A DNA stretch of 64,000 nt, taken from contig NZ_SOGN01000034.1 of the NCBI RefSeq assembly GCF_004403395.1, forward strand, positions 1-64,000, in the 5' to 3' direction. Position 1 is the stretch's first letter, and the number at the start of each line of letters is the position of its first letter. The position numbers and the translations under genes were made by a program. This document shows, piece by piece, positions 1-64,000 of the stretch. The notes beneath the pieces are model-generated. The model saw nothing but the letters and a program-made list of their open reading frames with translations, was not told where the DNA came from and ran no database searches. Source of the DNA: Cryobacterium cheniae (GTDB lineage Bacteria; Actinomycetota; Actinomycetes; Actinomycetales; Microbacteriaceae).

Positions 1-195
1 CTCTGCTGGTACCACCACCACAGCATCGACACCTCCGGCTGGGAAATCCGCATGATCCGCGGCAAACCCGAAGTCCGGGCACCCTTCTGCTACGACCCCC
101 GCCGCACCTGGCGGCCAGCAGCCGGCCATCGGGCGGGGACTCGGAAGGCAAGTCCGCGACTCGGGTCCCGACAGGCTCGACCAGCGTCAACGTGA
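1..195 (+). CDS. C-terminal end of a DUF222/HNH endonuclease-type protein (partial)
   Basis: The frame is open from the first base of the window and stops at 193-195. The translated start LCWYHHHSIDTSGWEIRMI followed by RGKP is the typical end of an actinobacterial HNH domain of the DUF222 family, where CxxHH-like residues close the zinc/metal site. These multicopy proteins are predicted nucleases of unknown biological role. The last 25 or so residues are a basic, low-complexity tail that runs into the tcgaccagcg repeats, so the tail may be repeat-derived. The N-terminal part lies outside the window. Confidence 0.8.
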   Translation, partial: LCWYHHHSIDTSGWEIRMIRGKPEVRAPFCYDPRRTWRPAAGHRAGTRKASPRLGSRQARPAST

Positions 196-272
196 GTTCC
201 CGGGATCGGCTCGCCGGGGTCTTGACGGGTTCGACCAGCGGGAGGTTCGACCAGCGGGAGGTTCGACCAGCA
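174..272. repeat. Short tcgaccagcg tandem/dispersed repeats
   Basis: A 16-base unit ggttcgaccagcggga occurs at 228-243 and 244-259 and begins a third time at 260. A related ggctcgaccagcg copy lies at 174-186 inside the end of the HNH gene. Elements of this kind are common in intergenic DNA and HNH gene tails of Microbacteriaceae (from memory). No function is evident. Confidence 0.7.
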
Positions 273-301
273 GAGGCCCGCACCGCCCTACGATGGCAGG
301 C

Positions 302-961
302 ATGTCCACCTCTCGCGCACCGGTCGCCGGCCTCGTGCTCGCGGCCGGCGCGGGCTCCCGCTACGGGATGCCGAAAGCGCTTGCGCGGGGCGACGACGGT
401 CGCCCCTGGTTGGTGCGCACGATCCGCACGCTCACGGATGCCGGCTGCTCGCCGGTGATCGTCGTGCTCGGGGCCGAAGCAGCAGAGGCCCGAGCCCTGC
501 TCGACGAATCCGGCCTCACCCCGGCGGTCGTCGTCGCCCTGGCCGACGACTGGGCAGAGGGACTCTCCGCGTCCCTGCGGGCGGGCCTCCGGAAGGCAAT
601 CGCCCTGTCGAGCGCGCCGGTCGCTGTGGCGGTCGTTCCGGTCGATGTCCCGGGCCTTCGGCCGAGCACGGTCGCCCGACTGATCGGCACTCTGCCCGGT
701 GATACGAATGCCGACACGAATGCCGACACGAATCCCGACACGGCCGCCGACACGGCGCCGGTCGGTTCGCACACGCTGCGGCAGGCAAGCTTCAACGCCC
801 GTCCGGGTCACCCGGTGGTGATCGGGCGGGCACACTGGGCCGCACTGATCGGCACCGTCACCGGCGACACCGGTGCCCGACCCTACCTGCAGTCCCACGA
901 AACCCGGCTGGTCGACTGCGCCGACCTCGAGACCGGGCTCGACGTCGACACGCGCGACTGA
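302..961 (+). CDS. MocA-like nucleotidyltransferase (molybdenum cofactor cytidylyl/guanylyltransferase family)
   Basis: About 219 residues. The N-terminus carries the nucleotide-binding signature GLVLAAGAGSRYGMPKAL, the LAAGxGxRxGxPK loop of the NTP_transf_3/MobA-MocA family. The acidic PVDVPGL segment near residue 115 matches the metal-binding VDxP region. The family transfers CMP or GMP to molybdopterin; with so many molybdoenzyme genes nearby that role is likely, but the nucleotide cannot be told from sequence. A 12-base tandem repeat near 705-745 encodes a repeated Asp-Thr-Asn-Ala stretch in a loop. An ATG at 293 is an alternative start; 302 fits the usual length better. A separate MobA lies at 16655. 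Confidence 0.8.
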   Translation: MSTSRAPVAGLVLAAGAGSRYGMPKALARGDDGRPWLVRTIRTLTDAGCSPVIVVLGAEAAEARALLDESGLTPAVVVALADDWAEGLSASLRAGLRKAIALSSAPVAVAVVPVDVPGLRPSTVARLIGTLPGDTNADTNADTNPDTAADTAPVGSHTLRQASFNARPGHPVVIGRAHWAALIGTVTGDTGARPYLQSHETRLVDCADLETGLDVDTRD

Positions 962-1060
962 GCCGCGACGGAGCCGCGACGGAGCCGCGAAACTCACCGG
1001 ACAGACCACCACGCCCGCGTGCGCGGAAGTGCCCGACATCCGTGGAATCATGGGGACCAC

Positions 1061-1804
1061 GTGCCCGGCACCCGGGTCAGCACCCCTGCAGACGCGCCCT
1101 CCGTTAGGACCCCCGTGCTCGAGATCCTCCGCCGCCATCCCGCCAACCTGCACCTGGGCCTGATGCTGGCCCTCACCTTCTCCACGGGCGTGGCGGATGC
1201 CGTGGGCTACCTCGGCCTCGACAAGGTCTTCACGGGCAATATGACCGGCAACGTCGTCATCCTCGGAATGGCCATCGCGGGTGCCCCCGGCCTGCCCGTC
1301 GCCGGGCCGCTGCTCGCCCTGTTCACCTTCATGCTCGGCGCCGCCGTCGGCGGACGCGTGCTGCGCCCGGTCGCCATCGGCTGGACCACGCACGCCACCG
1401 TGTTGTTCGGCGCGCAGGGCCTGATCATGCTGGCCCTGGCGATGGTGCTCTTCGCCGGCGGCGGCGTGCCGCCCCAGCCCTTCGACCTCGCGATCACCGG
1501 GTCGCTGGCCGCCGTGATGGGGCTCCAGGCCGCCGTCGCCCGCCACATCGGGGTGAAGGATGTCACGACCGTCGTCGTCACCTCGACCATCACCGGTTTC
1601 GCGGCGGACTCCCGGCTCGGCGGCGGCAAGGGCCAGCCCTGGTTCCGCAGGCTGGCCGCCATCGTGCTCATCCTGATGGGAGCAGGAGTCGGGGCGCTGC
1701 TGCTGACCCAGGGCATCGCCTGGGGCGTCGCCCTGTCGGCGGTGATCACCCTCCTCGTCACCGCCGTCGGCCACGCCGCCGGCCGCCCGCACCACGCACC
1801 CTGA
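1061..1804 (+). CDS. DUF1275 (YoaK-like) membrane protein
   Basis: About 247 residues with roughly six hydrophobic segments. The segment LALTFSTGVADAVGYLGL followed by FTGNMTGNVV is the hallmark of DUF1275/YoaK proteins (GxxDaxsfl and F-x-GNMTGN). No substrate is established for the family, which is often considered a putative transporter. The GTG at 1061 is chosen because gggga sits about six bases upstream; an in-frame upstream ATG at 1019 would add 14 unconserved, His/Arg-rich residues. The gene stands alone between the MocA-like gene and clpS. Confidence 0.8.
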   Translation: MPGTRVSTPADAPSVRTPVLEILRRHPANLHLGLMLALTFSTGVADAVGYLGLDKVFTGNMTGNVVILGMAIAGAPGLPVAGPLLALFTFMLGAAVGGRVLRPVAIGWTTHATVLFGAQGLIMLALAMVLFAGGGVPPQPFDLAITGSLAAVMGLQAAVARHIGVKDVTTVVVTSTITGFAADSRLGGGKGQPWFRRLAAIVLILMGAGVGALLLTQGIAWGVALSAVITLLVTAVGHAAGRPHHAP

Positions 1805-1853
1805 CCGACCCAGCCCGGTTGGAATTGTGCCGGCTCCGTGTGAGGCTTAACCT

Positions 1854-2138
1854 GTGCCGAAGACTGACGAACGACTCGATCTGCGGGGCGCCGTGTCCCT
1901 CGATCGCCCCTGGATCACCATCGTCTGGGACGACCCGGTGAATCTGATGTCCTACGTCTCCTACGTGTTTCGCAGCTACTTCGGCGTCTCCGCCGAGGAA
2001 GCCGAACGCCTGATGCTGCAGGTGCACAACACCGGGAAGGCCGTCGTCGCCACCGGCAACCGGGAAGCGATGGAACGCCACGTCGAGGCCATGCACGGCT
2101 ACGGCCTGTGGGCCACCCTCGCCAAGGCCGACTCGTGA
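1854..2138 (+). CDS. clpS: ATP-dependent Clp protease adaptor ClpS
   Basis: 94 residues. The sequence [20 protein letters not shown] contains the ClpS core motif (DDpvn-mxYV), followed by the helices [16 protein letters not shown] and a C-terminal [11 protein letters not shown]. ClpS binds the N-domain of ClpA/ClpC and delivers N-degron substrates to ClpP. The GTG start has gagg eight bases upstream. The stop codon overlaps the ATG of the DUF2017 gene by one base, the conserved clpS-DUF2017 arrangement of Actinobacteria, which implies co-translation. Confidence 0.95.
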
Positions 2139-2698
2139 TGCAGTTCATGCAGGCCGGAGAGAATGCCGGCCGCGTGACGGGACGGTTCGAGCCCGTCGAG
2201 GTCGGTCTGCTGCGCCTGGCCGCGAGCCAGCTGATCGAACTGCTGGAAGCCGCCGAAAGCCACGCGGTCGGCACATCCGGCGACCCGGCCCTGCGTCGAC
2301 TGTTGCCTGATGCCTACATCGACGACACGGATGCCGCCGCAGAATTCCGCCGGTTCACCGCCGACGACCTGTTGGAGCGCAAGGTGCGGAACGCCCGGTG
2401 CGTGCTCGCGACACTCGGCGAGGAACCCCTCGACGAGGTCGCCGACGAACCGGACGACGCCGCCCTGCACGCCGCCGCCGATGCCGAAGAACAGCCGGTG
2501 ACCATCGACCTCGACGCCGACGACGTGCAGTCCTGGCTGCGCACGCTCACCGACCTGCGTCTCACCCTCGCCGAACGCCTCGAGATCGGGCCCGACGGGG
2601 TGCCGCAGCGGAGCGACGACGAGGCACCCTTCCTGCACGACGTCTACGACTGGTTCGGCATGGTGCAGGAGTCCCTGGTCTACGCGATCGACGTCTGA
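2138..2698 (+). CDS. DUF2017 family protein
   Basis: About 186 residues starting at the ATG that overlaps the clpS stop (TGATG). It shows the family pattern: an N-terminal FEPVEVGLLRLAASQLIELL helix, a central LLPDAYIDDTDAAAEFRRFT segment, and a C-terminal LTDLRLTLAERLEI followed by VYDWFGMVQESLV. DUF2017 is almost always translationally coupled to clpS in Actinobacteria and is acidic and cytosolic; its biochemical role is not established. A longer frame beginning at 2108 lies inside clpS and is not needed. Confidence 0.9.
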   Translation: MQFMQAGENAGRVTGRFEPVEVGLLRLAASQLIELLEAAESHAVGTSGDPALRRLLPDAYIDDTDAAAEFRRFTADDLLERKVRNARCVLATLGEEPLDEVADEPDDAALHAAADAEEQPVTIDLDADDVQSWLRTLTDLRLTLAERLEIGPDGVPQRSDDEAPFLHDVYDWFGMVQESLVYAIDV

Positions 2699-2714
2699 CA
2701 CCGCCCGCAGCCCC

Positions 2715-2810
<96 letters not shown>

Positions 2811-2815
2811 GGAAT

Positions 2816-4132
2816 CTACAGCTCGGCCGGCACCGCCCGCAGCGCCGCGTACGCGCGCTTGGGCCCGGCCCCGCCCCGCAGCGACGAGCTCAACCGGTCC
2901 AGGCTCCGCCGTGCGCCCCCGTCGAGCGCAAGCAGCTCGGCCATGGCGACCCGGAGCTCATCGGCCGTGACCGTGTTCGGCGCGAGGGCCAGCCCGAATC
3001 CGGCTGCCTCGACCGCGGCGGCCCCGGCGAACTGGTCGGTGGAGAAGGGCAGCAGCAGCAGCGGCACCCCCGACGTCATGGCCTCGGTGACGCTGTTGTT
3101 GCCGCCGTGCGACACCGCCAGCACCGAGCGCTCCAGCAGGGTGACCTGCGGCAAAAAAGCGCGCACGAGCCACGAGTCGGGGATCGGACCGAGCTCGCTC
3201 GGATCGGTGGCCCCGGTGGCGACGGCGACCCGCACCTCGAGTGTGCGGAGCGCCTCGGCCACCCGGGCGAGAACGTCCCCGCGCACCGACAGGAAGCTGC
3301 CGAAACTGACGTAGACGATGGGCAGGTCGCTGTCCGTGGCGAGCCAGGCATCCACCTCCCCGTCCGCGGCCTCCTGGCGCACGGCCGAGCCGAGGAAGGC
3401 GTGCGCCGGCAACAGCTCGCCCCGCGCGGCGGAGTGCAGTTCGGCCGGGTAATTGAGCAGCAGGATGTCCCCGGACTCCATGAAGGCATCCGCGCTCGGC
3501 GTCGCGGCCGGGTCGAGAACCCGCAGGGCGTCGTTCCACTGGGTGGTGAACGCGTCCCGCACGCTCTCGCAGATCGCCCGCAGTGCACCGAGGTCGTCGG
3601 TGTCGGGCGCGAAGGCGAGCGGCCACTCCGGCGGGAAGCCGTAGACCTCCGCGCCCACGGGCAGGGCCGAGGGATGGCCGAGCACCACGTCGGCGTGACG
3701 GATGCCCGCACTGATCAACGCGAGGCGCGCGCTGAAGGCCAGATGGTCGACGATGACGTGGTCGGGTTGCACCTCCGCCACGATGAGCTGCACCGCGCGG
3801 GCCACCTCCACCGGGTTCCAGAGCAGGTCGCTGCTGCGGGCCTCGGCCTGGAAGGTGAGTGTCTCGACCATGCCGCGCCGGGTGGCGTCGAAGAACCCGC
3901 GGAGCGCGTCATCCTCACCCGTCGGCTGCTCCTCGGCGCGGATCGTGCCCGGGTTCGAGCCGCGCCCCAGCTGCAGGTGCACGCGCTCGAAGCCGAACGC
4001 GGCCACGATCTCGGCGGTGGCCGGACCGCTGGCCACCACGACCCGTTCCCCGGCTTCGCGCCAGGCGGTGCCCAGCGTCGCCAGCGGGAACAGGTGCGAG
4101 GCGTAGTCCGGGCTGATGATCAGCAGCGTCAT
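2816..4132 (-). CDS. GT1 (UGT/MGT-like) glycosyltransferase
   Basis: 438 residues, GT-B fold. The N-terminal strand MTLLIISPDYASHLFPLA has the acceptor-binding pattern of macrolide/sterol-type glycosyltransferases. The C-terminal donor-binding segment reads SHGGNNSVTEAMTSGVPLLL followed by LPFSTDQFAGAAAVEAAGFG, the HGGxxS...GxPxxxxPxxxDQ signature for a nucleotide sugar. VIVDHLAF near residue 125 matches the DxxxxxA segment of the N-domain. The start is fixed by a four-base ATGA overlap with the upstream HEAT/GT gene, so both are made from one message. Acceptor and sugar are unknown. The C-terminus abuts the hexamer repeat. Confidence 0.85.
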   Translation of the reverse strand: MTLLIISPDYASHLFPLATLGTAWREAGERVVVASGPATAEIVAAFGFERVHLQLGRGSNPGTIRAEEQPTGEDDALRGFFDATRRGMVETLTFQAEARSSDLLWNPVEVARAVQLIVAEVQPDHVIVDHLAFSARLALISAGIRHADVVLGHPSALPVGAEVYGFPPEWPLAFAPDTDDLGALRAICESVRDAFTTQWNDALRVLDPAATPSADAFMESGDILLLNYPAELHSAARGELLPAHAFLGSAVRQEAADGEVDAWLATDSDLPIVYVSFGSFLSVRGDVLARVAEALRTLEVRVAVATGATDPSELGPIPDSWLVRAFLPQVTLLERSVLAVSHGGNNSVTEAMTSGVPLLLLPFSTDQFAGAAAVEAAGFGLALAPNTVTADELRVAMAELLALDGGARRSLDRLSSSLRGGAGPKRAYAALRAVPAEL

Positions 4133-6387
4133 GAAACGCTCACCAGGTACGCGCCCGACTCGTTGGTGTCGGCAACGTCGCGGTAGACCCGCGTCAACGT
4201 GTCCGCCATGGCCTGGATCGTGAAGGACCGGGACACCATCTCCCCGGCCCGGTCGGCGTACTCCGGGCCGAGGGGGCCGGACGCCAGCTGCAGGGCCGCG
4301 CTGATCCCCCCGGCCAGGGACGCCCGGTTGCCGGTGTCGACGAGGAAACCCGTCACTCCGTGCTCCACATAGGTGGCCGGGCCGCCGGAATTCGGGGCGA
4401 CCACCGTGAGGCCGGTCGCCATGGCCTCGAGCAGGGCGATCCCGAATTCTTCCTTCATGCTCGCGCAGACATACACCCCATGGGGCGCCGCAAGTCCGGG
4501 CCGGCCGTACCGGGCCGCGGCCAGCCAGTGCAGGGCGGTGTCGTTGGTGCGGTGCCCGGCGAGCAGCAAACCCTGACCGGCGGCCTCGCCCGGGTCGACG
4601 ACCGCGTTCATCTGATCCAGCTGGCTTTTCTCGTCGAGCGACGGGGAGTCCAGGTCCCCGCCGAGGATGAGCAGGTTGCAGCGGGCGCGCAGGTCGGCAT
4701 CCGCGGCCCACGCCTGGACCAGGGCTGCCATGCCCTTGACCCGGTGCAGCCGCCCGACGGTGACGGCCAACGGAAGGCCGCGCCGGCTCGGCGGGAGGGT
4801 GGCGAGCAGGTCGTCCAGTTCAGCCAGCGCCGCCGCGCCGGTCGCGCTGGTCGCGCCGGTCCCATCGGCGGACGGGGGTGCGGCGGACGGGGGTGCGGCG
4901 GACGGGGGTGCGGCGGACGGGTCGGCGGTGAGGCGGGCGTCCGCCAGGGCACGCTCGATCATGGCGAGGTCGATGCCCTCCGCGATCACGGAGTGGCGTT
5001 CCGGATGCTGCCGGATGTCGATTCCGACGAGGTCGCGCATGTCGCGCCGCAGCTCGGGCCGCGGGAAGAGCACGGTGTGCGCGGCATCCGCTGCCAGCCG
5101 CTGCACAAGCCGGGCCCGGAACCAGAAGTGCTCGGTCTCGTCGACCGTGCCGAAGTTCGCCCGGGTGAGCGCCCCGGAGGTGTCGAGGGAGTGGATGACG
5201 CTGTGCGGGTCGGGGGCGACCGTGAACACGATCGGGATGTCCAGTTCGCGGGCCACGGTGGAGGCGGCCAGCGTGCCGATGTCGGCCATCCGCAGATGGA
5301 TCGCGTCAACGGTGCCGGCGGCGCGCAGAATGCGACGGATGCCGCGCTCGGTCGCAATCCGCCGCGGCCAGGCGTCGACCGAGGCCACGGGTTCGCCCAG
5401 GAAGGGCACGGTCGCGAAGGCGTGCCCCGCGAGAGTGGAGCCGACCTCGGACAGGCAGCCGAGTCCGCCGGCGAAGCCGCCCCGGGAGAGGGTGAGCACC
5501 CGCTCGACGGATCCGCCGCGCTCGGTGCCACTGCGAACACCGCCGCCGCCGGAGACGAGCGCGTCGCCCAGGCGCACGAGCAGCGTGGCGATGCCGCCGT
5601 TGTCGCCGGCCCCCACCTGGCTGAGCTCGCGGTCGATGTCGGCGTGCAGGAACAGCTGGGCCACCGTGAGCCCCTGGCTCCACGGCGGGCGCGGGTAGGT
5701 CGGCACGGTCAGGTCGATCAGGGCGAGCCGGGCCAGGTCGGCGAGCACCCCGCTGCCCTGCGAGAGGTCGCTGACGATGCTGATGTTGGCGTCGTTCGGC
5801 CCCAGGTCGCCGAGGGCCGCGATCGCGGCCGCGCGCACCTCGTCCGGCTCGGACTCGTCGACGGCGACGCGGCGCAGCAACCGTTCGGGGATCCGCCCGA
5901 CGATGAGGCCCATCGTCTCGACCAGACGGGCGCGGGCGCCGCACTCGTGCACGCCGATCAGCGTGCCCTCAAGGGCGAGCGCCACGTGCTCCGGCACCGA
6001 TGAGCTCCACTGCTCGAGCGTGCGCTGGGCGATCATGCCGGAGAAGCCGCCGTCGACGACCATGCTCAGCAGCCCGGAGAGCGCCGCGAACCGGGGCAGC
6101 CGGGCGCCGAACGCCCAGGCCGCGTGCTCGCGGATGAAACGGGAATCGTGGGTGAGCAGCGACACGAGCACGTCGTCCGCGGACTCGTCGAACACCTGGC
6201 CGAGCGAGTGGATGGCCGCGATCGCGGTCAACTGGTCACCGGGGTCGGTCGCGGCCTGCGCGAGCAGGCGGACGGCGCGAACCCCGCCGTCGCGGCTCGC
6301 TGCGATCGTCAAGTCGTCGGCGCAGCGGATGCCGTCCAGAATCGACCGCGTCTGCCGCATCGCGTCCAGCGTCGTATGGGTTCCCAC
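4129..6387 (-). CDS. HEAT-repeat / GT-B glycosyltransferase fusion
   Basis: About 752 residues from the GTG at 6387. Residues about 10-220 are short amphipathic helical repeats with HEAT character (for example LLTHDSRFIREHAAWAFGAR and DEVRAAAIAALGDLG). From about 235 a glycosyltransferase-4 module follows: N-domain with DAIHLRMADIG, donor domain with LPLAVTVGRLHRVKGMAALV, then ASMKEEFGIALLEAMATGL, the EFGxxxxEAMA nucleotide-sugar motif, and APNSGGPATYV. The order resembles sucrose-phosphate-synthase-like GT4 enzymes. A Pro-Ser-Ala-Ala-Pro linker near 500 is built from 15-base repeats. Up to 16 more residues are possible (ATG at 6435). It heads the operon with the GT1 enzyme; the product is unknown. 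Confidence 0.8.
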   Translation of the reverse strand: MGTHTTLDAMRQTRSILDGIRCADDLTIAASRDGGVRAVRLLAQAATDPGDQLTAIAAIHSLGQVFDESADDVLVSLLTHDSRFIREHAAWAFGARLPRFAALSGLLSMVVDGGFSGMIAQRTLEQWSSSVPEHVALALEGTLIGVHECGARARLVETMGLIVGRIPERLLRRVAVDESEPDEVRAAAIAALGDLGPNDANISIVSDLSQGSGVLADLARLALIDLTVPTYPRPPWSQGLTVAQLFLHADIDRELSQVGAGDNGGIATLLVRLGDALVSGGGGVRSGTERGGSVERVLTLSRGGFAGGLGCLSEVGSTLAGHAFATVPFLGEPVASVDAWPRRIATERGIRRILRAAGTVDAIHLRMADIGTLAASTVARELDIPIVFTVAPDPHSVIHSLDTSGALTRANFGTVDETEHFWFRARLVQRLAADAAHTVLFPRPELRRDMRDLVGIDIRQHPERHSVIAEGIDLAMIERALADARLTADPSAAPPSAAPPSAAPPSADGTGATSATGAAALAELDDLLATLPPSRRGLPLAVTVGRLHRVKGMAALVQAWAADADLRARCNLLILGGDLDSPSLDEKSQLDQMNAVVDPGEAAGQGLLLAGHRTNDTALHWLAAARYGRPGLAAPHGVYVCASMKEEFGIALLEAMATGLTVVAPNSGGPATYVEHGVTGFLVDTGNRASLAGGISAALQLASGPLGPEYADRAGEMVSRSFTIQAMADTLTRVYRDVADTNESGAYLVSVS
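4871..4920. repeat. 15-base tandem repeat inside the glycosyltransferase linker
   Basis: The unit gacgggggtgcggcg occurs three times exactly (4871, 4886, 4901) and begins a fourth time at 4916. On the coding strand it gives a repeated Ser-Ala-Ala-Pro-Pro linker, in frame, so copy-number change would lengthen or shorten the linker without a frameshift. Confidence 0.9.
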
Positions 6388-6488
6388 GGTGCTCTCACTC
6401 TCGTCCGATTCAAGCGATCCGCTCCGAACATACACGGGGCCGATGTCGGAACACCCTGTGAATGAGCAGGATGGAGCAGGATGGAGTC

Positions 6489-8804
6489 ATGACACGACGC
6501 GCTCCGATCGAGGACATCAACGAAGCCGAATTGAGCGTCAAGAAGCCGAAGAAGACCGCGGCCGGGGTGGAGGCTGTTCTGGTGGCGCTCGATCGCGGGT
6601 TCGCGCAGGCCGGCGTGCCCCGCACCGCGAAGGCGCTCCTGCGCCTCAATCAGCGGGACGGCACCGACTGCCCCGGCTGCGCGTGGCCGGAATCGCAGGG
6701 TCACCGCAAGACGGCGGAGTTCTGTGAGAACGGCGCCAAGGCCGTCGCCGAGGAGAGCACCCTCCGCACCGTGACCCCGGCGTTCTGGGCCGAGCACTCG
6801 ATCGAGGAGCTCGCCACGAAGACCGAGTATTGGCTCGGCAACCAGGGCCGCATCACGCATCCGGTGGTCATCCGTCCCGGTGACACGCACTACTCCCAGA
6901 TCTCCTGGAACGACGCCTTCGAGCTCATCGGCGAGCGGATCCGGGCGACGACGCCCGAGCGCACCGTCTTCTACACCTCCGGTCGCACGGCCAACGAGTC
7001 GGCGTTCATGTACCAGCTGTTCGCCCGCTCGATCGGCACGAACAACCTCCCGGACTGTTCGAACATGTGCCACGAGTCGTCCGGCTCCGCCCTGAACCCC
7101 ACCATCGGCATCGGCAAAGGCACGGTCTCCCTGGAGGACATCCACCAGGCCGAACTGATCTTCGTCGTCGGGCAGAACCCGGGCACGAACCACCCGCGGA
7201 TGCTGTCGGCCCTGGCCGAATGCAAGGACAACGGCGGCAAGATCGTCGCCGTGAACCCGCTGCCGGAGGCCGGGCTGTTCAACTTCAAGGACCCGCAGAC
7301 ACCGAAGGGCCTCGTCGGCGGCGGCACGAACCTGGCCGACGAGTTCCTGCAGATCAAGGTCGGCGCCGACCTGGCGTTGTTCCAGGCACTCGGCCACCTG
7401 CTGCTCGAGGAAGAGGAACGCGTACCCGGCTCCGTGGTCGACCACGAGTTCGTCGCGGCCAACACGGACGGCTTCGACGCCTACCGGGCCGCCCGCAAGA
7501 CCATCGACTGGGACGAGACCGAGGCGGCGACGGGGCTGTCCCGGCTGGAGATCGCGACGGTCGCCCGGATGATGGTGAAATCCAAGGCCACCATCATCTG
7601 CTGGGCGCTCGGCCTCACCCAGCAGCCGCACTCCGTGAACACCCTCAAGGAAATCATCAACCTGCTCCTGCTGCAGGGAAACTTCGGCAAGCCGGGCGCC
7701 GGCGCCTGCCCGGTGCGCGGCCACTCCAACGTGCAGGGTGATCGCACCATGGGCGTGTGGGAGAAGCCCAAGGAGCCGATGCTCGCCGCACTGGACAGGG
7801 AATTCGGCATCGAGTCCCCGCGCACGCACGGCCTCGACTCGGTCGACACGGTCGAGGCGTTCGAGAACGACGACGTCGACGTGTTCGTGTCGATGGGCGG
7901 GAACTTCGCGCTCGCGGCCTCTGACACCGAGGCCCTCGGGGCCGCGTTGCAGCGGGTGGGCCTGACCGTGCACGTGTCGACCAAGCCGAACCGTTCCCAT
8001 GTGGTGCACGGGCTCACCTCGCTGATCCTGCCGACGCTCGGCCGCACGGACACCGATGACAAGCATCCGGGCGGCCGCCAGGTGCTCTCCGTGGAGGACT
8101 CCATGTCCGTGGTGCGCACCACCCAGGGCCGGCTGAAGCCGGTCTCTGAGCACCTGCTCGCCGAACCGGTGATCATCGCCCGTATGGCCACCGCCACCCT
8201 CGGCGAGGACCACCCGGTCGACTGGAAGGCGATGGCGGAGGACTACGACGTCGTCCGCGACCACATCGCCCGCGTGCTGCCGGGCTTCGCGGACTTCAAC
8301 ACACGCCTGAAGACGAAGAACGGCTTCGTGCTGCCCAACCCGCCGCGCGACACCCGCAGCTTCGCCACCGACATCGGCCGGGCCCGGTTCACGGTCAGCC
8401 CGCTCGAGTACCTCACCCCGCCGGCCGGACACCTGATCCTGCAGACCATGCGCAGCCACGACCAGTACAACACCACGTTCTACGGGCTGGACGACCGCTA
8501 CCGCGGTATCGCCGACGGCCGCCGGGTCATCCTGATCCACCAGGACGACGCCACCGACCTGGGCTTCGCGGACCGCGACATGGTCGACGTGATCAGCACC
8601 TTCCAGGGCGAGGAGCGCCGCGCCGACGAGTTCCGCCTGGTGGTCTATCCCACCCCGCGGGGCTGTGCGGCGGCGTACTTCCCCGAGGCGAACGCCCTGA
8701 TGCACCGCGAGCTCGTGGCCCGGGAGTCGAACACCCCCGGCTACAAGGCCATGTCGGTGCGGTTCATCCCGCACGAGGGCGCGAATTCGGCGCCGCCGGC
8801 ATGA
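6489..8804 (+). CDS. FdhF/YdeP family molybdopterin oxidoreductase (formate dehydrogenase-like)
   Basis: About 771 residues. It has the YdeP-type N-terminal cysteine motif CPGCAWP instead of a full FDH [4Fe-4S] box, then WGN-like SYSQISWNDAF-type sequence, FYTSGRTANESAFMYQLFAR, and NLPDCSNMCHESSG, where the Cys before His corresponds to the Sec/Cys molybdenum ligand of FDH-H. A molydopterin-dinucleotide-binding C-domain follows (QYNTTFYGLDDRYRGI). YdeP-type enzymes are bis-MGD proteins of uncertain substrate; formate is possible. The ATG at 6489 has agg eight bases upstream; 6462 is an alternative. fdhD and moaA lie nearby, and the stop overlaps the PAP2 gene by four bases. Confidence 0.85.
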   Translation: MTRRAPIEDINEAELSVKKPKKTAAGVEAVLVALDRGFAQAGVPRTAKALLRLNQRDGTDCPGCAWPESQGHRKTAEFCENGAKAVAEESTLRTVTPAFWAEHSIEELATKTEYWLGNQGRITHPVVIRPGDTHYSQISWNDAFELIGERIRATTPERTVFYTSGRTANESAFMYQLFARSIGTNNLPDCSNMCHESSGSALNPTIGIGKGTVSLEDIHQAELIFVVGQNPGTNHPRMLSALAECKDNGGKIVAVNPLPEAGLFNFKDPQTPKGLVGGGTNLADEFLQIKVGADLALFQALGHLLLEEEERVPGSVVDHEFVAANTDGFDAYRAARKTIDWDETEAATGLSRLEIATVARMMVKSKATIICWALGLTQQPHSVNTLKEIINLLLLQGNFGKPGAGACPVRGHSNVQGDRTMGVWEKPKEPMLAALDREFGIESPRTHGLDSVDTVEAFENDDVDVFVSMGGNFALAASDTEALGAALQRVGLTVHVSTKPNRSHVVHGLTSLILPTLGRTDTDDKHPGGRQVLSVEDSMSVVRTTQGRLKPVSEHLLAEPVIIARMATATLGEDHPVDWKAMAEDYDVVRDHIARVLPGFADFNTRLKTKNGFVLPNPPRDTRSFATDIGRARFTVSPLEYLTPPAGHLILQTMRSHDQYNTTFYGLDDRYRGIADGRRVILIHQDDATDLGFADRDMVDVISTFQGEERRADEFRLVVYPTPRGCAAAYFPEANALMHRELVARESNTPGYKAMSVRFIPHEGANSAPPA

Positions 8805-10213
8805 ACCGGGACGTGAGCAGCGACGTGAGCAGGGACCTGACCGAAAACACCGGGGCCCGGCGGGCCACCCGCTGGTGGCCGCTGCTCGGCGGGCTCGTCG
8901 CCGTGGCGCTCGCGGTGGGTCTGGGCAGGGTCATCGCCCAGGACGACACTCCGTTCGCCCTGGACACCGGGTGGATGACGGCCATGTCGGTCATCCGGGC
9001 ACCGGTCTGGGATTTCATCGCCCTCGTGATGAACGGCCTGGGCGGCGGTCTCGTCGCCTCCGTCGTCGTGCCCGTTCTGCTGATCGGCCTCCTGGTGTTC
9101 CTGAAACGCCCCTGGGCCGCGGGGTACGCCCTCCTGGTTACCGTGGTCTCCGGTGGCGCCGTGCGGCTCCTCAAATTGCTGTTCGGCCGGGACCGCCCGC
9201 AAGACCTCGAAGACATCCTGGTCAGCGTTGATTTCGGGTCGTTCCCCTCCGGGCATGTCGCCAATGCGGCGATACCGGCGATGGTCCTGGCGCTGCTCGT
9301 TCCGGTCTGGTGGGTGTGGCTGGCGGGGGTGGTGTACACGGTCACGATGATGTTCAGCCGCACGTACCTGGGCGCGCACTGGCTGACCGACACCATCGGG
9401 GCGGTGCTGCTCGTGATCGGCATCGCGCTGGCGATCTGGGCACCCCTGGCCGCGACACTCGAGGACGAACGCCGGCGGAGCCGGGCGTCCCATCCGTGGC
9501 GCACGTTCTACGACCGGTACGTCGTGGAAACGCGGGAACTGGATGCCGGTTCCCGCCACATCCTCCGGGTCACCGCGGTCACCTGCATGGGTACCGGCGC
9601 CGTCTTCTTCACGCTCACGCTGCTGAGCGTGCTGGGCGCCGGTGGCGTCACCACCATCGACGTCCCCGTGCAGGAGTGGCTGCTGGAGGCCCGCTCCCCC
9701 GTTCTGACGACCGTGATGATCGTGCTGGCGGTGGTGTTCGGGCCGATCGCACTTCCGATGATCGTGCTGGTCGTCTGCGTCGGCTGGGGGCTTCTCACCC
9801 GGCACGCCTGGCGCCCGCTGCTGCTGGCCGGCGCCATGGCCACCGGCGTCGTGCTGGCCCAGATCATCGGGCGCACGATCGGCCGCGAGCGGCCGCCGAT
9901 CGACCTGATGCTGTACGGAACGGACCTCACCTTCTCCTTCCCGTCCGGCCACGTGCTGGGCGCGGCCGACTTCCTGCTGGTGACCGCCTACCTCGTGCTC
10001 TCGCGCCGTTCCAGCGTGCGCGCCACCGGCCTCGGCCTCGCGCTCGCCATGGTCGGCGTCGTGCTCGCTGCCCTCAGCCGCCTGTACCTCGGCTACCACT
10101 GGACCACGGATGCCCTCGCCTCCGTTTCGATCTCCCTGGTGGTGGTGGGCTGCGTGATCGCCATCGACACCTGGCGCACCGTGCGGGTGGTCGAACCCGT
10201 GGGGCGCGGTTAG
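8801..10213 (+). CDS. Membrane phosphatase with two complete PAP2 domains
   Basis: 470 residues, about twelve hydrophobic segments, two copies of the phosphatidic-acid-phosphatase fold. The first copy has KLLFGRDRP, FPSGH and SRTYLGAHWLTD; the second has GRTIGRERP, FPSGH and SRLYLGYHWTTD. Thus both carry the three catalytic PAP2 motifs including the nucleophilic and acid/base histidines. Such enzymes dephosphorylate lipid phosphates such as undecaprenyl diphosphate or phosphatidylglycerol phosphate. Most family members have one copy, so this is an internal duplication or fusion. The ATG overlaps the YdeP-like gene's TGA (ATGA), tying expression together although no functional link is known. 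Confidence 0.9.
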   Translation: MNRDVSSDVSRDLTENTGARRATRWWPLLGGLVAVALAVGLGRVIAQDDTPFALDTGWMTAMSVIRAPVWDFIALVMNGLGGGLVASVVVPVLLIGLLVFLKRPWAAGYALLVTVVSGGAVRLLKLLFGRDRPQDLEDILVSVDFGSFPSGHVANAAIPAMVLALLVPVWWVWLAGVVYTVTMMFSRTYLGAHWLTDTIGAVLLVIGIALAIWAPLAATLEDERRRSRASHPWRTFYDRYVVETRELDAGSRHILRVTAVTCMGTGAVFFTLTLLSVLGAGGVTTIDVPVQEWLLEARSPVLTTVMIVLAVVFGPIALPMIVLVVCVGWGLLTRHAWRPLLLAGAMATGVVLAQIIGRTIGRERPPIDLMLYGTDLTFSFPSGHVLGAADFLLVTAYLVLSRRSSVRATGLGLALAMVGVVLAALSRLYLGYHWTTDALASVSISLVVVGCVIAIDTWRTVRVVEPVGRG

Positions 10214-10214
10214 T

Positions 10215-11051
10215 TCAGCCGCCGCTCTCGATGCGCGCGGCCCCCGCGTAGATCACCATGGACTCGCCGCGCAGGAACCCGACCAGCGTCATCCCCACCT
10301 CGTCCGCGAACTCGGCGGCCAGCGACGACGGCGCCGACACGGCGGCGAGCACCGGGATCCCGGCCATCAGCGCCTTCTGTGCCAGTTCGAAGCTCGCCCG
10401 GCTCGACACCATCAGCACCGTGCCGGTGAGCGGCAGCAGGTCTTCCTTCACCGCCCAGCCGATGACCTTGTCGACCGCGTTGTGGCGGCCGACGTCTTCG
10501 CGGAGCACCAGCATCCGTCCGGTCGCCCCGTCGAAGAGGGCGGCCGCGTGGATGCCGCCGGTCTTCTCGAACACGGTCTGGGCGGCGCGCAGAGCCTCGG
10601 GGAAGCTCGTCAGGAGTGCCGCGTCGACCCGCAACGGGTCAGCCGCCACCGGGAACGCCGACTTCGTGCGCACGGCGTCGATGCTCGCCTTGCCGCAGAG
10701 ACCGCAGGAACTGGTCGTCAGGAACGACCGCTCAAGGCTCGGGTCGGGCGGTGCGACGCCGGCTGCGAGCGACACGTCGAGCACGTTGTAGGTGTTCACC
10801 CCGTCGACGGTGGCGCCGGCGCAATACCGGGCCGTGACGAAGTGCTCGCCCCGGGTGATCACGCCCTCCGACACCAGGAACCCGGCGGCCAGGTCGAAAT
10901 CGTTGCCGGGGGTGCGCATCGTGACGGCGAGGGAGCGGCCGTTCACGCGGATCTCGAGCGGCTCTTCGACCGCGAGCACGTCTTCGCGGGTGCTGAGAGT
11001 ACCGCCCACCGTCAGACGCACGACCTTCCGTCGCACCGTGATTCTGCTCAT
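10215..11051 (-). CDS. fdhD: Formate dehydrogenase accessory sulfurtransferase FdhD
   Basis: 278 residues. Characteristic segments are [11 protein letters not shown] near the N-terminus, [15 protein letters not shown], the active-site loop [14 protein letters not shown] (CxxC that accepts persulfide sulfur), and [19 protein letters not shown]. FdhD passes sulfur from a cysteine desulfurase to the bis-MGD cofactor and is needed for formate dehydrogenase-type enzymes. It lies six bases downstream of moaA in one operon, and the most likely local client is the YdeP-type enzyme at 6489. It is convergent with the PAP2 gene with a one-base gap between stops. Confidence 0.95.
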
Positions 11052-11057
11052 CGTGAT

Positions 11058-12086
11058 TCACCCACCGATATACGACATTTCGATTCTTTTCTTCCCGGAT
11101 GCGCGCAGCTGGCCGGTCTCGGCGCTGCGCAGCTCCGAGTAGCGGTCGGTGCGCGCGCGCCAGATCTGCGCCATCACGGTGGACAGTTCCTCGTCGGTGC
11201 AGCCGCCGCGCATCAGGGCGCGCAGGTCGTGCCCCTCCGTCGCGAACAGGCAGGTGAACAACTTGCCGTCGGTGGAAACCCGCGCCCGGGAGCAGGAGTG
11301 GCAGAACGACTGGGTGACGCTGGAAATGACGCCGATCTCCCCGCCGCCGTCGCGGTAGCGCCACCGGCGGCTGGTCTCGCCGGTGTAATTGGGCGCCACC
11401 TCGTCCAGGGGCAGTTCCGCGTTGATGCGCGCCACCACCTCGGACGAGGGCACCACGTCGGCCATCTCCCAGCCGTTGCTCGAGCCGACGTCCATGAATT
11501 CGATGAAGCGGAGGATGTACGGGGTGCCCTTGAAGTGGCGTGCCATCGCGACGATGTCCTGGTCGTTCTGCCCGCGCTTGAGCACCATGTTGATCTTGAT
11601 CGGTCCGAGCCCCACCGAGTGGGCCACGTCGAGGCTGTTCAGCACCTTCGCGACCGGGAACTTCACGTCGTTCATGGTCTGGAAGGTGGCGTCGTCGAGG
11701 GAGTCGAGCGACACCGTGACGCGTTCCAGCCCGGCGTCTTTCAGGGCCTGGGCCTTCAGCGCCAGAACCGAACCGTTCGTGGTCATGGCGATGTCGATCG
11801 GGCGGCCGGCCGGGGTGCGGAGCTCCGCCAGCATCGCCACCAGTTCCTCGATCCCCTTGCGCAGCAGCGGCTCACCGCCGGTGAGGCGGATCTTCTCGAC
11901 CCCGTGCGCCACGCTGATCCGGGCCAGCCGGGTCATCTCCTCGAAGGAGAGCAGTTCGTCCCGCTCCATGAACGCGAAGTCCTTGCCGAACACCTCTTTG
12001 GGCATGCAGTAGACGCAGCGGAAGTTGCAGCGGTCCGTCACCGAGATACGCAGATCGTGCAACGGACGTTGGAACTGATCAATCAT
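11058..12086 (-). CDS. moaA: GTP 3',8-cyclase MoaA
   Basis: 342 residues, radical SAM enzyme that starts molybdopterin synthesis by making 3',8-cyclo-GTP. The N-terminal cluster site reads [10 protein letters not shown] (CxxxCxxC), with [10 protein letters not shown] as the SAM-binding GGE motif. The C-terminal second cluster site is [21 protein letters not shown] (three Cys), and the chain ends in Ile-Gly-Gly, the di-glycine tail required for GTP positioning. It is followed six bases on by fdhD. It partners with MoaC at 16155 but is encoded separately. Confidence 0.97.
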
Positions 12087-12164
12087 CTCTCCACACTAAC
12101 CGCCGCCCTGTGCGGCACGAATCCCGGGGGACGGTGACAAATGCCCTCCCCGCGTGAGAAAAGC

Positions 12165-12197
12165 ACACCCGGCCGGGGCGAACCGCCGGCCGGGTGT
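12165..12197 (-). terminator. Rho-independent terminator after fdhA
   Basis: A perfect 12-base-pair stem (12165-12176 with 12186-12197) encloses a nine-base loop; read on the minus strand it is followed by gcttttc. It lies 35 bases beyond the fdhA stop and separates that gene from moaA-fdhD. Confidence 0.8.
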
Positions 12198-12231
12198 CTC
12201 GTTGCAGGTGTTGCGCGCGAATCGATCGCGT

Positions 12232-13446
12232 TTACTTGATGTACTGGTTCGGGTTCAGCACGTACTTGACCGACTTGCCGGCGTCGAACTCGGCGTACCC
12301 GCGCGGGGCATCCTCCAGGCTGATCGCCTGGGCGTTGACGGCCTGGGCGATCTGCACCTTGTCGTGCAGGATCGCCATCATCAGGCCCCGGTTGTACTTC
12401 ATCACCGGGCACTGACCGGTGGTGAAGGAGAGGGACTTGGCCCAGCCGAGACCCAGCCGGATGGACAGCGAGCCGACCTTCGCCGCCTCGTCGACCCCGC
12501 CCGGGTCACCGGTGACGTAGAGCCCCGGGATGCCCAGGCCACCACCGGCCGCCGTGACCGTCATGAGGGAGTTCAGCACCGTGGCCGGTCGCTCCTGACC
12601 GGCGTCCTTGCCGTGGCCGCGGGCCTCGAAGCCGACCGCATCCACACCGCAGTCGACCGTGGGCTCCCCCAGGATCTGCTCGATCTGGTCCTGCGGTTCC
12701 CCCTTCCGCAGGTCGATGGTCTCGCAGCCGAAGCTGCGGGCCTGCGCCAGCCGGTCCTCGTTGAGGTCGGCGACGATGACGACGGCGGCCCCGAGCAGCT
12801 GGGCGGATGCCGCCGCGGCCAGACCCACCGGGCCGGCTCCGGCGACGTAGACGGTCGACCCGACCCCGACGCCGGCGCTGTACGCTCCGTGGAAACCGGT
12901 CGGGAAGATGTCGGAGAGCATGGTGAGGTCCATGATCTTCTCCAGCGCCTGATCCCGGTCCGGGAACTTCAAGAGGTTCCAGTCCGCGTAGGGCACCAGA
13001 ACGTACTCGGCCTGGCCGCCGACCCAGCCGCCCATGTCCACGTAGCCGTAGGCGCTGCCCGGCCGGTCGGGGTTGACGTTCAGACAGATCCCGGTCTTGC
13101 GCTCCTTACAGTTGCGGCACCGGCCGCAGGAGATGTTGAACGGCACCGAGACGATGTCGCCGACCTTGATGAACTCGACGTCGGGTCCGCATTCGACCAC
13201 CTCGCCGGTGATCTCGTGGCCGAGGACGAGGTCCGACGGCGCGGTCGTGCGCCCACGAACCATGTGCTGGTCCGAGCCGCAGATGTTGGTGGTGACCGTG
13301 CGGAGGATGACACCGTGCGGCACCTTGCGGCCCACGTTCGCCGGGTTGACCCCCGGACCGTCTTTCAGCTCGAAAGTCGGATAGTCGATGTCGATGACCT
13401 CGACGACCCCCGGGCTCTTGTAGGCAACTGCTCTGTTCCCAGTCAT
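12232..13446 (-). CDS. fdhA: Glutathione-independent formaldehyde dehydrogenase (zinc MDR family)
   Basis: 404 residues, close in length to the Pseudomonas putida enzyme family. Catalytic zinc region: NICGSDQHMVRGRT then LGHEITGEVV; structural zinc: NISCGRCRNCKERKTGIC with four cysteines. The NAD-binding motif is VYVAGAGPVGLAAA, and TVDCGVDAVGFEARGHG is typical of this subfamily. It oxidises formaldehyde to formate with tightly bound NAD, without a thiol cofactor. The start has aggaagg nine bases upstream, and a strong terminator follows the gene, so it is monocistronic. Its setting among formate- and molybdenum-related genes suggests one-carbon detoxification feeding formate oxidation (inference). 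Confidence 0.93.
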   Translation of the reverse strand: MTGNRAVAYKSPGVVEVIDIDYPTFELKDGPGVNPANVGRKVPHGVILRTVTTNICGSDQHMVRGRTTAPSDLVLGHEITGEVVECGPDVEFIKVGDIVSVPFNISCGRCRNCKERKTGICLNVNPDRPGSAYGYVDMGGWVGGQAEYVLVPYADWNLLKFPDRDQALEKIMDLTMLSDIFPTGFHGAYSAGVGVGSTVYVAGAGPVGLAAAASAQLLGAAVVIVADLNEDRLAQARSFGCETIDLRKGEPQDQIEQILGEPTVDCGVDAVGFEARGHGKDAGQERPATVLNSLMTVTAAGGGLGIPGLYVTGDPGGVDEAAKVGSLSIRLGLGWAKSLSFTTGQCPVMKYNRGLMMAILHDKVQIAQAVNAQAISLEDAPRGYAEFDAGKSVKYVLNPNQYIK

Positions 13447-13639
13447 GAAGTACCTTCCTAGTTCCTGTTTGCTTCCCTCAAAGCGAGACCCGTCGGGCCG
13501 CGCGAGACTGCATCGAAATTTCTAGTTGGTGCCTGTTGCCCTCCTAGAGGACTACATCGCGGCTGGGAATTCAAGGGGCTCGGCCAGATGACCGGCATCG
13601 GGTACGCACCGGACGCCGCCAGCGCCTACCGTGGTACGC

Positions 13640-14863
13640 ATGGCCATTCCCCCCCTCGTCGAACCGATCGCCCGCCTCAGCGGCGCTGAATCCGTTCGCA
13701 CCGCCCGCCAACGCCGCCTGCCCCAGCTGAACGAGCTCGGCCAGCGCCGCCTCGCCAACGCCCGGGTCCTCGTGCTCGGCGCCGGCGGGCTGGGCTCCCC
13801 CGCACTGGTCTACCTGGCCGCGGCCGGGGTGGGCACGATCGGCATCGTCGACGGCGACGACGTCGAACCCAGCAATCTGCAGCGCCAGATCGTGCACGGC
13901 CAGGCGGATGTCGGACGCCCCAAGGTGGTCAGTGCCGCCGAGTCGATCGCCCGGATCGCGCCGGAGGCCGTGGTCGTGCAGCACGCCGAACGGCTCGACG
14001 CCGTCAACGCCGCAGCGATCATCGGCGGCTACGACGTGGTCATCGACGGCACCGACAACTTCCCCACCCGTTTCCTGGTCAACGACACCTGCGCGGCGCT
14101 GGGCCTGCCACTGGTGTGGGCATCCGTTCTCCGCTTCGACGCCCAACTGTCGGTGTTCTGGGCCACCCCGCCGGCCGACAGCGGCCTCACCGGAGTGCAC
14201 CTGCGCGACCTGTTCCCGACTCCCCCCCAGGAGGGTGAGGTGCCCAACTGCGCCGAGGCCGGCGTGCTCGGCGCGCTCTGCGGCCAGGTGGGTTCACTGA
14301 TGGCCACCGAGGCGATCAAACTCATCGCCGGCATCGGCAACCCGCTGATCGGGCGGATCCTCGTGATCGACGCGCTCTCGGGCCGATTCACCGAGGTGCC
14401 CCTGATCGGCACCGGCATCGCCGCCGCCGACCCGAACCCGGCCGCGGCCCTCGCCGCCGCAGAGGCCGCCGCGGCTCCGGCCTGGCCGACTCTGACCCCG
14501 GTGGAGCTCGTGGCCCGGCTCGGCGCCCGCGCCGACGGAACAGACCCGTTCGTGGTCGTCGACGTGCGCGAGCCCGACGAGCACACCGAGAGCGCCATCC
14601 CGGGCGCCGTCCTGCTGCCGCTCGGCGAGTTGCTCACCGCTGCGGGCATGGCGACCCTGCCGCGGGACGTGCCGCTGGTGCTGCACTGCCATCAGGGCTC
14701 GCGCGCGGCCCGCGCCGCGACCGCGCTCACCGCGGCCGGTTTCACCGGCCTGACCCTGCTTGCCGGCGGCATCGTCGCGTGGGACGCCGCCGTGGACGCC
14801 CGGACCGCTCCCGGCGTGGGCAGCAAGTGGGCCGGCGAATCGTCGACAACGGCGAGGAACTGA
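13640..14863 (+). CDS. moeZ: MoeZ/MoeB-like E1 adenylyltransferase with rhodanese domain
   Basis: About 407 residues. The E1-like domain has ARVLVLGAGGLGSPALVYLA (ATP-binding Rossmann), DGDDVEPSNLQRQI, and DGTDNFPTRFLVND. The C-terminal rhodanese domain ends in VPLVLHCHQGSRAARAA, whose C-x-x-G-x-R loop holds the persulfide cysteine. The protein adenylates the C-terminus of MoaD-type sulfur carriers and thiolates it. Paired CxxC zinc motifs of classical MoeB are not evident. The ATG at 13640 is preferred to the GTG at 13631. It is the first gene of an operon and is followed two bases after its stop by the GTG of moeA. Confidence 0.9.
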   Translation: MAIPPLVEPIARLSGAESVRTARQRRLPQLNELGQRRLANARVLVLGAGGLGSPALVYLAAAGVGTIGIVDGDDVEPSNLQRQIVHGQADVGRPKVVSAAESIARIAPEAVVVQHAERLDAVNAAAIIGGYDVVIDGTDNFPTRFLVNDTCAALGLPLVWASVLRFDAQLSVFWATPPADSGLTGVHLRDLFPTPPQEGEVPNCAEAGVLGALCGQVGSLMATEAIKLIAGIGNPLIGRILVIDALSGRFTEVPLIGTGIAAADPNPAAALAAAEAAAAPAWPTLTPVELVARLGARADGTDPFVVVDVREPDEHTESAIPGAVLLPLGELLTAAGMATLPRDVPLVLHCHQGSRAARAATALTAAGFTGLTLLAGGIVAWDAAVDARTAPGVGSKWAGESSTTARN

Positions 14864-14865
14864 CC

Positions 14866-16158
14866 GTGCACGGGCACGACGCTTCCGGCTGCGCCCTGCC
14901 GGACTCGGCCCGCAGCGTCGCCGACCAACTCTCGGCCGTGCTCGCCGCGGTCTCCCCGCTGCCGCCCGGGCGGGTCTCGCTCGACGAGGCGCTGGGTCTT
15001 GTGCTGGCCGAGGACGTCCGCAGCAGGACGGACACGCCCCCCTTCGACAACTCGGCCATGGACGGCTACGCCGTGCAGCGCGCCGACCTGCTGCAGGCCT
15101 CCGCGGAGCATCCGGTCACGCTGCCGGTGGTCGCCGACCTCGCGGCCGGAACCAGCCAGAACCCGAATTTGCAGCCCGGGCAGGTGGCCCGCATCATGAC
15201 CGGGGCGCCGATCCCCGACGGGGCGGATGCCGTGGTGCCGATCGAGGACACCGATCAGGGCACCGACACGGTCACGATCGTGCGCGCGCCGCAGCCGGCC
15301 GCGCACATCCGCCGCGCCGGGGAAGACGCCCACGCCGGCGACACCGTGCTCACCCGCGGCTCGGTGCTCTGGCCGACCCGGGTGGCCGCGGCCGCCAGCG
15401 CCGGTACCTCGTCGGTGCAGGCGCACCCGGCTCCGCGCGTGGCCGTGATCTCCACCGGGAGCGAGCTCGTCACTCCCGGCGAGCCCACCCGGCGCGGCCA
15501 GATCCCCGACTCCAACTCCTACCTGCTCGCGTCGGCCGTCGCCGCGGCCGGCGGGCTGCCGATCCGTCTCGGCGCGGTCGCCGACGACGAGAACACCCTC
15601 CGCAGCCTGCTGGCCGGCCTGGCCGGCACGGTCGACGCCATCGTGCTCTCCGGCGGGGTCAGCGTGGGGGCGTACGACGTCGTCAAGGCCGTGCTCGCCC
15701 CGCTCGGCACCGTGCGGTTCGGGCCCGTCAAGATGCAGCCGGGCAAGCCCCAGGGCTTCGGCCGATGGCCGTCCGAGGCGGCCGCCGAGAACACCGACGG
15801 CACCGTGGCGGGGCCGCTCATCTTCGCCCTCCCCGGCAACCCGGTCAGCGCCTTCGTGTCGTTCGAGGTGTTCGTGCGGCCGGCCCTGCGCCGTCTCGGC
15901 GGCCACACCGAGCTGTTCCGCCCCACGATCTCCGCGACCGCCGGGGAGAGCTGGGCCTCTCCGCCCGGCCGGGCCCAGTACATGCCGGTGACCCTGGCGG
16001 GCGAGGGCACCCGCAGCGTGGCACGCCGGGCCGCGGCCGGCGGGTCGGGATCCCATCTCGTCGCCGGGCTTGCTCAGGCCGTCGGGCTGGCCATCGTGCC
16101 GGAGAACGTGACCCGCATTGCCGCAGGTGACCGGGTCACTGTCATGCTGGTGACATGA
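14866..16158 (+). CDS. moeA: Molybdopterin molybdenumtransferase MoeA
   Basis: About 430 residues. Family motifs are DTPPFDNSAMDGYAV, QVARIMTGAPIPDGADAVVP (substrate site), VAVISTGSELVTPG, VLSGGVSVGAYDVVK and IFALPGNPVSAFVSFEVFV. MoeA inserts molybdate into adenylylated molybdopterin. The GTG start lies two bases after the moeZ stop with gagg upstream; the frame is open further up but overlaps moeZ. The stop overlaps the ATG of moaC (ATGA). The N-terminal 25 residues before the first helix are unconserved. Confidence 0.95.
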   Translation: MHGHDASGCALPDSARSVADQLSAVLAAVSPLPPGRVSLDEALGLVLAEDVRSRTDTPPFDNSAMDGYAVQRADLLQASAEHPVTLPVVADLAAGTSQNPNLQPGQVARIMTGAPIPDGADAVVPIEDTDQGTDTVTIVRAPQPAAHIRRAGEDAHAGDTVLTRGSVLWPTRVAAAASAGTSSVQAHPAPRVAVISTGSELVTPGEPTRRGQIPDSNSYLLASAVAAAGGLPIRLGAVADDENTLRSLLAGLAGTVDAIVLSGGVSVGAYDVVKAVLAPLGTVRFGPVKMQPGKPQGFGRWPSEAAAENTDGTVAGPLIFALPGNPVSAFVSFEVFVRPALRRLGGHTELFRPTISATAGESWASPPGRAQYMPVTLAGEGTRSVARRAAAGGSGSHLVAGLAQAVGLAIVPENVTRIAAGDRVTVMLVT

Positions 16159-16652
16159 GCATCCGCGACACGACCGCACACCCCTTCACACACCTCGATT
16201 CCGCCGGCCAGGCCCGCATGGTCGACGTCACCGAGAAGCAACCCACCGTGCGCAGCGCCACCGCCGCCGGCTTCGTGGCCTGCGGTCCGACGGTCATCGC
16301 CGCGCTCCGCGACGGCAGCACCCCGAAGGGCGATGTGCTCGCCGTGGCCCGGATCGCCGGCATCCAGGGTGCCAAGAAATGCGCCGACCTGCTCCCCCTC
16401 GCGCATGTGATCGGGGTGCACGGCGCCGCCGTCGACCTCGTCATCGAAGACACCGGGGTGCGCGTCACGGCCACCGTGCGCACCGCCGACCGCACCGGCG
16501 TCGAGATGGAGGCGCTGACCGCCGTGTCGGTCGCCGCCCTCGCCGTGGTCGACATGGTCAAGGGTCTCGACAAGTCCGTTGTGATCGAGAACGTGCGTTT
16601 GATCACGAAGACCGGCGGCAAGTCCGGCGACTGGCACCGCCCGAACGCGTAG
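16155..16652 (+). CDS. moaC: Cyclic pyranopterin monophosphate synthase MoaC
   Basis: 165 residues. It shows HLDSAGQARMVDVTEK near the N-terminus, VARIAGIQGAKKCADLLPLA (helix with the invariant lysines) followed by H, and MEALTAVSVAALAVVDMVKG then LDKSV. MoaC turns the MoaA product into cyclic pyranopterin monophosphate in the second step of Moco synthesis. It overlaps moeA by four bases, and its stop is two bases before the mobA ATG. Length and motifs are complete. Confidence 0.97.
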   Translation: MSIRDTTAHPFTHLDSAGQARMVDVTEKQPTVRSATAAGFVACGPTVIAALRDGSTPKGDVLAVARIAGIQGAKKCADLLPLAHVIGVHGAAVDLVIEDTGVRVTATVRTADRTGVEMEALTAVSVAALAVVDMVKGLDKSVVIENVRLITKTGGKSGDWHRPNA

Positions 16653-16654
16653 CC

Positions 16655-17353
16655 ATGACCGAGGACCTGATCGTTGACCTGATCGTGCTGGCCGGCGGCC
16701 GCGCCCGCCGCCTCGACGGCGCGGTCAAACCCGCAGTCGAGGTGGCCGGGCGCACGCTGCTCTCCCGGGTGCTGGACGCCCGAGGTCTGGCCCGACACGT
16801 GGTCGTGGTCGGTCCCGAGGAGGCCCGCGCGGCCGTCGCGACCGACGACACCGCCGCACTGACCTGGACGCTCGAGGATCCTCCGTTCGGTGGTCCGGTC
16901 GCCGGGATCGCGGCCGGACTCGCGGCGCTTCAGCGCGTGACCGCGACCGGGCCCGCCGACTGGGTGCTGCTTCTCGCCTGCGACCTGCCCTGGGCAGCGG
17001 ATGCCGCCCGACTGCTGGTGCCGGCGGCGACCGACCCGGGGCTGCCGGCATCCGTTCACGGCCTGCACCTGGTGGATGCGGGCGGCCGCGCGCAGTGGCT
17101 CGCGGGGATCTACCGGCCGGCCCCCCTCACGGCGGCCGCGCACCGGCTCGGCGCCGACGCGCACGGCGCGAGCATGCGCGGGCTGCTGGCCCCTCTGACG
17201 CTGCGGGGCCTCCGCGACCAGACCGGCGCCGGGAGCGACGTGGACACATGGCAGGATGTGGAGAGAAGTTCCGCTCTGCTGACCAGCACCCCACCGCGGA
17301 GCAAACCGATGAGTGAACCGATGAGTGAACCGATAAGGAGTGATCCCGAATGA
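16655..17353 (+). CDS. mobA: Molybdenum cofactor guanylyltransferase MobA
   Basis: About 232 residues. IVLAGGRARRLDGAVKPAVE is the LAGGxxxRxxGxxKP nucleotide-binding loop; LLLACDLPWAADAARLL is the acidic metal-binding segment. MobA attaches GMP to Mo-molybdopterin to make the bis-MGD form needed by NarG and the YdeP-like enzyme. The C-terminal 20 residues are a repetitive Met-Ser-Glu-Pro tail whose DNA also contains the aaggag ribosome site of the next gene, so the tail is probably dispensable. It overlaps the DUF6457 gene by four bases. Confidence 0.9.
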   Translation: MTEDLIVDLIVLAGGRARRLDGAVKPAVEVAGRTLLSRVLDARGLARHVVVVGPEEARAAVATDDTAALTWTLEDPPFGGPVAGIAAGLAALQRVTATGPADWVLLLACDLPWAADAARLLVPAATDPGLPASVHGLHLVDAGGRAQWLAGIYRPAPLTAAAHRLGADAHGASMRGLLAPLTLRGLRDQTGAGSDVDTWQDVERSSALLTSTPPRSKPMSEPMSEPIRSDPE

Positions 17354-17637
17354 GCACCTCGACCCCGCTCCCGCCCGAGGCTCTGGACGACTGGCTCGTG
17401 GCCCTCGCCGCCGCCCTCGGGCTCGATCCGGCCGACGTCCCCGTGGGCACGCTGCTGGACGTGGCCCGCGATGTGGCCCACAACGTGGCCCGTCCCGCCG
17501 CCCCGCTCAGCACCTTCCTGGTCGGCCTGGCCGCGGCCCGGAACGGTGGCACGGCCGCCGACATCGAGGCCGCCAGCGCACTGGCCACCCGGCTCGCGCT
17601 CGGCTGGGCGAACAACCAGCCGGGAGGGACCCGCTGA
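17350..17637 (+). CDS. DUF6457 protein associated with Moco genes
   Basis: 95 residues, start fixed by aaggag at 17334-17339 and by an ATGA overlap with mobA. It resembles the DUF6457 domain: LDDWLVALAAALGL, then LLDVARDVAHNVARPAAPLSTFLVGLAA. The domain is often found fused to or next to MobA in Actinobacteria; no activity is assigned. The small helical protein ends at a TGATG junction with moaD, placing it firmly in the Moco operon. Confidence 0.8.
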   Translation: MSTSTPLPPEALDDWLVALAAALGLDPADVPVGTLLDVARDVAHNVARPAAPLSTFLVGLAAARNGGTAADIEAASALATRLALGWANNQPGGTR

Positions 17638-17876
17638 TGGCGAGCATCCGTTTCTTCGCCGCGGCGGCCGAGGCGGCCGCCGTCGATGCGGCCACCATCG
17701 ACGCCGCCACGATCGGCGCCCTGCGCGCCGCGCTCACGACCCGCTACGGCGCCGAGTTCGAGCGCGTCCTCGGCCGGTGCTCCCTGCTCGTGAACGGCAC
17801 CCGGGCGACGGATGACGCGGTGCCGCTCTCCGGCAGCGACACCGTCGACGTGCTGCCGCCCTTCGCCGGCGGCTGA
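17637..17876 (+). CDS. moaD: Molybdopterin synthase small subunit MoaD
   Basis: 79 residues of the ubiquitin-like beta-grasp type. IRFFAAAAEAA at the start and SDTVDVLPPFAGG at the end are diagnostic; the terminal Gly-Gly is the site adenylated and thiocarboxylated by MoeZ. The 19-base spacing-free TGATG start couples it to the DUF6457 gene. Its partner MoaE is not here but at 36216 on the other strand. It is the last gene of the operon and is followed by a pentamer repeat tract. Confidence 0.92.
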   Translation: MASIRFFAAAAEAAAVDAATIDAATIGALRAALTTRYGAEFERVLGRCSLLVNGTRATDDAVPLSGSDTVDVLPPFAGG

Positions 17877-17890
17877 CGCCCGGCCCATCC

Positions 17891-18025
17891 GGTCCGGTCC
17901 GTTTCGATTCGGTTCGGTCCGTTTCGGTTCGGTTCGGTTCGGTTCGGTCCGGTTCGGTCCGGTTCGGTTCGGTTCGGTCCGGTTCGGTTCGGTTCGGTCC
18001 GGTTCGGTTCGGTCCGGTCCGGTCC
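17891..18025. repeat. Pentanucleotide microsatellite ggt(t/c)c, 27 units
   Basis: Twenty-seven consecutive pentamers, almost all ggttc or ggtcc with two gtttc and one gattc variant. They occupy most of the 256 bases between moaD and narK. There is no self-complementarity of the terminator type. The rest of the gap (18026-18132) is AT-richer just after the tract (attcatttttcacgg) and may hold the narK promoter, but no clear -35/-10 pair is seen. Confidence 0.95.
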
Positions 18026-18132
18026 GACGGATTCATTTTTCACGGCGTTCACCCGTTGTCGCATTCCGGCCGCACCGCGAAGGTGGAAGCTACGCGGGCC
18101 GTGTGCCCGGCAGCACCCAGCCGAGGAAGCCC

Positions 18133-19458
18133 ATGTCAGTCGCAACGTCTCCGCAGTTCGCCTCGAAGCTCAAACCCGATCTGTCCAACTGGGATCCGGA
18201 GAATGACGAAACCTGGGATCCGGGACTCGCCTGGCGCACCCTGTGGATCACCACCTTCAGCCTGACGCTGAGTTTTGCCGCGTGGTACCTGGTCAGCGCG
18301 ATCGCCCCGCGACTGAACGACATCGGTTACTCCCTCGCGCCCAGCCAGCTGTACTGGCTCGTCGCCCTTCCCGGCCTCGCCGGCGGCCTGCTGCGCCTGG
18401 TCTTCATGTTCCTGCCGCCGATCATGGGCACGCGAAACCTGGTCGCCATGTCGTCGGCCCTGCTCGTGATCCCGATGCTCGGCTGGACCCTCGCCGCCCG
18501 GGACACGTCCACGCCCTACTGGGTGCTGCTCGCCCTGGCCTTCGCGGCCGGCATCGGCGGCGGGACCTTCTCCGGGTTCATGGCGTCGACCAGCTACTTC
18601 TTCCCGAAGCGACTCGCCGGCACTGCCCTGGGCCTGCAGGCGGGCCTCGGCAACTTCGGCATCGGCCTGATGCAGCTGATCCTGCCCTGGGTCGTCGGCT
18701 TCGGCCTGCTCGGCACCGCCGCCCTCACCCCGCAGAGCAGTGCCGAGGGTGACCTCGTCTGGCTGCACAACGGCGGACTGGTACTCGTCCCCTGGGCCCT
18801 GCTCGCCGTCGTCCTGGCGGCGGTGTACCTGCGCCGGGTGCCGATCACGGCCAACTTCCGCCAGCAGATGGACATCTTCCAGATCAAACACACCTGGATC
18901 ATGACGGCCATCTACCTGATGAGCTTCGGCGCCTACAGCGGCCTGGCCGCCCAGATGGGCCTGATCATCCTCAACGTCTACGGCGACTTCCCGGATGCCC
19001 CGAACCCGCTGGCCTTCGCCTTCATCGGCCCCGTCCTCGGCGCCCTGGTGCGAGCGGCAAGCGGACCGTTCTGCGACAAGTGGGGCGGCGCGATCTTCAC
19101 GTTCGTCGGCGGTCTCGGCATGGTGGCAGGCACCACCCTCACCGCCTTCTACCTCACGCCGACCAGTGTGAACGAGTTCTGGGGCTTCCTCACCGGGATG
19201 CTGACCATCTTCTTCTTCGCCGGGCTCGCCAACGCCGGCACGTTCAAGCAGATGCCGATGATCTTCCCGAAGCGTCAGGCCGGCGGCGCCATCGCCTGGA
19301 CATCCGCCATCGCGGCCTTCGGACCGTTCGTCGTGGGCATCTCGCTCACCGTCATCAGCCCGACCGCGTTCTTCGTCGGCTGCGCCGTGTTCTGCGTCTT
19401 CTGCACCTGGCTCGCCTGGTTCTACTACGCCCGCAAGGGTGCGCCCTTCCCCAGCTAG
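18133..19458 (+). CDS. narK: NarK-type nitrate/nitrite transporter (MFS)
   Basis: About 441 residues, twelve hydrophobic segments. The nitrate signature of the family appears as LGLQAGLGNFGIGLMQ in the fifth segment, with a second glycine/alanine-rich copy at GGAIAWTSAIAAFGPFVVG. WYLVSAIAPRLNDIGYSL and FFPKRLAGTALG are also typical. It moves nitrate in and/or nitrite out across the membrane, serving narGHJI 3 kb away. The ATG has gaggaag seven bases upstream. The longer open frame upstream is repeat-derived. It is on the plus strand, facing the minus-strand nar operon. Confidence 0.93.
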   Translation: MSVATSPQFASKLKPDLSNWDPENDETWDPGLAWRTLWITTFSLTLSFAAWYLVSAIAPRLNDIGYSLAPSQLYWLVALPGLAGGLLRLVFMFLPPIMGTRNLVAMSSALLVIPMLGWTLAARDTSTPYWVLLALAFAAGIGGGTFSGFMASTSYFFPKRLAGTALGLQAGLGNFGIGLMQLILPWVVGFGLLGTAALTPQSSAEGDLVWLHNGGLVLVPWALLAVVLAAVYLRRVPITANFRQQMDIFQIKHTWIMTAIYLMSFGAYSGLAAQMGLIILNVYGDFPDAPNPLAFAFIGPVLGALVRAASGPFCDKWGGAIFTFVGGLGMVAGTTLTAFYLTPTSVNEFWGFLTGMLTIFFFAGLANAGTFKQMPMIFPKRQAGGAIAWTSAIAAFGPFVVGISLTVISPTAFFVGCAVFCVFCTWLAWFYYARKGAPFPS

Positions 19459-19472
19459 CAGTCGATCCCGGC

Positions 19473-19575
19473 ATGGACAAGCTGCACTTCATCTTCCTGG
19501 AGATGCGCGGCCAGGTCGCCGGCCCTCGCCCGGCTCACCGAACTCGCCGAGCAGCGGGCATCCACCGCGGACTAG
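19473..19575 (+). pseudogene. Possible frameshifted short reading frame
   Basis: Directly after narK an ATG at 19473 starts MDKLHFIFLEMRGQVAG, which then reads into proline/arginine-rich sequence; a shift of one base around 19523 restores LARLTELAEQRASTAD ending at the TAG at 19573. Together they look like a small helical protein interrupted by a frameshift. I do not recognise a family, and chance cannot be excluded. Confidence 0.25.
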
Positions 19576-19640
19576 GTGTGCGACTCCCGGTTCCCCGTTC
19601 GGTTCCATCGACATACTCTGGGAAGAAACCGGAGGTCATC

Positions 19641-20159
19641 ATGCGAGCACTCGTCGTCTACGAATCCCAGTGGGGCAACACGGAGAAGGTCGCGCGTGCG
19701 ATCGCCGCCGAACTCGGCAGCACCATGGAGGTGGAGGTCGTCGACTCCGACGCAGCACCGGCATCCGTGGACGGCTTCGACCTGGTGATGGTGGGCGGCC
19801 CGACGCACGCCTTCTCGATGACGCGGCCCAATACCCGGGAGGATGCCGTGCGCCAGCACGACGCACCCCGGCTACCGACCCACGGCATCCGGGAATGGCT
19901 GAACGAGCTCGCCTCGGCACCGGGCGTCAAGGCGGCGACCTTCGACACCCGTGCGAACGCCCCGCGGGTGCCGGGTTCGGCGGCGCGGGCGGCGAAGCAG
20001 GAGCTGAAGAGCCTCGGCTTCGAGATCGTGGTCAAGCAGAGGAGCTTCCGCGTGCACGGCTACGGCGGCCCGCTCGTGGACGGCGAGCTCGAGCGCGCGG
20101 CCGAGTGGGCCCGCGAGGTTGCCGCCGCTCTGCGCACCGGCAGCGCTGTGACCGACTGA
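19641..20159 (+). CDS. Flavodoxin-like protein
   Basis: 172 residues. The N-terminal VVYESQWGNTEKVARAIAAEL is the FMN phosphate-binding loop and first helix of flavodoxins; FDLVMVGGPTHAFSMTRP gives the second loop. The sequence belongs to the flavodoxin family common in Actinobacteria as stand-alone proteins. The likely role is one-electron transfer or an oxidoreductase with bound FMN; the partner is unknown. A ggagg site lies five bases before the ATG. Its neighbours do not form an obvious operon with it. Confidence 0.85.
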   Translation: MRALVVYESQWGNTEKVARAIAAELGSTMEVEVVDSDAAPASVDGFDLVMVGGPTHAFSMTRPNTREDAVRQHDAPRLPTHGIREWLNELASAPGVKAATFDTRANAPRVPGSAARAAKQELKSLGFEIVVKQRSFRVHGYGGPLVDGELERAAEWAREVAAALRTGSAVTD

Positions 20160-20171
20160 GCCTGGCGCGGC

Positions 20172-20693
20172 TCAGTCCTCGTCTTCGCCGCCCGTGGACG
20201 CCGGCACTCCCCCGACCTCAGACCAGACGGAGGCGGCCCCGCTATGGCCGATGCGGATGGCCTGCACGGTGGTGCCGGTCGCCACTCCCAGCGCGGCCAC
20301 GACCAGCACGATGGCGACCCATTTCGGGGCGCGGGCGACGGATGTCCGGCCGACGATCTCCCGGTAGTTCCACCAGAGCAGCAGGGCGGCGACGACGACC
20401 AGCCCGGCAACCCACGGCAGCAGCCCCTCGGCCATCTCGGTGTGCGTCTCGACCAGCGCGGTCTCGGAGACCCGCTTTTCGAGCGCTTGACCGGATTCGG
20501 TCGCCAGCGGAACGAGAACGAGGGCGGCGAGGGCCAGGAGCAGCGGCAGGAACTTGGCCCACCGGCGGAACCGGGGCCAGAGCGCCGCGACGAGGACGAC
20601 GAGGGCAGCCGTGGGAACGACGACCTCCGTGGCGTGCACCACGAGGGGGTGCACGGGCAAACCGAAGATGGTGTCGAGCAGCGCTTCAAACAT
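20172..20693 (-). CDS. DUF2231 membrane protein
   Basis: 173 residues with four hydrophobic segments and an acidic C-terminus. The start MFEALLDTIFGLPVHPLVVH followed by AT is the DUF2231 hallmark (GxPxHPxxVH). Such proteins are predicted inner-membrane proteins of unknown function. gggag lies five to six bases before the ATG. It follows the DUF2252 remnant on the same strand, so it could be read through from the nar operon, though a 55-base gap separates them. Confidence 0.8.
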   Translation of the reverse strand: MFEALLDTIFGLPVHPLVVHATEVVVPTAALVVLVAALWPRFRRWAKFLPLLLALAALVLVPLATESGQALEKRVSETALVETHTEMAEGLLPWVAGLVVVAALLLWWNYREIVGRTSVARAPKWVAIVLVVAALGVATGTTVQAIRIGHSGAASVWSEVGGVPASTGGEDED

Positions 20694-20748
20694 GTGTCTC
20701 CCTGAGTGGCGTTCAGGCAGACCCGAAGGCGGGCCTGCATTGGCAATG

Positions 20749-21287
20749 CTAGGCAGCTCGGCGGAATCCCGCCACGAAGTACAGGCTGTGCTGAGTTGCC
20801 CCTGCACGGCCCTGGAGCAGGGCGATGAAGGACCGGGTGCCGACACTGCCGACGCCCACGACCTTGCGGGCCACGTCGACGAGCTGGAACCGCTCGAGCA
20901 GATGACGCCGGTCATCCAACAGCTCCCGGGCCGGAATGACGATCGGCGGCTGGCTGACGATCCGGTACTGCCCGTCGACGTACTCGGCGAGCTTGGAGAG
21001 GGCCTGCCGGCTGTTGCGGCTGCGGGCCTTCGCGGCGTTCCGCTGCGCGTTCTCCCCGATCGCCTCCGCCGCTTTCCGTTGCCTGCCCTTCCGGGTGCCG
21101 ATCGTGAAACTGGCGGTCATCCGCAGCACGTCGTACTCGAACGGCCCAGGGAGGGTCTCGTCGAAGACGTTCAGGTCGAACAGAAGCAGCCGTTCCGGCG
21201 AGGCGAACACGCCGAAGTTCGAGAGGTGCGCGTCACCGCAGAGCTGGGTGATCAGGCCAGCCCGCGGGGTGTCCTGGCCGGGTACAG
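20749..21287 (-). pseudogene. Fragment of a DUF2252 protein
   Basis: The minus-strand frame contains TQLCGDAHLSNFGVFASPER then LLLFDLNVFDETLPGPFEYD, unmistakable central DUF2252 sequence, and later RKVVGVGSVGTRSFIALLQG. Full-length family members are over 400 residues. Here the conserved part begins abruptly just after the narI stop with no start codon in a plausible place, and after the LLQG segment the sequence turns into AGATQHSLYFVAGFRRAA and stops. Both ends are missing, so this is a degraded remnant of about 180 residues, left behind narI. Confidence 0.8.
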
Positions 21288-22061
21288 CTAGCGGCGGCTG
21301 CCTTCCTTGTCGCGGGTGTCGCGGGGAAGTTCGCTCTTCTCCCAGCCGCGCCGGGCCTTCACGGCACCCGCTCCGCGGTGCCCGTCCCGCGAGCGGTAGA
21401 CGATATAGGGCCGCACGAAGTAGCCGAGCGGCGCCGAGAAGACGTGCACCAGGCGGGTGAAGGGCCACAGCAGGAACAGGCTTGTGGCAGAGAGCACGTG
21501 CAGCTGGAAGAAGAACGGAACATCGCTCATCAGTGCCGGGTCCGGCTGGAAGCCGTAGAGGCTGCGGATCCACGGTGAGATCGACCCGCGGTAGTCGTAG
21601 CCGGCCCCGAGCACCTGGTACAGCACGGTCGCGATCGTGCCGAACACGATCGTGCCGGCCAGGAACAGGTACATCACCTTGTCCATCACGGTGGTGACCA
21701 GCTTCACCCGGGCGACCAGGCGACGACGGACCAGCAGGATGACCAGGCCGGCGATGGTCAGCACTGCGGCGACGCTGCCCAGCCAGGTGGCCCCGAGGTG
21801 GTAGATGTGCTCGGTGACGCCGAAGAACTCGAGCCACGGCTTGGGGATGAAGAGCCCGACGATGTGCCCGCCGAAGACCATCAGGATCCCGTAGTGGAAC
21901 ATCGGCGAACCCCAGCGCAGCCACTTGTTCTCGTAGGTCTGGCTCGACCGCGAGGTCCAGCCGAACTGGTCGAACCGGTAGCGCAGCAGGTGGCCGACGA
22001 TGAAGACCCCGGCGGCGGCGTAGGGGAAGGCCACCCAGAGCAGAATGTCGAGCGGATTCAT
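21288..22061 (-). CDS. narI: Respiratory nitrate reductase gamma subunit NarI
   Basis: 257 residues, five transmembrane segments, cytochrome b anchor that passes quinol electrons to NarH. Conserved features are VFIVGHLLRYRFDQFGW, FHYGILMVFGGHIVGLFIP and QLHVLSATSLFLLWPFTRLV followed by HVFS, which contain the haem-ligand histidines of helices II and V. The ATG overlaps narJ's TGA by four bases. The C-terminus ends in a charged cytoplasmic tail close to a DUF2252 fragment. Confidence 0.95.
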   Translation of the reverse strand: MNPLDILLWVAFPYAAAGVFIVGHLLRYRFDQFGWTSRSSQTYENKWLRWGSPMFHYGILMVFGGHIVGLFIPKPWLEFFGVTEHIYHLGATWLGSVAAVLTIAGLVILLVRRRLVARVKLVTTVMDKVMYLFLAGTIVFGTIATVLYQVLGAGYDYRGSISPWIRSLYGFQPDPALMSDVPFFFQLHVLSATSLFLLWPFTRLVHVFSAPLGYFVRPYIVYRSRDGHRGAGAVKARRGWEKSELPRDTRDKEGSRR

Positions 22062-22750
22062 ACCCGTACTTCCTCGCTGTTCGCGCCGGACGGCGAGAAC
22101 GGTTTGAGATTGCCGAGGAAGGTCATGCCGACCGTCTCGGTCGGCGGACCCTCGTTCACCAGGTTGAGGTAGCGCTGGCGCGTTTCCTCGTCGATCTTGG
22201 GCAGAGACAGGGAGACCGCCTCCACGACGTGCGCGTAGGGGCTCGGCACGGCCTCGAGCGCCGTGCGGAGTACCTCGATCCCGTCCCGGTGCGCCGCGAG
22301 CAGCTCCTGGGCGATCGGCGAGTCGCTGAGGGCGGAGAATTCGAGCACCATCGGCAGGTAGTCGGGCAGTTCATCGGCCGCGACCTCCCAGCCGGCAGCG
22401 CGGTAGGCCTCGACGAAGCGCACCAGCGCCATGCCGCGGCGACGGGTGTCCCCCGCGGCGTAATAACTCAGGTACGGGCAACACTTGCGCTTGAGGTCGA
22501 AGGTGGCCGTGAAGTGGATCTCCAGCTCCTGCTGTGTCATCGCATCCGCTGCGCTGAGGAACGCCTCGAAGGCGTGGCGGAGCGGATCCGGCAGCAGCGC
22601 CACCGACGCGGCGACGGCCGCGAAGCGCGCCCGTCGCTCCTCGTTCGGGTAGTCGAGGAGGATGGATGCCGCCATGTGCGCCATCCGGCCGTCCTCCGCG
22701 GACAGCGGCAGCGCCGTGACCTTGCGGGGCGGCAGCTTCGGCAGCCTCAT
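22058..22750 (-). CDS. narJ: Nitrate reductase assembly chaperone NarJ
   Basis: 230 residues, all-helical TorD/NarJ family. YVETFDLKRKCCPYLSYYA-like sequence (here HFTATFDLKRKCCPYLSYYA) and ELPDYLPMVLEFSA are the family signatures. NarJ is a cytoplasmic chaperone that binds apo-NarG during molybdenum cofactor and cluster insertion. It is coupled at both ends by ATGA overlaps to narH and narI. The last 20 residues are variable. Confidence 0.95.
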   Translation of the reverse strand: MRLPKLPPRKVTALPLSAEDGRMAHMAASILLDYPNEERRARFAAVAASVALLPDPLRHAFEAFLSAADAMTQQELEIHFTATFDLKRKCCPYLSYYAAGDTRRRGMALVRFVEAYRAAGWEVAADELPDYLPMVLEFSALSDSPIAQELLAAHRDGIEVLRTALEAVPSPYAHVVEAVSLSLPKIDEETRQRYLNLVNEGPPTETVGMTFLGNLKPFSPSGANSEEVRV

Positions 22751-24426
22751 GCGGGGCTCCCGGTGGCGCCATCGGCCGTTCTGGGCGGGAACATGCCCTT
22801 CGGCACACCGTTGCCGGTCCAGTTCAGCAGGTTGACCCGGCCCGGCGTGGTCGGTTTCGTTCGCTCCCCGCCCTTACCGACCATCTCGTTGTAGTTGTCG
22901 ACGGTCGCGTTCAGCGGCATCCCGGGGGTCTTGCCGTAGGGGCCGGCCGCCGTGGAAGCGGTGGGGCCGCCCATGCCGGGGCCGCCGTCGGTGTCGAGCG
23001 AGCAGGCGAGTTCCTCCAGCTCGCGCGCCGTCTCGACGTGCGCCTTGGGGATGACGTAGCGGTCCTCGTACTTGGCGATGGCCAGCAGACGGTACATGGC
23101 CTCGATCTCGGTGCCGGTCATGCCGACCGCCGCCGGGATCGACTCGTCCCGATCGCGACCCAGGTTGATGTCGCGCATGTAGGACCGCATGGCCGCGAGC
23201 TTCCGCAGGGAGTCCTCGACGGGGACGACGTCCCCGGCCGAGAACAGCCCGGCGAGGTATTCCACCGGGATGCGGAGCTTGTCGATGGCGGCGAACAGGG
23301 TGCGGGCATCCTCCCCGTCGTTGTTGGTGGTCGAGATGACGTCGACCACCGGGGACAGCGGGGGGATGTACCAGACCATGGGCATGGTGCGGTATTCCGG
23401 GTGCAGCGGCAGGGCCACCTTGTACTCGGAGATGAGCTTGTAGATCGGGCTGTTCTGGGCCGCGAGGATCCAGTCGTCCTCCATGCCCTCGGCCTTCGCC
23501 GCGGCGATGACCTCCGGGTCGAACGGGTCGAGGAAGCAGGCGCGCTGGGCGTCCAGCAGGTCGTGCTCGTTCTCGACCGAGGCCTGCGCGAGGACCGCGT
23601 CGGCGTCGTAGAGCATCAGGCCGAGATAGCGCAGCCGGCCGACGCAGGTCTCCGAGCAGATGGTGGGCTTGCCCTGCTCGATCAACGGGTAGCAGAGCGT
23701 GCATTTCTCGGCCTTGCCCGTTTTGTGGTTGAAGTAGACCTTCTTGTAGGGGCAGGCGGAGACGCACATGCGCCAGCCGCGGCATCCGTCTTCGTCGACG
23801 AGGACGATGCCGTCCTCCTCGCGCTTGTACATGGCGCCGGAGGGGCAGGCGGCGACGCAGGCGGGGTTCAGGCAGTGCTCGCAGATGCGCGGCAGGTAGA
23901 ACATGAACGTGTTCTCGAACTCCATCTTCACGTGCTCGCTCATGGTGGCGAGGATGGGGTCGTCGGCCGCGGTCTCCTGCGAGCCGCCGAGGTCGTCGTC
24001 CCAGTTGCCGGACCACTTGATGTCCATGTTCTGGCCGGTGAGCAGCGACTTGGGCCGGGCTACGGGGCTTTCCGTGCTCAGCGGAGCCTTGGTCAGCATG
24101 TCGTAGTCGTAGGTCCACGGCTCGTAGTAGTCGTCGATCACGGGGAGGTCGGGGTTGTTGAAGATGGTGGCGAGGCGCTTGATCCGGCCGCCGGAGCGCA
24201 GTTTCAGGCGTCCGCGCTTGTTGCGCTGCCAGCCGCCCTTCCACTTCTCCTGGTCTTCATAGCGGCGCGGGTAACCGACGCCGGGCTTGGTCTCCACGTT
24301 GTTGAACCAGACGTATTCGACGCCGGTGCGGTTGGTCCACACCTGCTTGCAGGTGACCGAACAGGTGTGGCACCCGATGCACTTGTCGAGATTCATGATC
24401 ATCGACATCTGAGCCATTACGCGCAT
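22747..24426 (-). CDS. narH: Respiratory nitrate reductase beta subunit NarH
   Basis: 559 residues, four iron-sulfur cluster protein. Cluster motifs are CIGCHTCSVTCKQVW, CEHCLNPACVAACPSGAMYK, CRGWRMCVSACPYKKVYFNH (Trp in place of one Cys gives the [3Fe-4S] site) and KAEKCTLCYPLIEQGKPTIC. It relays electrons from NarI haem b to NarG. The frame directly abuts the narG stop; an ATG three codons in (24417) is equally possible as the start. The final 60 residues are glycine/proline rich and unconserved. Confidence 0.97.
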   Translation of the reverse strand: MRVMAQMSMIMNLDKCIGCHTCSVTCKQVWTNRTGVEYVWFNNVETKPGVGYPRRYEDQEKWKGGWQRNKRGRLKLRSGGRIKRLATIFNNPDLPVIDDYYEPWTYDYDMLTKAPLSTESPVARPKSLLTGQNMDIKWSGNWDDDLGGSQETAADDPILATMSEHVKMEFENTFMFYLPRICEHCLNPACVAACPSGAMYKREEDGIVLVDEDGCRGWRMCVSACPYKKVYFNHKTGKAEKCTLCYPLIEQGKPTICSETCVGRLRYLGLMLYDADAVLAQASVENEHDLLDAQRACFLDPFDPEVIAAAKAEGMEDDWILAAQNSPIYKLISEYKVALPLHPEYRTMPMVWYIPPLSPVVDVISTTNNDGEDARTLFAAIDKLRIPVEYLAGLFSAGDVVPVEDSLRKLAAMRSYMRDINLGRDRDESIPAAVGMTGTEIEAMYRLLAIAKYEDRYVIPKAHVETARELEELACSLDTDGGPGMGGPTASTAAGPYGKTPGMPLNATVDNYNEMVGKGGERTKPTTPGRVNLLNWTGNGVPKGMFPPRTADGATGSPA

Positions 24427-27400
24427 TTAGTACTCAACCTCCTGGCTGCGTCGACGGATCACGGTGACCTCGTCGCGTTGGTTCCCGGTCGGGCCGAGGT
24501 AATTGAAAGCGAAGGACAGCTGGGCGTAGCCACCGATCAGGTGGCTCGGCTTCAGCAGGATCCGGGTGAGCGAGTTGTTCGTGCCGCCGCGCATGCCGCT
24601 CGTCTCCGCGATCGGCACGTTGATGGTGCGGTCCTTCGCGTGGTACATGTACACGGTGCCCTCGGGCATCCGGTGCGAGACCACCGCGCGGGCCACGACG
24701 ACGCCGTTGCGGTTGTAGGACTCGATCCACTCGTTGTCGCGCACCCCGATCTTGTCGGCGTCGAGCGGGGACATCCAGATGGTGGGCCCGCCGCGGGACA
24801 GCGACAGCATCATCAGGTTGTCCTGGTACTCGGAGTGGATCGACCACTTCGAGTGCGGGGTGAGGTAGCGCACGGCCACCTCGGCGCGACCCTTCGAGCC
24901 GGCCGCGCCGGTGGCAGTGGTCGCCCCGACGATGGAATCATCGAACAGGCGGTGCATGTCCAGCGGCGGCCGGAAGATCGGCAGGGTCTCCCCCAGTTCG
25001 ATCATCCAGTCGTGGTCGAGGTAGAAGTGTTGTCTCCCGGTGAGGGTGTGCCAGGGCTTCAGATGCTCCACGTTGATCGTGAACGCACTGTAGCGTCGGC
25101 CGCCGTGCTCGCTGCCGGACCATTCCGGGGAGGTGAGCACCGGCACCGGGGCGCCCTGCACATCCGGGTAGGAGAAGCGGCGGCCCTCGTTGTCGCTGGC
25201 CAGGTGCGCCAGCTTCTGGCCGGTGCGTTCTTCCATCTGGCGGAAGCCCTGCGTGCCGAGCCGGCCGTTGGTCGTGCCGGAGAGGGCGAGCACCATTTCG
25301 CAGGCCTGGATGGCGGTCTTCAACTGCGGCCGGCCGGCGGCGGGCCCGCTCGTCACGAGCCCGTTCTTCTGCGCGAGGTAGGCCACCTCGACGTCGGGGT
25401 TGAACTTGACGCCCTTGGTGACCATGCCGAGCTTCTCGGTCAGCGGCCCGAGGGCGCCGAGCCGGGCGGAGAAGGCCGGGTAGTCCCGTTCGACCACGAC
25501 CAGCTTGGGCATGGTGACACCGGGCACCAGCACCTGGCCGTCGTCGACGATGCCGTGCGGGGCACTCATCGCATCCGGGGTGTCGTGCAGCAGTGGAACG
25601 GCGACGAGGTCTTTCCGCACCCCGAGGTGTTCCACGCTCATCTCGGAGATCTTCTCGGCGAGGATGTGGAAGATGTCGAAGTCGGTCTTCGCCTGCCACG
25701 GCGGGGCGATCGCCGGGTTGAACGAGTGGATGAACGGGTGCATGTCGGTCGTCGACAGGTCGTTCTTCTCATACCAGGTGGCCGGCGGCAGCACCACGTC
25801 ACTGAAGATGGTGGTGCTCGTCATGCGGAAGTCGCTGGTGACCATCAGGTCGAGCTTGCCCTCGGGCGCGGTCTCGTGCCACTTCATGGTCTTCGGGCGC
25901 TTCTCCGGCGGCGATTCGGGGGCGCGCACGGCGTTCTTGGTGCCGAGCAGGTGCTTGAGGAAGTACTCGTTGCCCTTGCCGGAGGAGCCGATCACATTGG
26001 CCCGCCAGATGTCCAGGATGCGGGGGAAGTTCTCCGGCGCATCCGGGTCTTCGATGGCGTATTCGAGGGTGCCGTCGCCGAGGGACTCGACCACGTACTG
26101 CGCCGGGTCCACACCCGCGGCGACCGCGTCGTCGACGAGGTCGAGCGAGTTGCGGTTGAAGGTGGGGTAGCCGGGCATCCAGCCGCGCTTGGTCGACTCG
26201 ACCAGGCAGTCGGCGGTGGTGCGGTCCTTGAAGGTGCCCACGCCGAGCGGGCTGGACAGGGTGTCGGCGGAGAGGCCGTCGTAGCGCCACTGGTCGGTGG
26301 CCAGGTAGAAGAAGCCCGTGCCGATCATCTGGCGGGGCGGGCGCACCCAGTCCAGGCCGAACGCGTACTGACCGTAGCCGGTGAGCGGGCGCACCTTTTC
26401 CTGGCCGACGTAGTGGGCCCAGCCGCCGCCGTTGACGCCCTGGCAGCCGGTCATGGTGGTCAGCGCGAGGAAGGCGCGGTAGATGGTGTCGGAGTGGAAC
26501 CAGTGGTTGGTTCCGGCGCCCATCAGGATCATCGAGCGCCCATTGGAGTCTTCCGCGTTCTGCGCGAACTCGCGGCCGATCCGTTCGGCGGCCTGCATCG
26601 GCACCGAGGTGATGCCCTCCTGCCAGGCGGGGGTGCCGGGCGAGGTGGCATCGTCGTAGCCGGTGGGCCAGACGCCGGGCAGGCCGGGGCGGCCGACGCC
26701 GTACTGCGCGAGCAGCAGGTCGAACACGGTGGTGACCAGCTGGCCGGCCACCATCCGCACGGGCACGCCGCGACGGATGACGCCCGCGCCGCCCGCGTGC
26801 TGCTCACCGATCTCGTCGGTCTCCGGAGCCACGTCGAACCGGGGCATGTCGATGGCCACGGATGCCTGGTCGTAGTCGGGCGCGTCCGCGATCGACAGCA
26901 GCGGGTCGACACCCTCGAGGTCGAGGTTCCACTTGCCGACGTCGGTCTCGGAGAAACGGTGCCCGATCGAACCGTTGGGCACGACCACCTGGCCGTTCTG
27001 GTCCAGAAGCACCGGCTTGAACGCGGCGCTGGCGACGGTCGGGTCCAGGCCCGGGAGGGCATCCGCGGTCACGAACTTGCCGGGAACGTACGCGTCTCCG
27101 CGCGGGGTGAGACTGATCAGGTAGGCGGAGTCGCTGTAGCGCTTCATGTAGTCGACGAAGCGGGGCGTGCGGCGGTCGACCAGGAATTCCTTGAGCACGA
27201 CGTGGCCCATGGCCAGCGCGAGCGCACCGTCGGTGCCGGGATGCACGGCCAGCCACTCGTCGGCGAACTTGGAGTTGTCGGCGTAGTCGGGCGAGACGGT
27301 GATGACCTTCTGGCCCTTGTACCGGGCCTCGACCATGAAGTGAGCGTCGGGGGTGCGGGTGACCGGCACATTGGAGCCCCACATGATCAGGTAGGAGGAG

Positions 27401-28212
27401 TTCCACCAGTCGGCCGATTCCGGCACGTCGGTCTGGTCGCCGAACACCTGCGGCGAGGCGACGGGCAGGTCGGCGTACCAGTCGTAGAACGAGAGCATGG
27501 TGCCGCCGAGCATGGAGATGAACCGGTTGCCCACCCCCTGCGAGACGATCGACATGGCGGGGATCGGTGAGAAGCCGGCGATGCGGTCCGGGCCGTACTT
27601 CTTGATGGTGTGCACGTGGGCGGCGGCGACGATCTCGGACGCCTCGTCCCAGCTGGTGCGCACCAGACCGCCCTTGCCGCGGGCGCTCTTGTAGGCGCGG
27701 GCACTCTCGGGGTCACCGGTGACCTCCGCCCAGGCGAGCACCGGGTCGCCGGTGCGGGCCTTCGCCGCGCGGAACAGGTCGAGCAGCACACCGCGCACGT
27801 AGGGGTACTTGACCCGGGTCGGCGAGTAGGTGTACCAGCTGAAGGCGGCGCCACGGGGGCAGCCGCGGGGCTCGTATTCGGGTGAGTCGGGGCCGACGGA
27901 GGGGTAGTCGGTCTGCTGGGTCTCCCAGGTGATGATGCCGTCCTTGACGTACACCTTCCAGGAGCAGGAGCCGGTGCAGTTCACGCCGTGGGTGGACCGC
28001 ACCTCCTTGTCGTGGGTCCAGCGGTCGCGGTAGAACGAGTCGGCGTCACGGCCGCCCTCGAGGAACACGGATCGCAGGTCGGGCGAGGCCTTGCCGCGGC
28101 GCAGGAACCGTCCGAGCTTCAGAATCGTGTCGTCGATGGGGCCGTCGATGCCGGGCTTGACCGGCAGGGTCTTGGCCGGCTTGACGAAGGCCGAATTCTT
28201 GACTGTTTTCAC
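24427..28212 (-). CDS. narG: Respiratory nitrate reductase alpha subunit NarG
   Basis: About 1261 residues, the usual size. The N-terminal sequence WTHDKEVRSTHGVNCTGSCS holds the His/Cys ligands of the FS0 cluster, followed by YVKDGIITWETQQTDYPSVG and RGCPRGAAFSWYTYSP. SYYDWYADLPVASPQ-type sequence carries the Asp molybdenum ligand region. It reduces nitrate to nitrite at a bis-MGD site facing the cytoplasm. The GTG at 28212 has agggg six bases upstream; a frame up to 28257 is unlikely to be used. No twin-arginine leader. Preceded by the SufR-like regulator with a 79-base gap and followed without a gap by narH. Confidence 0.97.
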   Translation of the reverse strand: MKTVKNSAFVKPAKTLPVKPGIDGPIDDTILKLGRFLRRGKASPDLRSVFLEGGRDADSFYRDRWTHDKEVRSTHGVNCTGSCSWKVYVKDGIITWETQQTDYPSVGPDSPEYEPRGCPRGAAFSWYTYSPTRVKYPYVRGVLLDLFRAAKARTGDPVLAWAEVTGDPESARAYKSARGKGGLVRTSWDEASEIVAAAHVHTIKKYGPDRIAGFSPIPAMSIVSQGVGNRFISMLGGTMLSFYDWYADLPVASPQVFGDQTDVPESADWWNSSYLIMWGSNVPVTRTPDAHFMVEARYKGQKVITVSPDYADNSKFADEWLAVHPGTDGALALAMGHVVLKEFLVDRRTPRFVDYMKRYSDSAYLISLTPRGDAYVPGKFVTADALPGLDPTVASAAFKPVLLDQNGQVVVPNGSIGHRFSETDVGKWNLDLEGVDPLLSIADAPDYDQASVAIDMPRFDVAPETDEIGEQHAGGAGVIRRGVPVRMVAGQLVTTVFDLLLAQYGVGRPGLPGVWPTGYDDATSPGTPAWQEGITSVPMQAAERIGREFAQNAEDSNGRSMILMGAGTNHWFHSDTIYRAFLALTTMTGCQGVNGGGWAHYVGQEKVRPLTGYGQYAFGLDWVRPPRQMIGTGFFYLATDQWRYDGLSADTLSSPLGVGTFKDRTTADCLVESTKRGWMPGYPTFNRNSLDLVDDAVAAGVDPAQYVVESLGDGTLEYAIEDPDAPENFPRILDIWRANVIGSSGKGNEYFLKHLLGTKNAVRAPESPPEKRPKTMKWHETAPEGKLDLMVTSDFRMTSTTIFSDVVLPPATWYEKNDLSTTDMHPFIHSFNPAIAPPWQAKTDFDIFHILAEKISEMSVEHLGVRKDLVAVPLLHDTPDAMSAPHGIVDDGQVLVPGVTMPKLVVVERDYPAFSARLGALGPLTEKLGMVTKGVKFNPDVEVAYLAQKNGLVTSGPAAGRPQLKTAIQACEMVLALSGTTNGRLGTQGFRQMEERTGQKLAHLASDNEGRRFSYPDVQGAPVPVLTSPEWSGSEHGGRRYSAFTINVEHLKPWHTLTGRQHFYLDHDWMIELGETLPIFRPPLDMHRLFDDSIVGATTATGAAGSKGRAEVAVRYLTPHSKWSIHSEYQDNLMMLSLSRGGPTIWMSPLDADKIGVRDNEWIESYNRNGVVVARAVVSHRMPEGTVYMYHAKDRTINVPIAETSGMRGGTNNSLTRILLKPSHLIGGYAQLSFAFNYLGPTGNQRDEVTVIRRRSQEVEY

Positions 28213-28291
28213 AACGTACCCCTTGCACTGCCCGGGGTCGCCACGGTCGGCAACCACCCTCGGAGTCCAGTCTCAGGGGCGGCCAAAATCG

Positions 28292-28978
28292 CTACAAGCC
28301 GGAAACGCCGTGATAAATGATTGCCGGCTGAGGCTGCACGTCCGGGGCGGGTTCGACGTCGGAACGGTGCAGGTCGAGGACACAGGTGTTGGGTTCGACC
28401 AGCGGATGCAGCGCGTCGGCGCTCAGCGGGCCCTCGGTCCCTTCGAGCAGGCTCTTCAGCAGTCCGAAGTGCACCCGGCAGACCTCCGGGTGCGCCTTGA
28501 CCATCTCGCTGTACGGGCACTCGTGCAGGTGCACCCGGTCGCCGACGGCACCGTCGATCTCGAGCCGGGCGTCGAAGCCGGACCCGTCGAGGTGGTCGTC
28601 GAGGGCGTCCAGTTGCCGCTGCAGCGGCGAGTGGATGACGGCCTCGACCCGCAGCATCCGTCGCACCTGATCGCCGTGGCGCTCGGCGGCCTCAGCCTTC
28701 GCCGCCCGGATGGACCCGTCGGCGTGGTCCGGGCCGGCTGCGGCGCTGTACAGCATCCGGGGCCGGCCCTTGGAGTCCTTTCGTTCCGGCCGGCAGGTGA
28801 CGAAACCATCGCCGATCAGGCGTTGGAGGTGCTCCCGGGCCGTGTTGTGGTGCAGACCGGTGGCCTCCGCCAGGTCCCCCACCGTCATCGTCCCGCGTTG
28901 CTGCAGGAAGTACAGCAGCTGGATCCTGCTGAACGAGGCGAGCGTGCGGTAGCTCGACACGGGGTAGGACGACGTCAT
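28292..28978 (-). CDS. HTH regulator with SufR-like cysteine motif
   Basis: 228 residues. A winged helix at the N-terminus (MTVGDLAEATGLHHNTAREH followed by LQRLIGDGFV) resembles ArsR/DeoR-type DNA-binding domains. The C-terminal half has CPYSEMVKAHPEVCRVHFG, a C-x12-C pair, and a third cysteine about 32 residues later (NTCVLDL), the layout of SufR-type iron-sulfur sensing regulators. It probably senses redox state, nitric oxide or cluster supply and controls the nar operon. The start overlaps the P-type ATPase stop by one base, so it is co-transcribed upstream of narGHJI. Confidence 0.8.
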   Translation of the reverse strand: MTSSYPVSSYRTLASFSRIQLLYFLQQRGTMTVGDLAEATGLHHNTAREHLQRLIGDGFVTCRPERKDSKGRPRMLYSAAAGPDHADGSIRAAKAEAAERHGDQVRRMLRVEAVIHSPLQRQLDALDDHLDGSGFDARLEIDGAVGDRVHLHECPYSEMVKAHPEVCRVHFGLLKSLLEGTEGPLSADALHPLVEPNTCVLDLHRSDVEPAPDVQPQPAIIYHGVSGL

Positions 28979-30879
28979 CAGGCCATCATCTCCTGTTTCT
29001 CCGATTTCTCTGATTTCTCCGACTTTTTCCGTGCTGCCGGTTCCGCACGCGGCCCGGACCGGCGCACCAGGCGCATCGCGTTCACGATCACAATCAGCAC
29101 GGATGCCTCGTGCACGAGCATGCCGACGGCCATGGTCACGCCGCCGAGCAGCACCCCGGCCAGCAGCAGGGCCACCGTGACTAGGGCGAGAGCCACGTTC
29201 TGGTGCATGACGCGCACCGTGCGGCGGGCCAGGTCGACGGCGGCGGGGAGCATCAGCAGGTTGTCGCCCATCAGAGCGATGTCGGCGGTCTCGACCGCGA
29301 CGGCCGAACCGGCCGCGCCCATCGCGATGCCGATGTCCGCCGTGGCCAGGGCCGGGGCGTCGTTGACGCCGTCTCCCACCATCGCCACGACGTGGCCGTC
29401 CCGCCGCAGCCCGGAGACGACATCGAGCTTGTCGCCCGGCAGCAGCGACGACCGGATCTCGTCGATCCCGACATCGGCGGCCACGGCCTGCGCCACGCGC
29501 GGGCCGTCGCCGGTGAGCATGACGACCCGGGCGACCCCGGCGGCGTGCAGCGCCGCCACCATGTCGGCGGCGTCGGGGCGCACCTCGTCGGCCACGGCCA
29601 GAACACCGGCGATGACGCCGTCGAGCACGACGATCAGCGGCGTGCGCCCGCGGGCGGCGAGTTCGTCGGCCACCGCGGTGGCGGCATCCGTGCCCCGAAC
29701 CCCGCGGGCATGCAGCAGGGCCGGATTGCCGACCAGCACGGTGTGGCCGGCCACCGCGGCGACGATGCCCTGCCCGGGCACCGAGATGATGTGTTCCGGC
29801 AGGGCACCGTCCTGCGCGGCGGCCTGCACGATCGCTCCGGCCAGCGGATGCTCGGAGCCGTCCTCCGCCCGCGCGGCCCAGCCGAGCACCTCCGAACGGG
29901 TCAGGTCGGGGTTCAGCACCACGACGTCCGTCAGGGCCGGGCGGCCTCGGGTGAGGGTGCCGGTCTTGTCGACGGCGACGACGGTGATCTTCGCGGCGGT
30001 CTCGAGGAACTCCCCGCCCTTGATCAGGATTCCCAGCTGCGCGGCGCGGCCGATCCCGGCGACGATCGCGACCGGGATGGAGATGACCAGGGCGCCGGGG
30101 CAGCCGATCACGAGCAGGGTCAGCGCCAGGAGCACGTCACCGGTCACCAGCCCCACCACGATGGCGAGCACCAGGATGCCGGGGGTGTACCAGGCCGAGA
30201 ACCGGTCCATGAAGACCTGGGTCGGGGCCGTGGCCTCCTGGGCCTCCTCGACCCGGTGCACGATGTGGGCCAGGGTGGTGGCCGCGCCCACCTCGGTGGC
30301 CAGCACCTGGAGGAAGCCGCCGGTCGAGATCGTGCCGGCGAAGACCCCGTCTCCGGCGCTCTTGTCCACCGGGAGGGACTCACCCGTGATGGAGGCCTCG
30401 TCGAGCGTGCCGGCGCCCTGCTGCACGGTGCCGTCGACGGGCACCCGCGCGCCGTTCTTGACCAGGATGGTCTCCCCGGTCTGCACGGACCCGGCCGGGA
30501 CCTCGACCTGCTCGCCGTTCCGCAGCACGAGGGCGACGTCGGGGGCCAGTGCCACGAGCGCGGTCAGGGCGGAGCGGGTGCGGTTGAGGGTGGCCGTTTC
30601 GAGAGCGTGCCCGATCGCGAACAGGAAGGTCACGGCGGCGGCCTCCCCGTATTCGCCGAGCACGACGGCGCCGATCGAGGCGACCGAGACGAGCAGGTCG
30701 ATGCCGACGACCCGGGCGAGCAGCGCGCGCCCGGCGGTGCGCAGGATCGGGAAGCCGGCCACGGCCGCGGCCGCCACCATCGCCGAGTCGGCGACGATGG
30801 CGGGCACCGGCAGGAGGCCGAGCAGCCAGGCGGCGGCGATCAACCCGCCGGAAATGATGGGAATCAGGTGGCGGCGCAC
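28978..30879 (-). CDS. Heavy-metal P1B-type ATPase with CPG motif
   Basis: 633 residues. Eight or so membrane segments; TGES (ITGESLPVD), DKTGTLTRGRP, the SEHPLAG His-Pro motif and GDGVNDAPALATADIGIAMG are all present, so it should be an active pump. The transmembrane metal site reads IGCPGALVIS rather than the usual CPC, removing one cysteine ligand. No N-terminal metal-binding domain is fused; instead one is encoded by the preceding gene. The C-terminus is a Lys/Ser/Glu repeat tail. Metal specificity cannot be read from the sequence; copper is suggested by the neighbouring copper nitrite reductase. Confidence 0.85.
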   Translation of the reverse strand: MRRHLIPIISGGLIAAAWLLGLLPVPAIVADSAMVAAAAVAGFPILRTAGRALLARVVGIDLLVSVASIGAVVLGEYGEAAAVTFLFAIGHALETATLNRTRSALTALVALAPDVALVLRNGEQVEVPAGSVQTGETILVKNGARVPVDGTVQQGAGTLDEASITGESLPVDKSAGDGVFAGTISTGGFLQVLATEVGAATTLAHIVHRVEEAQEATAPTQVFMDRFSAWYTPGILVLAIVVGLVTGDVLLALTLLVIGCPGALVISIPVAIVAGIGRAAQLGILIKGGEFLETAAKITVVAVDKTGTLTRGRPALTDVVVLNPDLTRSEVLGWAARAEDGSEHPLAGAIVQAAAQDGALPEHIISVPGQGIVAAVAGHTVLVGNPALLHARGVRGTDAATAVADELAARGRTPLIVVLDGVIAGVLAVADEVRPDAADMVAALHAAGVARVVMLTGDGPRVAQAVAADVGIDEIRSSLLPGDKLDVVSGLRRDGHVVAMVGDGVNDAPALATADIGIAMGAAGSAVAVETADIALMGDNLLMLPAAVDLARRTVRVMHQNVALALVTVALLLAGVLLGGVTMAVGMLVHEASVLIVIVNAMRLVRRSGPRAEPAARKKSEKSEKSEKQEMMA

Positions 30880-30911
30880 GATGGTCAGCTCACTCCCCCC
30901 GGGTCACCGGG

Positions 30912-31184
30912 TCAGAACGCGGCCAGGCGGGCGGTGTAGCCGGCCTTGCCGACGGCGGCGATGAGGGCATCCGTGCCGACGACGGCCGGGTCGTGGTCGA
31001 TCTCGATTCGGGCGGTGGCGAAGAACACGGTCACGGCGCTGACTCCGGTGAGGCGGCCGATCTGCTTCTCGATCTTGGCGACGCAGGACGGGCAGGAGAA
31101 GCCGTCGGCCCGCAGGATGGTGTGCACGGTGGATGTCGGGGTGGATGTCGGGGTGGATGTCGGGGTTGCGGTGTTCGTTGTCAT
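30912..31184 (-). CDS. Heavy-metal-associated (HMA) domain protein
   Basis: 90 residues. After a Thr/Ser/Pro repeat leader comes a single ferredoxin-like HMA domain: ADGFSCPSCVAKIEKQIGRL carries the CxxC metal site, then VSAVTVFFATARIEIDHDPA and VGKAGYTARL. It resembles the N-terminal domain of P1B ATPases or CopZ-type chaperones. It lies 32 bases upstream of the ATPase, on the same strand, and presumably hands metal to it. The leader's 12-base repeat (ggatgtcggggt, 3 copies near 31131-31167) gives the repeated Ser-Thr-Pro-Thr sequence. Confidence 0.88.
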   Translation of the reverse strand: MTTNTATPTSTPTSTPTSTVHTILRADGFSCPSCVAKIEKQIGRLTGVSAVTVFFATARIEIDHDPAVVGTDALIAAVGKAGYTARLAAF

Positions 31185-31229
31185 GACAACGACGTTACGA
31201 ACCCGCGGCGGCGGCGACCATGACGGCCG

Positions 31230-31979
31230 TCACTTTGCCGCAATCAGGCCGGGCCGGTCGAGCACGGCAGTCCAGCGCCGACCCGAATCGATGAGTCCGT
31301 GCCGGCGCAGGCCGCTCATGGCGCGGGACGCCGACTCGGCGCTCGTGCCGGTCATGGCGGCCAGGTCGGCGCGGGTCAGGGGCAGCTGGATCAGGGTTGT
31401 GCCGACCGTCTCCCCCGGCACGCCGAAGGCGTCGGCGAGGCGCAGCAGGGTGGCCGCCACCCGCGTGGTAACGGTGGCGGAGGCCTGCTCGGCCTCCATC
31501 GACCGGGCCCGGTGCAGACGGTCGACGACGACGTCGAGCACGCGCAACGCCACCGGCGGATGCGTGAGCATCACCTGTCGGAAGGCGGCGGTCTCCAGGC
31601 GCAGGGCGCAGGTGGTGACCAGCGCGACCGCCGTCTCGGGGTACCGGCCCGCGTCGAGCGCCGTCAGGGAGCCCAGCACGTCTCCCGGGCCGATGAAGTC
31701 GAGGCTCGTGGACTGCCCGGACGAGGTGGAGCGGAACACCTTCGCCTGGCCGGCGGCGAGCACGAACACGTGCCCGGCCGGCTCGCCGGCGGCGAACAGC
31801 GTGTCTCCGGGAGCCCAGGAGAGGGACAGCATCCGGTCGGCCAGGTCGGCCAGGTCTTCGGCCGACAGGTCGCGGAAGATCGGGACCTGGCCGAGAATGG
31901 TGAGCCGCATGACGGCGTTGCACGGATGCGGACGCGCGCAGGTGCTCTGCAGCGGCACCCGCCGCCTGGCCACGGTCAC
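31230..31979 (-). CDS. Crp/Fnr family regulator with N-terminal cysteine pair
   Basis: About 249 residues. N-terminal cyclic-nucleotide-type beta barrel (LGQVPIFRDLSAEDLADLAD, then GPGDVLGSLTALD) and a C-terminal winged helix (LTRADLAAMTGTSAESASRA). The GTG at 31979 is chosen because it includes CARPHPC, two cysteines ahead of the barrel that recur in actinobacterial Fnr-like proteins linked with nitrogen oxide respiration; a gaag lies upstream. With a third cysteine in TTCALRL it has three, one fewer than classical Fnr. It sits between nirK and the metal genes and likely controls this region in response to oxygen or nitric oxide. Confidence 0.85.
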   Translation of the reverse strand: MTVARRRVPLQSTCARPHPCNAVMRLTILGQVPIFRDLSAEDLADLADRMLSLSWAPGDTLFAAGEPAGHVFVLAAGQAKVFRSTSSGQSTSLDFIGPGDVLGSLTALDAGRYPETAVALVTTCALRLETAAFRQVMLTHPPVALRVLDVVVDRLHRARSMEAEQASATVTTRVAATLLRLADAFGVPGETVGTTLIQLPLTRADLAAMTGTSAESASRAMSGLRRHGLIDSGRRWTAVLDRPGLIAAK

Positions 31980-32052
31980 GGTGTCTTCGCCGGGCAGCGG
32001 TGGAGTTCGATCACGACCTGGCCGGGGGTCTGACCGGACTGCCGAGTCGATC

Positions 32053-34701
32053 TCACGGCGCCACCCGGACGATCCCCCGGGCACCCTTCTCGGCGTCGGA
32101 CATGACGTGGCTGACGAAGGGGTAGTTGCCCGCCTCGGGGAAGGTCAGCTCGACGAAACCGCCCTGGGCCACGGCCAGGTCGAGCACCTGGGCGCCACCC
32201 GTGCCGGTGCTGCCGCCGTCACGCAACAGGTAATCGCCCTCCTTGTAGACGGTGTCGAACTGGCCGCCCACGATGTGGAAGGAGCTGCCCACGTTCGGGC
32301 CGGCGTCGAGCACCCAGATGCGCACCTTCTCGCCCACCTTCGCCGTCAGCGGGCGAGCGCCGTACTGGTTGGCGCTGCCGTTGAAAACCACCAGGTCGGG
32401 GAACTGCGCCGCCACCTTGTCGGCGTCGGCCTCCCCGCCCTGCGCTCCGAGGTAGAGCTCCGACTGCACAAGGACGTATTCCCGGTCGACCGCGGTCAAC
32501 CCGGGTGGATCGATGATCACGGCCCCGAACATGCCGTTCGCGATGTGCACCGACATGGGCATCGTGCTGCAGTGGTAGAGCCAGATCCCCGACCGGGTCG
32601 CGGTGAACCGGTAGGTCAGGCTCTCCCCCGGATTGATGCTGCGCATGGGCCGGTCGGGCGCGAGTGCACCCGCGTGGAAGTCGATGGAGTGCTGGATCGA
32701 CCCGTCGTTGACGAAGGTGATGTCGAAGACGTCGCCGACCTTGCCGTGCAGGGTCGGGCCGGGGGCGGTGCCGTTGAATGTCCACAGGGTCTGGGTGACG
32801 CCGGGCGACACCTCGGTCTCCACGTCCTCCACCCGCATGGTCAGGGTGTGCACGGTCTCCGCCCCTGCGGACTCCAGCACCGGGTCGCGGGCGACGAAGT
32901 CGGCGTCCGGCTCCCGCATCAGGTCGAGGTCGTCCGCCGCGCTCGGCGCGACGCCGGCGGCTGCGGCTGCGGGGCCGTGATCCATCGCCAGGGGCTCGTC
33001 GCCGGCGGCAGGATCCGCCCCGCCAGAGCCCACGGCCACGATTGTGAACACCATGCCCAGAAGCTTGTGCCCGGCGATCGAGCACCAGCCCTCGACGTCG
33101 GCCCCCACGACGCCGGCATCGAACGCCAGGCCGGCACCGGGGGCGATGGAACCGGAGACCGCCCCGGTGGCGAGCACCAGGTTGTGCACCATGTCGTCGG
33201 CGTTGGTCAGGTTGATCACCAGGGTGTCACCGACCGGCACTTCGATGCTGTCCGGGCTGAAGCGGGTGTCGATCATCTCGACGTCGACCGTGGTCGTGTG
33301 GCCGGTCGGCTCCACGTCGCCGGAGGCCGCGCCGACGGATGCCCCGCCACTCGCGATCCCGGCGGCGGCCGGGTCCAGGGCGATCCCCAGGGTCACGGCC
33401 AGGAGCAGGGCGCCGACGGCCGTGATGGTCGCGCCGGTGCGGCGTGGCGGTGCCGGGGCAACCTGCGGTGACGCCGACGCACGCCCGGAGGGCGTCGCAT
33501 CCGTCGCCCCGCGCAGCCGGCGGTTCTGCCGCAGGGCCCGCGTCATCAGCACCAGGAAGGAGGCGAGCGTGCCGACGACGAGCAGGGAGAGGGTGACCTT
33601 CACCAGGCTGGGCACCGGCAACAGGTACAGAATCAGGCCGACGTTGACGACGATCGCCCGGAACAGGCCGCCGCGCTCGAGTTCGCGGGCCGTGGCCTTG
33701 GAGACCCGCGGTCCCCCGCCGAGCACGACCGGCAGCAGGTGGCTGAGGGCTCCGAGCAGGATCTGGGCGGCGAAGCCGACCGCGAACACCGGCACCAGCT
33801 GCTCGAGCCGGTCGGCCGCGAGAACCCAACTCGGCGCGAACGCCACGAGCAGGCCGAACCCGAGCACGCAGGCGAAGAACCAGGCGAGGGCGGCGCCGAG
33901 GCTCCAGCCGGCGAAGGTGACGGCCGGGGACTGCCTGGCCAGGCGCACGGCTTCTACCAGCACCAGTCCGAGGCCGACCAGGTAGAGCAGCACGCCCGCG
34001 GCGGCGACCAGCCGCTGGTCGATCAGCAGGCCGAGGCCGAGCACGGCGAGGCCGGCCAGGAACAGCGGCAGGGTTCCACGGTTCGAGGCGCGCGTCGTCT
34101 GCACCCGGGCGTGCAGCACCGTCGGCCAGAGCAGAGCCACCGTGCCGATGACGGTCAGGCCGACCCAGCCCAACAGGTTGAGCCCGATGTGGGCGATGAA
34201 CATGCGCTCGAACGGGTCGCCGTCGATGTCGGTGCGCGCCATCAGCACGCCCAGGGCCACGCCGATGGCCAGCGCGATTCCGGCCGCGATGTAGTACCGC
34301 ACCAGCGGCGCGAACCGGGCCGGCAGCGCTCCCCGCGACTGGCGGAACAGCAGCAGGGCGTGGGCGAGGGCATTCGCGCCGACCAGGATGCCGCCGGCCA
34401 GCACGAGAGGCCACCAGCCGCCGACGATGCCGGTGATCACGAGCACCGCCCCCACGGTGTGCGCGCCGAGCCGTGCGGCGAGCGAGGCGCGTCCGCCGGG
34501 GGCCGGGTGCCGGAGCAGGGTGTCGGCGAAATGCTGGCTCCAGACCAGGATCGCGGTGCTCACGGCGCCCAGGAACAGGAGGTGCACCATCAGCCACGGC
34601 GCGACCGGGATGAAGCGGTGGATGAGCACGGCGATGAGGGTGAGGAGGAGCCACGCCGGAGTCAGGAGCCCGGTGATGCGGTGCCACAGTCGGCGATTCA
34701 T
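32053..34701 (-). CDS. nirK: Membrane-fused copper nitrite reductase (NirK) with extra cupredoxin
   Basis: 882 residues in three parts. About 1-440: ten or so transmembrane segments related to NnrS-like haem/copper membrane proteins. About 520-620: a cupredoxin with a complete type 1 copper site (MVHNL, then WCSIAGHKLLGM). About 680-880: two-domain copper nitrite reductase, with SIQHSIDFHAG (type 1 His, active-site Asp and type 2 His), LYHCSTMPMSVHIANGM (type 2 His, type 1 Cys, His, Met), FHIVGGQFDTVY (catalytic His) and YPFVSHVMSD (type 2 His). It reduces nitrite to nitric oxide outside the membrane. It overlaps the NnrS-like gene by four bases. Confidence 0.9.
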   Translation of the reverse strand: MNRRLWHRITGLLTPAWLLLTLIAVLIHRFIPVAPWLMVHLLFLGAVSTAILVWSQHFADTLLRHPAPGGRASLAARLGAHTVGAVLVITGIVGGWWPLVLAGGILVGANALAHALLLFRQSRGALPARFAPLVRYYIAAGIALAIGVALGVLMARTDIDGDPFERMFIAHIGLNLLGWVGLTVIGTVALLWPTVLHARVQTTRASNRGTLPLFLAGLAVLGLGLLIDQRLVAAAGVLLYLVGLGLVLVEAVRLARQSPAVTFAGWSLGAALAWFFACVLGFGLLVAFAPSWVLAADRLEQLVPVFAVGFAAQILLGALSHLLPVVLGGGPRVSKATARELERGGLFRAIVVNVGLILYLLPVPSLVKVTLSLLVVGTLASFLVLMTRALRQNRRLRGATDATPSGRASASPQVAPAPPRRTGATITAVGALLLAVTLGIALDPAAAGIASGGASVGAASGDVEPTGHTTTVDVEMIDTRFSPDSIEVPVGDTLVINLTNADDMVHNLVLATGAVSGSIAPGAGLAFDAGVVGADVEGWCSIAGHKLLGMVFTIVAVGSGGADPAAGDEPLAMDHGPAAAAAGVAPSAADDLDLMREPDADFVARDPVLESAGAETVHTLTMRVEDVETEVSPGVTQTLWTFNGTAPGPTLHGKVGDVFDITFVNDGSIQHSIDFHAGALAPDRPMRSINPGESLTYRFTATRSGIWLYHCSTMPMSVHIANGMFGAVIIDPPGLTAVDREYVLVQSELYLGAQGGEADADKVAAQFPDLVVFNGSANQYGARPLTAKVGEKVRIWVLDAGPNVGSSFHIVGGQFDTVYKEGDYLLRDGGSTGTGGAQVLDLAVAQGGFVELTFPEAGNYPFVSHVMSDAEKGARGIVRVAP

Positions 34702-35819
34702 GGTGTGACTTTCAGTTGAGGGTTTGGCTGGCTGGGCCGGGGCTGGCGGCGCGGCACCCCGCGCAGCACCGAGATCACGGCCAGGAGCACGAACAGGAGC
34801 ACCGCCACGACGTTGGCCACGCCGCCCCACTGCACGAGTGCGGGCAGGTCGCGTGCGTCGCCGAGGAGGATGCGCACCAGCAGGGAGACGTGCAGCAGCA
34901 GCACCGGCAGGTAGAGCACCGGGCGGTACGGCAGCGGCCGGCGCAGGACGGCCGGCAGGATGGTGGGGGCGTGCGCCATGATCATCGACATCACGAACCC
35001 CAGGAAGACGGCGTGCAGCACGGCGTCGTAGCCGGGACCGGAGAAGCTCGGGCCGACGATGACCCAGCTGGCACCCACGACAAGCAGCCAGCCGTACCCG
35101 GCCAGCAGGCACGCGGCCATATACCGAGGCAGACCGGTGCTGCGGATGAGCCGGGTCGCCACGTCGTGCCGGAACAGCCAGGCCACCAGCCCGAGTAACC
35201 CGAGCCCGAGAACGGGGTAGCCGAGCACGGGCCAGACGAGAGCGAGAACGGTGCCGAGGGTGAGGACCAGGCCGGCGGCCAGCATCCGGATTTCGGCCCG
35301 GTGGTCGACGGATGGTGAGATGCGCGCGAGTTCGAGCCGCTCACCGGCGATCGTGAGGACCAGGTAGAGCGTCATCGCGGGCACCAGGACGGGCACCGGG
35401 ACGCCTCCGAGCCAGAGCACGGTGGCCGTGAGGCCGAGCAGGGCACCGAGCGCCTGCACCGCGGCGGACGTCGACGGCTGCCGGAGCCAGATCGCCCGGT
35501 AGATGACCAGGAGCACGGCGGACCCGGCGACGAAGGCGAGCTGGCCGACCATCAGGGGAAGCGGCGACATGAGCGCCAGGCCACCGAGGCCGAGCAGCCC
35601 CGGCGACAGGAAGGCCCAGTTCTTGCGCACGGCGACGGCCCGCTCCAGCACGACCACGGTGCCCACGAACCCGAAGACCATCAGGGGTCCGTGCACATCC
35701 GCCAGGCGTGCGGTGACCACCGGCGCCGAGAGGCCCAGCAGGAGCAGTGCCCCGTCGAGTCCGGCCAGCAGGGAGAGTCCGCCCAGCAGCAGGAATGCCA
35801 GTCGCCCGTTGCCGTGCAC
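34698..35819 (-). CDS. NnrS-like multi-spanning membrane protein
   Basis: 373 residues with about ten to twelve hydrophobic segments. Conserved-looking elements are DVHGPLMVFGFVGTVVVLER and HAVFLGFVMSMIMAHAPTIL followed by PAVLRR, whose histidines in membrane helices resemble the haem/copper-binding NnrS family, proteins associated with nitric oxide stress and denitrification. The GTG start has no strong ribosome site, consistent with coupling to the DUF2249 gene 21 bases upstream. The stop overlaps the nirK start (ATGA), linking it to nitrite reduction. The role, perhaps nitric oxide tolerance or copper/haem handling, is inferred. Confidence 0.75.
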   Translation of the reverse strand: MHGNGRLAFLLLGGLSLLAGLDGALLLLGLSAPVVTARLADVHGPLMVFGFVGTVVVLERAVAVRKNWAFLSPGLLGLGGLALMSPLPLMVGQLAFVAGSAVLLVIYRAIWLRQPSTSAAVQALGALLGLTATVLWLGGVPVPVLVPAMTLYLVLTIAGERLELARISPSVDHRAEIRMLAAGLVLTLGTVLALVWPVLGYPVLGLGLLGLVAWLFRHDVATRLIRSTGLPRYMAACLLAGYGWLLVVGASWVIVGPSFSGPGYDAVLHAVFLGFVMSMIMAHAPTILPAVLRRPLPYRPVLYLPVLLLHVSLLVRILLGDARDLPALVQWGGVANVVAVLLFVLLAVISVLRGVPRRQPRPSQPNPQLKVTP

Positions 35820-35840
35820 GGTGGTGTCGACTATCGGGTG

Positions 35841-36131
35841 TCAGGCGGCGCGGGTGAAGCGGATGCGCCAGGCCTCCGGGCCACGCTCCACGTACGACAC
35901 GGTGAATGCGCCGGGACGCGCCTTCTCCAACTGTGCCAGCAGGGGCAGCGGGTCGTGCGGGGCGATCAGATCGAGCGAGAAGCCGAGCTGGATGGACTCC
36001 AGGGCGCCGAAGATGGCCGCGTGGCGGACCGCGTGCGGGATGGTGCGGCCGTCGAGCACGATGGTCTCGGCGTCGTCATGGTTGCAGTTGCAGGTGTGCG
36101 CGGTGGTCAGCGTGATGGGTTCGGCGGTCAT
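35841..36131 (-). CDS. DUF2249 protein with Cys/His N-terminus
   Basis: 96 residues, DUF2249 fold: DGRTIPHAVRHAAIFGALES, then DLIAPHDPLPLLAQLE and WRIRFTRAA. DUF2249 proteins recur beside nitrite/nitric oxide genes in Actinobacteria and Proteobacteria. The N-terminus THTCNCNHDD-like stretch (HTCNCNHDD) could bind metal. The ATG has a strong aggagg site nine bases upstream. It begins the DUF2249-NnrS-nirK unit, and the palindrome at 36190-36206 lies in its upstream region. No enzymatic activity is known. Confidence 0.82.
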   Translation of the reverse strand: MTAEPITLTTAHTCNCNHDDAETIVLDGRTIPHAVRHAAIFGALESIQLGFSLDLIAPHDPLPLLAQLEKARPGAFTVSYVERGPEAWRIRFTRAA

Positions 36132-36189
36132 GGGATGGATCCTCCTCAGTGGCACGACCGAGCCGTGCGCTAATAAACAGGATACACGT

Positions 36190-36206
36190 CCGGTTTAATA
36201 AACCGG
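36190..36206. promoter_or_regulatory. Palindromic operator-like site upstream of DUF2249-nnrS-nirK
   Basis: ccggttt-aat-aaaccgg is a perfect 7-base-arm palindrome in the 84-base gap between moaE and the DUF2249 gene. No T-run follows on the minus strand, so it is not a normal terminator. A second gtttatta motif occurs in the same orientation about 20 bases nearer the gene (near 36170). It is a candidate binding site for a nitrite/nitric oxide or oxygen regulator. Confidence 0.5.
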
Positions 36207-36215
36207 TACGTCGAA

Positions 36216-36677
36216 TCAGGTCAGGCCCACCCAGCCGGTCGACCCGTCGACCTCGTACTGTTTCTTCCAGATCGGCAGCTCGAGCTTGACGGTCTCGACC
36301 AGTCGCCCACACGCCTCGAAGGCGACGGCCCGGTGTGCGCTCGCCGCAGCCGCGACCAGGGCCAGGTCGCCCACCTCGAGGTGGCCGATCCGGTGACTGA
36401 CCGACAGGTTCACCTGCGGGTACTCGAGGGAGAACCGGGCGACGATCTCGGACAGGATGCGGCCGGCATCCGGATGCGCGCTGTAATCCAGGCCGGTCAC
36501 CTGCCCGGCGGCGTCGGGATCGTGGTCGCGCACCTGGCCGATGAAGGTCACGACGGCTCCGCAGGATCCGGTGGAGACGGCCGCGACATGCGCGGCCAGG
36601 TCGAGCGGCAACGAGGTCACCTGATTGATGGCGCTCTCGCCCTGCGCCGCGTCGTCGGTCGTTCCTGCTGAATTCAC
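36216..36677 (-). CDS. moaE: Molybdopterin synthase catalytic subunit MoaE
   Basis: 153 residues. GAVVTFIGQVRDHDPDAAGQ, LDYSAHPDAGRILSEI, VSHRIGHLEVGDLALVAAAA and PIWKKQYEVDGSTGWVG (active-site lysines) are the full set of MoaE motifs. With thiocarboxylated MoaD it converts cyclic pyranopterin monophosphate into molybdopterin. The GTG start lies four bases after the DUF6544 gene's stop, so it is probably in that transcript. It is separated by 18 kb from moaD and the rest of the pathway. Confidence 0.95.
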   Translation of the reverse strand: MNSAGTTDDAAQGESAINQVTSLPLDLAAHVAAVSTGSCGAVVTFIGQVRDHDPDAAGQVTGLDYSAHPDAGRILSEIVARFSLEYPQVNLSVSHRIGHLEVGDLALVAAAASAHRAVAFEACGRLVETVKLELPIWKKQYEVDGSTGWVGLT

Positions 36678-36681
36678 ACAT

Positions 36682-37875
36682 TCAGATTACGCGCGGAAGC
36701 TGGCGGGTGCTGGCCGAGTGCGGATTGATCGCACCGCCATCGCCCGCTGTGGCGGAGGGTGTGTAGGTGATGGTGTCGAGGTTGTATTCGAGGTAGACGA
36801 ATTCGTCGTGTGGGGCTGTGGGGTGCCAACGGCCTTCCCCGCGGGTGGCGAGTCGCCGGGTGCCGAAGGAACGATAGTCGCTCAGGGGTGTCGACCAGGG
36901 TTGAGGTGACAAGGTCGAGCCGTCCGAAGAGGTGCTCATCCGATCGTCGGAGATGAAGTCGACGAGGTCGCCATCGCGGAAGGTCAGGTCGGCGGTCACG
37001 GTCTGCGCACCGTTGGTGAAAACACCGCGGACATGGCTGTCGTCGAGGGACTGCCAGACGATGGGTGCGTCAATGAGCGCCGCGGGGGCGAGGATGCAAA
37101 GGTCGTTGAACAGTGTCACGGTTTCGGCCCGGTCCATCTCCGGCCCCGCGACGTTCACCATCCGCAGCACCGAGCACAGCTTGACGCGCATGGTGGCGGT
37201 GCGCCCGACGAAGACGTGCAGGACATCGACCGGCAGGCCGACCATCGTGGCGTCCATCCAGAACAACCGGCTGGGCGCGGGCCCGAAAGTATTGACCTGC
37301 TCGCCGGTGTACGTCATCCACCGCGACGTCGCACTGGCACGTATTCGGCCGTGAATATTGGCGCGCAGAGCGGTCACCCGGGGTTGACCGACGGCCCCGG
37401 AGCGCCGTACGTGCTCGGCGACCAACCCGGGCAGGTGGGCCAGGTCTGCTTCGGTCAGGGCCGTACCTGTGCCCGGAGGGGATTCGCTGAGCGCGGCCTG
37501 GACGCGACGCCGGTACTCGGCACGGTAACTCGTTGGGCCGTGGGACAGGAAGGTGTATCCGAGAGCGGCCAGCAGCAGAAGGTTGGCCAGCGTTCCTGTT
37601 CTGGCGTCGCTCCACGAGGTGAGGATTGCGATCTGCGAGATCACGACTCCGGCGGCGCCGGCGACCCACCACATGCGATTGCGGGCTGCGACCAGCACCC
37701 CAGTCGCTACGACCACGATCGCGGCGGTCAACCAGACCACACCGAGCGCCGGTTCGATCGGTTCGGTTAGAGCCTCCACCTCCGCCCAGCCAAACCCCTT
37801 GGCTGCGCCGAGCAGATGGATGAGACCGTGCCCGACGAGCACGACAACGACGAACCACCGCAGAAAGGCTCTCAT
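36682..37875 (-). CDS. DUF6544-like membrane protein
   Basis: About 397 residues. Four transmembrane segments at the N-terminus (RWFVVVVLVGHGLIHLLGAA onward) are followed by a soluble domain of about 270 residues with VRRSGAVGQPRVTALRANIH, WMTYTGEQVNTFGP and VKLCSVLRMVNVAGPEMDRA, which resembles DUF6544 proteins. The function is unknown. The ATG at 37875 with gagg seven bases upstream is chosen; an ATG at 37959 would add 28 His/Arg-rich residues. It lies downstream of the ABC permease with a 117-base gap, and moaE follows closely. Confidence 0.7.
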   Translation of the reverse strand: MRAFLRWFVVVVLVGHGLIHLLGAAKGFGWAEVEALTEPIEPALGVVWLTAAIVVVATGVLVAARNRMWWVAGAAGVVISQIAILTSWSDARTGTLANLLLLAALGYTFLSHGPTSYRAEYRRRVQAALSESPPGTGTALTEADLAHLPGLVAEHVRRSGAVGQPRVTALRANIHGRIRASATSRWMTYTGEQVNTFGPAPSRLFWMDATMVGLPVDVLHVFVGRTATMRVKLCSVLRMVNVAGPEMDRAETVTLFNDLCILAPAALIDAPIVWQSLDDSHVRGVFTNGAQTVTADLTFRDGDLVDFISDDRMSTSSDGSTLSPQPWSTPLSDYRSFGTRRLATRGEGRWHPTAPHDEFVYLEYNLDTITYTPSATAGDGGAINPHSASTRQLPRVI

Positions 37876-37992
37876 CGGGTCGCCTCTCGAATCTGTCGGG
37901 GAAGAGAGTTTTCGACGCGGTCCGTGCGCGTGGCTGACATGGTGTGCCTTCGTTTTCATTGGGGTGAGTTGCGCGGGTGTGGTGGTGGTGAC

Positions 37993-40557
37993 TCAGTCGG
38001 ATGCGACGGCGTCGAGCACGGGCAGTCGGGCGGCCCGGGACGCTGGCCATAGTGCGGCCAGCACGCCGACGACGACAGCCAGGACGAGCATTCCGGCGAG
38101 CTGCGCCCAGGGAATGGCCAGCGTGGTCAGGCCGACCCCGTTGAATACGGTCGGCATCACTGCTGCAACGGCGACGCCGAGAACAATGCCGACGACGGTG
38201 CCGAACAGGGCCGTCAGGACGCTCTCGATGGTGATGATCCCCGCCAGTTGGAGCCGGCCGAGGCCGACGGCGCGCATGAGGCCGATTTCGCGGGTGCGCT
38301 CGATTACCGACAGGGCCAATGTGTTGACGATGCCGAGGATGGCGATGATGATCGAGAGCCCGAGGAGCGCATAGAGAATCACCAGGATCTGGTTGACCTG
38401 GCCCGCAAGGTCGTCCGCAAAGTCACCCTTGTCTGATACCGAGAGCACCACATATGGGCCGACCGCCTTGACCAGGTCGGCGCGCAGGGTCGCCGCAGTC
38501 ACGTCAGGAGCAGCGTTGACGAGCAGAAACTCGATTGTCACCTGACCTGGGGGAACGACTTGGGCGAGAAGCCGGTCGGACATGACGATGGGAACGCTCA
38601 CAAGGTTCGAGTCGATGATTGCACCCACCCGCGCCGACGCCGACACGGCACCGGCGCGGGAGGCGAACGTCACCGTGTCACCGAGAGACCAGCCGCGTTC
38701 CTTCGCGGTCGCCGCCTTCACCGCGACGGCGCCGTTGGCAAGGGTGTCCAGGGAACCTTCCACGACATCGAGGTCGATGGTGCGCCCGAACGCCTCGGCA
38801 GGGATTCCGACGGCAAACGAGGCATCCTGCGTGCCTGCCCTCTCCCCCGGGCCGACGACGACGGTGGGGCCGTAGGCGAGCACGTCCATCGCGCCGACAG
38901 TGTCCAGCGCACGGATGTCTGCCACCGCGCCGACGGGCACTCCGGTAGTCGACCGAATGGAGAAGTCCGACGTCCAGCCGTCGTCGACGATCGCGCGGGT
39001 GGAGACCGTGGCCGAGGCAGCCAGGACCGAGGCGGCCCCGACCAGTGCCATGCCGACCATCAGCGCGCTGGCGGTGTTCGCGGTGCGTCTCGGGTTGCGG
39101 GCGACATTTGCGCGGGCCAGCCTGCCCAGCGGCCGGACTGCCGCGACGAACACCGCGGCGAGCACTCCCAGGCAATGGCGAACGAGGAACGGGGCCAGAA
39201 GCAGCGTGCCGAGGGCGAGCAGCCCCGCACCGACGCCGACCAGAGCTGACCCGTCGCTGTCGGGCGCGAGTAGCGCCACGACGAGCCCTGCGGCACCCAG
39301 GGTGGTGAGGACACCGCCGACGATAGTGCGCACAAGCAGAGACCTTTCGGTCGCCGTCGTCTCGCGCATCGCCTCGACCGGCGCGGTGAGGGCTGCGCGG
39401 CGGGCCGGCAGGGCGGCCGCCACGACGGCCACGACGGTACCGACAAGCAACGAGACGATCACGGTCGGAGCGTCAAGCGGGATAGATCCTGAGAGGTCCA
39501 TGCCGACCTGATCGAAGCCGATTCGAAGCAGCGAGACCAGGCCGAGGCCCCCGGCGATGCCCAGCGCGGACCCGAGCAGACCCACAACGGCGGCCTGAGT
39601 CAGGATGGACGCGAACACCTGGGTCGGCGACGCTCCTACGGCGCGTAACAGGGCGAACTCGCGAGTGCGCTGACGCACCAACATGGAGAACGTGTTCGAG
39701 ATGATGAAGGCCCCGACGAATAGCGAGATGCCTGCGAACACCAACATGAACGCCTGCACGAACCCAAGCTGAGCTTCGATGTCCGTGCGCGCCTCGGCTC
39801 GCATCGCGTCGCCGGTGAGAGCCTCGGCCACGGCCGTCTGATCGCGCGAAAGCACCGGGGCCAGGTTCGCGACCAGGCTGGTTTCGGTCACGTCCGGGTG
39901 TGCATACACGGCGATCGTGGACACCATACCGTCCGGGGCATAGATCGCCGTCGCGGTCGCAACGTCGAGGTACACGATTGTGGCCCCGGCCAATGCGGTT
40001 CCCATCGAGATTTTTCCGGTGATCTGAACAGTGCGAATTTCGCCGGCCACAACGACTTGTGTCCGGTCTCCCACCGACAAGCCGGATGACGTCAGGGTTG
40101 CGGACTCGAGGCCGATCTCGGTCGGTCCATTGGGGGCGCGACCGGAGGCGATCGTGACCGTGGCGTCGTCGGGATACAGCGCCACCCCGAAGCTGGGCGA
40201 CTGGGTGCTCTGGACCGCGGTACCGTCTTTCCCGACGAGGACGATCGGGCCGGAAATCTCGGCGAACGCCTGATCGACACCGCGCACTGTGGCGATCCGA
40301 TCGGCGAGACCGGCTGGCACGGTATTGCGGGTTTCGCCGGTTGTGCCGGTCATGCTGCGCCCGAGCGCAGGTTCGGCTCCGCGAACATATGCGTCACCGA
40401 GCAGGGTCGAGTCCACGATCCCGGAGAATGTGGAAGACATCATTGTGCGCAAGGAGAAAGTGCCGGCCACGAAGGCGACCCCAAGCGCGACAGCCAGAAC
40501 CGACAGGACGAATCGCACGAGATGCGCGCGTATTCCGCGCAACGCCACGCGGCGCAT
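37993..40557 (-). CDS. FtsX/MacB-type ABC transporter permease
   Basis: 854 residues, two FtsX-type halves. After an N-terminal helix (HLVRFVLSVLAVALGVAFVA) and an extracytoplasmic domain come three helices with SMLVRQRTREFALLRAVGAS, the cytoplasmic contact motif with the ATPase; a second copy at the C-terminus reads LALSVIERTREIGLMRAVGL. Such permeases act in mechanotransmission or export of lipids, peptides or drugs. The ATG overlaps the ATPase gene stop by one base. Substrate unknown; the TetR gene upstream suggests stress- or drug-inducible export. Confidence 0.9.
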   Translation of the reverse strand: MRRVALRGIRAHLVRFVLSVLAVALGVAFVAGTFSLRTMMSSTFSGIVDSTLLGDAYVRGAEPALGRSMTGTTGETRNTVPAGLADRIATVRGVDQAFAEISGPIVLVGKDGTAVQSTQSPSFGVALYPDDATVTIASGRAPNGPTEIGLESATLTSSGLSVGDRTQVVVAGEIRTVQITGKISMGTALAGATIVYLDVATATAIYAPDGMVSTIAVYAHPDVTETSLVANLAPVLSRDQTAVAEALTGDAMRAEARTDIEAQLGFVQAFMLVFAGISLFVGAFIISNTFSMLVRQRTREFALLRAVGASPTQVFASILTQAAVVGLLGSALGIAGGLGLVSLLRIGFDQVGMDLSGSIPLDAPTVIVSLLVGTVVAVVAAALPARRAALTAPVEAMRETTATERSLLVRTIVGGVLTTLGAAGLVVALLAPDSDGSALVGVGAGLLALGTLLLAPFLVRHCLGVLAAVFVAAVRPLGRLARANVARNPRRTANTASALMVGMALVGAASVLAASATVSTRAIVDDGWTSDFSIRSTTGVPVGAVADIRALDTVGAMDVLAYGPTVVVGPGERAGTQDASFAVGIPAEAFGRTIDLDVVEGSLDTLANGAVAVKAATAKERGWSLGDTVTFASRAGAVSASARVGAIIDSNLVSVPIVMSDRLLAQVVPPGQVTIEFLLVNAAPDVTAATLRADLVKAVGPYVVLSVSDKGDFADDLAGQVNQILVILYALLGLSIIIAILGIVNTLALSVIERTREIGLMRAVGLGRLQLAGIITIESVLTALFGTVVGIVLGVAVAAVMPTVFNGVGLTTLAIPWAQLAGMLVLAVVVGVLAALWPASRAARLPVLDAVASD

Positions 40558-41411
40558 CAGACACGCACCGGGAGAAGCATTGCAGAATCGTCGGCGTCGT
40601 TGTCGGCGTTGCCATTGTCCGCAGTGGGTGCAGCGTCGAGGCTGCCGAGCACCTCGAGCACGGATGCCTGTGTGGGGTTTACCAACTCGCCAACGAGCCC
40701 GCCATCGGCCAAGAACAGAACTCGGTGAGCATAGGTGGCCGTGCGGGGGTCATGGGTGACCATGACGACACTTTGGCCTAGGTCGTCGACGGACCGGCGC
40801 AGAAAGCCCAGCAACTCGGTGGCCGCCCTCGAATCGAGATTACCGGTGGGCTCATCGGCGAAGATCACCGCGGGTTTGGCGACGAGCGCCCGGGCGCAAG
40901 CGACTCGCTGCTGTTGACCTCCAGACAGCTCGCTGGGGCGATGGTGCAGGCGGGACTCAAGCCCCACGGCGGCCACGACCTGGTCGAAGTGCGCACGATC
41001 GACCGGCCTGCGGGCGATGTCCAGCGGCAATGTGATGTTCTCCGCCGCGGTGAGCGTAGGAACCAGGTTGAAGGCCTGGAAGATGAACCCCAGACGGGTG
41101 CGGCGCAGCTTCGTCAGTTGGCGCTGGTTCATCCGGCCGACGTCTTCGCCGTCAATCGTCACGGTCCCGGAGGTGATTGTGTCCAGGCCCGCCATACAGT
41201 GCAGGAGGGTGGACTTGCCCGACCCGGACGGGCCCATGATCGCCGTCAGCTCACCACGAGTGAAATCAACATCGACAGCCGCCAAAGCCTGCACCGCCGT
41301 GTCGCCCCGCCCATAGGTCTTCACCAGTCCCCTCGCCGATGCAATGGCCGACGCGGGGATGGCTGTCGCGGAGCGAATCTCAAGGGGGTGGGGGGTTGGG
41401 TTGTCGGTCAT
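40557..41411 (-). CDS. ABC transporter ATP-binding protein (LolD/MacB type)
   Basis: About 284 residues. Walker A GPSGSGKST, Q-loop FIFQAFNLVPTLTAAEN, signature LSGGQQQRVACARAL, Walker B VIFADEPTGNLDS and H-loop VMVTHD are all intact. The N-terminus has a 25-residue extension before the domain. The ATG at 41411 has agga upstream. The C-terminal 30 residues are Asp/Asn-rich and unconserved. It pairs with the overlapping permease gene and lies 147 bases downstream of the TetR gene on the same strand. Confidence 0.93.
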   Translation of the reverse strand: MTDNPTPHPLEIRSATAIPASAIASARGLVKTYGRGDTAVQALAAVDVDFTRGELTAIMGPSGSGKSTLLHCMAGLDTITSGTVTIDGEDVGRMNQRQLTKLRRTRLGFIFQAFNLVPTLTAAENITLPLDIARRPVDRAHFDQVVAAVGLESRLHHRPSELSGGQQQRVACARALVAKPAVIFADEPTGNLDSRAATELLGFLRRSVDDLGQSVVMVTHDPRTATYAHRVLFLADGGLVGELVNPTQASVLEVLGSLDAAPTADNGNADNDADDSAMLLPVRV

Positions 41412-41558
41412 GTCTTTTCCTGTCGGAAGGGGAGATGGGATGGAAATTGATCGTGCGGTGAGCGCGTTCGATCGGCGCGGGCGCTGTGCGGCGCAGGCGC
41501 GTTCGAACGATGCGGTCAACTGAAGGCGTCAAGCCAAAAAGGTGCCGACGTGCGGGTA

Positions 41559-42182
41559 CTAGCTGGAAGCGGTTTTGTAACGGGCGAAGACAAGGTGGAC
41601 GGCCGCACGTGCGTAGCCGGCCGCGATGGGCTCTCCCGTGATCAGGAGGTTGAAATACAGGGGGCCGACGAGGGCGTTGATCACGAAATCGACATCCGTA
41701 TCGCCCGCGAGCTCGCCGGAGGCGATTCCGCGCTCGATGGCCGCGTGCCAGTGCCGCACATTCGGCTTGATGATCAGATTGCGGTAGCTGGCGGCGAGTA
41801 CCGGATCGGCGGCCATCTCTGCCACCAGGCCAGGCAGCACGCGGCCGAGGGGCGTCAGGGTCAAGAGGTCGATCAGCTGGTCGGTCAAGGCAATCAAATC
41901 GTCGGCGGCGCTGCCGGAATCATTGTCGTTTCCGGGACGCATTTGGGTGACCATCGCTTCGACGACAAGCTGGGACTTTTGCGACCACCGCCGGTAGATG
42001 GCCGGCTTACTCACCCCCGCCCGCCGGGCGACCTCCGCCACCGAAACGCGGACGTAGCCGACCTCGGAGAGCAACTCAATCGTCGCCCGAAGGATGGCCT
42101 GATCCATGTCCGGGTCACGGGGACGCCCGATATCGCTGCCGCGACCACCGGGGCGGCGCGGCGCCATCTGCGACTCGGACAT
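41559..42182 (-). CDS. TetR family transcriptional regulator
   Basis: About 207 residues. The N-terminal DNA-binding domain is classic: ILRATIELLSEVGYVRVSVA followed by EVARRAGVSKPAIYRRWSQK. The C-terminal domain (LPGLVAEMAADPVLAASYRN) is of the TetR_C_16-like type that binds small hydrophobic ligands. The ATG at 42182 has ggag nine bases upstream. It is divergent from the CPBP gene; two inverted repeats with ttacg half-sites lie in the shared 191-base gap, so it probably represses itself and the CPBP gene, and perhaps the ABC exporter that follows. Confidence 0.92.
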   Translation of the reverse strand: MSESQMAPRRPGGRGSDIGRPRDPDMDQAILRATIELLSEVGYVRVSVAEVARRAGVSKPAIYRRWSQKSQLVVEAMVTQMRPGNDNDSGSAADDLIALTDQLIDLLTLTPLGRVLPGLVAEMAADPVLAASYRNLIIKPNVRHWHAAIERGIASGELAGDTDVDFVINALVGPLYFNLLITGEPIAAGYARAAVHLVFARYKTASS

Positions 42183-42198
42183 CGAAACCAACTCCCTC

Positions 42199-42221
42199 TT
42201 ACGTAATTATCAGTAACGTAA
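42199..42221. promoter_or_regulatory. TetR operator candidate 1
   Basis: Inverted repeat ttacgt - 11 bases - acgtaa, 17 bases upstream of the TetR ATG. On the minus strand a gataat -10-like element lies inside it, so binding would block the TetR promoter. Confidence 0.55.
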
Positions 42222-42248
42222 CAGAATTGGCGGGGTTACGCAACTAGA

Positions 42249-42279
42249 CGTTACGGAACTGCCCGTAATGGTTTATGCT
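42249..42279 (+). promoter_or_regulatory. CPBP gene promoter with TetR operator candidate 2
   Basis: An inverted repeat cgttacgg - 6 bases - ccgtaatg (42249-42270, one mismatch) shares the ttacg half-site with operator 1. It overlaps a putative -35 (ttacgg, 42251-42256) spaced 17 bases from a -10 (tatgct, 42274-42279) directed at the CPBP gene. Confidence 0.5.
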
Positions 42280-42373
42280 CGGGAGTGCTCTCGAACTCCG
42301 CATAACCACCGCACACCCGCACGACGAGGCCAACCCAGGCCGGTCGAGGCGATGCAACAACGAAGGGTCAGTC

Positions 42374-43312
42374 ATGAGCAAGAACGCACTTTCAATATTC
42401 GTCTTTCTGCTGATCGCCTTCGGGCTCTCCTGGCTGCTATCACTGCCGCTCTGGCTGGGTGACGGACTCGCTGACCCACTGTTCGCGGTGGTCGCACTGG
42501 CCATGATGTTCACGCCGGCGATCGCAGCGATCATCGTCGTGTTCGCCATCGAACGACCCCGGGACAAAGCCCGGGTGCTCGGATTGTGGCCGTTGAAGCC
42601 GGCCGGTCGCTTCATCGGCTACCTCGCGCTCGGCCTCACCGTTCCCGTGGCCCTCATTCTCGTCGCACTCCCCATCGGCGCTGTGCTGGGCGTCTATCCC
42701 GCCGACTTCGTGACATTCTCGGCCTTCCAGGAAATGCTCGATGCCCAAATGGCGTCGGCGGGCGCATCCGAACTTCCGATCCCGATCGCTGTCCTGGTCG
42801 GACTCCAATTCATCAACGTGCTGGTCGGAGCGTTCATCAATCTGGTTCCGGCGCTCGGTGAGGAGCTCGGCTGGCGCGGCTGGCTGCTGCCCAAGCTCAT
42901 GCGACTCGGCACGGTACCGGCACTACTGCTCTCGGGAGTGATCTGGGGGTTGTGGCATGCCCCACTCATCCTGCTCGGCTACAACTATCCGGGAGCCCCG
43001 GGCTGGCTGGGCCTGACCATGATGATCGGCATGTCCACCGTTGTCGGCGCGGTCTTCGGATGGCTCCGACTGCGCTCCGACTCCGTCTGGCCGGCAGCCC
43101 TGGCCCACGGCGCGTTCAACGCCGCCGCCGGATTCTCTCTCGTCTTCGCCGCCGCCGGTGAGTCAATCGACACGACTCAGGCCACCATTCTTGGGTGGTC
43201 CGGATGGATCGTGCCTCTGGTTCTCGTTGGAGTCCTCATCACCACCAAACAGTTCACTCCCGCGGCGCCGAAAGTGACGGTTCACGAATCGGTTGCTGCG
43301 CGCACGTCCTGA
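42374..43312 (+). CDS. CPBP family intramembrane metalloprotease
   Basis: 312 residues, about eight membrane segments. The CPBP/Abi motifs are present: ALGEELGWRGWLLPKL (EExxxR), GVIWGLWHAPLIL (FxxxH-type) and ALAHGAFNAA (HxxxN). The glutamates and histidines form the active site of CAAX-protease-like enzymes, which in bacteria can process peptides, regulate membrane proteins or give self-immunity to bacteriocins. The ATG has gaagggt upstream. Divergent from TetR with shared operators, so it is likely inducible. Confidence 0.88.
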   Translation: MSKNALSIFVFLLIAFGLSWLLSLPLWLGDGLADPLFAVVALAMMFTPAIAAIIVVFAIERPRDKARVLGLWPLKPAGRFIGYLALGLTVPVALILVALPIGAVLGVYPADFVTFSAFQEMLDAQMASAGASELPIPIAVLVGLQFINVLVGAFINLVPALGEELGWRGWLLPKLMRLGTVPALLLSGVIWGLWHAPLILLGYNYPGAPGWLGLTMMIGMSTVVGAVFGWLRLRSDSVWPAALAHGAFNAAAGFSLVFAAAGESIDTTQATILGWSGWIVPLVLVGVLITTKQFTPAAPKVTVHESVAARTS

Positions 43313-43416
43313 CCGGCAACGACGGAAGGACAGCCAAAGGCCAGCCAAAGGCCAGGGACGAATGGGACCACCTCCCGACAACGGAACGTCCCGAATTGGG
43401 GCGTTGACACTCACGT

Positions 43417-43776
43417 GTGTACGCCGCGCTTGCCCGTTCCAATCGGCGCCGGCAGCAGCTACTCGCGCTCGGCCTGCTCGGCTACCTCTTCTACGCGTAC
43501 GGCATCTACGTGATCGAGCGGGCCTACAACGGCTTCTACCTGGTCTACCTGGCGATCTTCACCCTGGCGTTCTGGAGCGTGGTCTACGGCACGGCCAACC
43601 TGCGGCGAGAGGTGATGGCGCGGACAACGATGCCGCGCGGGCTGTGGGTTGTCTCCGCTGTCGGCGCGCTACTGCAGCCTCTGATGTTCGGCGGGCTGCA
43701 CCTGCGTCGCCTGGGGTTCACCGTCTGTGGAGAGGAGATCGTCGTCGGCGAGGGCGGAGCTGCTCCCCGATTCTGA
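43417..43776 (+). pseudogene. Truncated multi-spanning membrane protein remnant
   Basis: 119 residues from a GTG. LLALGLLGYLFYAYGIYVIERAYNGFYLVY and FTLAFWSVVYG resemble the middle of a larger actinobacterial membrane protein that normally has extra helices on both sides. Here the N-terminus starts in a basic loop and the C-terminus degenerates to LRRLGFTVCGEEIVVGEGG. No convincing start context is seen. I read it as a broken copy, though a small functional membrane protein cannot be excluded. Confidence 0.5.
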
Positions 43777-43830
43777 GTCGCCGGTGAGTGAACCCGTCTG
43801 ATCGGAGTCGGCGCCGGTAGCGTGGGGTCC

Positions 43831-46104
43831 ATGCTCGAGATCATGGACGACCGGCCGGACCTACTGCTGCGCCGAGACGGGCGGCTCGCCCAGATCGTCC
43901 TGAACCGCCCGGCGGCCCTGAACGCCCTCACCCACGCGATGATCCGACAGATGTCCGCGGTGCTCGCCGACTGGGCCGCCGACGGTCTGGTCGAGACCGT
44001 CCTGCTGACCGGCAGCGGTGACCGGGGTCTCTGCGCCGGGGGCGACATCGTGGCGATCTACCGCGGTGCGGACGCGGGCGCGGACGATCGAGCGGACGCT
44101 GACGCCGAGGCCGAGGCCGAGGCCGAGGCCGCCCGGTTCTTCGCCGACGAGTACCATCTGAACGCGCAGATTCACCGTTATCCCAAACCGTACGTGGCCG
44201 TGATGGACGGCGTCGTGCTCGGCGGCGGGGTCGGCGTCTCCGGCCATGCGAACACCCGGATCGTGACCGAGCGCACCCGGCTGGGGATGCCGGAGACCGC
44301 CATCGGCTTCGTCCCCGACGTCGGCGGAACCTGGCTGCTGTCCCACGCGCCCGGCGAGCTCGGCACCCACCTCGCCCTGACCGGCGCCCTGGTCTCCGGG
44401 TCCGACGCCATCGCGCTGGGCCTGGCGGACCACTTCATTCCGAGCGACCGGCTCCCCGCGCTGGCCCGCGCCCTGGCCGGGACCGACGCGGCCGAGGCGG
44501 TGCGCGCCCTGGCCGAGACGCCCCCGCCGTCCGCCCTGTTCGCCCAGCGGCACTGGATCGACCGGTGTTACGCGTTCGACGACGTGGGCGAGATCGTCGC
44601 CGCCCTGCAGCGCTCCCCCGTGGAAGCCGCCCGCGAAGCCGCCGCCCTCATCCTCACGCGGTCTCCGACCGCCCTCGCGGTCACGTTGGCCTCGCTGCGC
44701 CGGGCCCGGCGGCTCCCGGGCCTGGACGAGGTGCTCGACCAGGAATACCGGGTGACGCTTCGTTTCCTGCAGCGGAGCGAGCTGCAGGAGGGTATCCGGG
44801 CCCAGGTGATCGACAAGGACCGCTGCCCCCGGTGGTCGCCGGCGAGCCTCGGCGAGGTGACGGAGGCATCCGTCGACGCGTTCTTCGCGCCGCTCGGCGG
44901 GCAGGAGCTGGGGCTGGGGCAGGAGCTGGGGCTCGGCCGGGAAGAGGCGCCCTACCCTGACGCCGACCTGATCTTCGTCACCGACCTGCTCACACCGGAT
45001 GAGCGGGAGAGGCTGGCCGCCGCGCGGTCGTTCTACCAGGCCGAGGTGCGCCCTCTCGCCGTGGACTATTGGAACCGCGCCGAGTTCCCGTTCGAGTTGC
45101 TGCCCCGCCTTGCCGCGCAGAACCTCGCCGCGACCGGTGCTGCCGCGACCAGCCACCTGCTCACGGGTCTGCTGCAGATGGAGCTGACCCGGGCCGACAC
45201 CTCGATCTCCACGTTCTACGGTGTGCACCACGAGCTGTTCGCCACGGCCATCGACGAGCTCGGTTCGCCCGAGCAGCGGGAACGTCTGCTGCCGGGCCTC
45301 CTGGCCCTGGAGAAGATCGGGGCCTTCGCCCTGACGGAACCGGGACACGGGTCCGACATCTCCCGAATGATGGAGACCACGGCCACCCGCAGCGGCGACG
45401 AGTGGGTGCTCAACGGCACCAAACGCTGGATCGGCAACGGCGCCATGGCCGACTACGTGCTGGTCTGGGCCAGGGACACCGCCGACCGGCAGATCAAGGG
45501 ATTCATCGTCGAGAAGGAGCGGCCCGGGTTCACCGCCACCCCGATCGAGAACAAGATCGCGGTGCGGATCGTGCAGAACGCCGACATCACCCTCACGGAC
45601 GTGCGGATCCCGTTCACGAACTGGCTGCCGGGCAGCCGGAGCTTCCGGGACACGAACGTGCTGCTCCGGAACTCGCGGGTCTGGGTGTCGTGGCAGGCGG
45701 TCGGCCAGCAGCTCGCCGCCTTCGACGTGGCCCGCGCCTACGCGCTGGAGCGGCGGCAGTTCGGTCGGCCCATCGCCTCCTTCCAGCTGGTGCAGGAGCA
45801 GCTCTCCCGCATGATCGGCAACGCCACCCTGTCGCTGTCGCTGATGGTGCAGCTGGCGCGGCTGCAGGAGAGCGGGCGGCTCACGATGGACCAGGCGGCC
45901 CTCGCGAAGGCGGCCTGCACGACCCGGATGCGCGAAACCGTGGCACTGGGTCGTGGTCTGCTCGGCGGCAACGGGATCAGCACCGGGTACGAGATGGCCA
46001 AGATTTTCGCCGACGCCGAGGCGATCTACTCGTACGAGGGCAGCTACGAGATCAACGCGCTGCTGGTCGGACGTGCCGTGACCGGCATCTCCGCCTTCGA
46101 CTGA
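43831..46104 (+). CDS. Fused 3-hydroxyisobutyryl-CoA hydrolase / acyl-CoA dehydrogenase
   Basis: 757 residues. Residues about 1-345 are a crotonase-fold hydrolase: GSGDRGLCAGGDIVAIY and PKPYVAVMDGVVLGGGVGVS then MPETAIGFVPDVGGTWLLS match 3-hydroxyisobutyryl-CoA hydrolases. A linker with a repeated Gly-Gln-Glu-Leu-Gly-Leu unit follows. Residues about 375-757 are an acyl-CoA dehydrogenase: FALTEPGHGSDIS (FAD site), WVLNGTKRWIGNGAMADYVL, RQFGRPIASFQLVQ and SYEGSYEINALLVGRAVTG, whose Glu is the expected catalytic base; the domain is closest in pattern to glutaryl-CoA-type dehydrogenases. The two activities would serve valine or related branched-chain catabolism. The ATG at 43831 follows gggg. Confidence 0.85.
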   Translation: MLEIMDDRPDLLLRRDGRLAQIVLNRPAALNALTHAMIRQMSAVLADWAADGLVETVLLTGSGDRGLCAGGDIVAIYRGADAGADDRADADAEAEAEAEAARFFADEYHLNAQIHRYPKPYVAVMDGVVLGGGVGVSGHANTRIVTERTRLGMPETAIGFVPDVGGTWLLSHAPGELGTHLALTGALVSGSDAIALGLADHFIPSDRLPALARALAGTDAAEAVRALAETPPPSALFAQRHWIDRCYAFDDVGEIVAALQRSPVEAAREAAALILTRSPTALAVTLASLRRARRLPGLDEVLDQEYRVTLRFLQRSELQEGIRAQVIDKDRCPRWSPASLGEVTEASVDAFFAPLGGQELGLGQELGLGREEAPYPDADLIFVTDLLTPDERERLAAARSFYQAEVRPLAVDYWNRAEFPFELLPRLAAQNLAATGAAATSHLLTGLLQMELTRADTSISTFYGVHHELFATAIDELGSPEQRERLLPGLLALEKIGAFALTEPGHGSDISRMMETTATRSGDEWVLNGTKRWIGNGAMADYVLVWARDTADRQIKGFIVEKERPGFTATPIENKIAVRIVQNADITLTDVRIPFTNWLPGSRSFRDTNVLLRNSRVWVSWQAVGQQLAAFDVARAYALERRQFGRPIASFQLVQEQLSRMIGNATLSLSLMVQLARLQESGRLTMDQAALAKAACTTRMRETVALGRGLLGGNGISTGYEMAKIFADAEAIYSYEGSYEINALLVGRAVTGISAFD

Positions 46105-46122
46105 TCCCCTCGCTCGAACGAA

Positions 46123-46142
46123 TTGGTTGGTTGGTTGGTTGG
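46123..46142. repeat. Tetranucleotide repeat (ttgg)5
   Basis: Five perfect ttgg units fill most of the 38-base gap between the convergent fusion gene and the AI-2E permease gene, ending at the latter's stop codon. Confidence 0.95.
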
Positions 46143-47267
46143 CTAGACCGTTGCGCCGGCGGCGCCGATCGACTGGGCGGGCGGGCCGGCTTCCCCCGGC
46201 AGGACCGACTGCATGGGCGGCGGCGGGGTGGGCGCGTTCCAGGCCTTGATGACGGCCCAGCCCACCGCGGCGATCGGCACCGAGATGACCGCGCCGACGA
46301 TGCCGCCCAGAATTGTGCCGGCCGTCAGGGCCAGCAGGATCACGAGGCCGTGCAGGCGCAGCGACTTGCCGAGCACCACCGGGGAGAGGAAGTTGCCCTC
46401 GAGCTGGTTGACGGCGATCACGATCGCGACCACGATGATGGCGGTCGTCAGGTCGTTCGTGACCAGGGCCACCAGCGCCGCCAGGATGCCGGCGGCCGTC
46501 GCCCCGACGATGGGGATGAAGGCACCCACGAAGACGATGACGGCGAGCGGAAGCGCCAGCGGAACCTGCAGAATCCAGAGCCCGATCCCGATGAACAGGG
46601 CGTCGACGATCGCGACGATCGCCGTGCCGCGGACGTAGTTGCCGAACACCTCGACGCTGCTCACGCCGATGCGCACGGCCCGCGCGTGCCGCGTGCCGGC
46701 GAGCGGCTGGATCAGGAAGTCCCAGATGCGGGGGCCGTCCTTCAGGAAGTAGAACAGCACGACCAGGCCGAGCACCAGGCCGGCCACGATCTCGGCGGCC
46801 ACGGAGACCCCGGCCAGGGCCCCGGACCCGAACTGGCTGCTGGTGGCGAAGTCGATGACCGACTCGCGCACGGAATCGATCTGGGCGGAATCGATCGGCA
46901 GCGCGCCGCTGGTGAGCAGCTCCTGCAGGGCGTCGAGGCCATCGTTGGCCGAGGTGAGAAGGGTGTCCCATTCGCCACGGATGCCGAAGACCACCAGTGT
47001 GATGATCCCGCCGAAGACCGCGACGCCGGAGATCAGGGCGATCGTCGCGGCGAGGGTCTCGTTCACCCCGCGGGCCAGCAGCACCCGCACGAAGGGGCGC
47101 AGCGCCGAGGCCACGATCAGCGCGAGCAGGAGCGGAGTGAAGACCAGCTTGAGCTGGGTGATCCCGTAGATGGCCACCACCAGCAGGGCGAGGACCAGCA
47201 GGGCCTGGCCGGAGCGGATGGCGGCCCGGCCGAGATAGTCCGTCCAGGATGAAGTGGGCGTAGTCAT
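46143..47267 (-). CDS. AI-2E transporter family permease
   Basis: About 374 residues, eight hydrophobic segments, of the PerM/YhhQ-like AI-2E family: LKLVFTPLLLALIVASALRP, FYFLKDGPRIWDFLIQPLAG, VIVFVGAFIPIVGATAAGIL and VNQLEGNFLSPVVLGKSLRL (the conserved PxxxGkslxlhpl region). Family members are suggested exporters of small signals or ion-coupled transporters; the substrate is unknown. The ATG at 47267 has ggagat upstream. The C-terminus is Pro/Ala-rich. It is divergent from dnaE2, but the SOS box lies nearer to dnaE2. Confidence 0.9.
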   Translation of the reverse strand: MTTPTSSWTDYLGRAAIRSGQALLVLALLVVAIYGITQLKLVFTPLLLALIVASALRPFVRVLLARGVNETLAATIALISGVAVFGGIITLVVFGIRGEWDTLLTSANDGLDALQELLTSGALPIDSAQIDSVRESVIDFATSSQFGSGALAGVSVAAEIVAGLVLGLVVLFYFLKDGPRIWDFLIQPLAGTRHARAVRIGVSSVEVFGNYVRGTAIVAIVDALFIGIGLWILQVPLALPLAVIVFVGAFIPIVGATAAGILAALVALVTNDLTTAIIVVAIVIAVNQLEGNFLSPVVLGKSLRLHGLVILLALTAGTILGGIVGAVISVPIAAVGWAVIKAWNAPTPPPPMQSVLPGEAGPPAQSIGAAGATV

Positions 47268-47374
47268 GGGGTATCTCCAAACGAGGCGAACAGCGGCTGA
47301 GTGACCCAGCCTAGCCAGACCGCCGCTTGAGCCGAACTGCCGCTGGCGCGTGTCGGCCGGGTGACGTACACTCC

Positions 47375-47400
47375 CCATATCGAACATTCATTCGATATGG
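47375..47400 (+). promoter_or_regulatory. LexA (SOS) box upstream of dnaE2
   Basis: A perfect 10-base-arm palindrome ccatatcgaa-cattca-ttcgatatgg; its core tcgaac-attc-attcga matches the actinobacterial LexA consensus TCGAAC-N4-GTTCGA at eleven of twelve positions. It lies 35 bases before the dnaE2 ATG and 108 bases from the AI-2E gene start. Confidence 0.9.
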
Positions 47401-47434
47401 TCCCCGTCGAACTGACCGCCAGAGGAGTACACAC

Positions 47435-50400
47435 ATGTTCGCACACCTCCACGTCGCGAGCGCCTACTCCACGCATTTCGGGGTCACCCTCCCCGAGGCG
47501 CTGGTGGAGCAGACGCTGGCGCAGGACGGCTCCTTCCTGGCCCTCACCGACCGAGACGGTCTCTACGGCGCCGTCAAGCACGTGCGCGCCTGCGCGGCCG
47601 CGGGCATCCGGCCGGGGCTGGGCGCCGACCTCGCGGTGCACGACGACGACGGGCACCCGTTGGGCCGGGTCGTGGTGCTCGCCCACGGGGATATGAACGG
47701 TCGGGGCTACGCGGCCCTCTGCCGCGCGGTCAGTTCCGCTCACAGAAGCGCCGCCCACAGCGCTACCGGCCAACCCAGCATCGCCCGTGCGCACCTCGCC
47801 GAGCTGGCCGGGCTCCGCTGCCTCACCGTGCTGCTCGGCCCCACCTCCGATGTGGGCCACGCGGTCGAACGCCGCGACACCGACGCCGCCGGCGCCTGCC
47901 TCACCGCATGGCTGCGCGCCCTGCCGCCGCAATCGGTGGCCGGTGAGATCGTCTGCCACCTGACGGAGCCGGGCACTCCCGGCAGCGTGACGCCGGCCAC
48001 CCGCATGCTCGCCCTCTTCGAGCATGCCGCCCTGCCCGCGGTGCTCACCAACGCCGTGCGCTACGGCGCCCCCGACGAGGCCGTCACCGCCGACCTGGCC
48101 GACGCGGCCCGCACCCTGACGGCGCTGGCGAACCTGGAGCAGCTGCAGACCAATGGGCAGGCCTGGCTGAAGCCCGAGGGTGCCATGAGGCAGGTGGCAC
48201 GCATGGTCGTCGACGCCGGGCTGCACGACGACGGCGCCGTCGACCGGCTGTTCCGCGACACCGAGCGGCTCGCCGAGCGGTGCAGCCTCGACCCGGACTC
48301 CGACATCGGCCTCGGCCGCCCGCGCATGCCGGAGGCGCGCATCATCGGCGTCAGCGGCGACCCGCTCACCGAACTGCACGCCCGGGCTCGGGCCGGCATC
48401 GACGATCTTTATCCCGTCACCTCGCCGGCGGGCAGGTCGCTGGCGGATGCGGCGCACGCCCGCCTCCTGCACGAGCTGAAGACGGTGGAGCACCTCGGTT
48501 TCGCCGGCTACTTCCTCACCGTCGCCCGGGTGGCCGACATCATCCGGGAGATGGGCATCCGGATCCAGGCGCGCGGGTCCGGCGTGGGGTCGGTGCTCAA
48601 CTACGCCCTGCACACCTCCTCCGTCGAGCCCATCTCCAACGGTCTGCTGTGGGAGCGGTTCCTCTCCCCCGAGCGGCAGACCCTGCCCGACATCGACCTC
48701 GACGTCGAGTCGGCCCGGCGGCACGACGTCTACCGCAAACTCTTCGACACGTTCGGCAGCGACCGGGTGTCGCTGATGTCCATGACGAACGCCTACCGCG
48801 GGCGCGGGGCCGTGCGCGACGCCGGGCTGGCCCTCGGCATGGACTCGGGGCAGGTCGCCGCGGTGGCCAAACAGATGTGGCGCTTCAACGCGCGCGACTT
48901 CCGCCGCGCCCTGGCCGAGAAGCCCGAGCTCGAGCTGCTCGCCGCCGAGGTGCGGGCGTCCTCGCAGCTCGACCTGCTGGTCGACCTGACCGCCAAACTC
49001 GACCGTCTCCCGCGGCACATCTCCGTACATCCCTGCGGCGTCATCCTCTCCGACGCCTCCCTGCTGGACCGCACCCCGGTGCAGGCGTCCGGCATGGGAC
49101 TGCCGATGTCCCAGTTCGACAAGCACGACATGGACCCGATGGGCCTGATCAAGCTCGATATCCTCGGTGTGCGGATGCAGTCGGCCATGGCCCATGCCGT
49201 CGAGGAACACCACCGGTTGTCGGGCGAGACCATCGACCTCGACCGGATCCCGCTCGACGACCCGGCGACCTTCGAACTGATCCGCTCCACCCGCACCCTC
49301 GGCATCTTCCAGATCGAATCGCCGGGTCAGATGGAGCTGGTCGGCAAGCTGCAGCCCGAGGTCTTCAACGATCTCACCGTGGAGATCTCCCTGTTCCGGC
49401 CCGGACCGATGCAGAACAACATGCCGCTGAAATACCTCCAGGCTCGGCACGGGGAGGTGCTGCCCGACTACATCCACCCTCGGTTCGAACCGTTCCTGCG
49501 GGAGACCCAGGGTGTCGTGATCTTCCACGAGCAGGTGATGCGTCTGTTCGACGAACTGACCGGTTGCGGGCTCGGCCGAGCGGATGTCTTCCGCCGCCAC
49601 CTCGGCAAACCGGAGCAGCTTCCCCGGATCGAGGAGTACGTGCGGGAGCGCGCCCTGGATCGCGGGTTCACCCCCGCCGTGATCGACCGCGCCTGGACGG
49701 TGCTCGCCGGGTTCGGCAGCTTCGGTTTCGCCAAGGCGCACGGAGCAGCCTTCGCCCTGCCCACCTACCAGTCCGCCTGGCTGAAAACCCACCACCCCGC
49801 GGTGTTCCTGGCCGGACTCCTCACCCACGCCCCCGGTATGTGGCCAAAGGACCTGATCGTGGCCGAGGCGCGGCTGCTCGGCGTGCCGGTACTGGGCCTG
49901 GACGTGCAATACAGCGGCCTCGACTACCGGGTGGAGCAGACCGGCGGCGAGCAGACCGGCGGCGAGCAGACCGGCGGCGGCCGGCGCGGCATCCGTCTCG
50001 CCCTGCCGGAACTCTCCGGCTGCACGGCCGCCGAGCGCGCCCGGATCGTGCGCCACCAGCCGTTCACCTCGCTGCAGGACTTCCGCGACCGGGTGCGCCC
50101 GCGGCGCAGCACGTTCGAGGCGCTCGCCCGGGTGGGCGCACTCGACAGCTTCATCGGCTACGACCGTGCCCGCCGGCACGAGCTACTCGCCCACATCCAG
50201 TCGCTTCGGGGCACAGCGGTCACCATCCACGACGACCAGCTCGCCTTCGACGTGCCCCTGCCTGTGCTCGAATACGAGGGGTCCCGGTTCACTGCGGTGA
50301 CCTCGCTCGAGCTACGCGGCCGCAGCCAGACCGACCTCGAACTCAGGGATCTGGGCCTGGCAGTGTCCGGGCACCAGATGGCCCGGTTCTACCCGCTGTT

Positions 50401-50854
50401 CACCGAGCTGGGCGTGACGCCGGCCTCCGAGCTGATCGACCTGCCCGGCGGCACCGAGGTACTGCTGGCCGGGGTGCGCCGGGCCACGAACACGCCCCCG
50501 ATGCGGAATGGACGCCGGGTGGTTTTCGTCAGCCTCGACGACGGCACCGGACCGGTCTCGAACGTCGTCTTCTTCCACGACGCCCAGGAGCGCATCGGCG
50601 GCCCGGTGTTCCACACCGGCCAGATGCTGGTGCGCGGCCGCACCCGTCGGTCCGGCGCGAGGGGCGTCTCCGTCACGGGCGAGAACCTGTGGGACCTCAC
50701 GGATGTCGCCCGCCGGGTCAAGCTGCGCCACGCCGCCGAGGCGGCCTCCCGGAGCGCCGACCGTGCCCACGACCTGGGCGACGAGCTGGCTGCCGAGCTG
50801 GCTGCCATGGCGACCACGAATGTGCACCATCTGTGGCCCCGGCGCACCGCCTGA
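47435..50854 (+). CDS. dnaE2: Error-prone DNA polymerase III alpha subunit DnaE2
   Basis: 1139 residues, C-family polymerase. The PHP domain starts HLHVASAYSTHFG, where the second metal-binding His of the usual HLHxHS motif is Ala, a degeneration typical of error-prone members. Polymerase catalytic aspartates: LPDIDLDVE and LIKLDILGV; IQARGSGVGSVLNYALH and FGFAKAHGAAFALPTYQSAW are C-family blocks; an OB-fold lies near 1000. DnaE2 performs translesion synthesis after DNA damage. The ATG has agaggag upstream, and a strong LexA box precedes it. Normal partners imuA/imuB are not adjacent. A 15-base repeat near 49936-49980 makes a Gly-Gly-Glu-Gln-Thr linker. Confidence 0.92.
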   Translation: MFAHLHVASAYSTHFGVTLPEALVEQTLAQDGSFLALTDRDGLYGAVKHVRACAAAGIRPGLGADLAVHDDDGHPLGRVVVLAHGDMNGRGYAALCRAVSSAHRSAAHSATGQPSIARAHLAELAGLRCLTVLLGPTSDVGHAVERRDTDAAGACLTAWLRALPPQSVAGEIVCHLTEPGTPGSVTPATRMLALFEHAALPAVLTNAVRYGAPDEAVTADLADAARTLTALANLEQLQTNGQAWLKPEGAMRQVARMVVDAGLHDDGAVDRLFRDTERLAERCSLDPDSDIGLGRPRMPEARIIGVSGDPLTELHARARAGIDDLYPVTSPAGRSLADAAHARLLHELKTVEHLGFAGYFLTVARVADIIREMGIRIQARGSGVGSVLNYALHTSSVEPISNGLLWERFLSPERQTLPDIDLDVESARRHDVYRKLFDTFGSDRVSLMSMTNAYRGRGAVRDAGLALGMDSGQVAAVAKQMWRFNARDFRRALAEKPELELLAAEVRASSQLDLLVDLTAKLDRLPRHISVHPCGVILSDASLLDRTPVQASGMGLPMSQFDKHDMDPMGLIKLDILGVRMQSAMAHAVEEHHRLSGETIDLDRIPLDDPATFELIRSTRTLGIFQIESPGQMELVGKLQPEVFNDLTVEISLFRPGPMQNNMPLKYLQARHGEVLPDYIHPRFEPFLRETQGVVIFHEQVMRLFDELTGCGLGRADVFRRHLGKPEQLPRIEEYVRERALDRGFTPAVIDRAWTVLAGFGSFGFAKAHGAAFALPTYQSAWLKTHHPAVFLAGLLTHAPGMWPKDLIVAEARLLGVPVLGLDVQYSGLDYRVEQTGGEQTGGEQTGGGRRGIRLALPELSGCTAAERARIVRHQPFTSLQDFRDRVRPRRSTFEALARVGALDSFIGYDRARRHELLAHIQSLRGTAVTIHDDQLAFDVPLPVLEYEGSRFTAVTSLELRGRSQTDLELRDLGLAVSGHQMARFYPLFTELGVTPASELIDLPGGTEVLLAGVRRATNTPPMRNGRRVVFVSLDDGTGPVSNVVFFHDAQERIGGPVFHTGQMLVRGRTRRSGARGVSVTGENLWDLTDVARRVKLRHAAEAASRSADRAHDLGDELAAELAAMATTNVHHLWPRRTA

Positions 50855-50891
50855 CCCGCGCCCACACTGTCACGCGCCTAAAATAGCTCTC

Positions 50892-51416
50892 ATGACCGAG
50901 AGACAGCGCTACGACGTGGTCCGTCAGTATGCCGACTTCGAGCTGCGTCACTATCCCCGCACCGTGTTGGTGCAGGTGGAGGTGGCCGGGGACTTCGCCT
51001 CGGCCGGAAACCGCGGCTTCGGACCGCTCTTCCAGTACATCAGCGGCAATAACCAGACCTCGACGCGCATCGCGATGACCGCGCCGGTGATCCAGGAATC
51101 CACGACCCCGATGAGTCACACCATCAGCTTCGTGCTCCCGGACGGGATGCCGGCCGGGGAGGTGCCCGTGCCCCGCAATTCGCAGGTCAATACGAAGGAG
51201 GTTCCCGAGCGCACGGTTGCCGCCCGCCGCTTCAGCGGCGGCTGGAGTGACGAGAGGTTCGCGCAGAACGGCACCATCCTCGTCGACGCTGTGCGCCGCG
51301 AGGGCCTCCTCCCCGAAGGCCGGCCCTATTTCGCCCGCTTCGACCCACCGTGGAAGCCGGGATTCCTCAAGCACAACGAAGCGCTCGTCGCCGTGGCCGG
51401 CCGTCAGAATCCCTAA
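50892..51416 (+). CDS. SOUL family haem-binding-like protein
   Basis: 174 residues, SOUL/HBP fold: YDVVRQYADFELRHYPRTVL, IAMTAPVIQESTTPMSHTIS, FSGGWSDERFAQNGTILVDA and FARFDPPWKPGFLKHNE, the last carrying the conserved WxPxFxxxNE ending. Relatives bind haem or related tetrapyrroles in eukaryotes; the bacterial role is unclear. It lies 37 bases downstream of dnaE2 and may be read through from it. Its TAA overlaps the TAG of the convergent penicillin-binding protein by two bases. Confidence 0.88.
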   Translation: MTERQRYDVVRQYADFELRHYPRTVLVQVEVAGDFASAGNRGFGPLFQYISGNNQTSTRIAMTAPVIQESTTPMSHTISFVLPDGMPAGEVPVPRNSQVNTKEVPERTVAARRFSGGWSDERFAQNGTILVDAVRREGLLPEGRPYFARFDPPWKPGFLKHNEALVAVAGRQNP

Positions 51417-53887
51417 CCTCCGGAGTCGACCGTCGAGTCGCCGTTACCCCCGTCACCCCCTTTACCCCCGTTACCCCCGGGATCGACGGCACCCCCGGGA
51501 TCCACAGGAACAACGGGCTCGACAGGAACAACAGGCTCCACAGGATCCACAGGAACAACAGGATCCACAGGAACAACAGGCTCCACAGGATCCACTGGAA
51601 CAACGGGCTCCACAGGATCCACAGGAACAACGGGCTCGACAGGATCCACGGCATCACCGGCATCGTCCGAATCTCTGGTATCCCCGCTATCCCGGCTATC
51701 CCGGCTATCCCCGGCATCCGTGGTATCCGTGACCGGAACGACCACCGGGGCCGGCCCGAGTTCGGCCAGTTCGCCTCCCCCGTACTTCGCGTTCGCGACC
51801 GACATGACGTCCGGCCACATCCGGTGCCTGGCCGTGGCGGCCGGACCGCTCGCGAAGCTGATGGAGCGCTGCCGGGCCTCCCCGGTAACGCTGACGACGG
51901 CGGCGACGGTCGCGACCGTCGAACTGGCCCCCGCCATCCAGGTGTCCTTGCCGCCGTCCGTGGTGCCGGTTTTGCCGATCAGGGGCACGCGGGGGGCGGT
52001 GGCACCCCAGGACTGCTGCGCCGTGCCGTCGGTCATCACCCGCCGCATCGCGAATACCATGCCGGCAGCCACCGTCGGGTCCACCGAGGCGGCGCAGTCA
52101 GGCTCCGGCACGGGAACATCGTCGCCGTCCGCGCCCACGATGCGGTCGATCGCGATCGGCGAGCAGGTCACCCCGCGGTTCGCGATGCCCGCGAAGGCGA
52201 CGGCCATGGTCAGCGGCGCCACCTCATTCGTACCGATCACCGCCGCCGCAGTCTGCACGAGTGGGTCGCCGTCGGCGCGATGCACGCCGAAGGCCTCGGC
52301 CGTCTGACGGATGCCGCACAGGTCCAGTCGCTTCGCCATCCCGATGAAGCCCGTGTTGATCGAGCCGAGCATGGCCTCCAGCGCGCTGTACTTGCCGCCA
52401 CTCTCCCCCGCGTCGTTCCTCGGGTTCCAGTTCTGCGCGTCGTAGTTCTGCGGCCCCAGGCAGCTGTCGTTGAATGTGCCCCAGTTGGCCTTCCGCGCCG
52501 AGTCGACGCGCTCATCCAGCCGGTGGCCCGTCTTCAGCCATTCCGCCAGGGTGAAGACCTTGTAGGTCGACCCCGGCTGGAACCCGCGGGAACCGCCGTC
52601 GGCGTAGTCGGTGTTGTAGTTGACACCGGTGTAAGCGGCGCTGGTGGCCTGCACGGCCGGGTCCTGGCTATACCGTTTGTTCTGAGCCATGGCGAGCACG
52701 CGTCCGGTGCCGACCTGCACGCTGGTGATGACGCCGCCCACATCCCAGCCGGGGTGCTCCATCGGCACATTGGCCGCCATGGTCGCTTCCGCCGCCCGCT
52801 GGAGGTCGAGGTCCAGAGTCGTGTACACGTCGTAGCCGCCGCGGCGGAAGTTCTGCAGGCGGGCCTCGTCGTCCTCCCCGAACGCCGGGTCGTTTCGGAG
52901 CAGGTGCGTCACGTAGTCGCAGAAGTAGGCACTTCCCTCGGCGGTCTGGCAACCGGTGCTCGGCTCCGTGATGGCCGGCTGGACCGGCGTGGCCACGGCA
53001 GCCTCGAATTCCACGGCGGTGATCTTCCCGCGCCGCAGCATCTCGCGCAGGATGTAGTCCCGACGCGCCTTGTTCACCGCGTAACCGTTGGCCTCACCGT
53101 TGGTTTCGCTGCTGGGGTTGTCGAGGCGGAATTTGGCCGGGTTGTTCACGATCGTCACCAGGCTCGCGGCCTGCGGCAGGGTGAGCGCCGCCGCCGTCGT
53201 ACTGAAGTAGTAGTTCGCCGCGGCCTCGATGCCGTAGACGGTGCCGCCGAAACCGGTGATGTTGAGGTACTGGCGCAGGATGTCGTTCTTGGGGAACTTC
53301 TTCTCCACCCCGATCGCCAGGCGCATCTCCTTGATCTTGCGGTCGGGACTGGTCTCGGTGACGACGTCGTAGCACCGCTTCCGCAGCCGGTCGTCCAACT
53401 CCAGTTCGCACTTCTGCACCCGCACGTTCTTGACGTACTGCTGGGTGATCGACGACCCACCCTGCGTGACGCCGCCGAGAGCGGTGGTCACCGCGGCACG
53501 CAGCGTACCCTGGGCGTCGACGCCGCCGTGCTCGTAGAAGCGCGGGTCCTCGCTGGCGATGACGGCATCCCGGGCGTAGGCGCTGATGTCGTCCCAGCCG
53601 ACCTCGATGCGGTTCTGATCGTAGAGGGAGGCCAGCAGCACGGGTGTGCCGTCGTTCTCGGTGGCGTAGATGTTGCTCTTCTGGGAAAGCGGTTGGATGT
53701 TCAGGTAGCCCGGCAGGTTCTCGAACACGGTGATCGAATTGGCGGCACCGAGACCGGAGAGCGCGATGACCGGGGTGACCGCGGCGGTGACGAGCAGCCC
53801 GGCCAGGGCACTCATGGTCACGAGGCCCAGCAGCGCCCCGGCAACGCCCCCCGCGGTTCTGCGCATGGTGATATTCTCCGTACCCAT
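51413..53887 (-). CDS. Bifunctional class A penicillin-binding protein with Pro/Val repeat tail
   Basis: About 824 residues. A signal-anchor helix ([20 protein letters not shown]) is followed by the GT51 transglycosylase domain ([40 protein letters not shown]) and the transpeptidase domain: SxxK as PGSTYKVF, SxN as GSINTGF, KTG as GKTGTTDGG. It builds and cross-links peptidoglycan outside the membrane. From about residue 690 the protein ends in a Asp/Ser region and then tandem Val-Pro-Val-Asp-Pro-Val-Glu-Pro repeats and Gly/Asp residues, a flexible extracellular tail. The start could be 53866 (better ribosome-site spacing) or 53887. Confidence 0.9.
51482..51655. repeat. Tandem repeats encoding the Pro/Val/Glu/Asp tail
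   Basis: Degenerate 12- to 27-base units built on aggaacaac and ggatccac repeat across this stretch, for example ccacaggatccacaggaac. They encode alternating VPVDPVEP and VPVEPV motifs on the minus strand, in frame throughout, consistent with expansion by slippage. Confidence 0.85.
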
Positions 53888-53970
53888 TGCACCACCCCTA
53901 GCGTCCACGGGTCCCGATTGGGTCCCACAGCATGCAAACCCGAGTTCCTCTCAGCCGCTAGGGGTTGCGC

Positions 53971-54006
53971 AAAAAAAAGGGCCCGGCAGCGTGTGCTGCC
54001 GGGCCC
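53971..54006 (-). terminator. Strong rho-independent terminator upstream of the PBP gene
   Basis: A perfect 12-base-pair stem (53979-53990 with 53995-54006) and four-base loop; read on the minus strand it is followed by eight Us. It lies 160 bases beyond pflA and 84 bases before the penicillin-binding protein start, insulating the latter from pfl transcription. Confidence 0.9.
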
Positions 54007-54109
54007 GAGGACGAAACGGTCCCGAGAATGAGGCGTTAGACGGTGCTGCCCTGGCCCGGGATTTGAGGGTGGGCATGTTCTGATTCATGTCGCCTGTTTT
54101 CGGGCGCAG

Positions 54110-54142
54110 AAAAGGCGTGACATCTGGGGAGATGCCACGCCT
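54110..54142 (-). terminator. First terminator after pflA
   Basis: A 13-base-pair stem with one mismatch (54113-54125 with 54130-54142), gggg loop, and a short U tract on the minus strand. It lies 26 bases past the pflA stop. The roughly 105 bases between it and the next terminator contain no convincing gene. Confidence 0.6.
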
Positions 54143-54167
54143 CGTCTGATCCGGGTCTGATTCGCGG

Positions 54168-55025
54168 TTAGAAGACCGTCAGGCCCCGCGCCGCGAACTG
54201 GGCCCGCACCCGCACCAGGAGTGCCTCATCCGGAGGATGAGCTCCGTGCAGCGGATACGGAATGTTCAACCGGTCCCATTTGTCCTCTCCCATCTGGTGA
54301 AAGGGAAGCACCTCGACGCGCTGCACGTTCGGCCACCGCGACACGATCTCGGCGACGGCGTCGACATTGTCGACCGCGTCGGTGAGACCCGGGACGAGAA
54401 CGAAACGCGCCCAGACGGGAATGTTCCGTTCGCTCAGGCGGTCACCGAACGCGATCGTCGGAGCGAGGTCGCGGCCGGTCACCTCCTTGTACGTCTCGGG
54501 GATGCCCGACTTGACGTCCAGCAGCACGAGGTCGAGGTTGTCCAGCAGCTTGTCCGACGCGCTCTTGCCCAGGAACCCGGAGGTGTCCAGGGTGGTGTGC
54601 ACGCCGAGCTTGTGGCACTCCTCGAAGAGTCGCGCCACAAAGGCAGGCTGCATGAGTGGTTCGCCACCGGAGATGGTCAACCCTCCGCCGGTCGCGTCGA
54701 AGACACCCTTGTAGCGCTTGACCCGGGCGACGAGGTCGTCCAGCGTGGTGAGCAACCCGTCCTTCATCTTCCAGGTGTCCGGGTTGTGGCAGTACTGGCA
54801 GCGCAGCAGACACCCGGAAAGGAAGAGTGTCAATCGCGTGCCGGGACCGTCAACGGCGGTGACCAATTCCCACGAGTGGACGCTGGCAACCGTTCCGTTG
54901 TGGATCGCTTCCATTTCGAGGTGGTGAAGGTCAGCCAGTTCGGCTTGTTCACTGCTGACGGATGAACCGTCCACCAAAGCGATGGCCGCGCCGGCGCTGG
55001 GCAGACCGAGGTTTACTGCGGGCAT
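54168..55025 (-). CDS. pflA: Pyruvate formate-lyase activating enzyme
   Basis: 285 residues, radical SAM. SGCLLRCQYCHNPDTWKMKD has the CxxxCxxC cluster site; GGLTISGGEPLMQPAFVARL the SAM-binding GGE; WELVTAVDGPGTRLTLF is the family's G-D-P-G segment. It generates the glycyl radical on PflB. The N-terminus has about 40 extra residues compared with the Escherichia coli enzyme; aggacgag upstream of 55025 supports that start, although Met38 would give the usual length. It lies 40 bases downstream of pflB. Confidence 0.93.
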   Translation of the reverse strand: MPAVNLGLPSAGAAIALVDGSSVSSEQAELADLHHLEMEAIHNGTVASVHSWELVTAVDGPGTRLTLFLSGCLLRCQYCHNPDTWKMKDGLLTTLDDLVARVKRYKGVFDATGGGLTISGGEPLMQPAFVARLFEECHKLGVHTTLDTSGFLGKSASDKLLDNLDLVLLDVKSGIPETYKEVTGRDLAPTIAFGDRLSERNIPVWARFVLVPGLTDAVDNVDAVAEIVSRWPNVQRVEVLPFHQMGEDKWDRLNIPYPLHGAHPPDEALLVRVRAQFAARGLTVF

Positions 55026-55065
55026 TGTCTCGTCCTACTCAGCGTCGCCGCGTCGATATCAGTGA

Positions 55066-57324
55066 TCAGTGCGAGTGGAACGTGCGGCTGATGACATCCA
55101 TCTGCTGCTCGCGGGTCAGGCGGACGAAGTTCACCGCGTAGCCGGAGACGCGAATCGTCAGCTGCGGGTAGTTCTCCGGGTGGGCCATGGCGTCTTCCAG
55201 CGTGTCGCGGTTGAGCACGTTCACGTTGATGTGGTAGCCGGTTGCCGACGTGAACGCGTCGATGAGGCCGACCAGGCTCGTGATCTGCTCTTCCTTGGTG
55301 TGGCCGAGACCACTGGGGATGACCGTGTTGGTCAGCGAGATGCCGTCCTGCGCTTCACTGTAGGGAAGCTTGGCGACGCTGAGCGCCGACGCGAGCATTC
55401 CGTGGGTGTCGCGGCCGTTCATCGGGTTGGCACCCGGAGCGAACGACTCGCCCGCACGGCGACCGTCCGGCGTGTTGCCGGTGGCCTTGCCGTAGACCAC
55501 GTTGGACGTGATCGTCAGGATCGACTGGGTGTGGATGGCGCCGCGGTAGGTCGGGTGCTTGCGGATCATGGTCATGAACCGCTCCATCACGTCGACGGCG
55601 ATGGTGTCGACGCGGTCGTCGTCGTTACCGAACTGCGGGAACTCTCCCTCGATCGTGTAATCGACGACCAGGCCGGTCTCGTCCCGCACCGGGCGGACCG
55701 TGGCGTACTTGATGGCCGACAGGGAGTCGGCAACCACGCTGAGGCCGGCGATGCCGCAAGCCAGCGTGCGGATGATGTCCTTGTCGTGAAGTGCCATTTC
55801 GAGGCGCTCGTAGGCGTACTTGTCGTGCATGTAGTGGATGCAGTTCAATGCCGTGACGTAGGTCTCGGCGAGCCATTCCAGCGTTTCCAGGTAGGCCGGG
55901 AAGACGGTGTCGTAAGTCAGGACCTCTTCGGCGTTCGGCGTGGTGGCCGGGGCGATCTGCTTGCCGGACACCTCGTCCTTGCCGCCGTTGATCGAGTACA
56001 GCAGCGCCTTGACGGCGTTGACGCGGGCCCCGAAGAACTGCATCTGCTTGCCGACGCGCATGGGCGAAACGCAGCAGGCGATCGCGGCGTCGTCGCCCAT
56101 CTCGGCGCGGATGATCTCGTCGGACTCGAACTGGATGGCGGAGGTGTCGATCGACACCTGGGCGCAGAAACGCTTGAAGCCCTCGGGCAGAGCGTCGCTC
56201 CAGAGAACGGTGAGGTTCGGCTCCGGTGCTGCGCCGATGTTGTACAGCGTCTGCAGGAACCGGAACGTGGTCTTGGTGACGAGCGGGCGACCGTCTTCAC
56301 CAATGCCGGCGAGCGACTCGGTGACCCAGGTCGGGTCGCCGGCGAAGATCTCGTCGTATTCCGGGGTGCGCAGGAAGCGCACGATGCGCAGCTTGATGAC
56401 GAGGTCGTCGATGAGCTCCTGGGCGCCCTCTTCGTTCAGGACGCCGGCGGCCATGTCGCGCTCGATGTAGGCGTCGAGGAAGGCCGCGTTACGGCCGAAC
56501 GACATTGCCGCACCGTTCTGCTCCTTGACCGCACCGAGGTAGGCGAAGTAGAGCCACTGCACGGCTTCGCGGGCCGTGGTGGCCGGCTTCGAGATGTCGG
56601 AACCGTACGTGGCCGCCATCTGGGCGAGTTCCTTGAGGGCGCGGATCTGCTCCGAGTTCTCCTCGCGGGCGCGGATGATGTCCTCGGTCGAGGGCTCCAT
56701 GTCGAGCTCGGCGCGGTCGTTCTTCTTGCCGGCGATCAGGGCGTCGACGCCGTAGAGGGCAACGCGGCGGTAGTCGCCGATGATGCGGCCACGGCCGTAG
56801 GCGTCGGGCAGTCCCGTGATCAGGTGGCTGCTGCGTGCACGGCGGACCGCGGGGGTGTAAGCGTCGAAGACGGCGGTGTTGTGGGTCTTGCGGTAATCGG
56901 TGAAAATCTTTTCCAGCTCCGGCGACACGGGGTAGCCGTACGTCTCGAGGGAGGTGGCGACCATGCGCCAGCCACCGAACGGCATAATGGCGCGCTTGAG
57001 CGGCGCATCCGTCTGCAGTCCGACGATTACCTCGTTGGCCTGGTCGATGTAGCCCGGGGCGTGGGCCGTAATGGACGAGGGCGTGGTGGCGTCGACGTCG
57101 TAGACGCCTTTACGGCGTTCCTCGGGGAACATCTCGGACAGCTTGGCCCAGATCCCGGTGGTGCGTGCCGTGGCTCCGGCAAGGAAGCTTGAGTCGCCCA
57201 GGTAGGGCGTGTAGTTGCGCTGGATGAAATCGCGCAGATCGATCGAATCCTGCCAGGGACCGGAGACGAAGTCAGGCCGACCGGCATCATCCGTTCCGCT
57301 GCGAACACCTTCAGTGGTTGTCAT
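55066..57324 (-). CDS. pflB: Formate C-acetyltransferase (pyruvate formate-lyase)
   Basis: 752 residues, normal length. The active-site cysteine pair is in [20 protein letters not shown], and the C-terminal glycyl-radical loop is [20 protein letters not shown], the Gly in SGYAVNF carrying the radical. It converts pyruvate and CoA to acetyl-CoA and formate without oxygen. The ATG has gaggag upstream. A repeat-rich regulatory region and a divergent GntR gene precede it; pflA follows. It is the main formate source in the window. Confidence 0.97.
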
Positions 57325-57495
57325 GTAGATTGCTCTCCTCGTGGGATCGAGTCACCCTCTGCGAAAGCGTCTCTCCCACAGTCGGGCCGAGAGAGCAGGA
57401 CCACGAGGCTGCGGCTAATGCGACAATGCACCGTGACTTGCCCTCTTTTCCAACCCTACTCCCGTCGGACCCCCCAGGGCACGAAAATACGTAAA

Positions 57496-57522
57496 TTGCA
57501 TTTATTGATGCATTTATAGATG
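57496..57522. promoter_or_regulatory. Repeat-containing operator region between pflB and the GntR gene
   Basis: AT-rich stretch ttgcatttattgatgcattt with a 12-base direct repeat (tgcatttattga, tgcatttataga) and, within it, an inverted repeat tgcat-ttattg-atgca. It lies 27 bases before the GntR ATG in otherwise GC-rich DNA. A candidate GntR operator and promoter (tataga could serve as a -10); the rest of the 224-base gap shows no clear element. Confidence 0.45.
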
Positions 57523-57548
57523 GGTGCCCAAAGGGTTAGGGTTGAAGG

Positions 57549-58232
57549 ATGAGCGTTTTGCAGGAATCCCGTGGAGCCGCCCGGCAACCCGCCGGGGCGC
57601 CTTCAGCCGTCCACCGCGTCTACATGACAGTCGCCGACGCCATCATCTCGGGGTCTCTGGCCGCGAGCTCGCTGATCACCGAGGGCGAGATCGCGGAGGC
57701 GCTCTCCATCAGCCGCACCCCCGTGCGCGAGGCGTTCCTCGCACTCGAAGCCCATGGCCTTCTCACGCTCTTCCCCAAGAAGGGCGCGGTCGTCACGGCG
57801 CTGGGCGACACGGAGACGGCCGAGCTGCTGCAGGTGCGCGTCATGCTGGAGACAGCGGCGGTGACCCTGCTCGGCGAGCGACCGGACGACATCCCCGGCG
57901 TCGACGCCGAACTGCAGGACCTCATTCGGATCCAGTCCGATGCCGCCCTGGCCGGCGACCTGCTCACGTTCGCCCGCGCCGACCACCGCTTCCATGCCCG
58001 CATCGTCGACGAGACCCACAACCGCGTCATCGACGGGATCTACACCCGACTCGGCCCACGGCTCGAGCGCCTCGTGCACCGGGCAGCCCTGCGCGATCCC
58101 CGCAACCTCGACCGTCTCGTGACCGAGCACCGTGCGCTCGCCCAGCACCTGTGCGACGGCGACACCCTCGCCTACGAGGTTGCCCTGCGCCAGCACGTCG
58201 AAGACGCTCATCACGCGCGGCTGGCGCACTGA
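57549..58232 (+). CDS. GntR family regulator (FCD domain)
   Basis: 227 residues. N-terminal winged helix: ITEGEIAEALSISRTPVREA followed by FLALEAHGLL, the GntR signature. The C-terminal FCD domain has ARADHRFHARIVDETHN and the later QHVEDAHHARL histidines that bind a metal and a carboxylate ligand. FCD regulators respond to organic acids. Divergent from pflB and 55 bases before an MFS gene, so it likely controls the transporter, itself or pflB in response to a fermentation-related acid (inference). Confidence 0.9.
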   Translation: MSVLQESRGAARQPAGAPSAVHRVYMTVADAIISGSLAASSLITEGEIAEALSISRTPVREAFLALEAHGLLTLFPKKGAVVTALGDTETAELLQVRVMLETAAVTLLGERPDDIPGVDAELQDLIRIQSDAALAGDLLTFARADHRFHARIVDETHNRVIDGIYTRLGPRLERLVHRAALRDPRNLDRLVTEHRALAQHLCDGDTLAYEVALRQHVEDAHHARLAH

Positions 58233-58287
58233 TCCTCCCCCACCCTCACCTGCCCGTCCGTCCCCGCACCCGTTTCAGAAAAGAACC

Positions 58288-59490
58288 ATGAAGCCCCGCC
58301 GTCCTGTTCCCGCCTGGCAGCTCGCCGCTCCCGCCCTGTTCGCCATGGCCTGGGGTGGCAACCACTTCACGCCGCTCCTGCACATGTACGAATCGCTCGG
58401 CCACTATTCCGTCGTCATGGCCGACCTCTTCCTCGGCTTCTACGTGGTGGGCCTGGTGCCCGGCCTGCTGCTGGCCGGCGCCCTCTCGGACCGCTACGGG
58501 CGCAAGCCGCTGACTCTGGCGGGCGTCATCCTGGGAATTCTCGCCAGCGTCCTCCTGGGCCTCGGGTTCACGAGCGGGATCATGCTTTCCGCCGGGCGAC
58601 TTCTGGCCGGTCTGAGCGTCGGCGTGGCTATGGCGGTGGGGACCGCGTGGCTCAAGGAGCTGTCCAGCCCTCCGTTCGACCGGCAGGCCGGCCAAACGGC
58701 GGGGGCACGACGACCGGCCCTCACCCTCACGATCGGGTTCGGACTCGGCGCCGGCGTGGCCGGCGCGCTCGCGCAGTGGGGGCCGATGCCGACTCTCTCG
58801 CCCTATGTCGTGCACATCGTGCTCAGCCTCCTGGTGCTCCCCCGCCTGCTGAGGACTCCGGAGACCGTGCCACGCCACCGGGCACACCGGCCCTTCTGGC
58901 AGGACCTGGCGGTTCCGCTGGCCGGTCACCGCCGTTTCGTGCGGGTGATCGCCCCGTCCGCTCCCTGGGTCTTCGGCGCCGCCGGCATCGCCTATGCGAT
59001 CATGCCCACGCTGGTCAAGGACCAGTTGGGCAGCCTCAACCTCGCCTACGCCACCCTGCTCACGGTCGTGACCCTCGGAACCGGAGCTCTCGTGCAACCG
59101 CAGGTGGCGCGGATCAACCGGGTCACCGGGGGTCGGGCCCTGATCGTCGGAATGTCCGTGATGCTGCTGGGAGTGGGCCTCAGCGTGGCGACGGCGATCG
59201 TGCTGTCCCCGGTGCTCGCATTCCTCACGGCCGTGGTGCTCGGGGCTGCCTACGGAGTCAGTGTCGTGGCCGGGCTGGTCGAGATTCAGAAGATCTCCAC
59301 TGCGGCCGACCTGGCCGGCATCACCGGGGTCTATTACAGCCTCACCTACATCGGATTCCTGCTGCCGGTCGCGTTCGCCTGGCTCAGCCCGGTGGCCGGT
59401 TATCCCGCTCTGCTGGCTGGTCTGTTCGCGGTTTGCGCGCTCTGCCTGGTCCTGGTGGCGATCGGGATGCGCCGCGGCGTCACCGAGTAG
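58288..59490 (+). CDS. MFS transporter
   Basis: 400 residues, twelve hydrophobic segments. The A-motif between helices 2 and 3 reads GALSDRYGRKPLTLAG, typical of MFS exporters/importers. The substrate is unknown; the tandem position after the GntR/FCD regulator, in the same direction, points to a carboxylate or aromatic compound. The start ATG follows a weak agaaaagaa. There is no close relation to NarK at 18133 beyond the fold. Confidence 0.88.
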   Translation: MKPRRPVPAWQLAAPALFAMAWGGNHFTPLLHMYESLGHYSVVMADLFLGFYVVGLVPGLLLAGALSDRYGRKPLTLAGVILGILASVLLGLGFTSGIMLSAGRLLAGLSVGVAMAVGTAWLKELSSPPFDRQAGQTAGARRPALTLTIGFGLGAGVAGALAQWGPMPTLSPYVVHIVLSLLVLPRLLRTPETVPRHRAHRPFWQDLAVPLAGHRRFVRVIAPSAPWVFGAAGIAYAIMPTLVKDQLGSLNLAYATLLTVVTLGTGALVQPQVARINRVTGGRALIVGMSVMLLGVGLSVATAIVLSPVLAFLTAVVLGAAYGVSVVAGLVEIQKISTAADLAGITGVYYSLTYIGFLLPVAFAWLSPVAGYPALLAGLFAVCALCLVLVAIGMRRGVTE

Positions 59491-59515
59491 GCGGCGCCTG
59501 GATTATCGTCATTCC

Positions 59516-60031
59516 ATGCCCTATTCGCTCCGCCCTCTGCTTCCCTCCGACGCCGCAACGGTGCTCGGACTCAACAACGCCGCCGTTCCGGCCGTCAACG
59601 CCCATGACGAGGCCAGCCTCACCGCCCTGCTCGCGGCCGGCAGCCAGGCCATCGCGGTGGTGCACGACGCCGCACCGGGCGACGTGCTCGGTTTCGCCGT
59701 GCTGTTCGGGGTGGACGCCGACTATGCGAGCGAGAACTACCAGTGGTTTTCCGCGCGGTCGGACTCCTTTCTCTACGTCGACCGCATCGTCGTCTCGGAC
59801 GAGGCTCGCAACCAGGGCCTCGGGGCCCTGCTCTACACCGCGATCTTCGCCGCGGCCGCTGCGGCCGACGCCGGCCAGGTTTTCTGCGAGGTGAACATCG
59901 CACCGGCGAACCCCCGGTCGCTGGCATTCCACTCCCGGCTCGGCTTCGTGCCGATCGGCGAGCAGTCGACGAAGGGCGGCACCGTGGTGGTCTCCCTGCT
60001 CTCGGCCGCCGTCGGCCCGGGCGTACGCTGA
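59516..60031 (+). CDS. GNAT family N-acetyltransferase
   Basis: 171 residues. VDRIVVSDEARNQGLGALLY is the acetyl-CoA pyrophosphate loop (R/Q-x-x-G-x-G/A), and CEVNIAPANPRSLAFHSRLG followed by FVPIGEQ is the C-terminal GNAT block. The acceptor is unknown; similar proteins are small-molecule or protein acetylators. The ATG is 25 bases after the MFS stop, and the maltokinase ATG follows four bases after its stop. Confidence 0.88.
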   Translation: MPYSLRPLLPSDAATVLGLNNAAVPAVNAHDEASLTALLAAGSQAIAVVHDAAPGDVLGFAVLFGVDADYASENYQWFSARSDSFLYVDRIVVSDEARNQGLGALLYTAIFAAAAAADAGQVFCEVNIAPANPRSLAFHSRLGFVPIGEQSTKGGTVVVSLLSAAVGPGVR

Positions 60032-60035
60032 CACT

Positions 60036-61463
60036 ATGACTGACGACGGTCGCGCGTATCCACTCCCGGACTCCCTCAACCACTGGGTGGCGACGCAGCG
60101 ATGGTTCACCGACAAGGGCCGTGTGCCGCGACTGGTCAGCATCGGGCGCTGGGAACTCCCCACCCCGGAAGCCGGGGTCGACATCCGCACCGAGCTCATC
60201 GTCGACGCCGACGCCGCGACCCGCACCCTCTACCAACTGCCCCTGACCCAGCGGGCCACTCCCCTGCCCGGAGGCGAGCAGGCCCTGATCATGACCCTTG
60301 TCGACGGCAGCACGGTCTACGACGGGACCGCCGATCCGGCCTACTGCCGCGCGCTGCTGCGTTTCATCCTCGGCGAGGCCTCCTCCCCCGAATCCGGGAA
60401 TCTCGGTGCGCGGGCCCGCGGCGAGCTCCTGGCCGGCGCCGATCCCACCCCGCGGCCGGCCCGGGTTGTCGCCAGCAGCGTGCTCAGCGGCGAGCAGTCG
60501 AACACGTCGATCATCCTGCACTGCGTCGACGCCACCGGGCACCCGGCCCGCCCCATCATCTGCAAGGTGTTCCGGATGCTGCACCCCGGTGAGAATCCGG
60601 ACGTCTCCGTGCAATCGGCCCTGGCCCGGGCCGGGTCACATTTCGTGCCCGACCCGGTGGGCTGCGTGGTCGGCGAGTGGACCGACCCGGAGCAGACCGG
60701 CACTCCCCTGATGGGCCACCTCGTGTTCGCCCAGGAGTTTCTGCCGGGCGCACCGGATGCCTGGCGGGCCGCCCTGGCGTCGGCCGGGGCCGGGGAAGAT
60801 TTCACTGAACAGGCGCGGGCGCTGGGCGTGGCGACGGCCGCCGTGCACGCCGACCTCGCCGCCGTGATGCCCACGCACGATGCCACCGCAGCGGTCATCG
60901 CCACCGAACTGGGCCGGATGCGCGAACGCTACCGCAGCGCCGCCGCCGAGGTGCCGGCGTTGCGTGGCTACGACACCGCTGTCGAGGCGGTCTTCGCGCG
61001 CGCGGAGACCGCGCACTGGCCGAGGCTGCAGCGCATCCACGGCGATTTCCATCTCGGCCAGACGCTCGAGGTGCCCGGCCGCGGCTGGGTTCTGGTGGAC
61101 TTCGAGGGCGAACCGATGCGGCCGCTCGTCGATCGCACCCAGCCGGATGTGCCACTGAAGGACATCGCCGGGATGCTGCGCTCCTTCGCCTACGTGGCCG
61201 GCACAGTCGAGCGGTCCTCGCCCGACCATCTCACCGCGACCGCCGAGGAGTGGGCTGCGGCCTGCCGACAGGCGTTCCTCGACGGTTATGCGGAGCGCTC
61301 CGGCCAGAGCCTGGCCGGCCAGGAGCCCCTGCTGGACGCGTTCGAGCTGGACAAGGCCCTCTACGAAGCCGTCTATGAGACCCGCAACCGGCCGACCTGG
61401 TTGCCGATCCCGCTCGCCGCCATCCATGCTCTGGCCCTGGAGCTCTCCGCCGGGTTGCCGTAG
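60036..61463 (+). CDS. mak: Maltokinase-like protein (Mak1/Pep2 family)
   Basis: 475 residues. N-terminal cap with WVATQRWFTDKGR and KVFRMLHPGENPDV, then the aminoglycoside-kinase-like domain: LQRIHGDFHLGQTLEV (catalytic HGDFHxxQ), VLVDFEGEPMRPL (DFEG), DIAGMLRSFAYVA and FELDKALYEAVYETRNRPTW. Maltokinase makes maltose 1-phosphate from maltose and ATP for the GlgE alpha-glucan pathway. glgE and treS are not in the window; malQ is 1.8 kb away on the other strand. Four bases separate it from the GNAT gene. Confidence 0.9.
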   Translation: MTDDGRAYPLPDSLNHWVATQRWFTDKGRVPRLVSIGRWELPTPEAGVDIRTELIVDADAATRTLYQLPLTQRATPLPGGEQALIMTLVDGSTVYDGTADPAYCRALLRFILGEASSPESGNLGARARGELLAGADPTPRPARVVASSVLSGEQSNTSIILHCVDATGHPARPIICKVFRMLHPGENPDVSVQSALARAGSHFVPDPVGCVVGEWTDPEQTGTPLMGHLVFAQEFLPGAPDAWRAALASAGAGEDFTEQARALGVATAAVHADLAAVMPTHDATAAVIATELGRMRERYRSAAAEVPALRGYDTAVEAVFARAETAHWPRLQRIHGDFHLGQTLEVPGRGWVLVDFEGEPMRPLVDRTQPDVPLKDIAGMLRSFAYVAGTVERSSPDHLTATAEEWAAACRQAFLDGYAERSGQSLAGQEPLLDAFELDKALYEAVYETRNRPTWLPIPLAAIHALALELSAGLP

Positions 61464-61480
61464 GCGGCAGTGACGGCCGG

Positions 61481-63184
61481 TCAGCGCTTGAGTTCGGGGA
61501 ACTGGTCGTCGCGCCACTCATCGGGCAGGGTCTCCTTCTGGGCGAAGGCGGCATCCTCCCGCAGGCGCAGTTCGACCCGGCGGATCTTGCCGGAACTGGT
61601 CTTGGGCAGCTCGAAGAACTCGACCCGCCGAACCCGCATGTACGGGGGCAGGCCGGTGCGGGCGTGGCGCAGCACCGAGAGAGCCGTGTCGCCGTTTGAT
61701 TCCCAGCCCGCCGCCAGGGCGATGTAGGCCTTGGCGATGTTCAGTCGGGTGGCGTCGGGCGCGGGCACGACGGCCGCCTCGGCGACGGCCGGGTGCTCCA
61801 GCAGCACGCTTTCGACCTCGAACGGGGAGACCTTGTAGTCGGAGGACTTGAAGATGTCGTCGGTGCGGCCGATGAAGGTGATGTAGCCGTCGGCGTCGCG
61901 GCCGGCGACGTCGCCCGTGTGGAAGTAGCCGTCGCGCACGGCCTCCCGGGTGCGTTCAGGGTCGCCGTGGTAGCCCGCCATCAGGTTGACTGCGGTGCGG
62001 GACAGGTCGAGGCAGATCTCGCCCTCGTCGCTCTCCTCCCCGGTGATGGGGTCGATCAGGGTGATCGCGACGCCCGGGAGGGGCAGCCCCATCGAACCGG
62101 CGTTCAGAACCGAACCCGGGGTATTGCCCACGATCGCGGTGGTCTCGGTCTGCCCGTAGCCGTCCCGGATCGTGAGTCCCCAGGAACGCTGGATCTGGTG
62201 GATGACCTCCGGGTTGAGCGGCTCGCCGGCCGAGAGGATCTCACGCAGACCCACCGGTTTGGCACCGACGTCGGATTGGATCAGCATGCGCCACACGGTC
62301 GGCGGGGCGCAGAAGGTGGTCACCTTCGCGCGGTGCAGCTGGTCGGCGAGGGCAAGGGGGTCGAACCGGGCGTAGTTGTAGACGAAGACGGTGGCCTCGG
62401 CGATCCACGGGGCGAAGAAGCTGCTCCAGGCGTGCTTGCCCCAGCCGGGCGAGCTGATCGCCAGGTGCACGTCGTCCGGACGCAGCCCGATCCAGTACAT
62501 CGTGGTCAGGTGGCCCACGGGGTAGGACGTCTGGGTGTGCACCACCATCTTCGGCTTGCTGGTGGTGCCCGAGGTGAAATAGATCAGTGACGCGTCGTCG
62601 GAGGACACGACCACGGCGGGCTTCTCGGCGGCGACGAGCGCGGCCTCCGCGTAGTCGGCCCAGCCCTCGCGGGCCGCACCGACGCAGATGCGGGAGAAGT
62701 CGCCGGGCACCTGGTCGAATTTGGCGGTGTCGCCGGCGTTGGCGATCACGTGTGCCACGCCGCCGCGCAGGACCCGGTCGGCGAGGTCACCGGTTGCGAG
62801 CACCGTGGACGTGGGCAGGATGACGGCGCCCACCTTCATGATGGCGAGCATCAGTTCCCAGAGCTCGACCTGGTTGCCCAGCATCAGCATGACGTGGTCG
62901 CCGTGCCCGACGCCCCGCGCGCGGAGCCAGGTGGCCACCTGGTCGGAGCGCGCCGACATCTCGCTGAAGGTCACCTTCAATTCGTGGCCGTCCTCCTCGA
63001 CGATCCACAGCGCGGTCTTGTCGTTTCCCGCGGCCACGACGTCGAACCAGTCGACGGCCCAGTTGAAGTTCGCACCCACATCCGGCCACTCGAACTCGGC
63101 CGCGGCGCGCGCATGTTCGTCTCGCAGGCGCAGCAGGTGGTCGCGCGCACCGCGGAAGGTGGTCATGCTCGGGGTCAGGGTCAT
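61481..63184 (-). CDS. AMP-dependent acyl-CoA synthetase (medium-chain type)
   Basis: About 567 residues. ANL superfamily motifs: SLIYFTSGTTSKPKMVVHTQ (phosphate loop), DGYGQTETTAIVG, GYFHTGDVAGRDADGYITFI and the C-terminal hinge FIGRTDDIFKSSDYKVSPFE, with the catalytic Lys in LPKTSSGKIRRVELR. It activates a medium- or short-chain carboxylic acid to acyl-CoA. Start may be 63193 or 63184. It sits between the maltokinase and malQ genes without an obvious link to either. Confidence 0.88.
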   Translation of the reverse strand: MTLTPSMTTFRGARDHLLRLRDEHARAAAEFEWPDVGANFNWAVDWFDVVAAGNDKTALWIVEEDGHELKVTFSEMSARSDQVATWLRARGVGHGDHVMLMLGNQVELWELMLAIMKVGAVILPTSTVLATGDLADRVLRGGVAHVIANAGDTAKFDQVPGDFSRICVGAAREGWADYAEAALVAAEKPAVVVSSDDASLIYFTSGTTSKPKMVVHTQTSYPVGHLTTMYWIGLRPDDVHLAISSPGWGKHAWSSFFAPWIAEATVFVYNYARFDPLALADQLHRAKVTTFCAPPTVWRMLIQSDVGAKPVGLREILSAGEPLNPEVIHQIQRSWGLTIRDGYGQTETTAIVGNTPGSVLNAGSMGLPLPGVAITLIDPITGEESDEGEICLDLSRTAVNLMAGYHGDPERTREAVRDGYFHTGDVAGRDADGYITFIGRTDDIFKSSDYKVSPFEVESVLLEHPAVAEAAVVPAPDATRLNIAKAYIALAAGWESNGDTALSVLRHARTGLPPYMRVRRVEFFELPKTSSGKIRRVELRLREDAAFAQKETLPDEWRDDQFPELKR

Positions 63185-63237
63185 CCGTTCCATTTTCCTC
63201 GGTTCAAATGCTTCAAATGGAATACGACACCGTTCTG

Positions 63238-64000
63238 CTACGGCCGGGGGGCGCGGACACGGATCGCCTCGACGAGGGCGGCGAAGCGGGCGTTGGCGGG
63301 CAGGTCGTCGATCAGGACGGCCGTCCCGTCGGGCCCGGCCAGCGGGATGCGCCAGTTCGGGTACTCGTTCGTGGTCCCGGGCTGGTTCTGCGTGCGACGC
63401 TCGCCGACCGCATCCACCAGGGCCACGCCGAGGAGCGAGGAGGGCGTCAGCGCCGTGTAGGTGTACAGGGCCTCGACCGTCTCCTGCACGGTCGGCGCGG
63501 GCTCGGTGCCGACCGGCGGCAGCAGGCCTCGTTCGCGGAGCGCGACCAGCATGGCGGACTGCTCGGCGAGGTCGGCGGCGCGCTCCTCGTCCACCGGGCG
63601 CCCGAGCAGGCCGAGGGACTCGCGCAGGTCCACATGGTCGCCGGCGAGATAGCCCGCGGTCGGCGGCAGATCGTGGGTGTTCACACTGGTCAGGCAGGCC
63701 TGGCGGTACCGGTCCGGAGCCAGCGGCACGTCGTTCTCCCGCTCGAACCACAGGATCGAGGTGCCGAAGATTCCGCGTTCGGCGAGGTAGTCCCGCACCC
63801 AGGGCTCGAAGACGCCGAGGTCTTCGCCGATCACGACCGCGCCGGCGCGCTGCGCCTCGAGGGCCAGGATGCCGATCAGCGCCTCGTGGTCGTAGTGCAC
63901 GTAGGTGCCCTCGCCCGGTCCGGCCCCGACCGGGATCCACCAGAGCCGGAACAGCCCCAGGATGTGGTCGACCCGGATGCCGCCGGCGTGGTGCAGGATG
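63238..64000 (-). CDS. malQ: 4-alpha-glucanotransferase MalQ (C-terminal part, runs off the window)
   Basis: The minus-strand frame is open to the window end. From the edge it reads GGIRVDHILGLFRLWWIPVG, then AGAVVIGEDLGVFEPWVRDY and TSVNTHDLPPTAGYLAGDHV, the GH77 catalytic region with the Asp of RVDH and the Glu/Asp of GEDLG and THDLP. The enzyme transfers maltosyl units between glucans in maltose/glycogen metabolism. The C-terminus (PNWRIPLAG) is complete; the N-terminus lies beyond the window. Confidence 0.93.
   Translation of the reverse strand, partial: ILHHAGGIRVDHILGLFRLWWIPVGAGPGEGTYVHYDHEALIGILALEAQRAGAVVIGEDLGVFEPWVRDYLAERGIFGTSILWFERENDVPLAPDRYRQACLTSVNTHDLPPTAGYLAGDHVDLRESLGLLGRPVDEERAADLAEQSAMLVALRERGLLPPVGTEPAPTVQETVEALYTYTALTPSSLLGVALVDAVGERRTQNQPGTTNEYPNWRIPLAGPDGTAVLIDDLPANARFAALVEAIRVRAPRP

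Follow-up and report, generated by a model that had tools for sequence, protein, structure and literature searches.

A natural fusion of 3-hydroxyisobutyryl-CoA hydrolase and acyl-CoA dehydrogenase that appears to derive from a valine operon in Cryobacterium

Closest described enzymes and the fused chain

Multifunctional beta-oxidation enzymes, such as the peroxisomal bifunctional enzyme, carry several CoA-pathway enzymes in one chain and join consecutive steps (hydratase and dehydrogenase). The protein described here, which links a 3-hydroxyisobutyryl-CoA hydrolase (HIBCH) to an acyl-CoA dehydrogenase (ACAD), likewise unites CoA-pathway enzymes but skips the hydratase, an omission already recognised in the initial annotation and borne out here. 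Stand-alone HIBCH (NF004127; structures 4hdt and 3bpt) resembles its first half over the whole domain, with motifs that align with those of the solved enzymes, and differs in that the fused HIBCH carries a C-terminal ACAD and is missing its operon partners. The second half resembles Arabidopsis ACX4 (2ix5), an enzyme acting on straight short-chain acyl-CoAs, over 379 residues that include the Ser460 position and the YEG motif, whereas the ACAD half is bacterial, is fused to HIBCH and may pass its electrons either to oxygen or to ETF.

Closer to the locus itself stand two sets of unfused genes. The valine operon of Cryobacterium shii (locus L058) contains the same HIBCH, with the same reaction order expected, but its enzymes are separate, and isobutyryl-CoA dehydrogenase (IBD), hydroxyisobutyrate dehydrogenase (HIBADH) and enoyl-CoA hydratase (ECH) are present. 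The separate ACADs related to the fused one are 82-91% identical to it within Cryobacterium and 76-78% in three Arthrobacter, where they lie by E2, SDR and thiolase genes; they differ in standing alone, and in Cryobacterium they are often accompanied by a divergent TetR gene (five loci), which is lost at the fusion locus. In Nocardioides (L054), ACAD and HIBCH adjoin as separate genes.

The window, that is, the whole analysed stretch of 64,000 nucleotides from Cryobacterium cheniae (contig NZ_SOGN01000034.1; the genome has 71 contigs and measures 3.2 Mb), encodes the fusion on the forward strand at 43831-46104, a single frame of 757 codons plus stop with the order HIBCH, linker, ACAD; if translation began instead at an in-frame GTG at 43822, the chain would be three residues longer. 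Pfam ECH_2 (PF16113) covers residues 21-352 with 391.8 bits (cut-off 27.2), NCBIfam NF004127 (3-hydroxyisobutyryl-CoA hydrolase) scores 424.2 bits on the first half (cut-off 274), and the N, middle and C domains of ACAD (PF02771, PF02770, PF00441) lie at 388-492, 498-591 and 611-750, all above cut-off. The open reading frame, both family databases and the occurrence in four genomes thus confirm the earlier proposal of a natural fusion of two enzymes in one 757-residue chain. The whole chain was also modelled with AlphaFold2 from alignment A2 (mean pLDDT 54.4); the HIBCH half fell below 50 because A2 had no stand-alone HIBCH row, and the model is therefore uninformative on that half and on inter-domain contacts. 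Another alignment, A1, in which the stand-alone HIBCH rows were wrongly placed over their second half, was left out of folding. Antisense to the fusion, an open frame of 1139 residues runs at 43861-47280 on the minus strand and in all likelihood reflects the high GC content.

Full-length, stop-free fusions were found in 4 of 57 Cryobacterium genomes among the matches listed, sorted by E-value: the window genome (G000), Cryobacterium sp. M96 (G027), C. breve TMT4-23 (G007) and C. cryoconiti TMT1-51 (G009), the latter three being 92-93% identical to that of the window; the best other matches in the genus, again among those listed, cover one half only. A frame error at 44880-44960, which the initial annotation had named as a possible refutation, is contradicted by these matches. 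Nothing was found to suggest that faulty assembly or sequencing had joined two frames, and the three further assemblies, with linkers whose lengths differ by whole codons, rule such an error out for practical purposes. The search for the same domain order was extended to the family (398 genomes, E<=1e-100), where full-length fusions occurred only in the window genome and C. cryoconiti, and to samples of the phylum (396 genomes, E<=1e-130) and the order (396 genomes, E<=1e-140), neither of which contained a further one; these samples overlap, two candidates were scored per genome, and distant fusions could escape them. Among the papers listed in literature searches, none dealt, by its title, with a fusion of HIBCH with ACAD, and no work on valine degradation in Cryobacterium was found.

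Operon ancestry, linker and gene losses

The gene order in C. shii (G029), the closest species with unfused genes, is mmsA, an IBD-like ACAD, HIBCH, HIBADH, ECH, MarR, TetR, ACAD and an AI-2E transporter, with MarR, TetR and the transporter on the other strand; mmsA, HIBCH, HIBADH and ECH are named by NCBIfam, while MarR scores above and TetR below the Pfam cut-off. The IBD-like enzyme is a different gene from the ACAD in the same operon. A metagenome-assembled Cryobacterium (G039) has the same operon genes, split over contig ends (L060, L059). DNA homology between the window and C. shii ends at 44895 (L058 8737) and restarts at 44948 (L058 12058), from where it continues through the ACAD and the transporter, so that a linker of 52 bp stands where C. 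shii has 3320 bp, reaching from within the tail of HIBCH to the start of ACAD. Since the C. shii HIBCH and ACAD have the same orientation and lie 3.3 kb apart with four genes between them, a single in-frame deletion is the simplest origin. Such a deletion, of about 3.3 kb, would have taken out HIBADH, ECH, MarR and TetR and joined HIBCH to ACAD; a deletion in a valine operon therefore appears, from these alignments, to have created the fusion in a few cold-living Cryobacterium species.

The position of the gene agrees with this origin. The AI-2E family transporter gene (46143-47387, minus strand) is the 3' neighbour of the fusion and of the separate ACAD in both C. shii and G039, and the fusion thus occupies the ancestral position of ACAD. 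Fused and unfused sequences separate at a support of 1.000 in the HIBCH tree and in the ACAD tree, as one origin requires; the transporter tree, built from unequally cut sequences, conflicts with the others in pairing the window with C. shii (0.994) and was given no weight. On the 5' side of HIBCH, the fused genomes resemble neither C. shii nor one another. The 7 kb 5' of the fusion (36700-43752) encode an FtsX-type permease, an ABC ATPase and a TetR (both identified by eye) and a CAAX-protease family protein; no match to this segment was found in the examined flanks of the other fused genomes or of genome G030, where different genes stand, and the region directly upstream of the fusion is, by this comparison, apparently a variable spot.

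The linker (44896-44947, forward strand) encodes GGQELGLGQELGLGREE and has no nucleotide match in C. shii. ELGL stands at or near the C-terminus of stand-alone HIBCHs from two other Cryobacterium and two Streptomyces (L036, L053), and the linker therefore begins as native HIBCH tail, followed by one duplication of QELGLG. The description of a repeat-derived linker consequently holds for this duplication and not for the linker's start; the short, Gly/Leu/Gln-rich segment is native HIBCH tail plus new sequence. From FFAPL to the ACAD core it measures 19 residues in the window, 17 in M96, 19 in C. breve and 22 in C. cryoconiti, with differing sequences. An internal start yielding two proteins was rejected for the window, C. 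breve and C. cryoconiti, in which no in-frame ATG, GTG or TTG occurs in the linker or in the first 25 residues past the start of the ACAD core; the M96 linker contains one ATG and one GTG, from which two proteins may be made in that strain.

The remaining dedicated valine genes are missing from the fused genomes. The best matches to the C. shii IBD reach 36-37% in the fused genomes and G030 (37% in the window genome), against 95, 76 and 72% in G039, C. tagatosivorans (G054) and C. psychrotolerans (G023); the corresponding values for ECH are 37-39% (at best 38% in the window genome) against 94, 75 and 76%. The HIBADH model TIGR01692 (cut-off 291.6) is passed in 4 of 9 genomes, namely in all four unfused and in none of the four fused ones; no HIBADH above this cut-off was found in G030, the relative in C. 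breve scores 193.6 bits, and the best family score in the window genome is 57.3 bits. Because C. shii, G039, C. tagatosivorans and C. psychrotolerans all have IBD, HIBADH and ECH, the absence of these genes from the fused genomes represents losses, and IBD, ECH and HIBADH orthologs making up a complete valine pathway were not found in the window genome. The operon MmsA is also missing from the fused genomes, which have only paralogs at 53-54%, but since it is missing in C. tagatosivorans and C. psychrotolerans as well, this can hardly be counted as a clear loss. All nine genomes tested contain E1-alpha-like keto acid dehydrogenase genes, in a search that does not separate the branched-chain from the pyruvate type. 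Elsewhere in the window genome (L080), an E1-alpha gene lies near genes that by eye resemble E2, carboxylase subunits and another ACAD.

Genome G030 represents a further state. Its HIBCH, 88% identical to that of the window, ends in GGQELGLAQTNSTEILPETA and occupies the same place beside the transporter; no close ACAD match was found in this genome, the matches listed being 46-48% identical. G030 groups with the window and M96 in the HIBCH tree (0.925) and in the tree of the downstream polymerase gene (dnaE2-region; split of 1.000, apart from C. cryoconiti, with C. breve left out). This nesting among fused genomes makes a loss of the ACAD half after fusion the most likely history of G030.

A dispersed palindromic element, consisting of AATTCGACGGAGATT, a variable core and AATCTCCGTCGAATT and mostly 77 bp long in the listed copies, was observed in 16 of 57 genomes of the genus and not in the other 41, with none in a backwards control; exact arms were demanded in the search, so that the conservation of the arms is partly a product of it. 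Copies number 96 in C. shii, 94 in M96, 86 in G030, 48 in G039 and 12 in the window genome, and examples lie at L061 ~9430-9505, L058 ~13230-13305 and L062 ~11015-11095. In C. shii, M96 and C. breve a whole or partial copy lies just after the ACAD stop; the window has, at 46116-46135, only what look like its joined ends. The breakpoint of the ACAD loss in G030 falls at the edge of one copy (L061 9420-9520), which suggests a link between that deletion and the element.

Other genes of the region were also noted. An 886-residue protein (L061 16188-18848) begins with a long N-terminal part without Pfam match, followed by cupredoxin and multicopper oxidase domains, another unusual domain combination and possibly of a membrane-linked nitrite-reductase type; its counterpart in the window lies at about 32053-35112 on the minus strand. 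A pyruvate formate-lyase with a glycyl-radical domain and, by eye, its activating enzyme (54168-57324, minus strand) suggest a fermentative ability in this Cryobacterium.

Assignment of the two halves

The HIBCH part comprises residues 1-355 (43831-44895, forward strand), and the C. shii HIBCH matches 43854-44895 apart from a brief gap in the alignment at 44067-44121. The GGGVGV loop (residues 131-136) and, within MPETAIGFVPDVGG, E155 and D163, all of which we take to be catalytic, align with 4hdt, 4j2u and the human enzyme 3bpt. Family score and active-site motifs identify this half as a predicted 3-hydroxyisobutyryl-CoA hydrolase. The ACAD part comprises residues 373-757 (44948-46101, forward strand), shares 88% DNA identity with the separate C. 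shii ACAD gene and, by its three domains and the catalytic glutamate E736 in the YEG motif, is assigned to the acyl-CoA dehydrogenase superfamily. Both active sites, as had been noted earlier, thus appear intact, and their motifs are retained in all four fused genomes; the motif role is taken from PMC8360864.

Which acyl-CoA dehydrogenase this half represents was approached through its closest relatives. It had been considered nearer to glutaryl-CoA dehydrogenase, and three of the four best solved structures after the ACX4 pair are indeed annotated as such; ACX4, however, is closer (340.2 bits, against 257 bits for 2eba, the nearest putative glutaryl-CoA dehydrogenase). The position of an arginine in 2eba and 3sf6, both solved and putative glutaryl-CoA dehydrogenases, is occupied by Ser460, and by serine in ACX4 too; this arginine presumably corresponds to Arg94 of the human enzyme. 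According to PMC3169403, Arg94 of human glutaryl-CoA dehydrogenase contacts the terminal carboxylate. With the arginine of 2eba and 3sf6 replaced by Ser460 and ACX4 nearest, glutaryl-CoA is an unlikely substrate, and the glutaryl-CoA dehydrogenase model NF045552 gives only 133.5 bits against a cut-off of 470. The identity suggested earlier is accordingly dropped, and it is highly improbable that the chain unites HIBCH with a glutaryl-CoA dehydrogenase to break down lysine or tryptophan. Human isobutyryl-CoA dehydrogenase (1rx0) scores 109.6 bits, the C. shii IBD-like protein is 29% identical, and by sequence the ACAD half does not appear to be a classical isobutyryl-CoA dehydrogenase (ACAD8/IBD type). 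It is ACX4-like by its closest solved relative and may be reoxidised by O2.

Genes beside the relatives of the ACAD half offer further clues. Among 30 locus rows, some of which show one locus twice and some of which have only 1.5 kb of flank, five place an ACAD relative beside E2 acyltransferase and SDR genes (L026, L027, L056, L078, L079), three of these also by E1 subunits; L028 and L069 have SDR and thiolase, and L023/L065 (one locus twice) has an E2 at a distance. Thiolase, prpD and prpB adjoin in L026, prpB above its cut-off and prpD with 859 bits under a cut-off of 950, as expected if propionyl-CoA is a product, and these neighbours form an isoleucine-to-propionyl-CoA set; the L026 E1-alpha scores 396.8 bits with the pyruvate dehydrogenase model (cut-off 411.35). 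No E2/SDR context was found nearby in L030-L035, L047, L050 and L051, whose ACAD relatives are 47-58% identical. To judge by the genes beside its closer relatives, the ACAD half may act on 2-methyl-branched acyl-CoAs that stem from isoleucine or valine. Micrococcus luteus Mlut_02900 might, at a guess from cluster position, be an ortholog of the ACAD half.

Possible function and meaning

Probably, the fusion was born by operon deletion and acts bifunctionally in a truncated route for branched-chain acyl-CoAs, with a separate hydratase and with substrates that we infer. A flexible tether would link two independent catalytic modules. In the first reaction, the FAD-dependent ACAD module would oxidise a 2-methyl-branched acyl-CoA (isobutyryl-CoA or 2-methylbutyryl-CoA) supplied by branched-chain keto acid dehydrogenase; hydration of the product would fall to a general enoyl-CoA hydratase outside the chain, one of the ECH proteins still encoded; and the HIBCH module would convert 3-hydroxyisobutyryl-CoA to 3-hydroxyisobutyrate and free CoA, where the route would stop because HIBADH is gone. 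The benefit may lie in holding the producer and the remover of a reactive methacrylyl-CoA/hydroxyacyl-CoA pool at 1:1. Methacrylyl-CoA is described as reactive and toxic in PMC4435704. The earlier reading of first and third valine steps left out the accompanying loss of the other valine genes, and it would describe a route for which the window genome appears to have neither the dedicated hydratase nor the hydroxyisobutyrate dehydrogenase. The main weakness of the proposal is that, without HIBADH, 3-hydroxyisobutyrate would have no evident use in that genome; it might be excreted, or the enzyme might use a different pair of substrates, for example propionyl-CoA and 3-hydroxypropionyl-CoA. The closeness of the ACAD to ACX4 also counts against branched substrates, and the tether is dispensable in G030, which retains HIBCH without the ACAD half.

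Both fused halves are under purifying selection. By the Nei-Gojobori method (HIBCH residues 8-352, ACAD residues 376-755), dN/dS over the six fused pairs is 0.19-0.24 for HIBCH and 0.07-0.15 for ACAD; the unfused pairs give 0.32 and 0.175 (C. shii and G039) and 0.31 and 0.059 (C. tagatosivorans and C. psychrotolerans), and G030 against the fused genomes gives 0.22-0.27 for HIBCH. Relaxed constraint is thus not indicated for either half. The values weigh against the idea that the deletion broke valine catabolism and left a relic, of which one half matters and the other is carried along until lost. The disappearance of the remaining valine genes from the fused genomes, together with the ACAD-less G030 nested among them, would fit such a relic, but ratios far below 1 and no higher than those of C. 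shii and G039, the absence of stops in all four genes over a pairwise dS of 0.16-0.38, and the active-site motifs kept in all four make it unlikely. A propionate shunt, in which the ACAD would turn propionyl-CoA into acrylyl-CoA, a general hydratase would yield 3-hydroxypropionyl-CoA and HIBCH would free 3-hydroxypropionate, is improbable. It has a precedent in the shunt of C. elegans, which, according to PMC4951191, pairs an acyl-CoA dehydrogenase with a hydroxyacyl-CoA hydrolase and keeps the hydratase separate, and the 53% MmsA relative of the window genome lies by an aminotransferase-like gene (by eye); yet that genome has no HIBADH-family dehydrogenase above cut-off, and the neighbours of the ACAD relatives point to branched substrates. 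A further role, quite unlikely, is that of an overflow valve, repurposed once the remaining valine pathway was gone, which would convert surplus branched acyl-CoA primers of fatty-acid synthesis to 3-hydroxyisobutyrate and free CoA, bypassing central metabolism and helping to set the iso/anteiso make-up of the membrane.

The fusion is genuine, young and conserved; both enzymes are known, and what is new is how their domains are combined, not the kind of system. Unfused (C. shii), fused (four species) and apparently part-reversed (G030) states all occur within one genus, so that a two-domain enzyme made by deletion can be traced step by step. The fusion poses the question of why selection keeps the enzymes for steps one and three of a pathway tethered when those dedicated to steps two and four are gone. 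If the branched-acyl-CoA reading is true, the protein stands at the junction of amino-acid breakdown and branched fatty-acid synthesis; were the overflow valve true, the fusion would help to set the iso/anteiso membrane composition of these cold-living bacteria.
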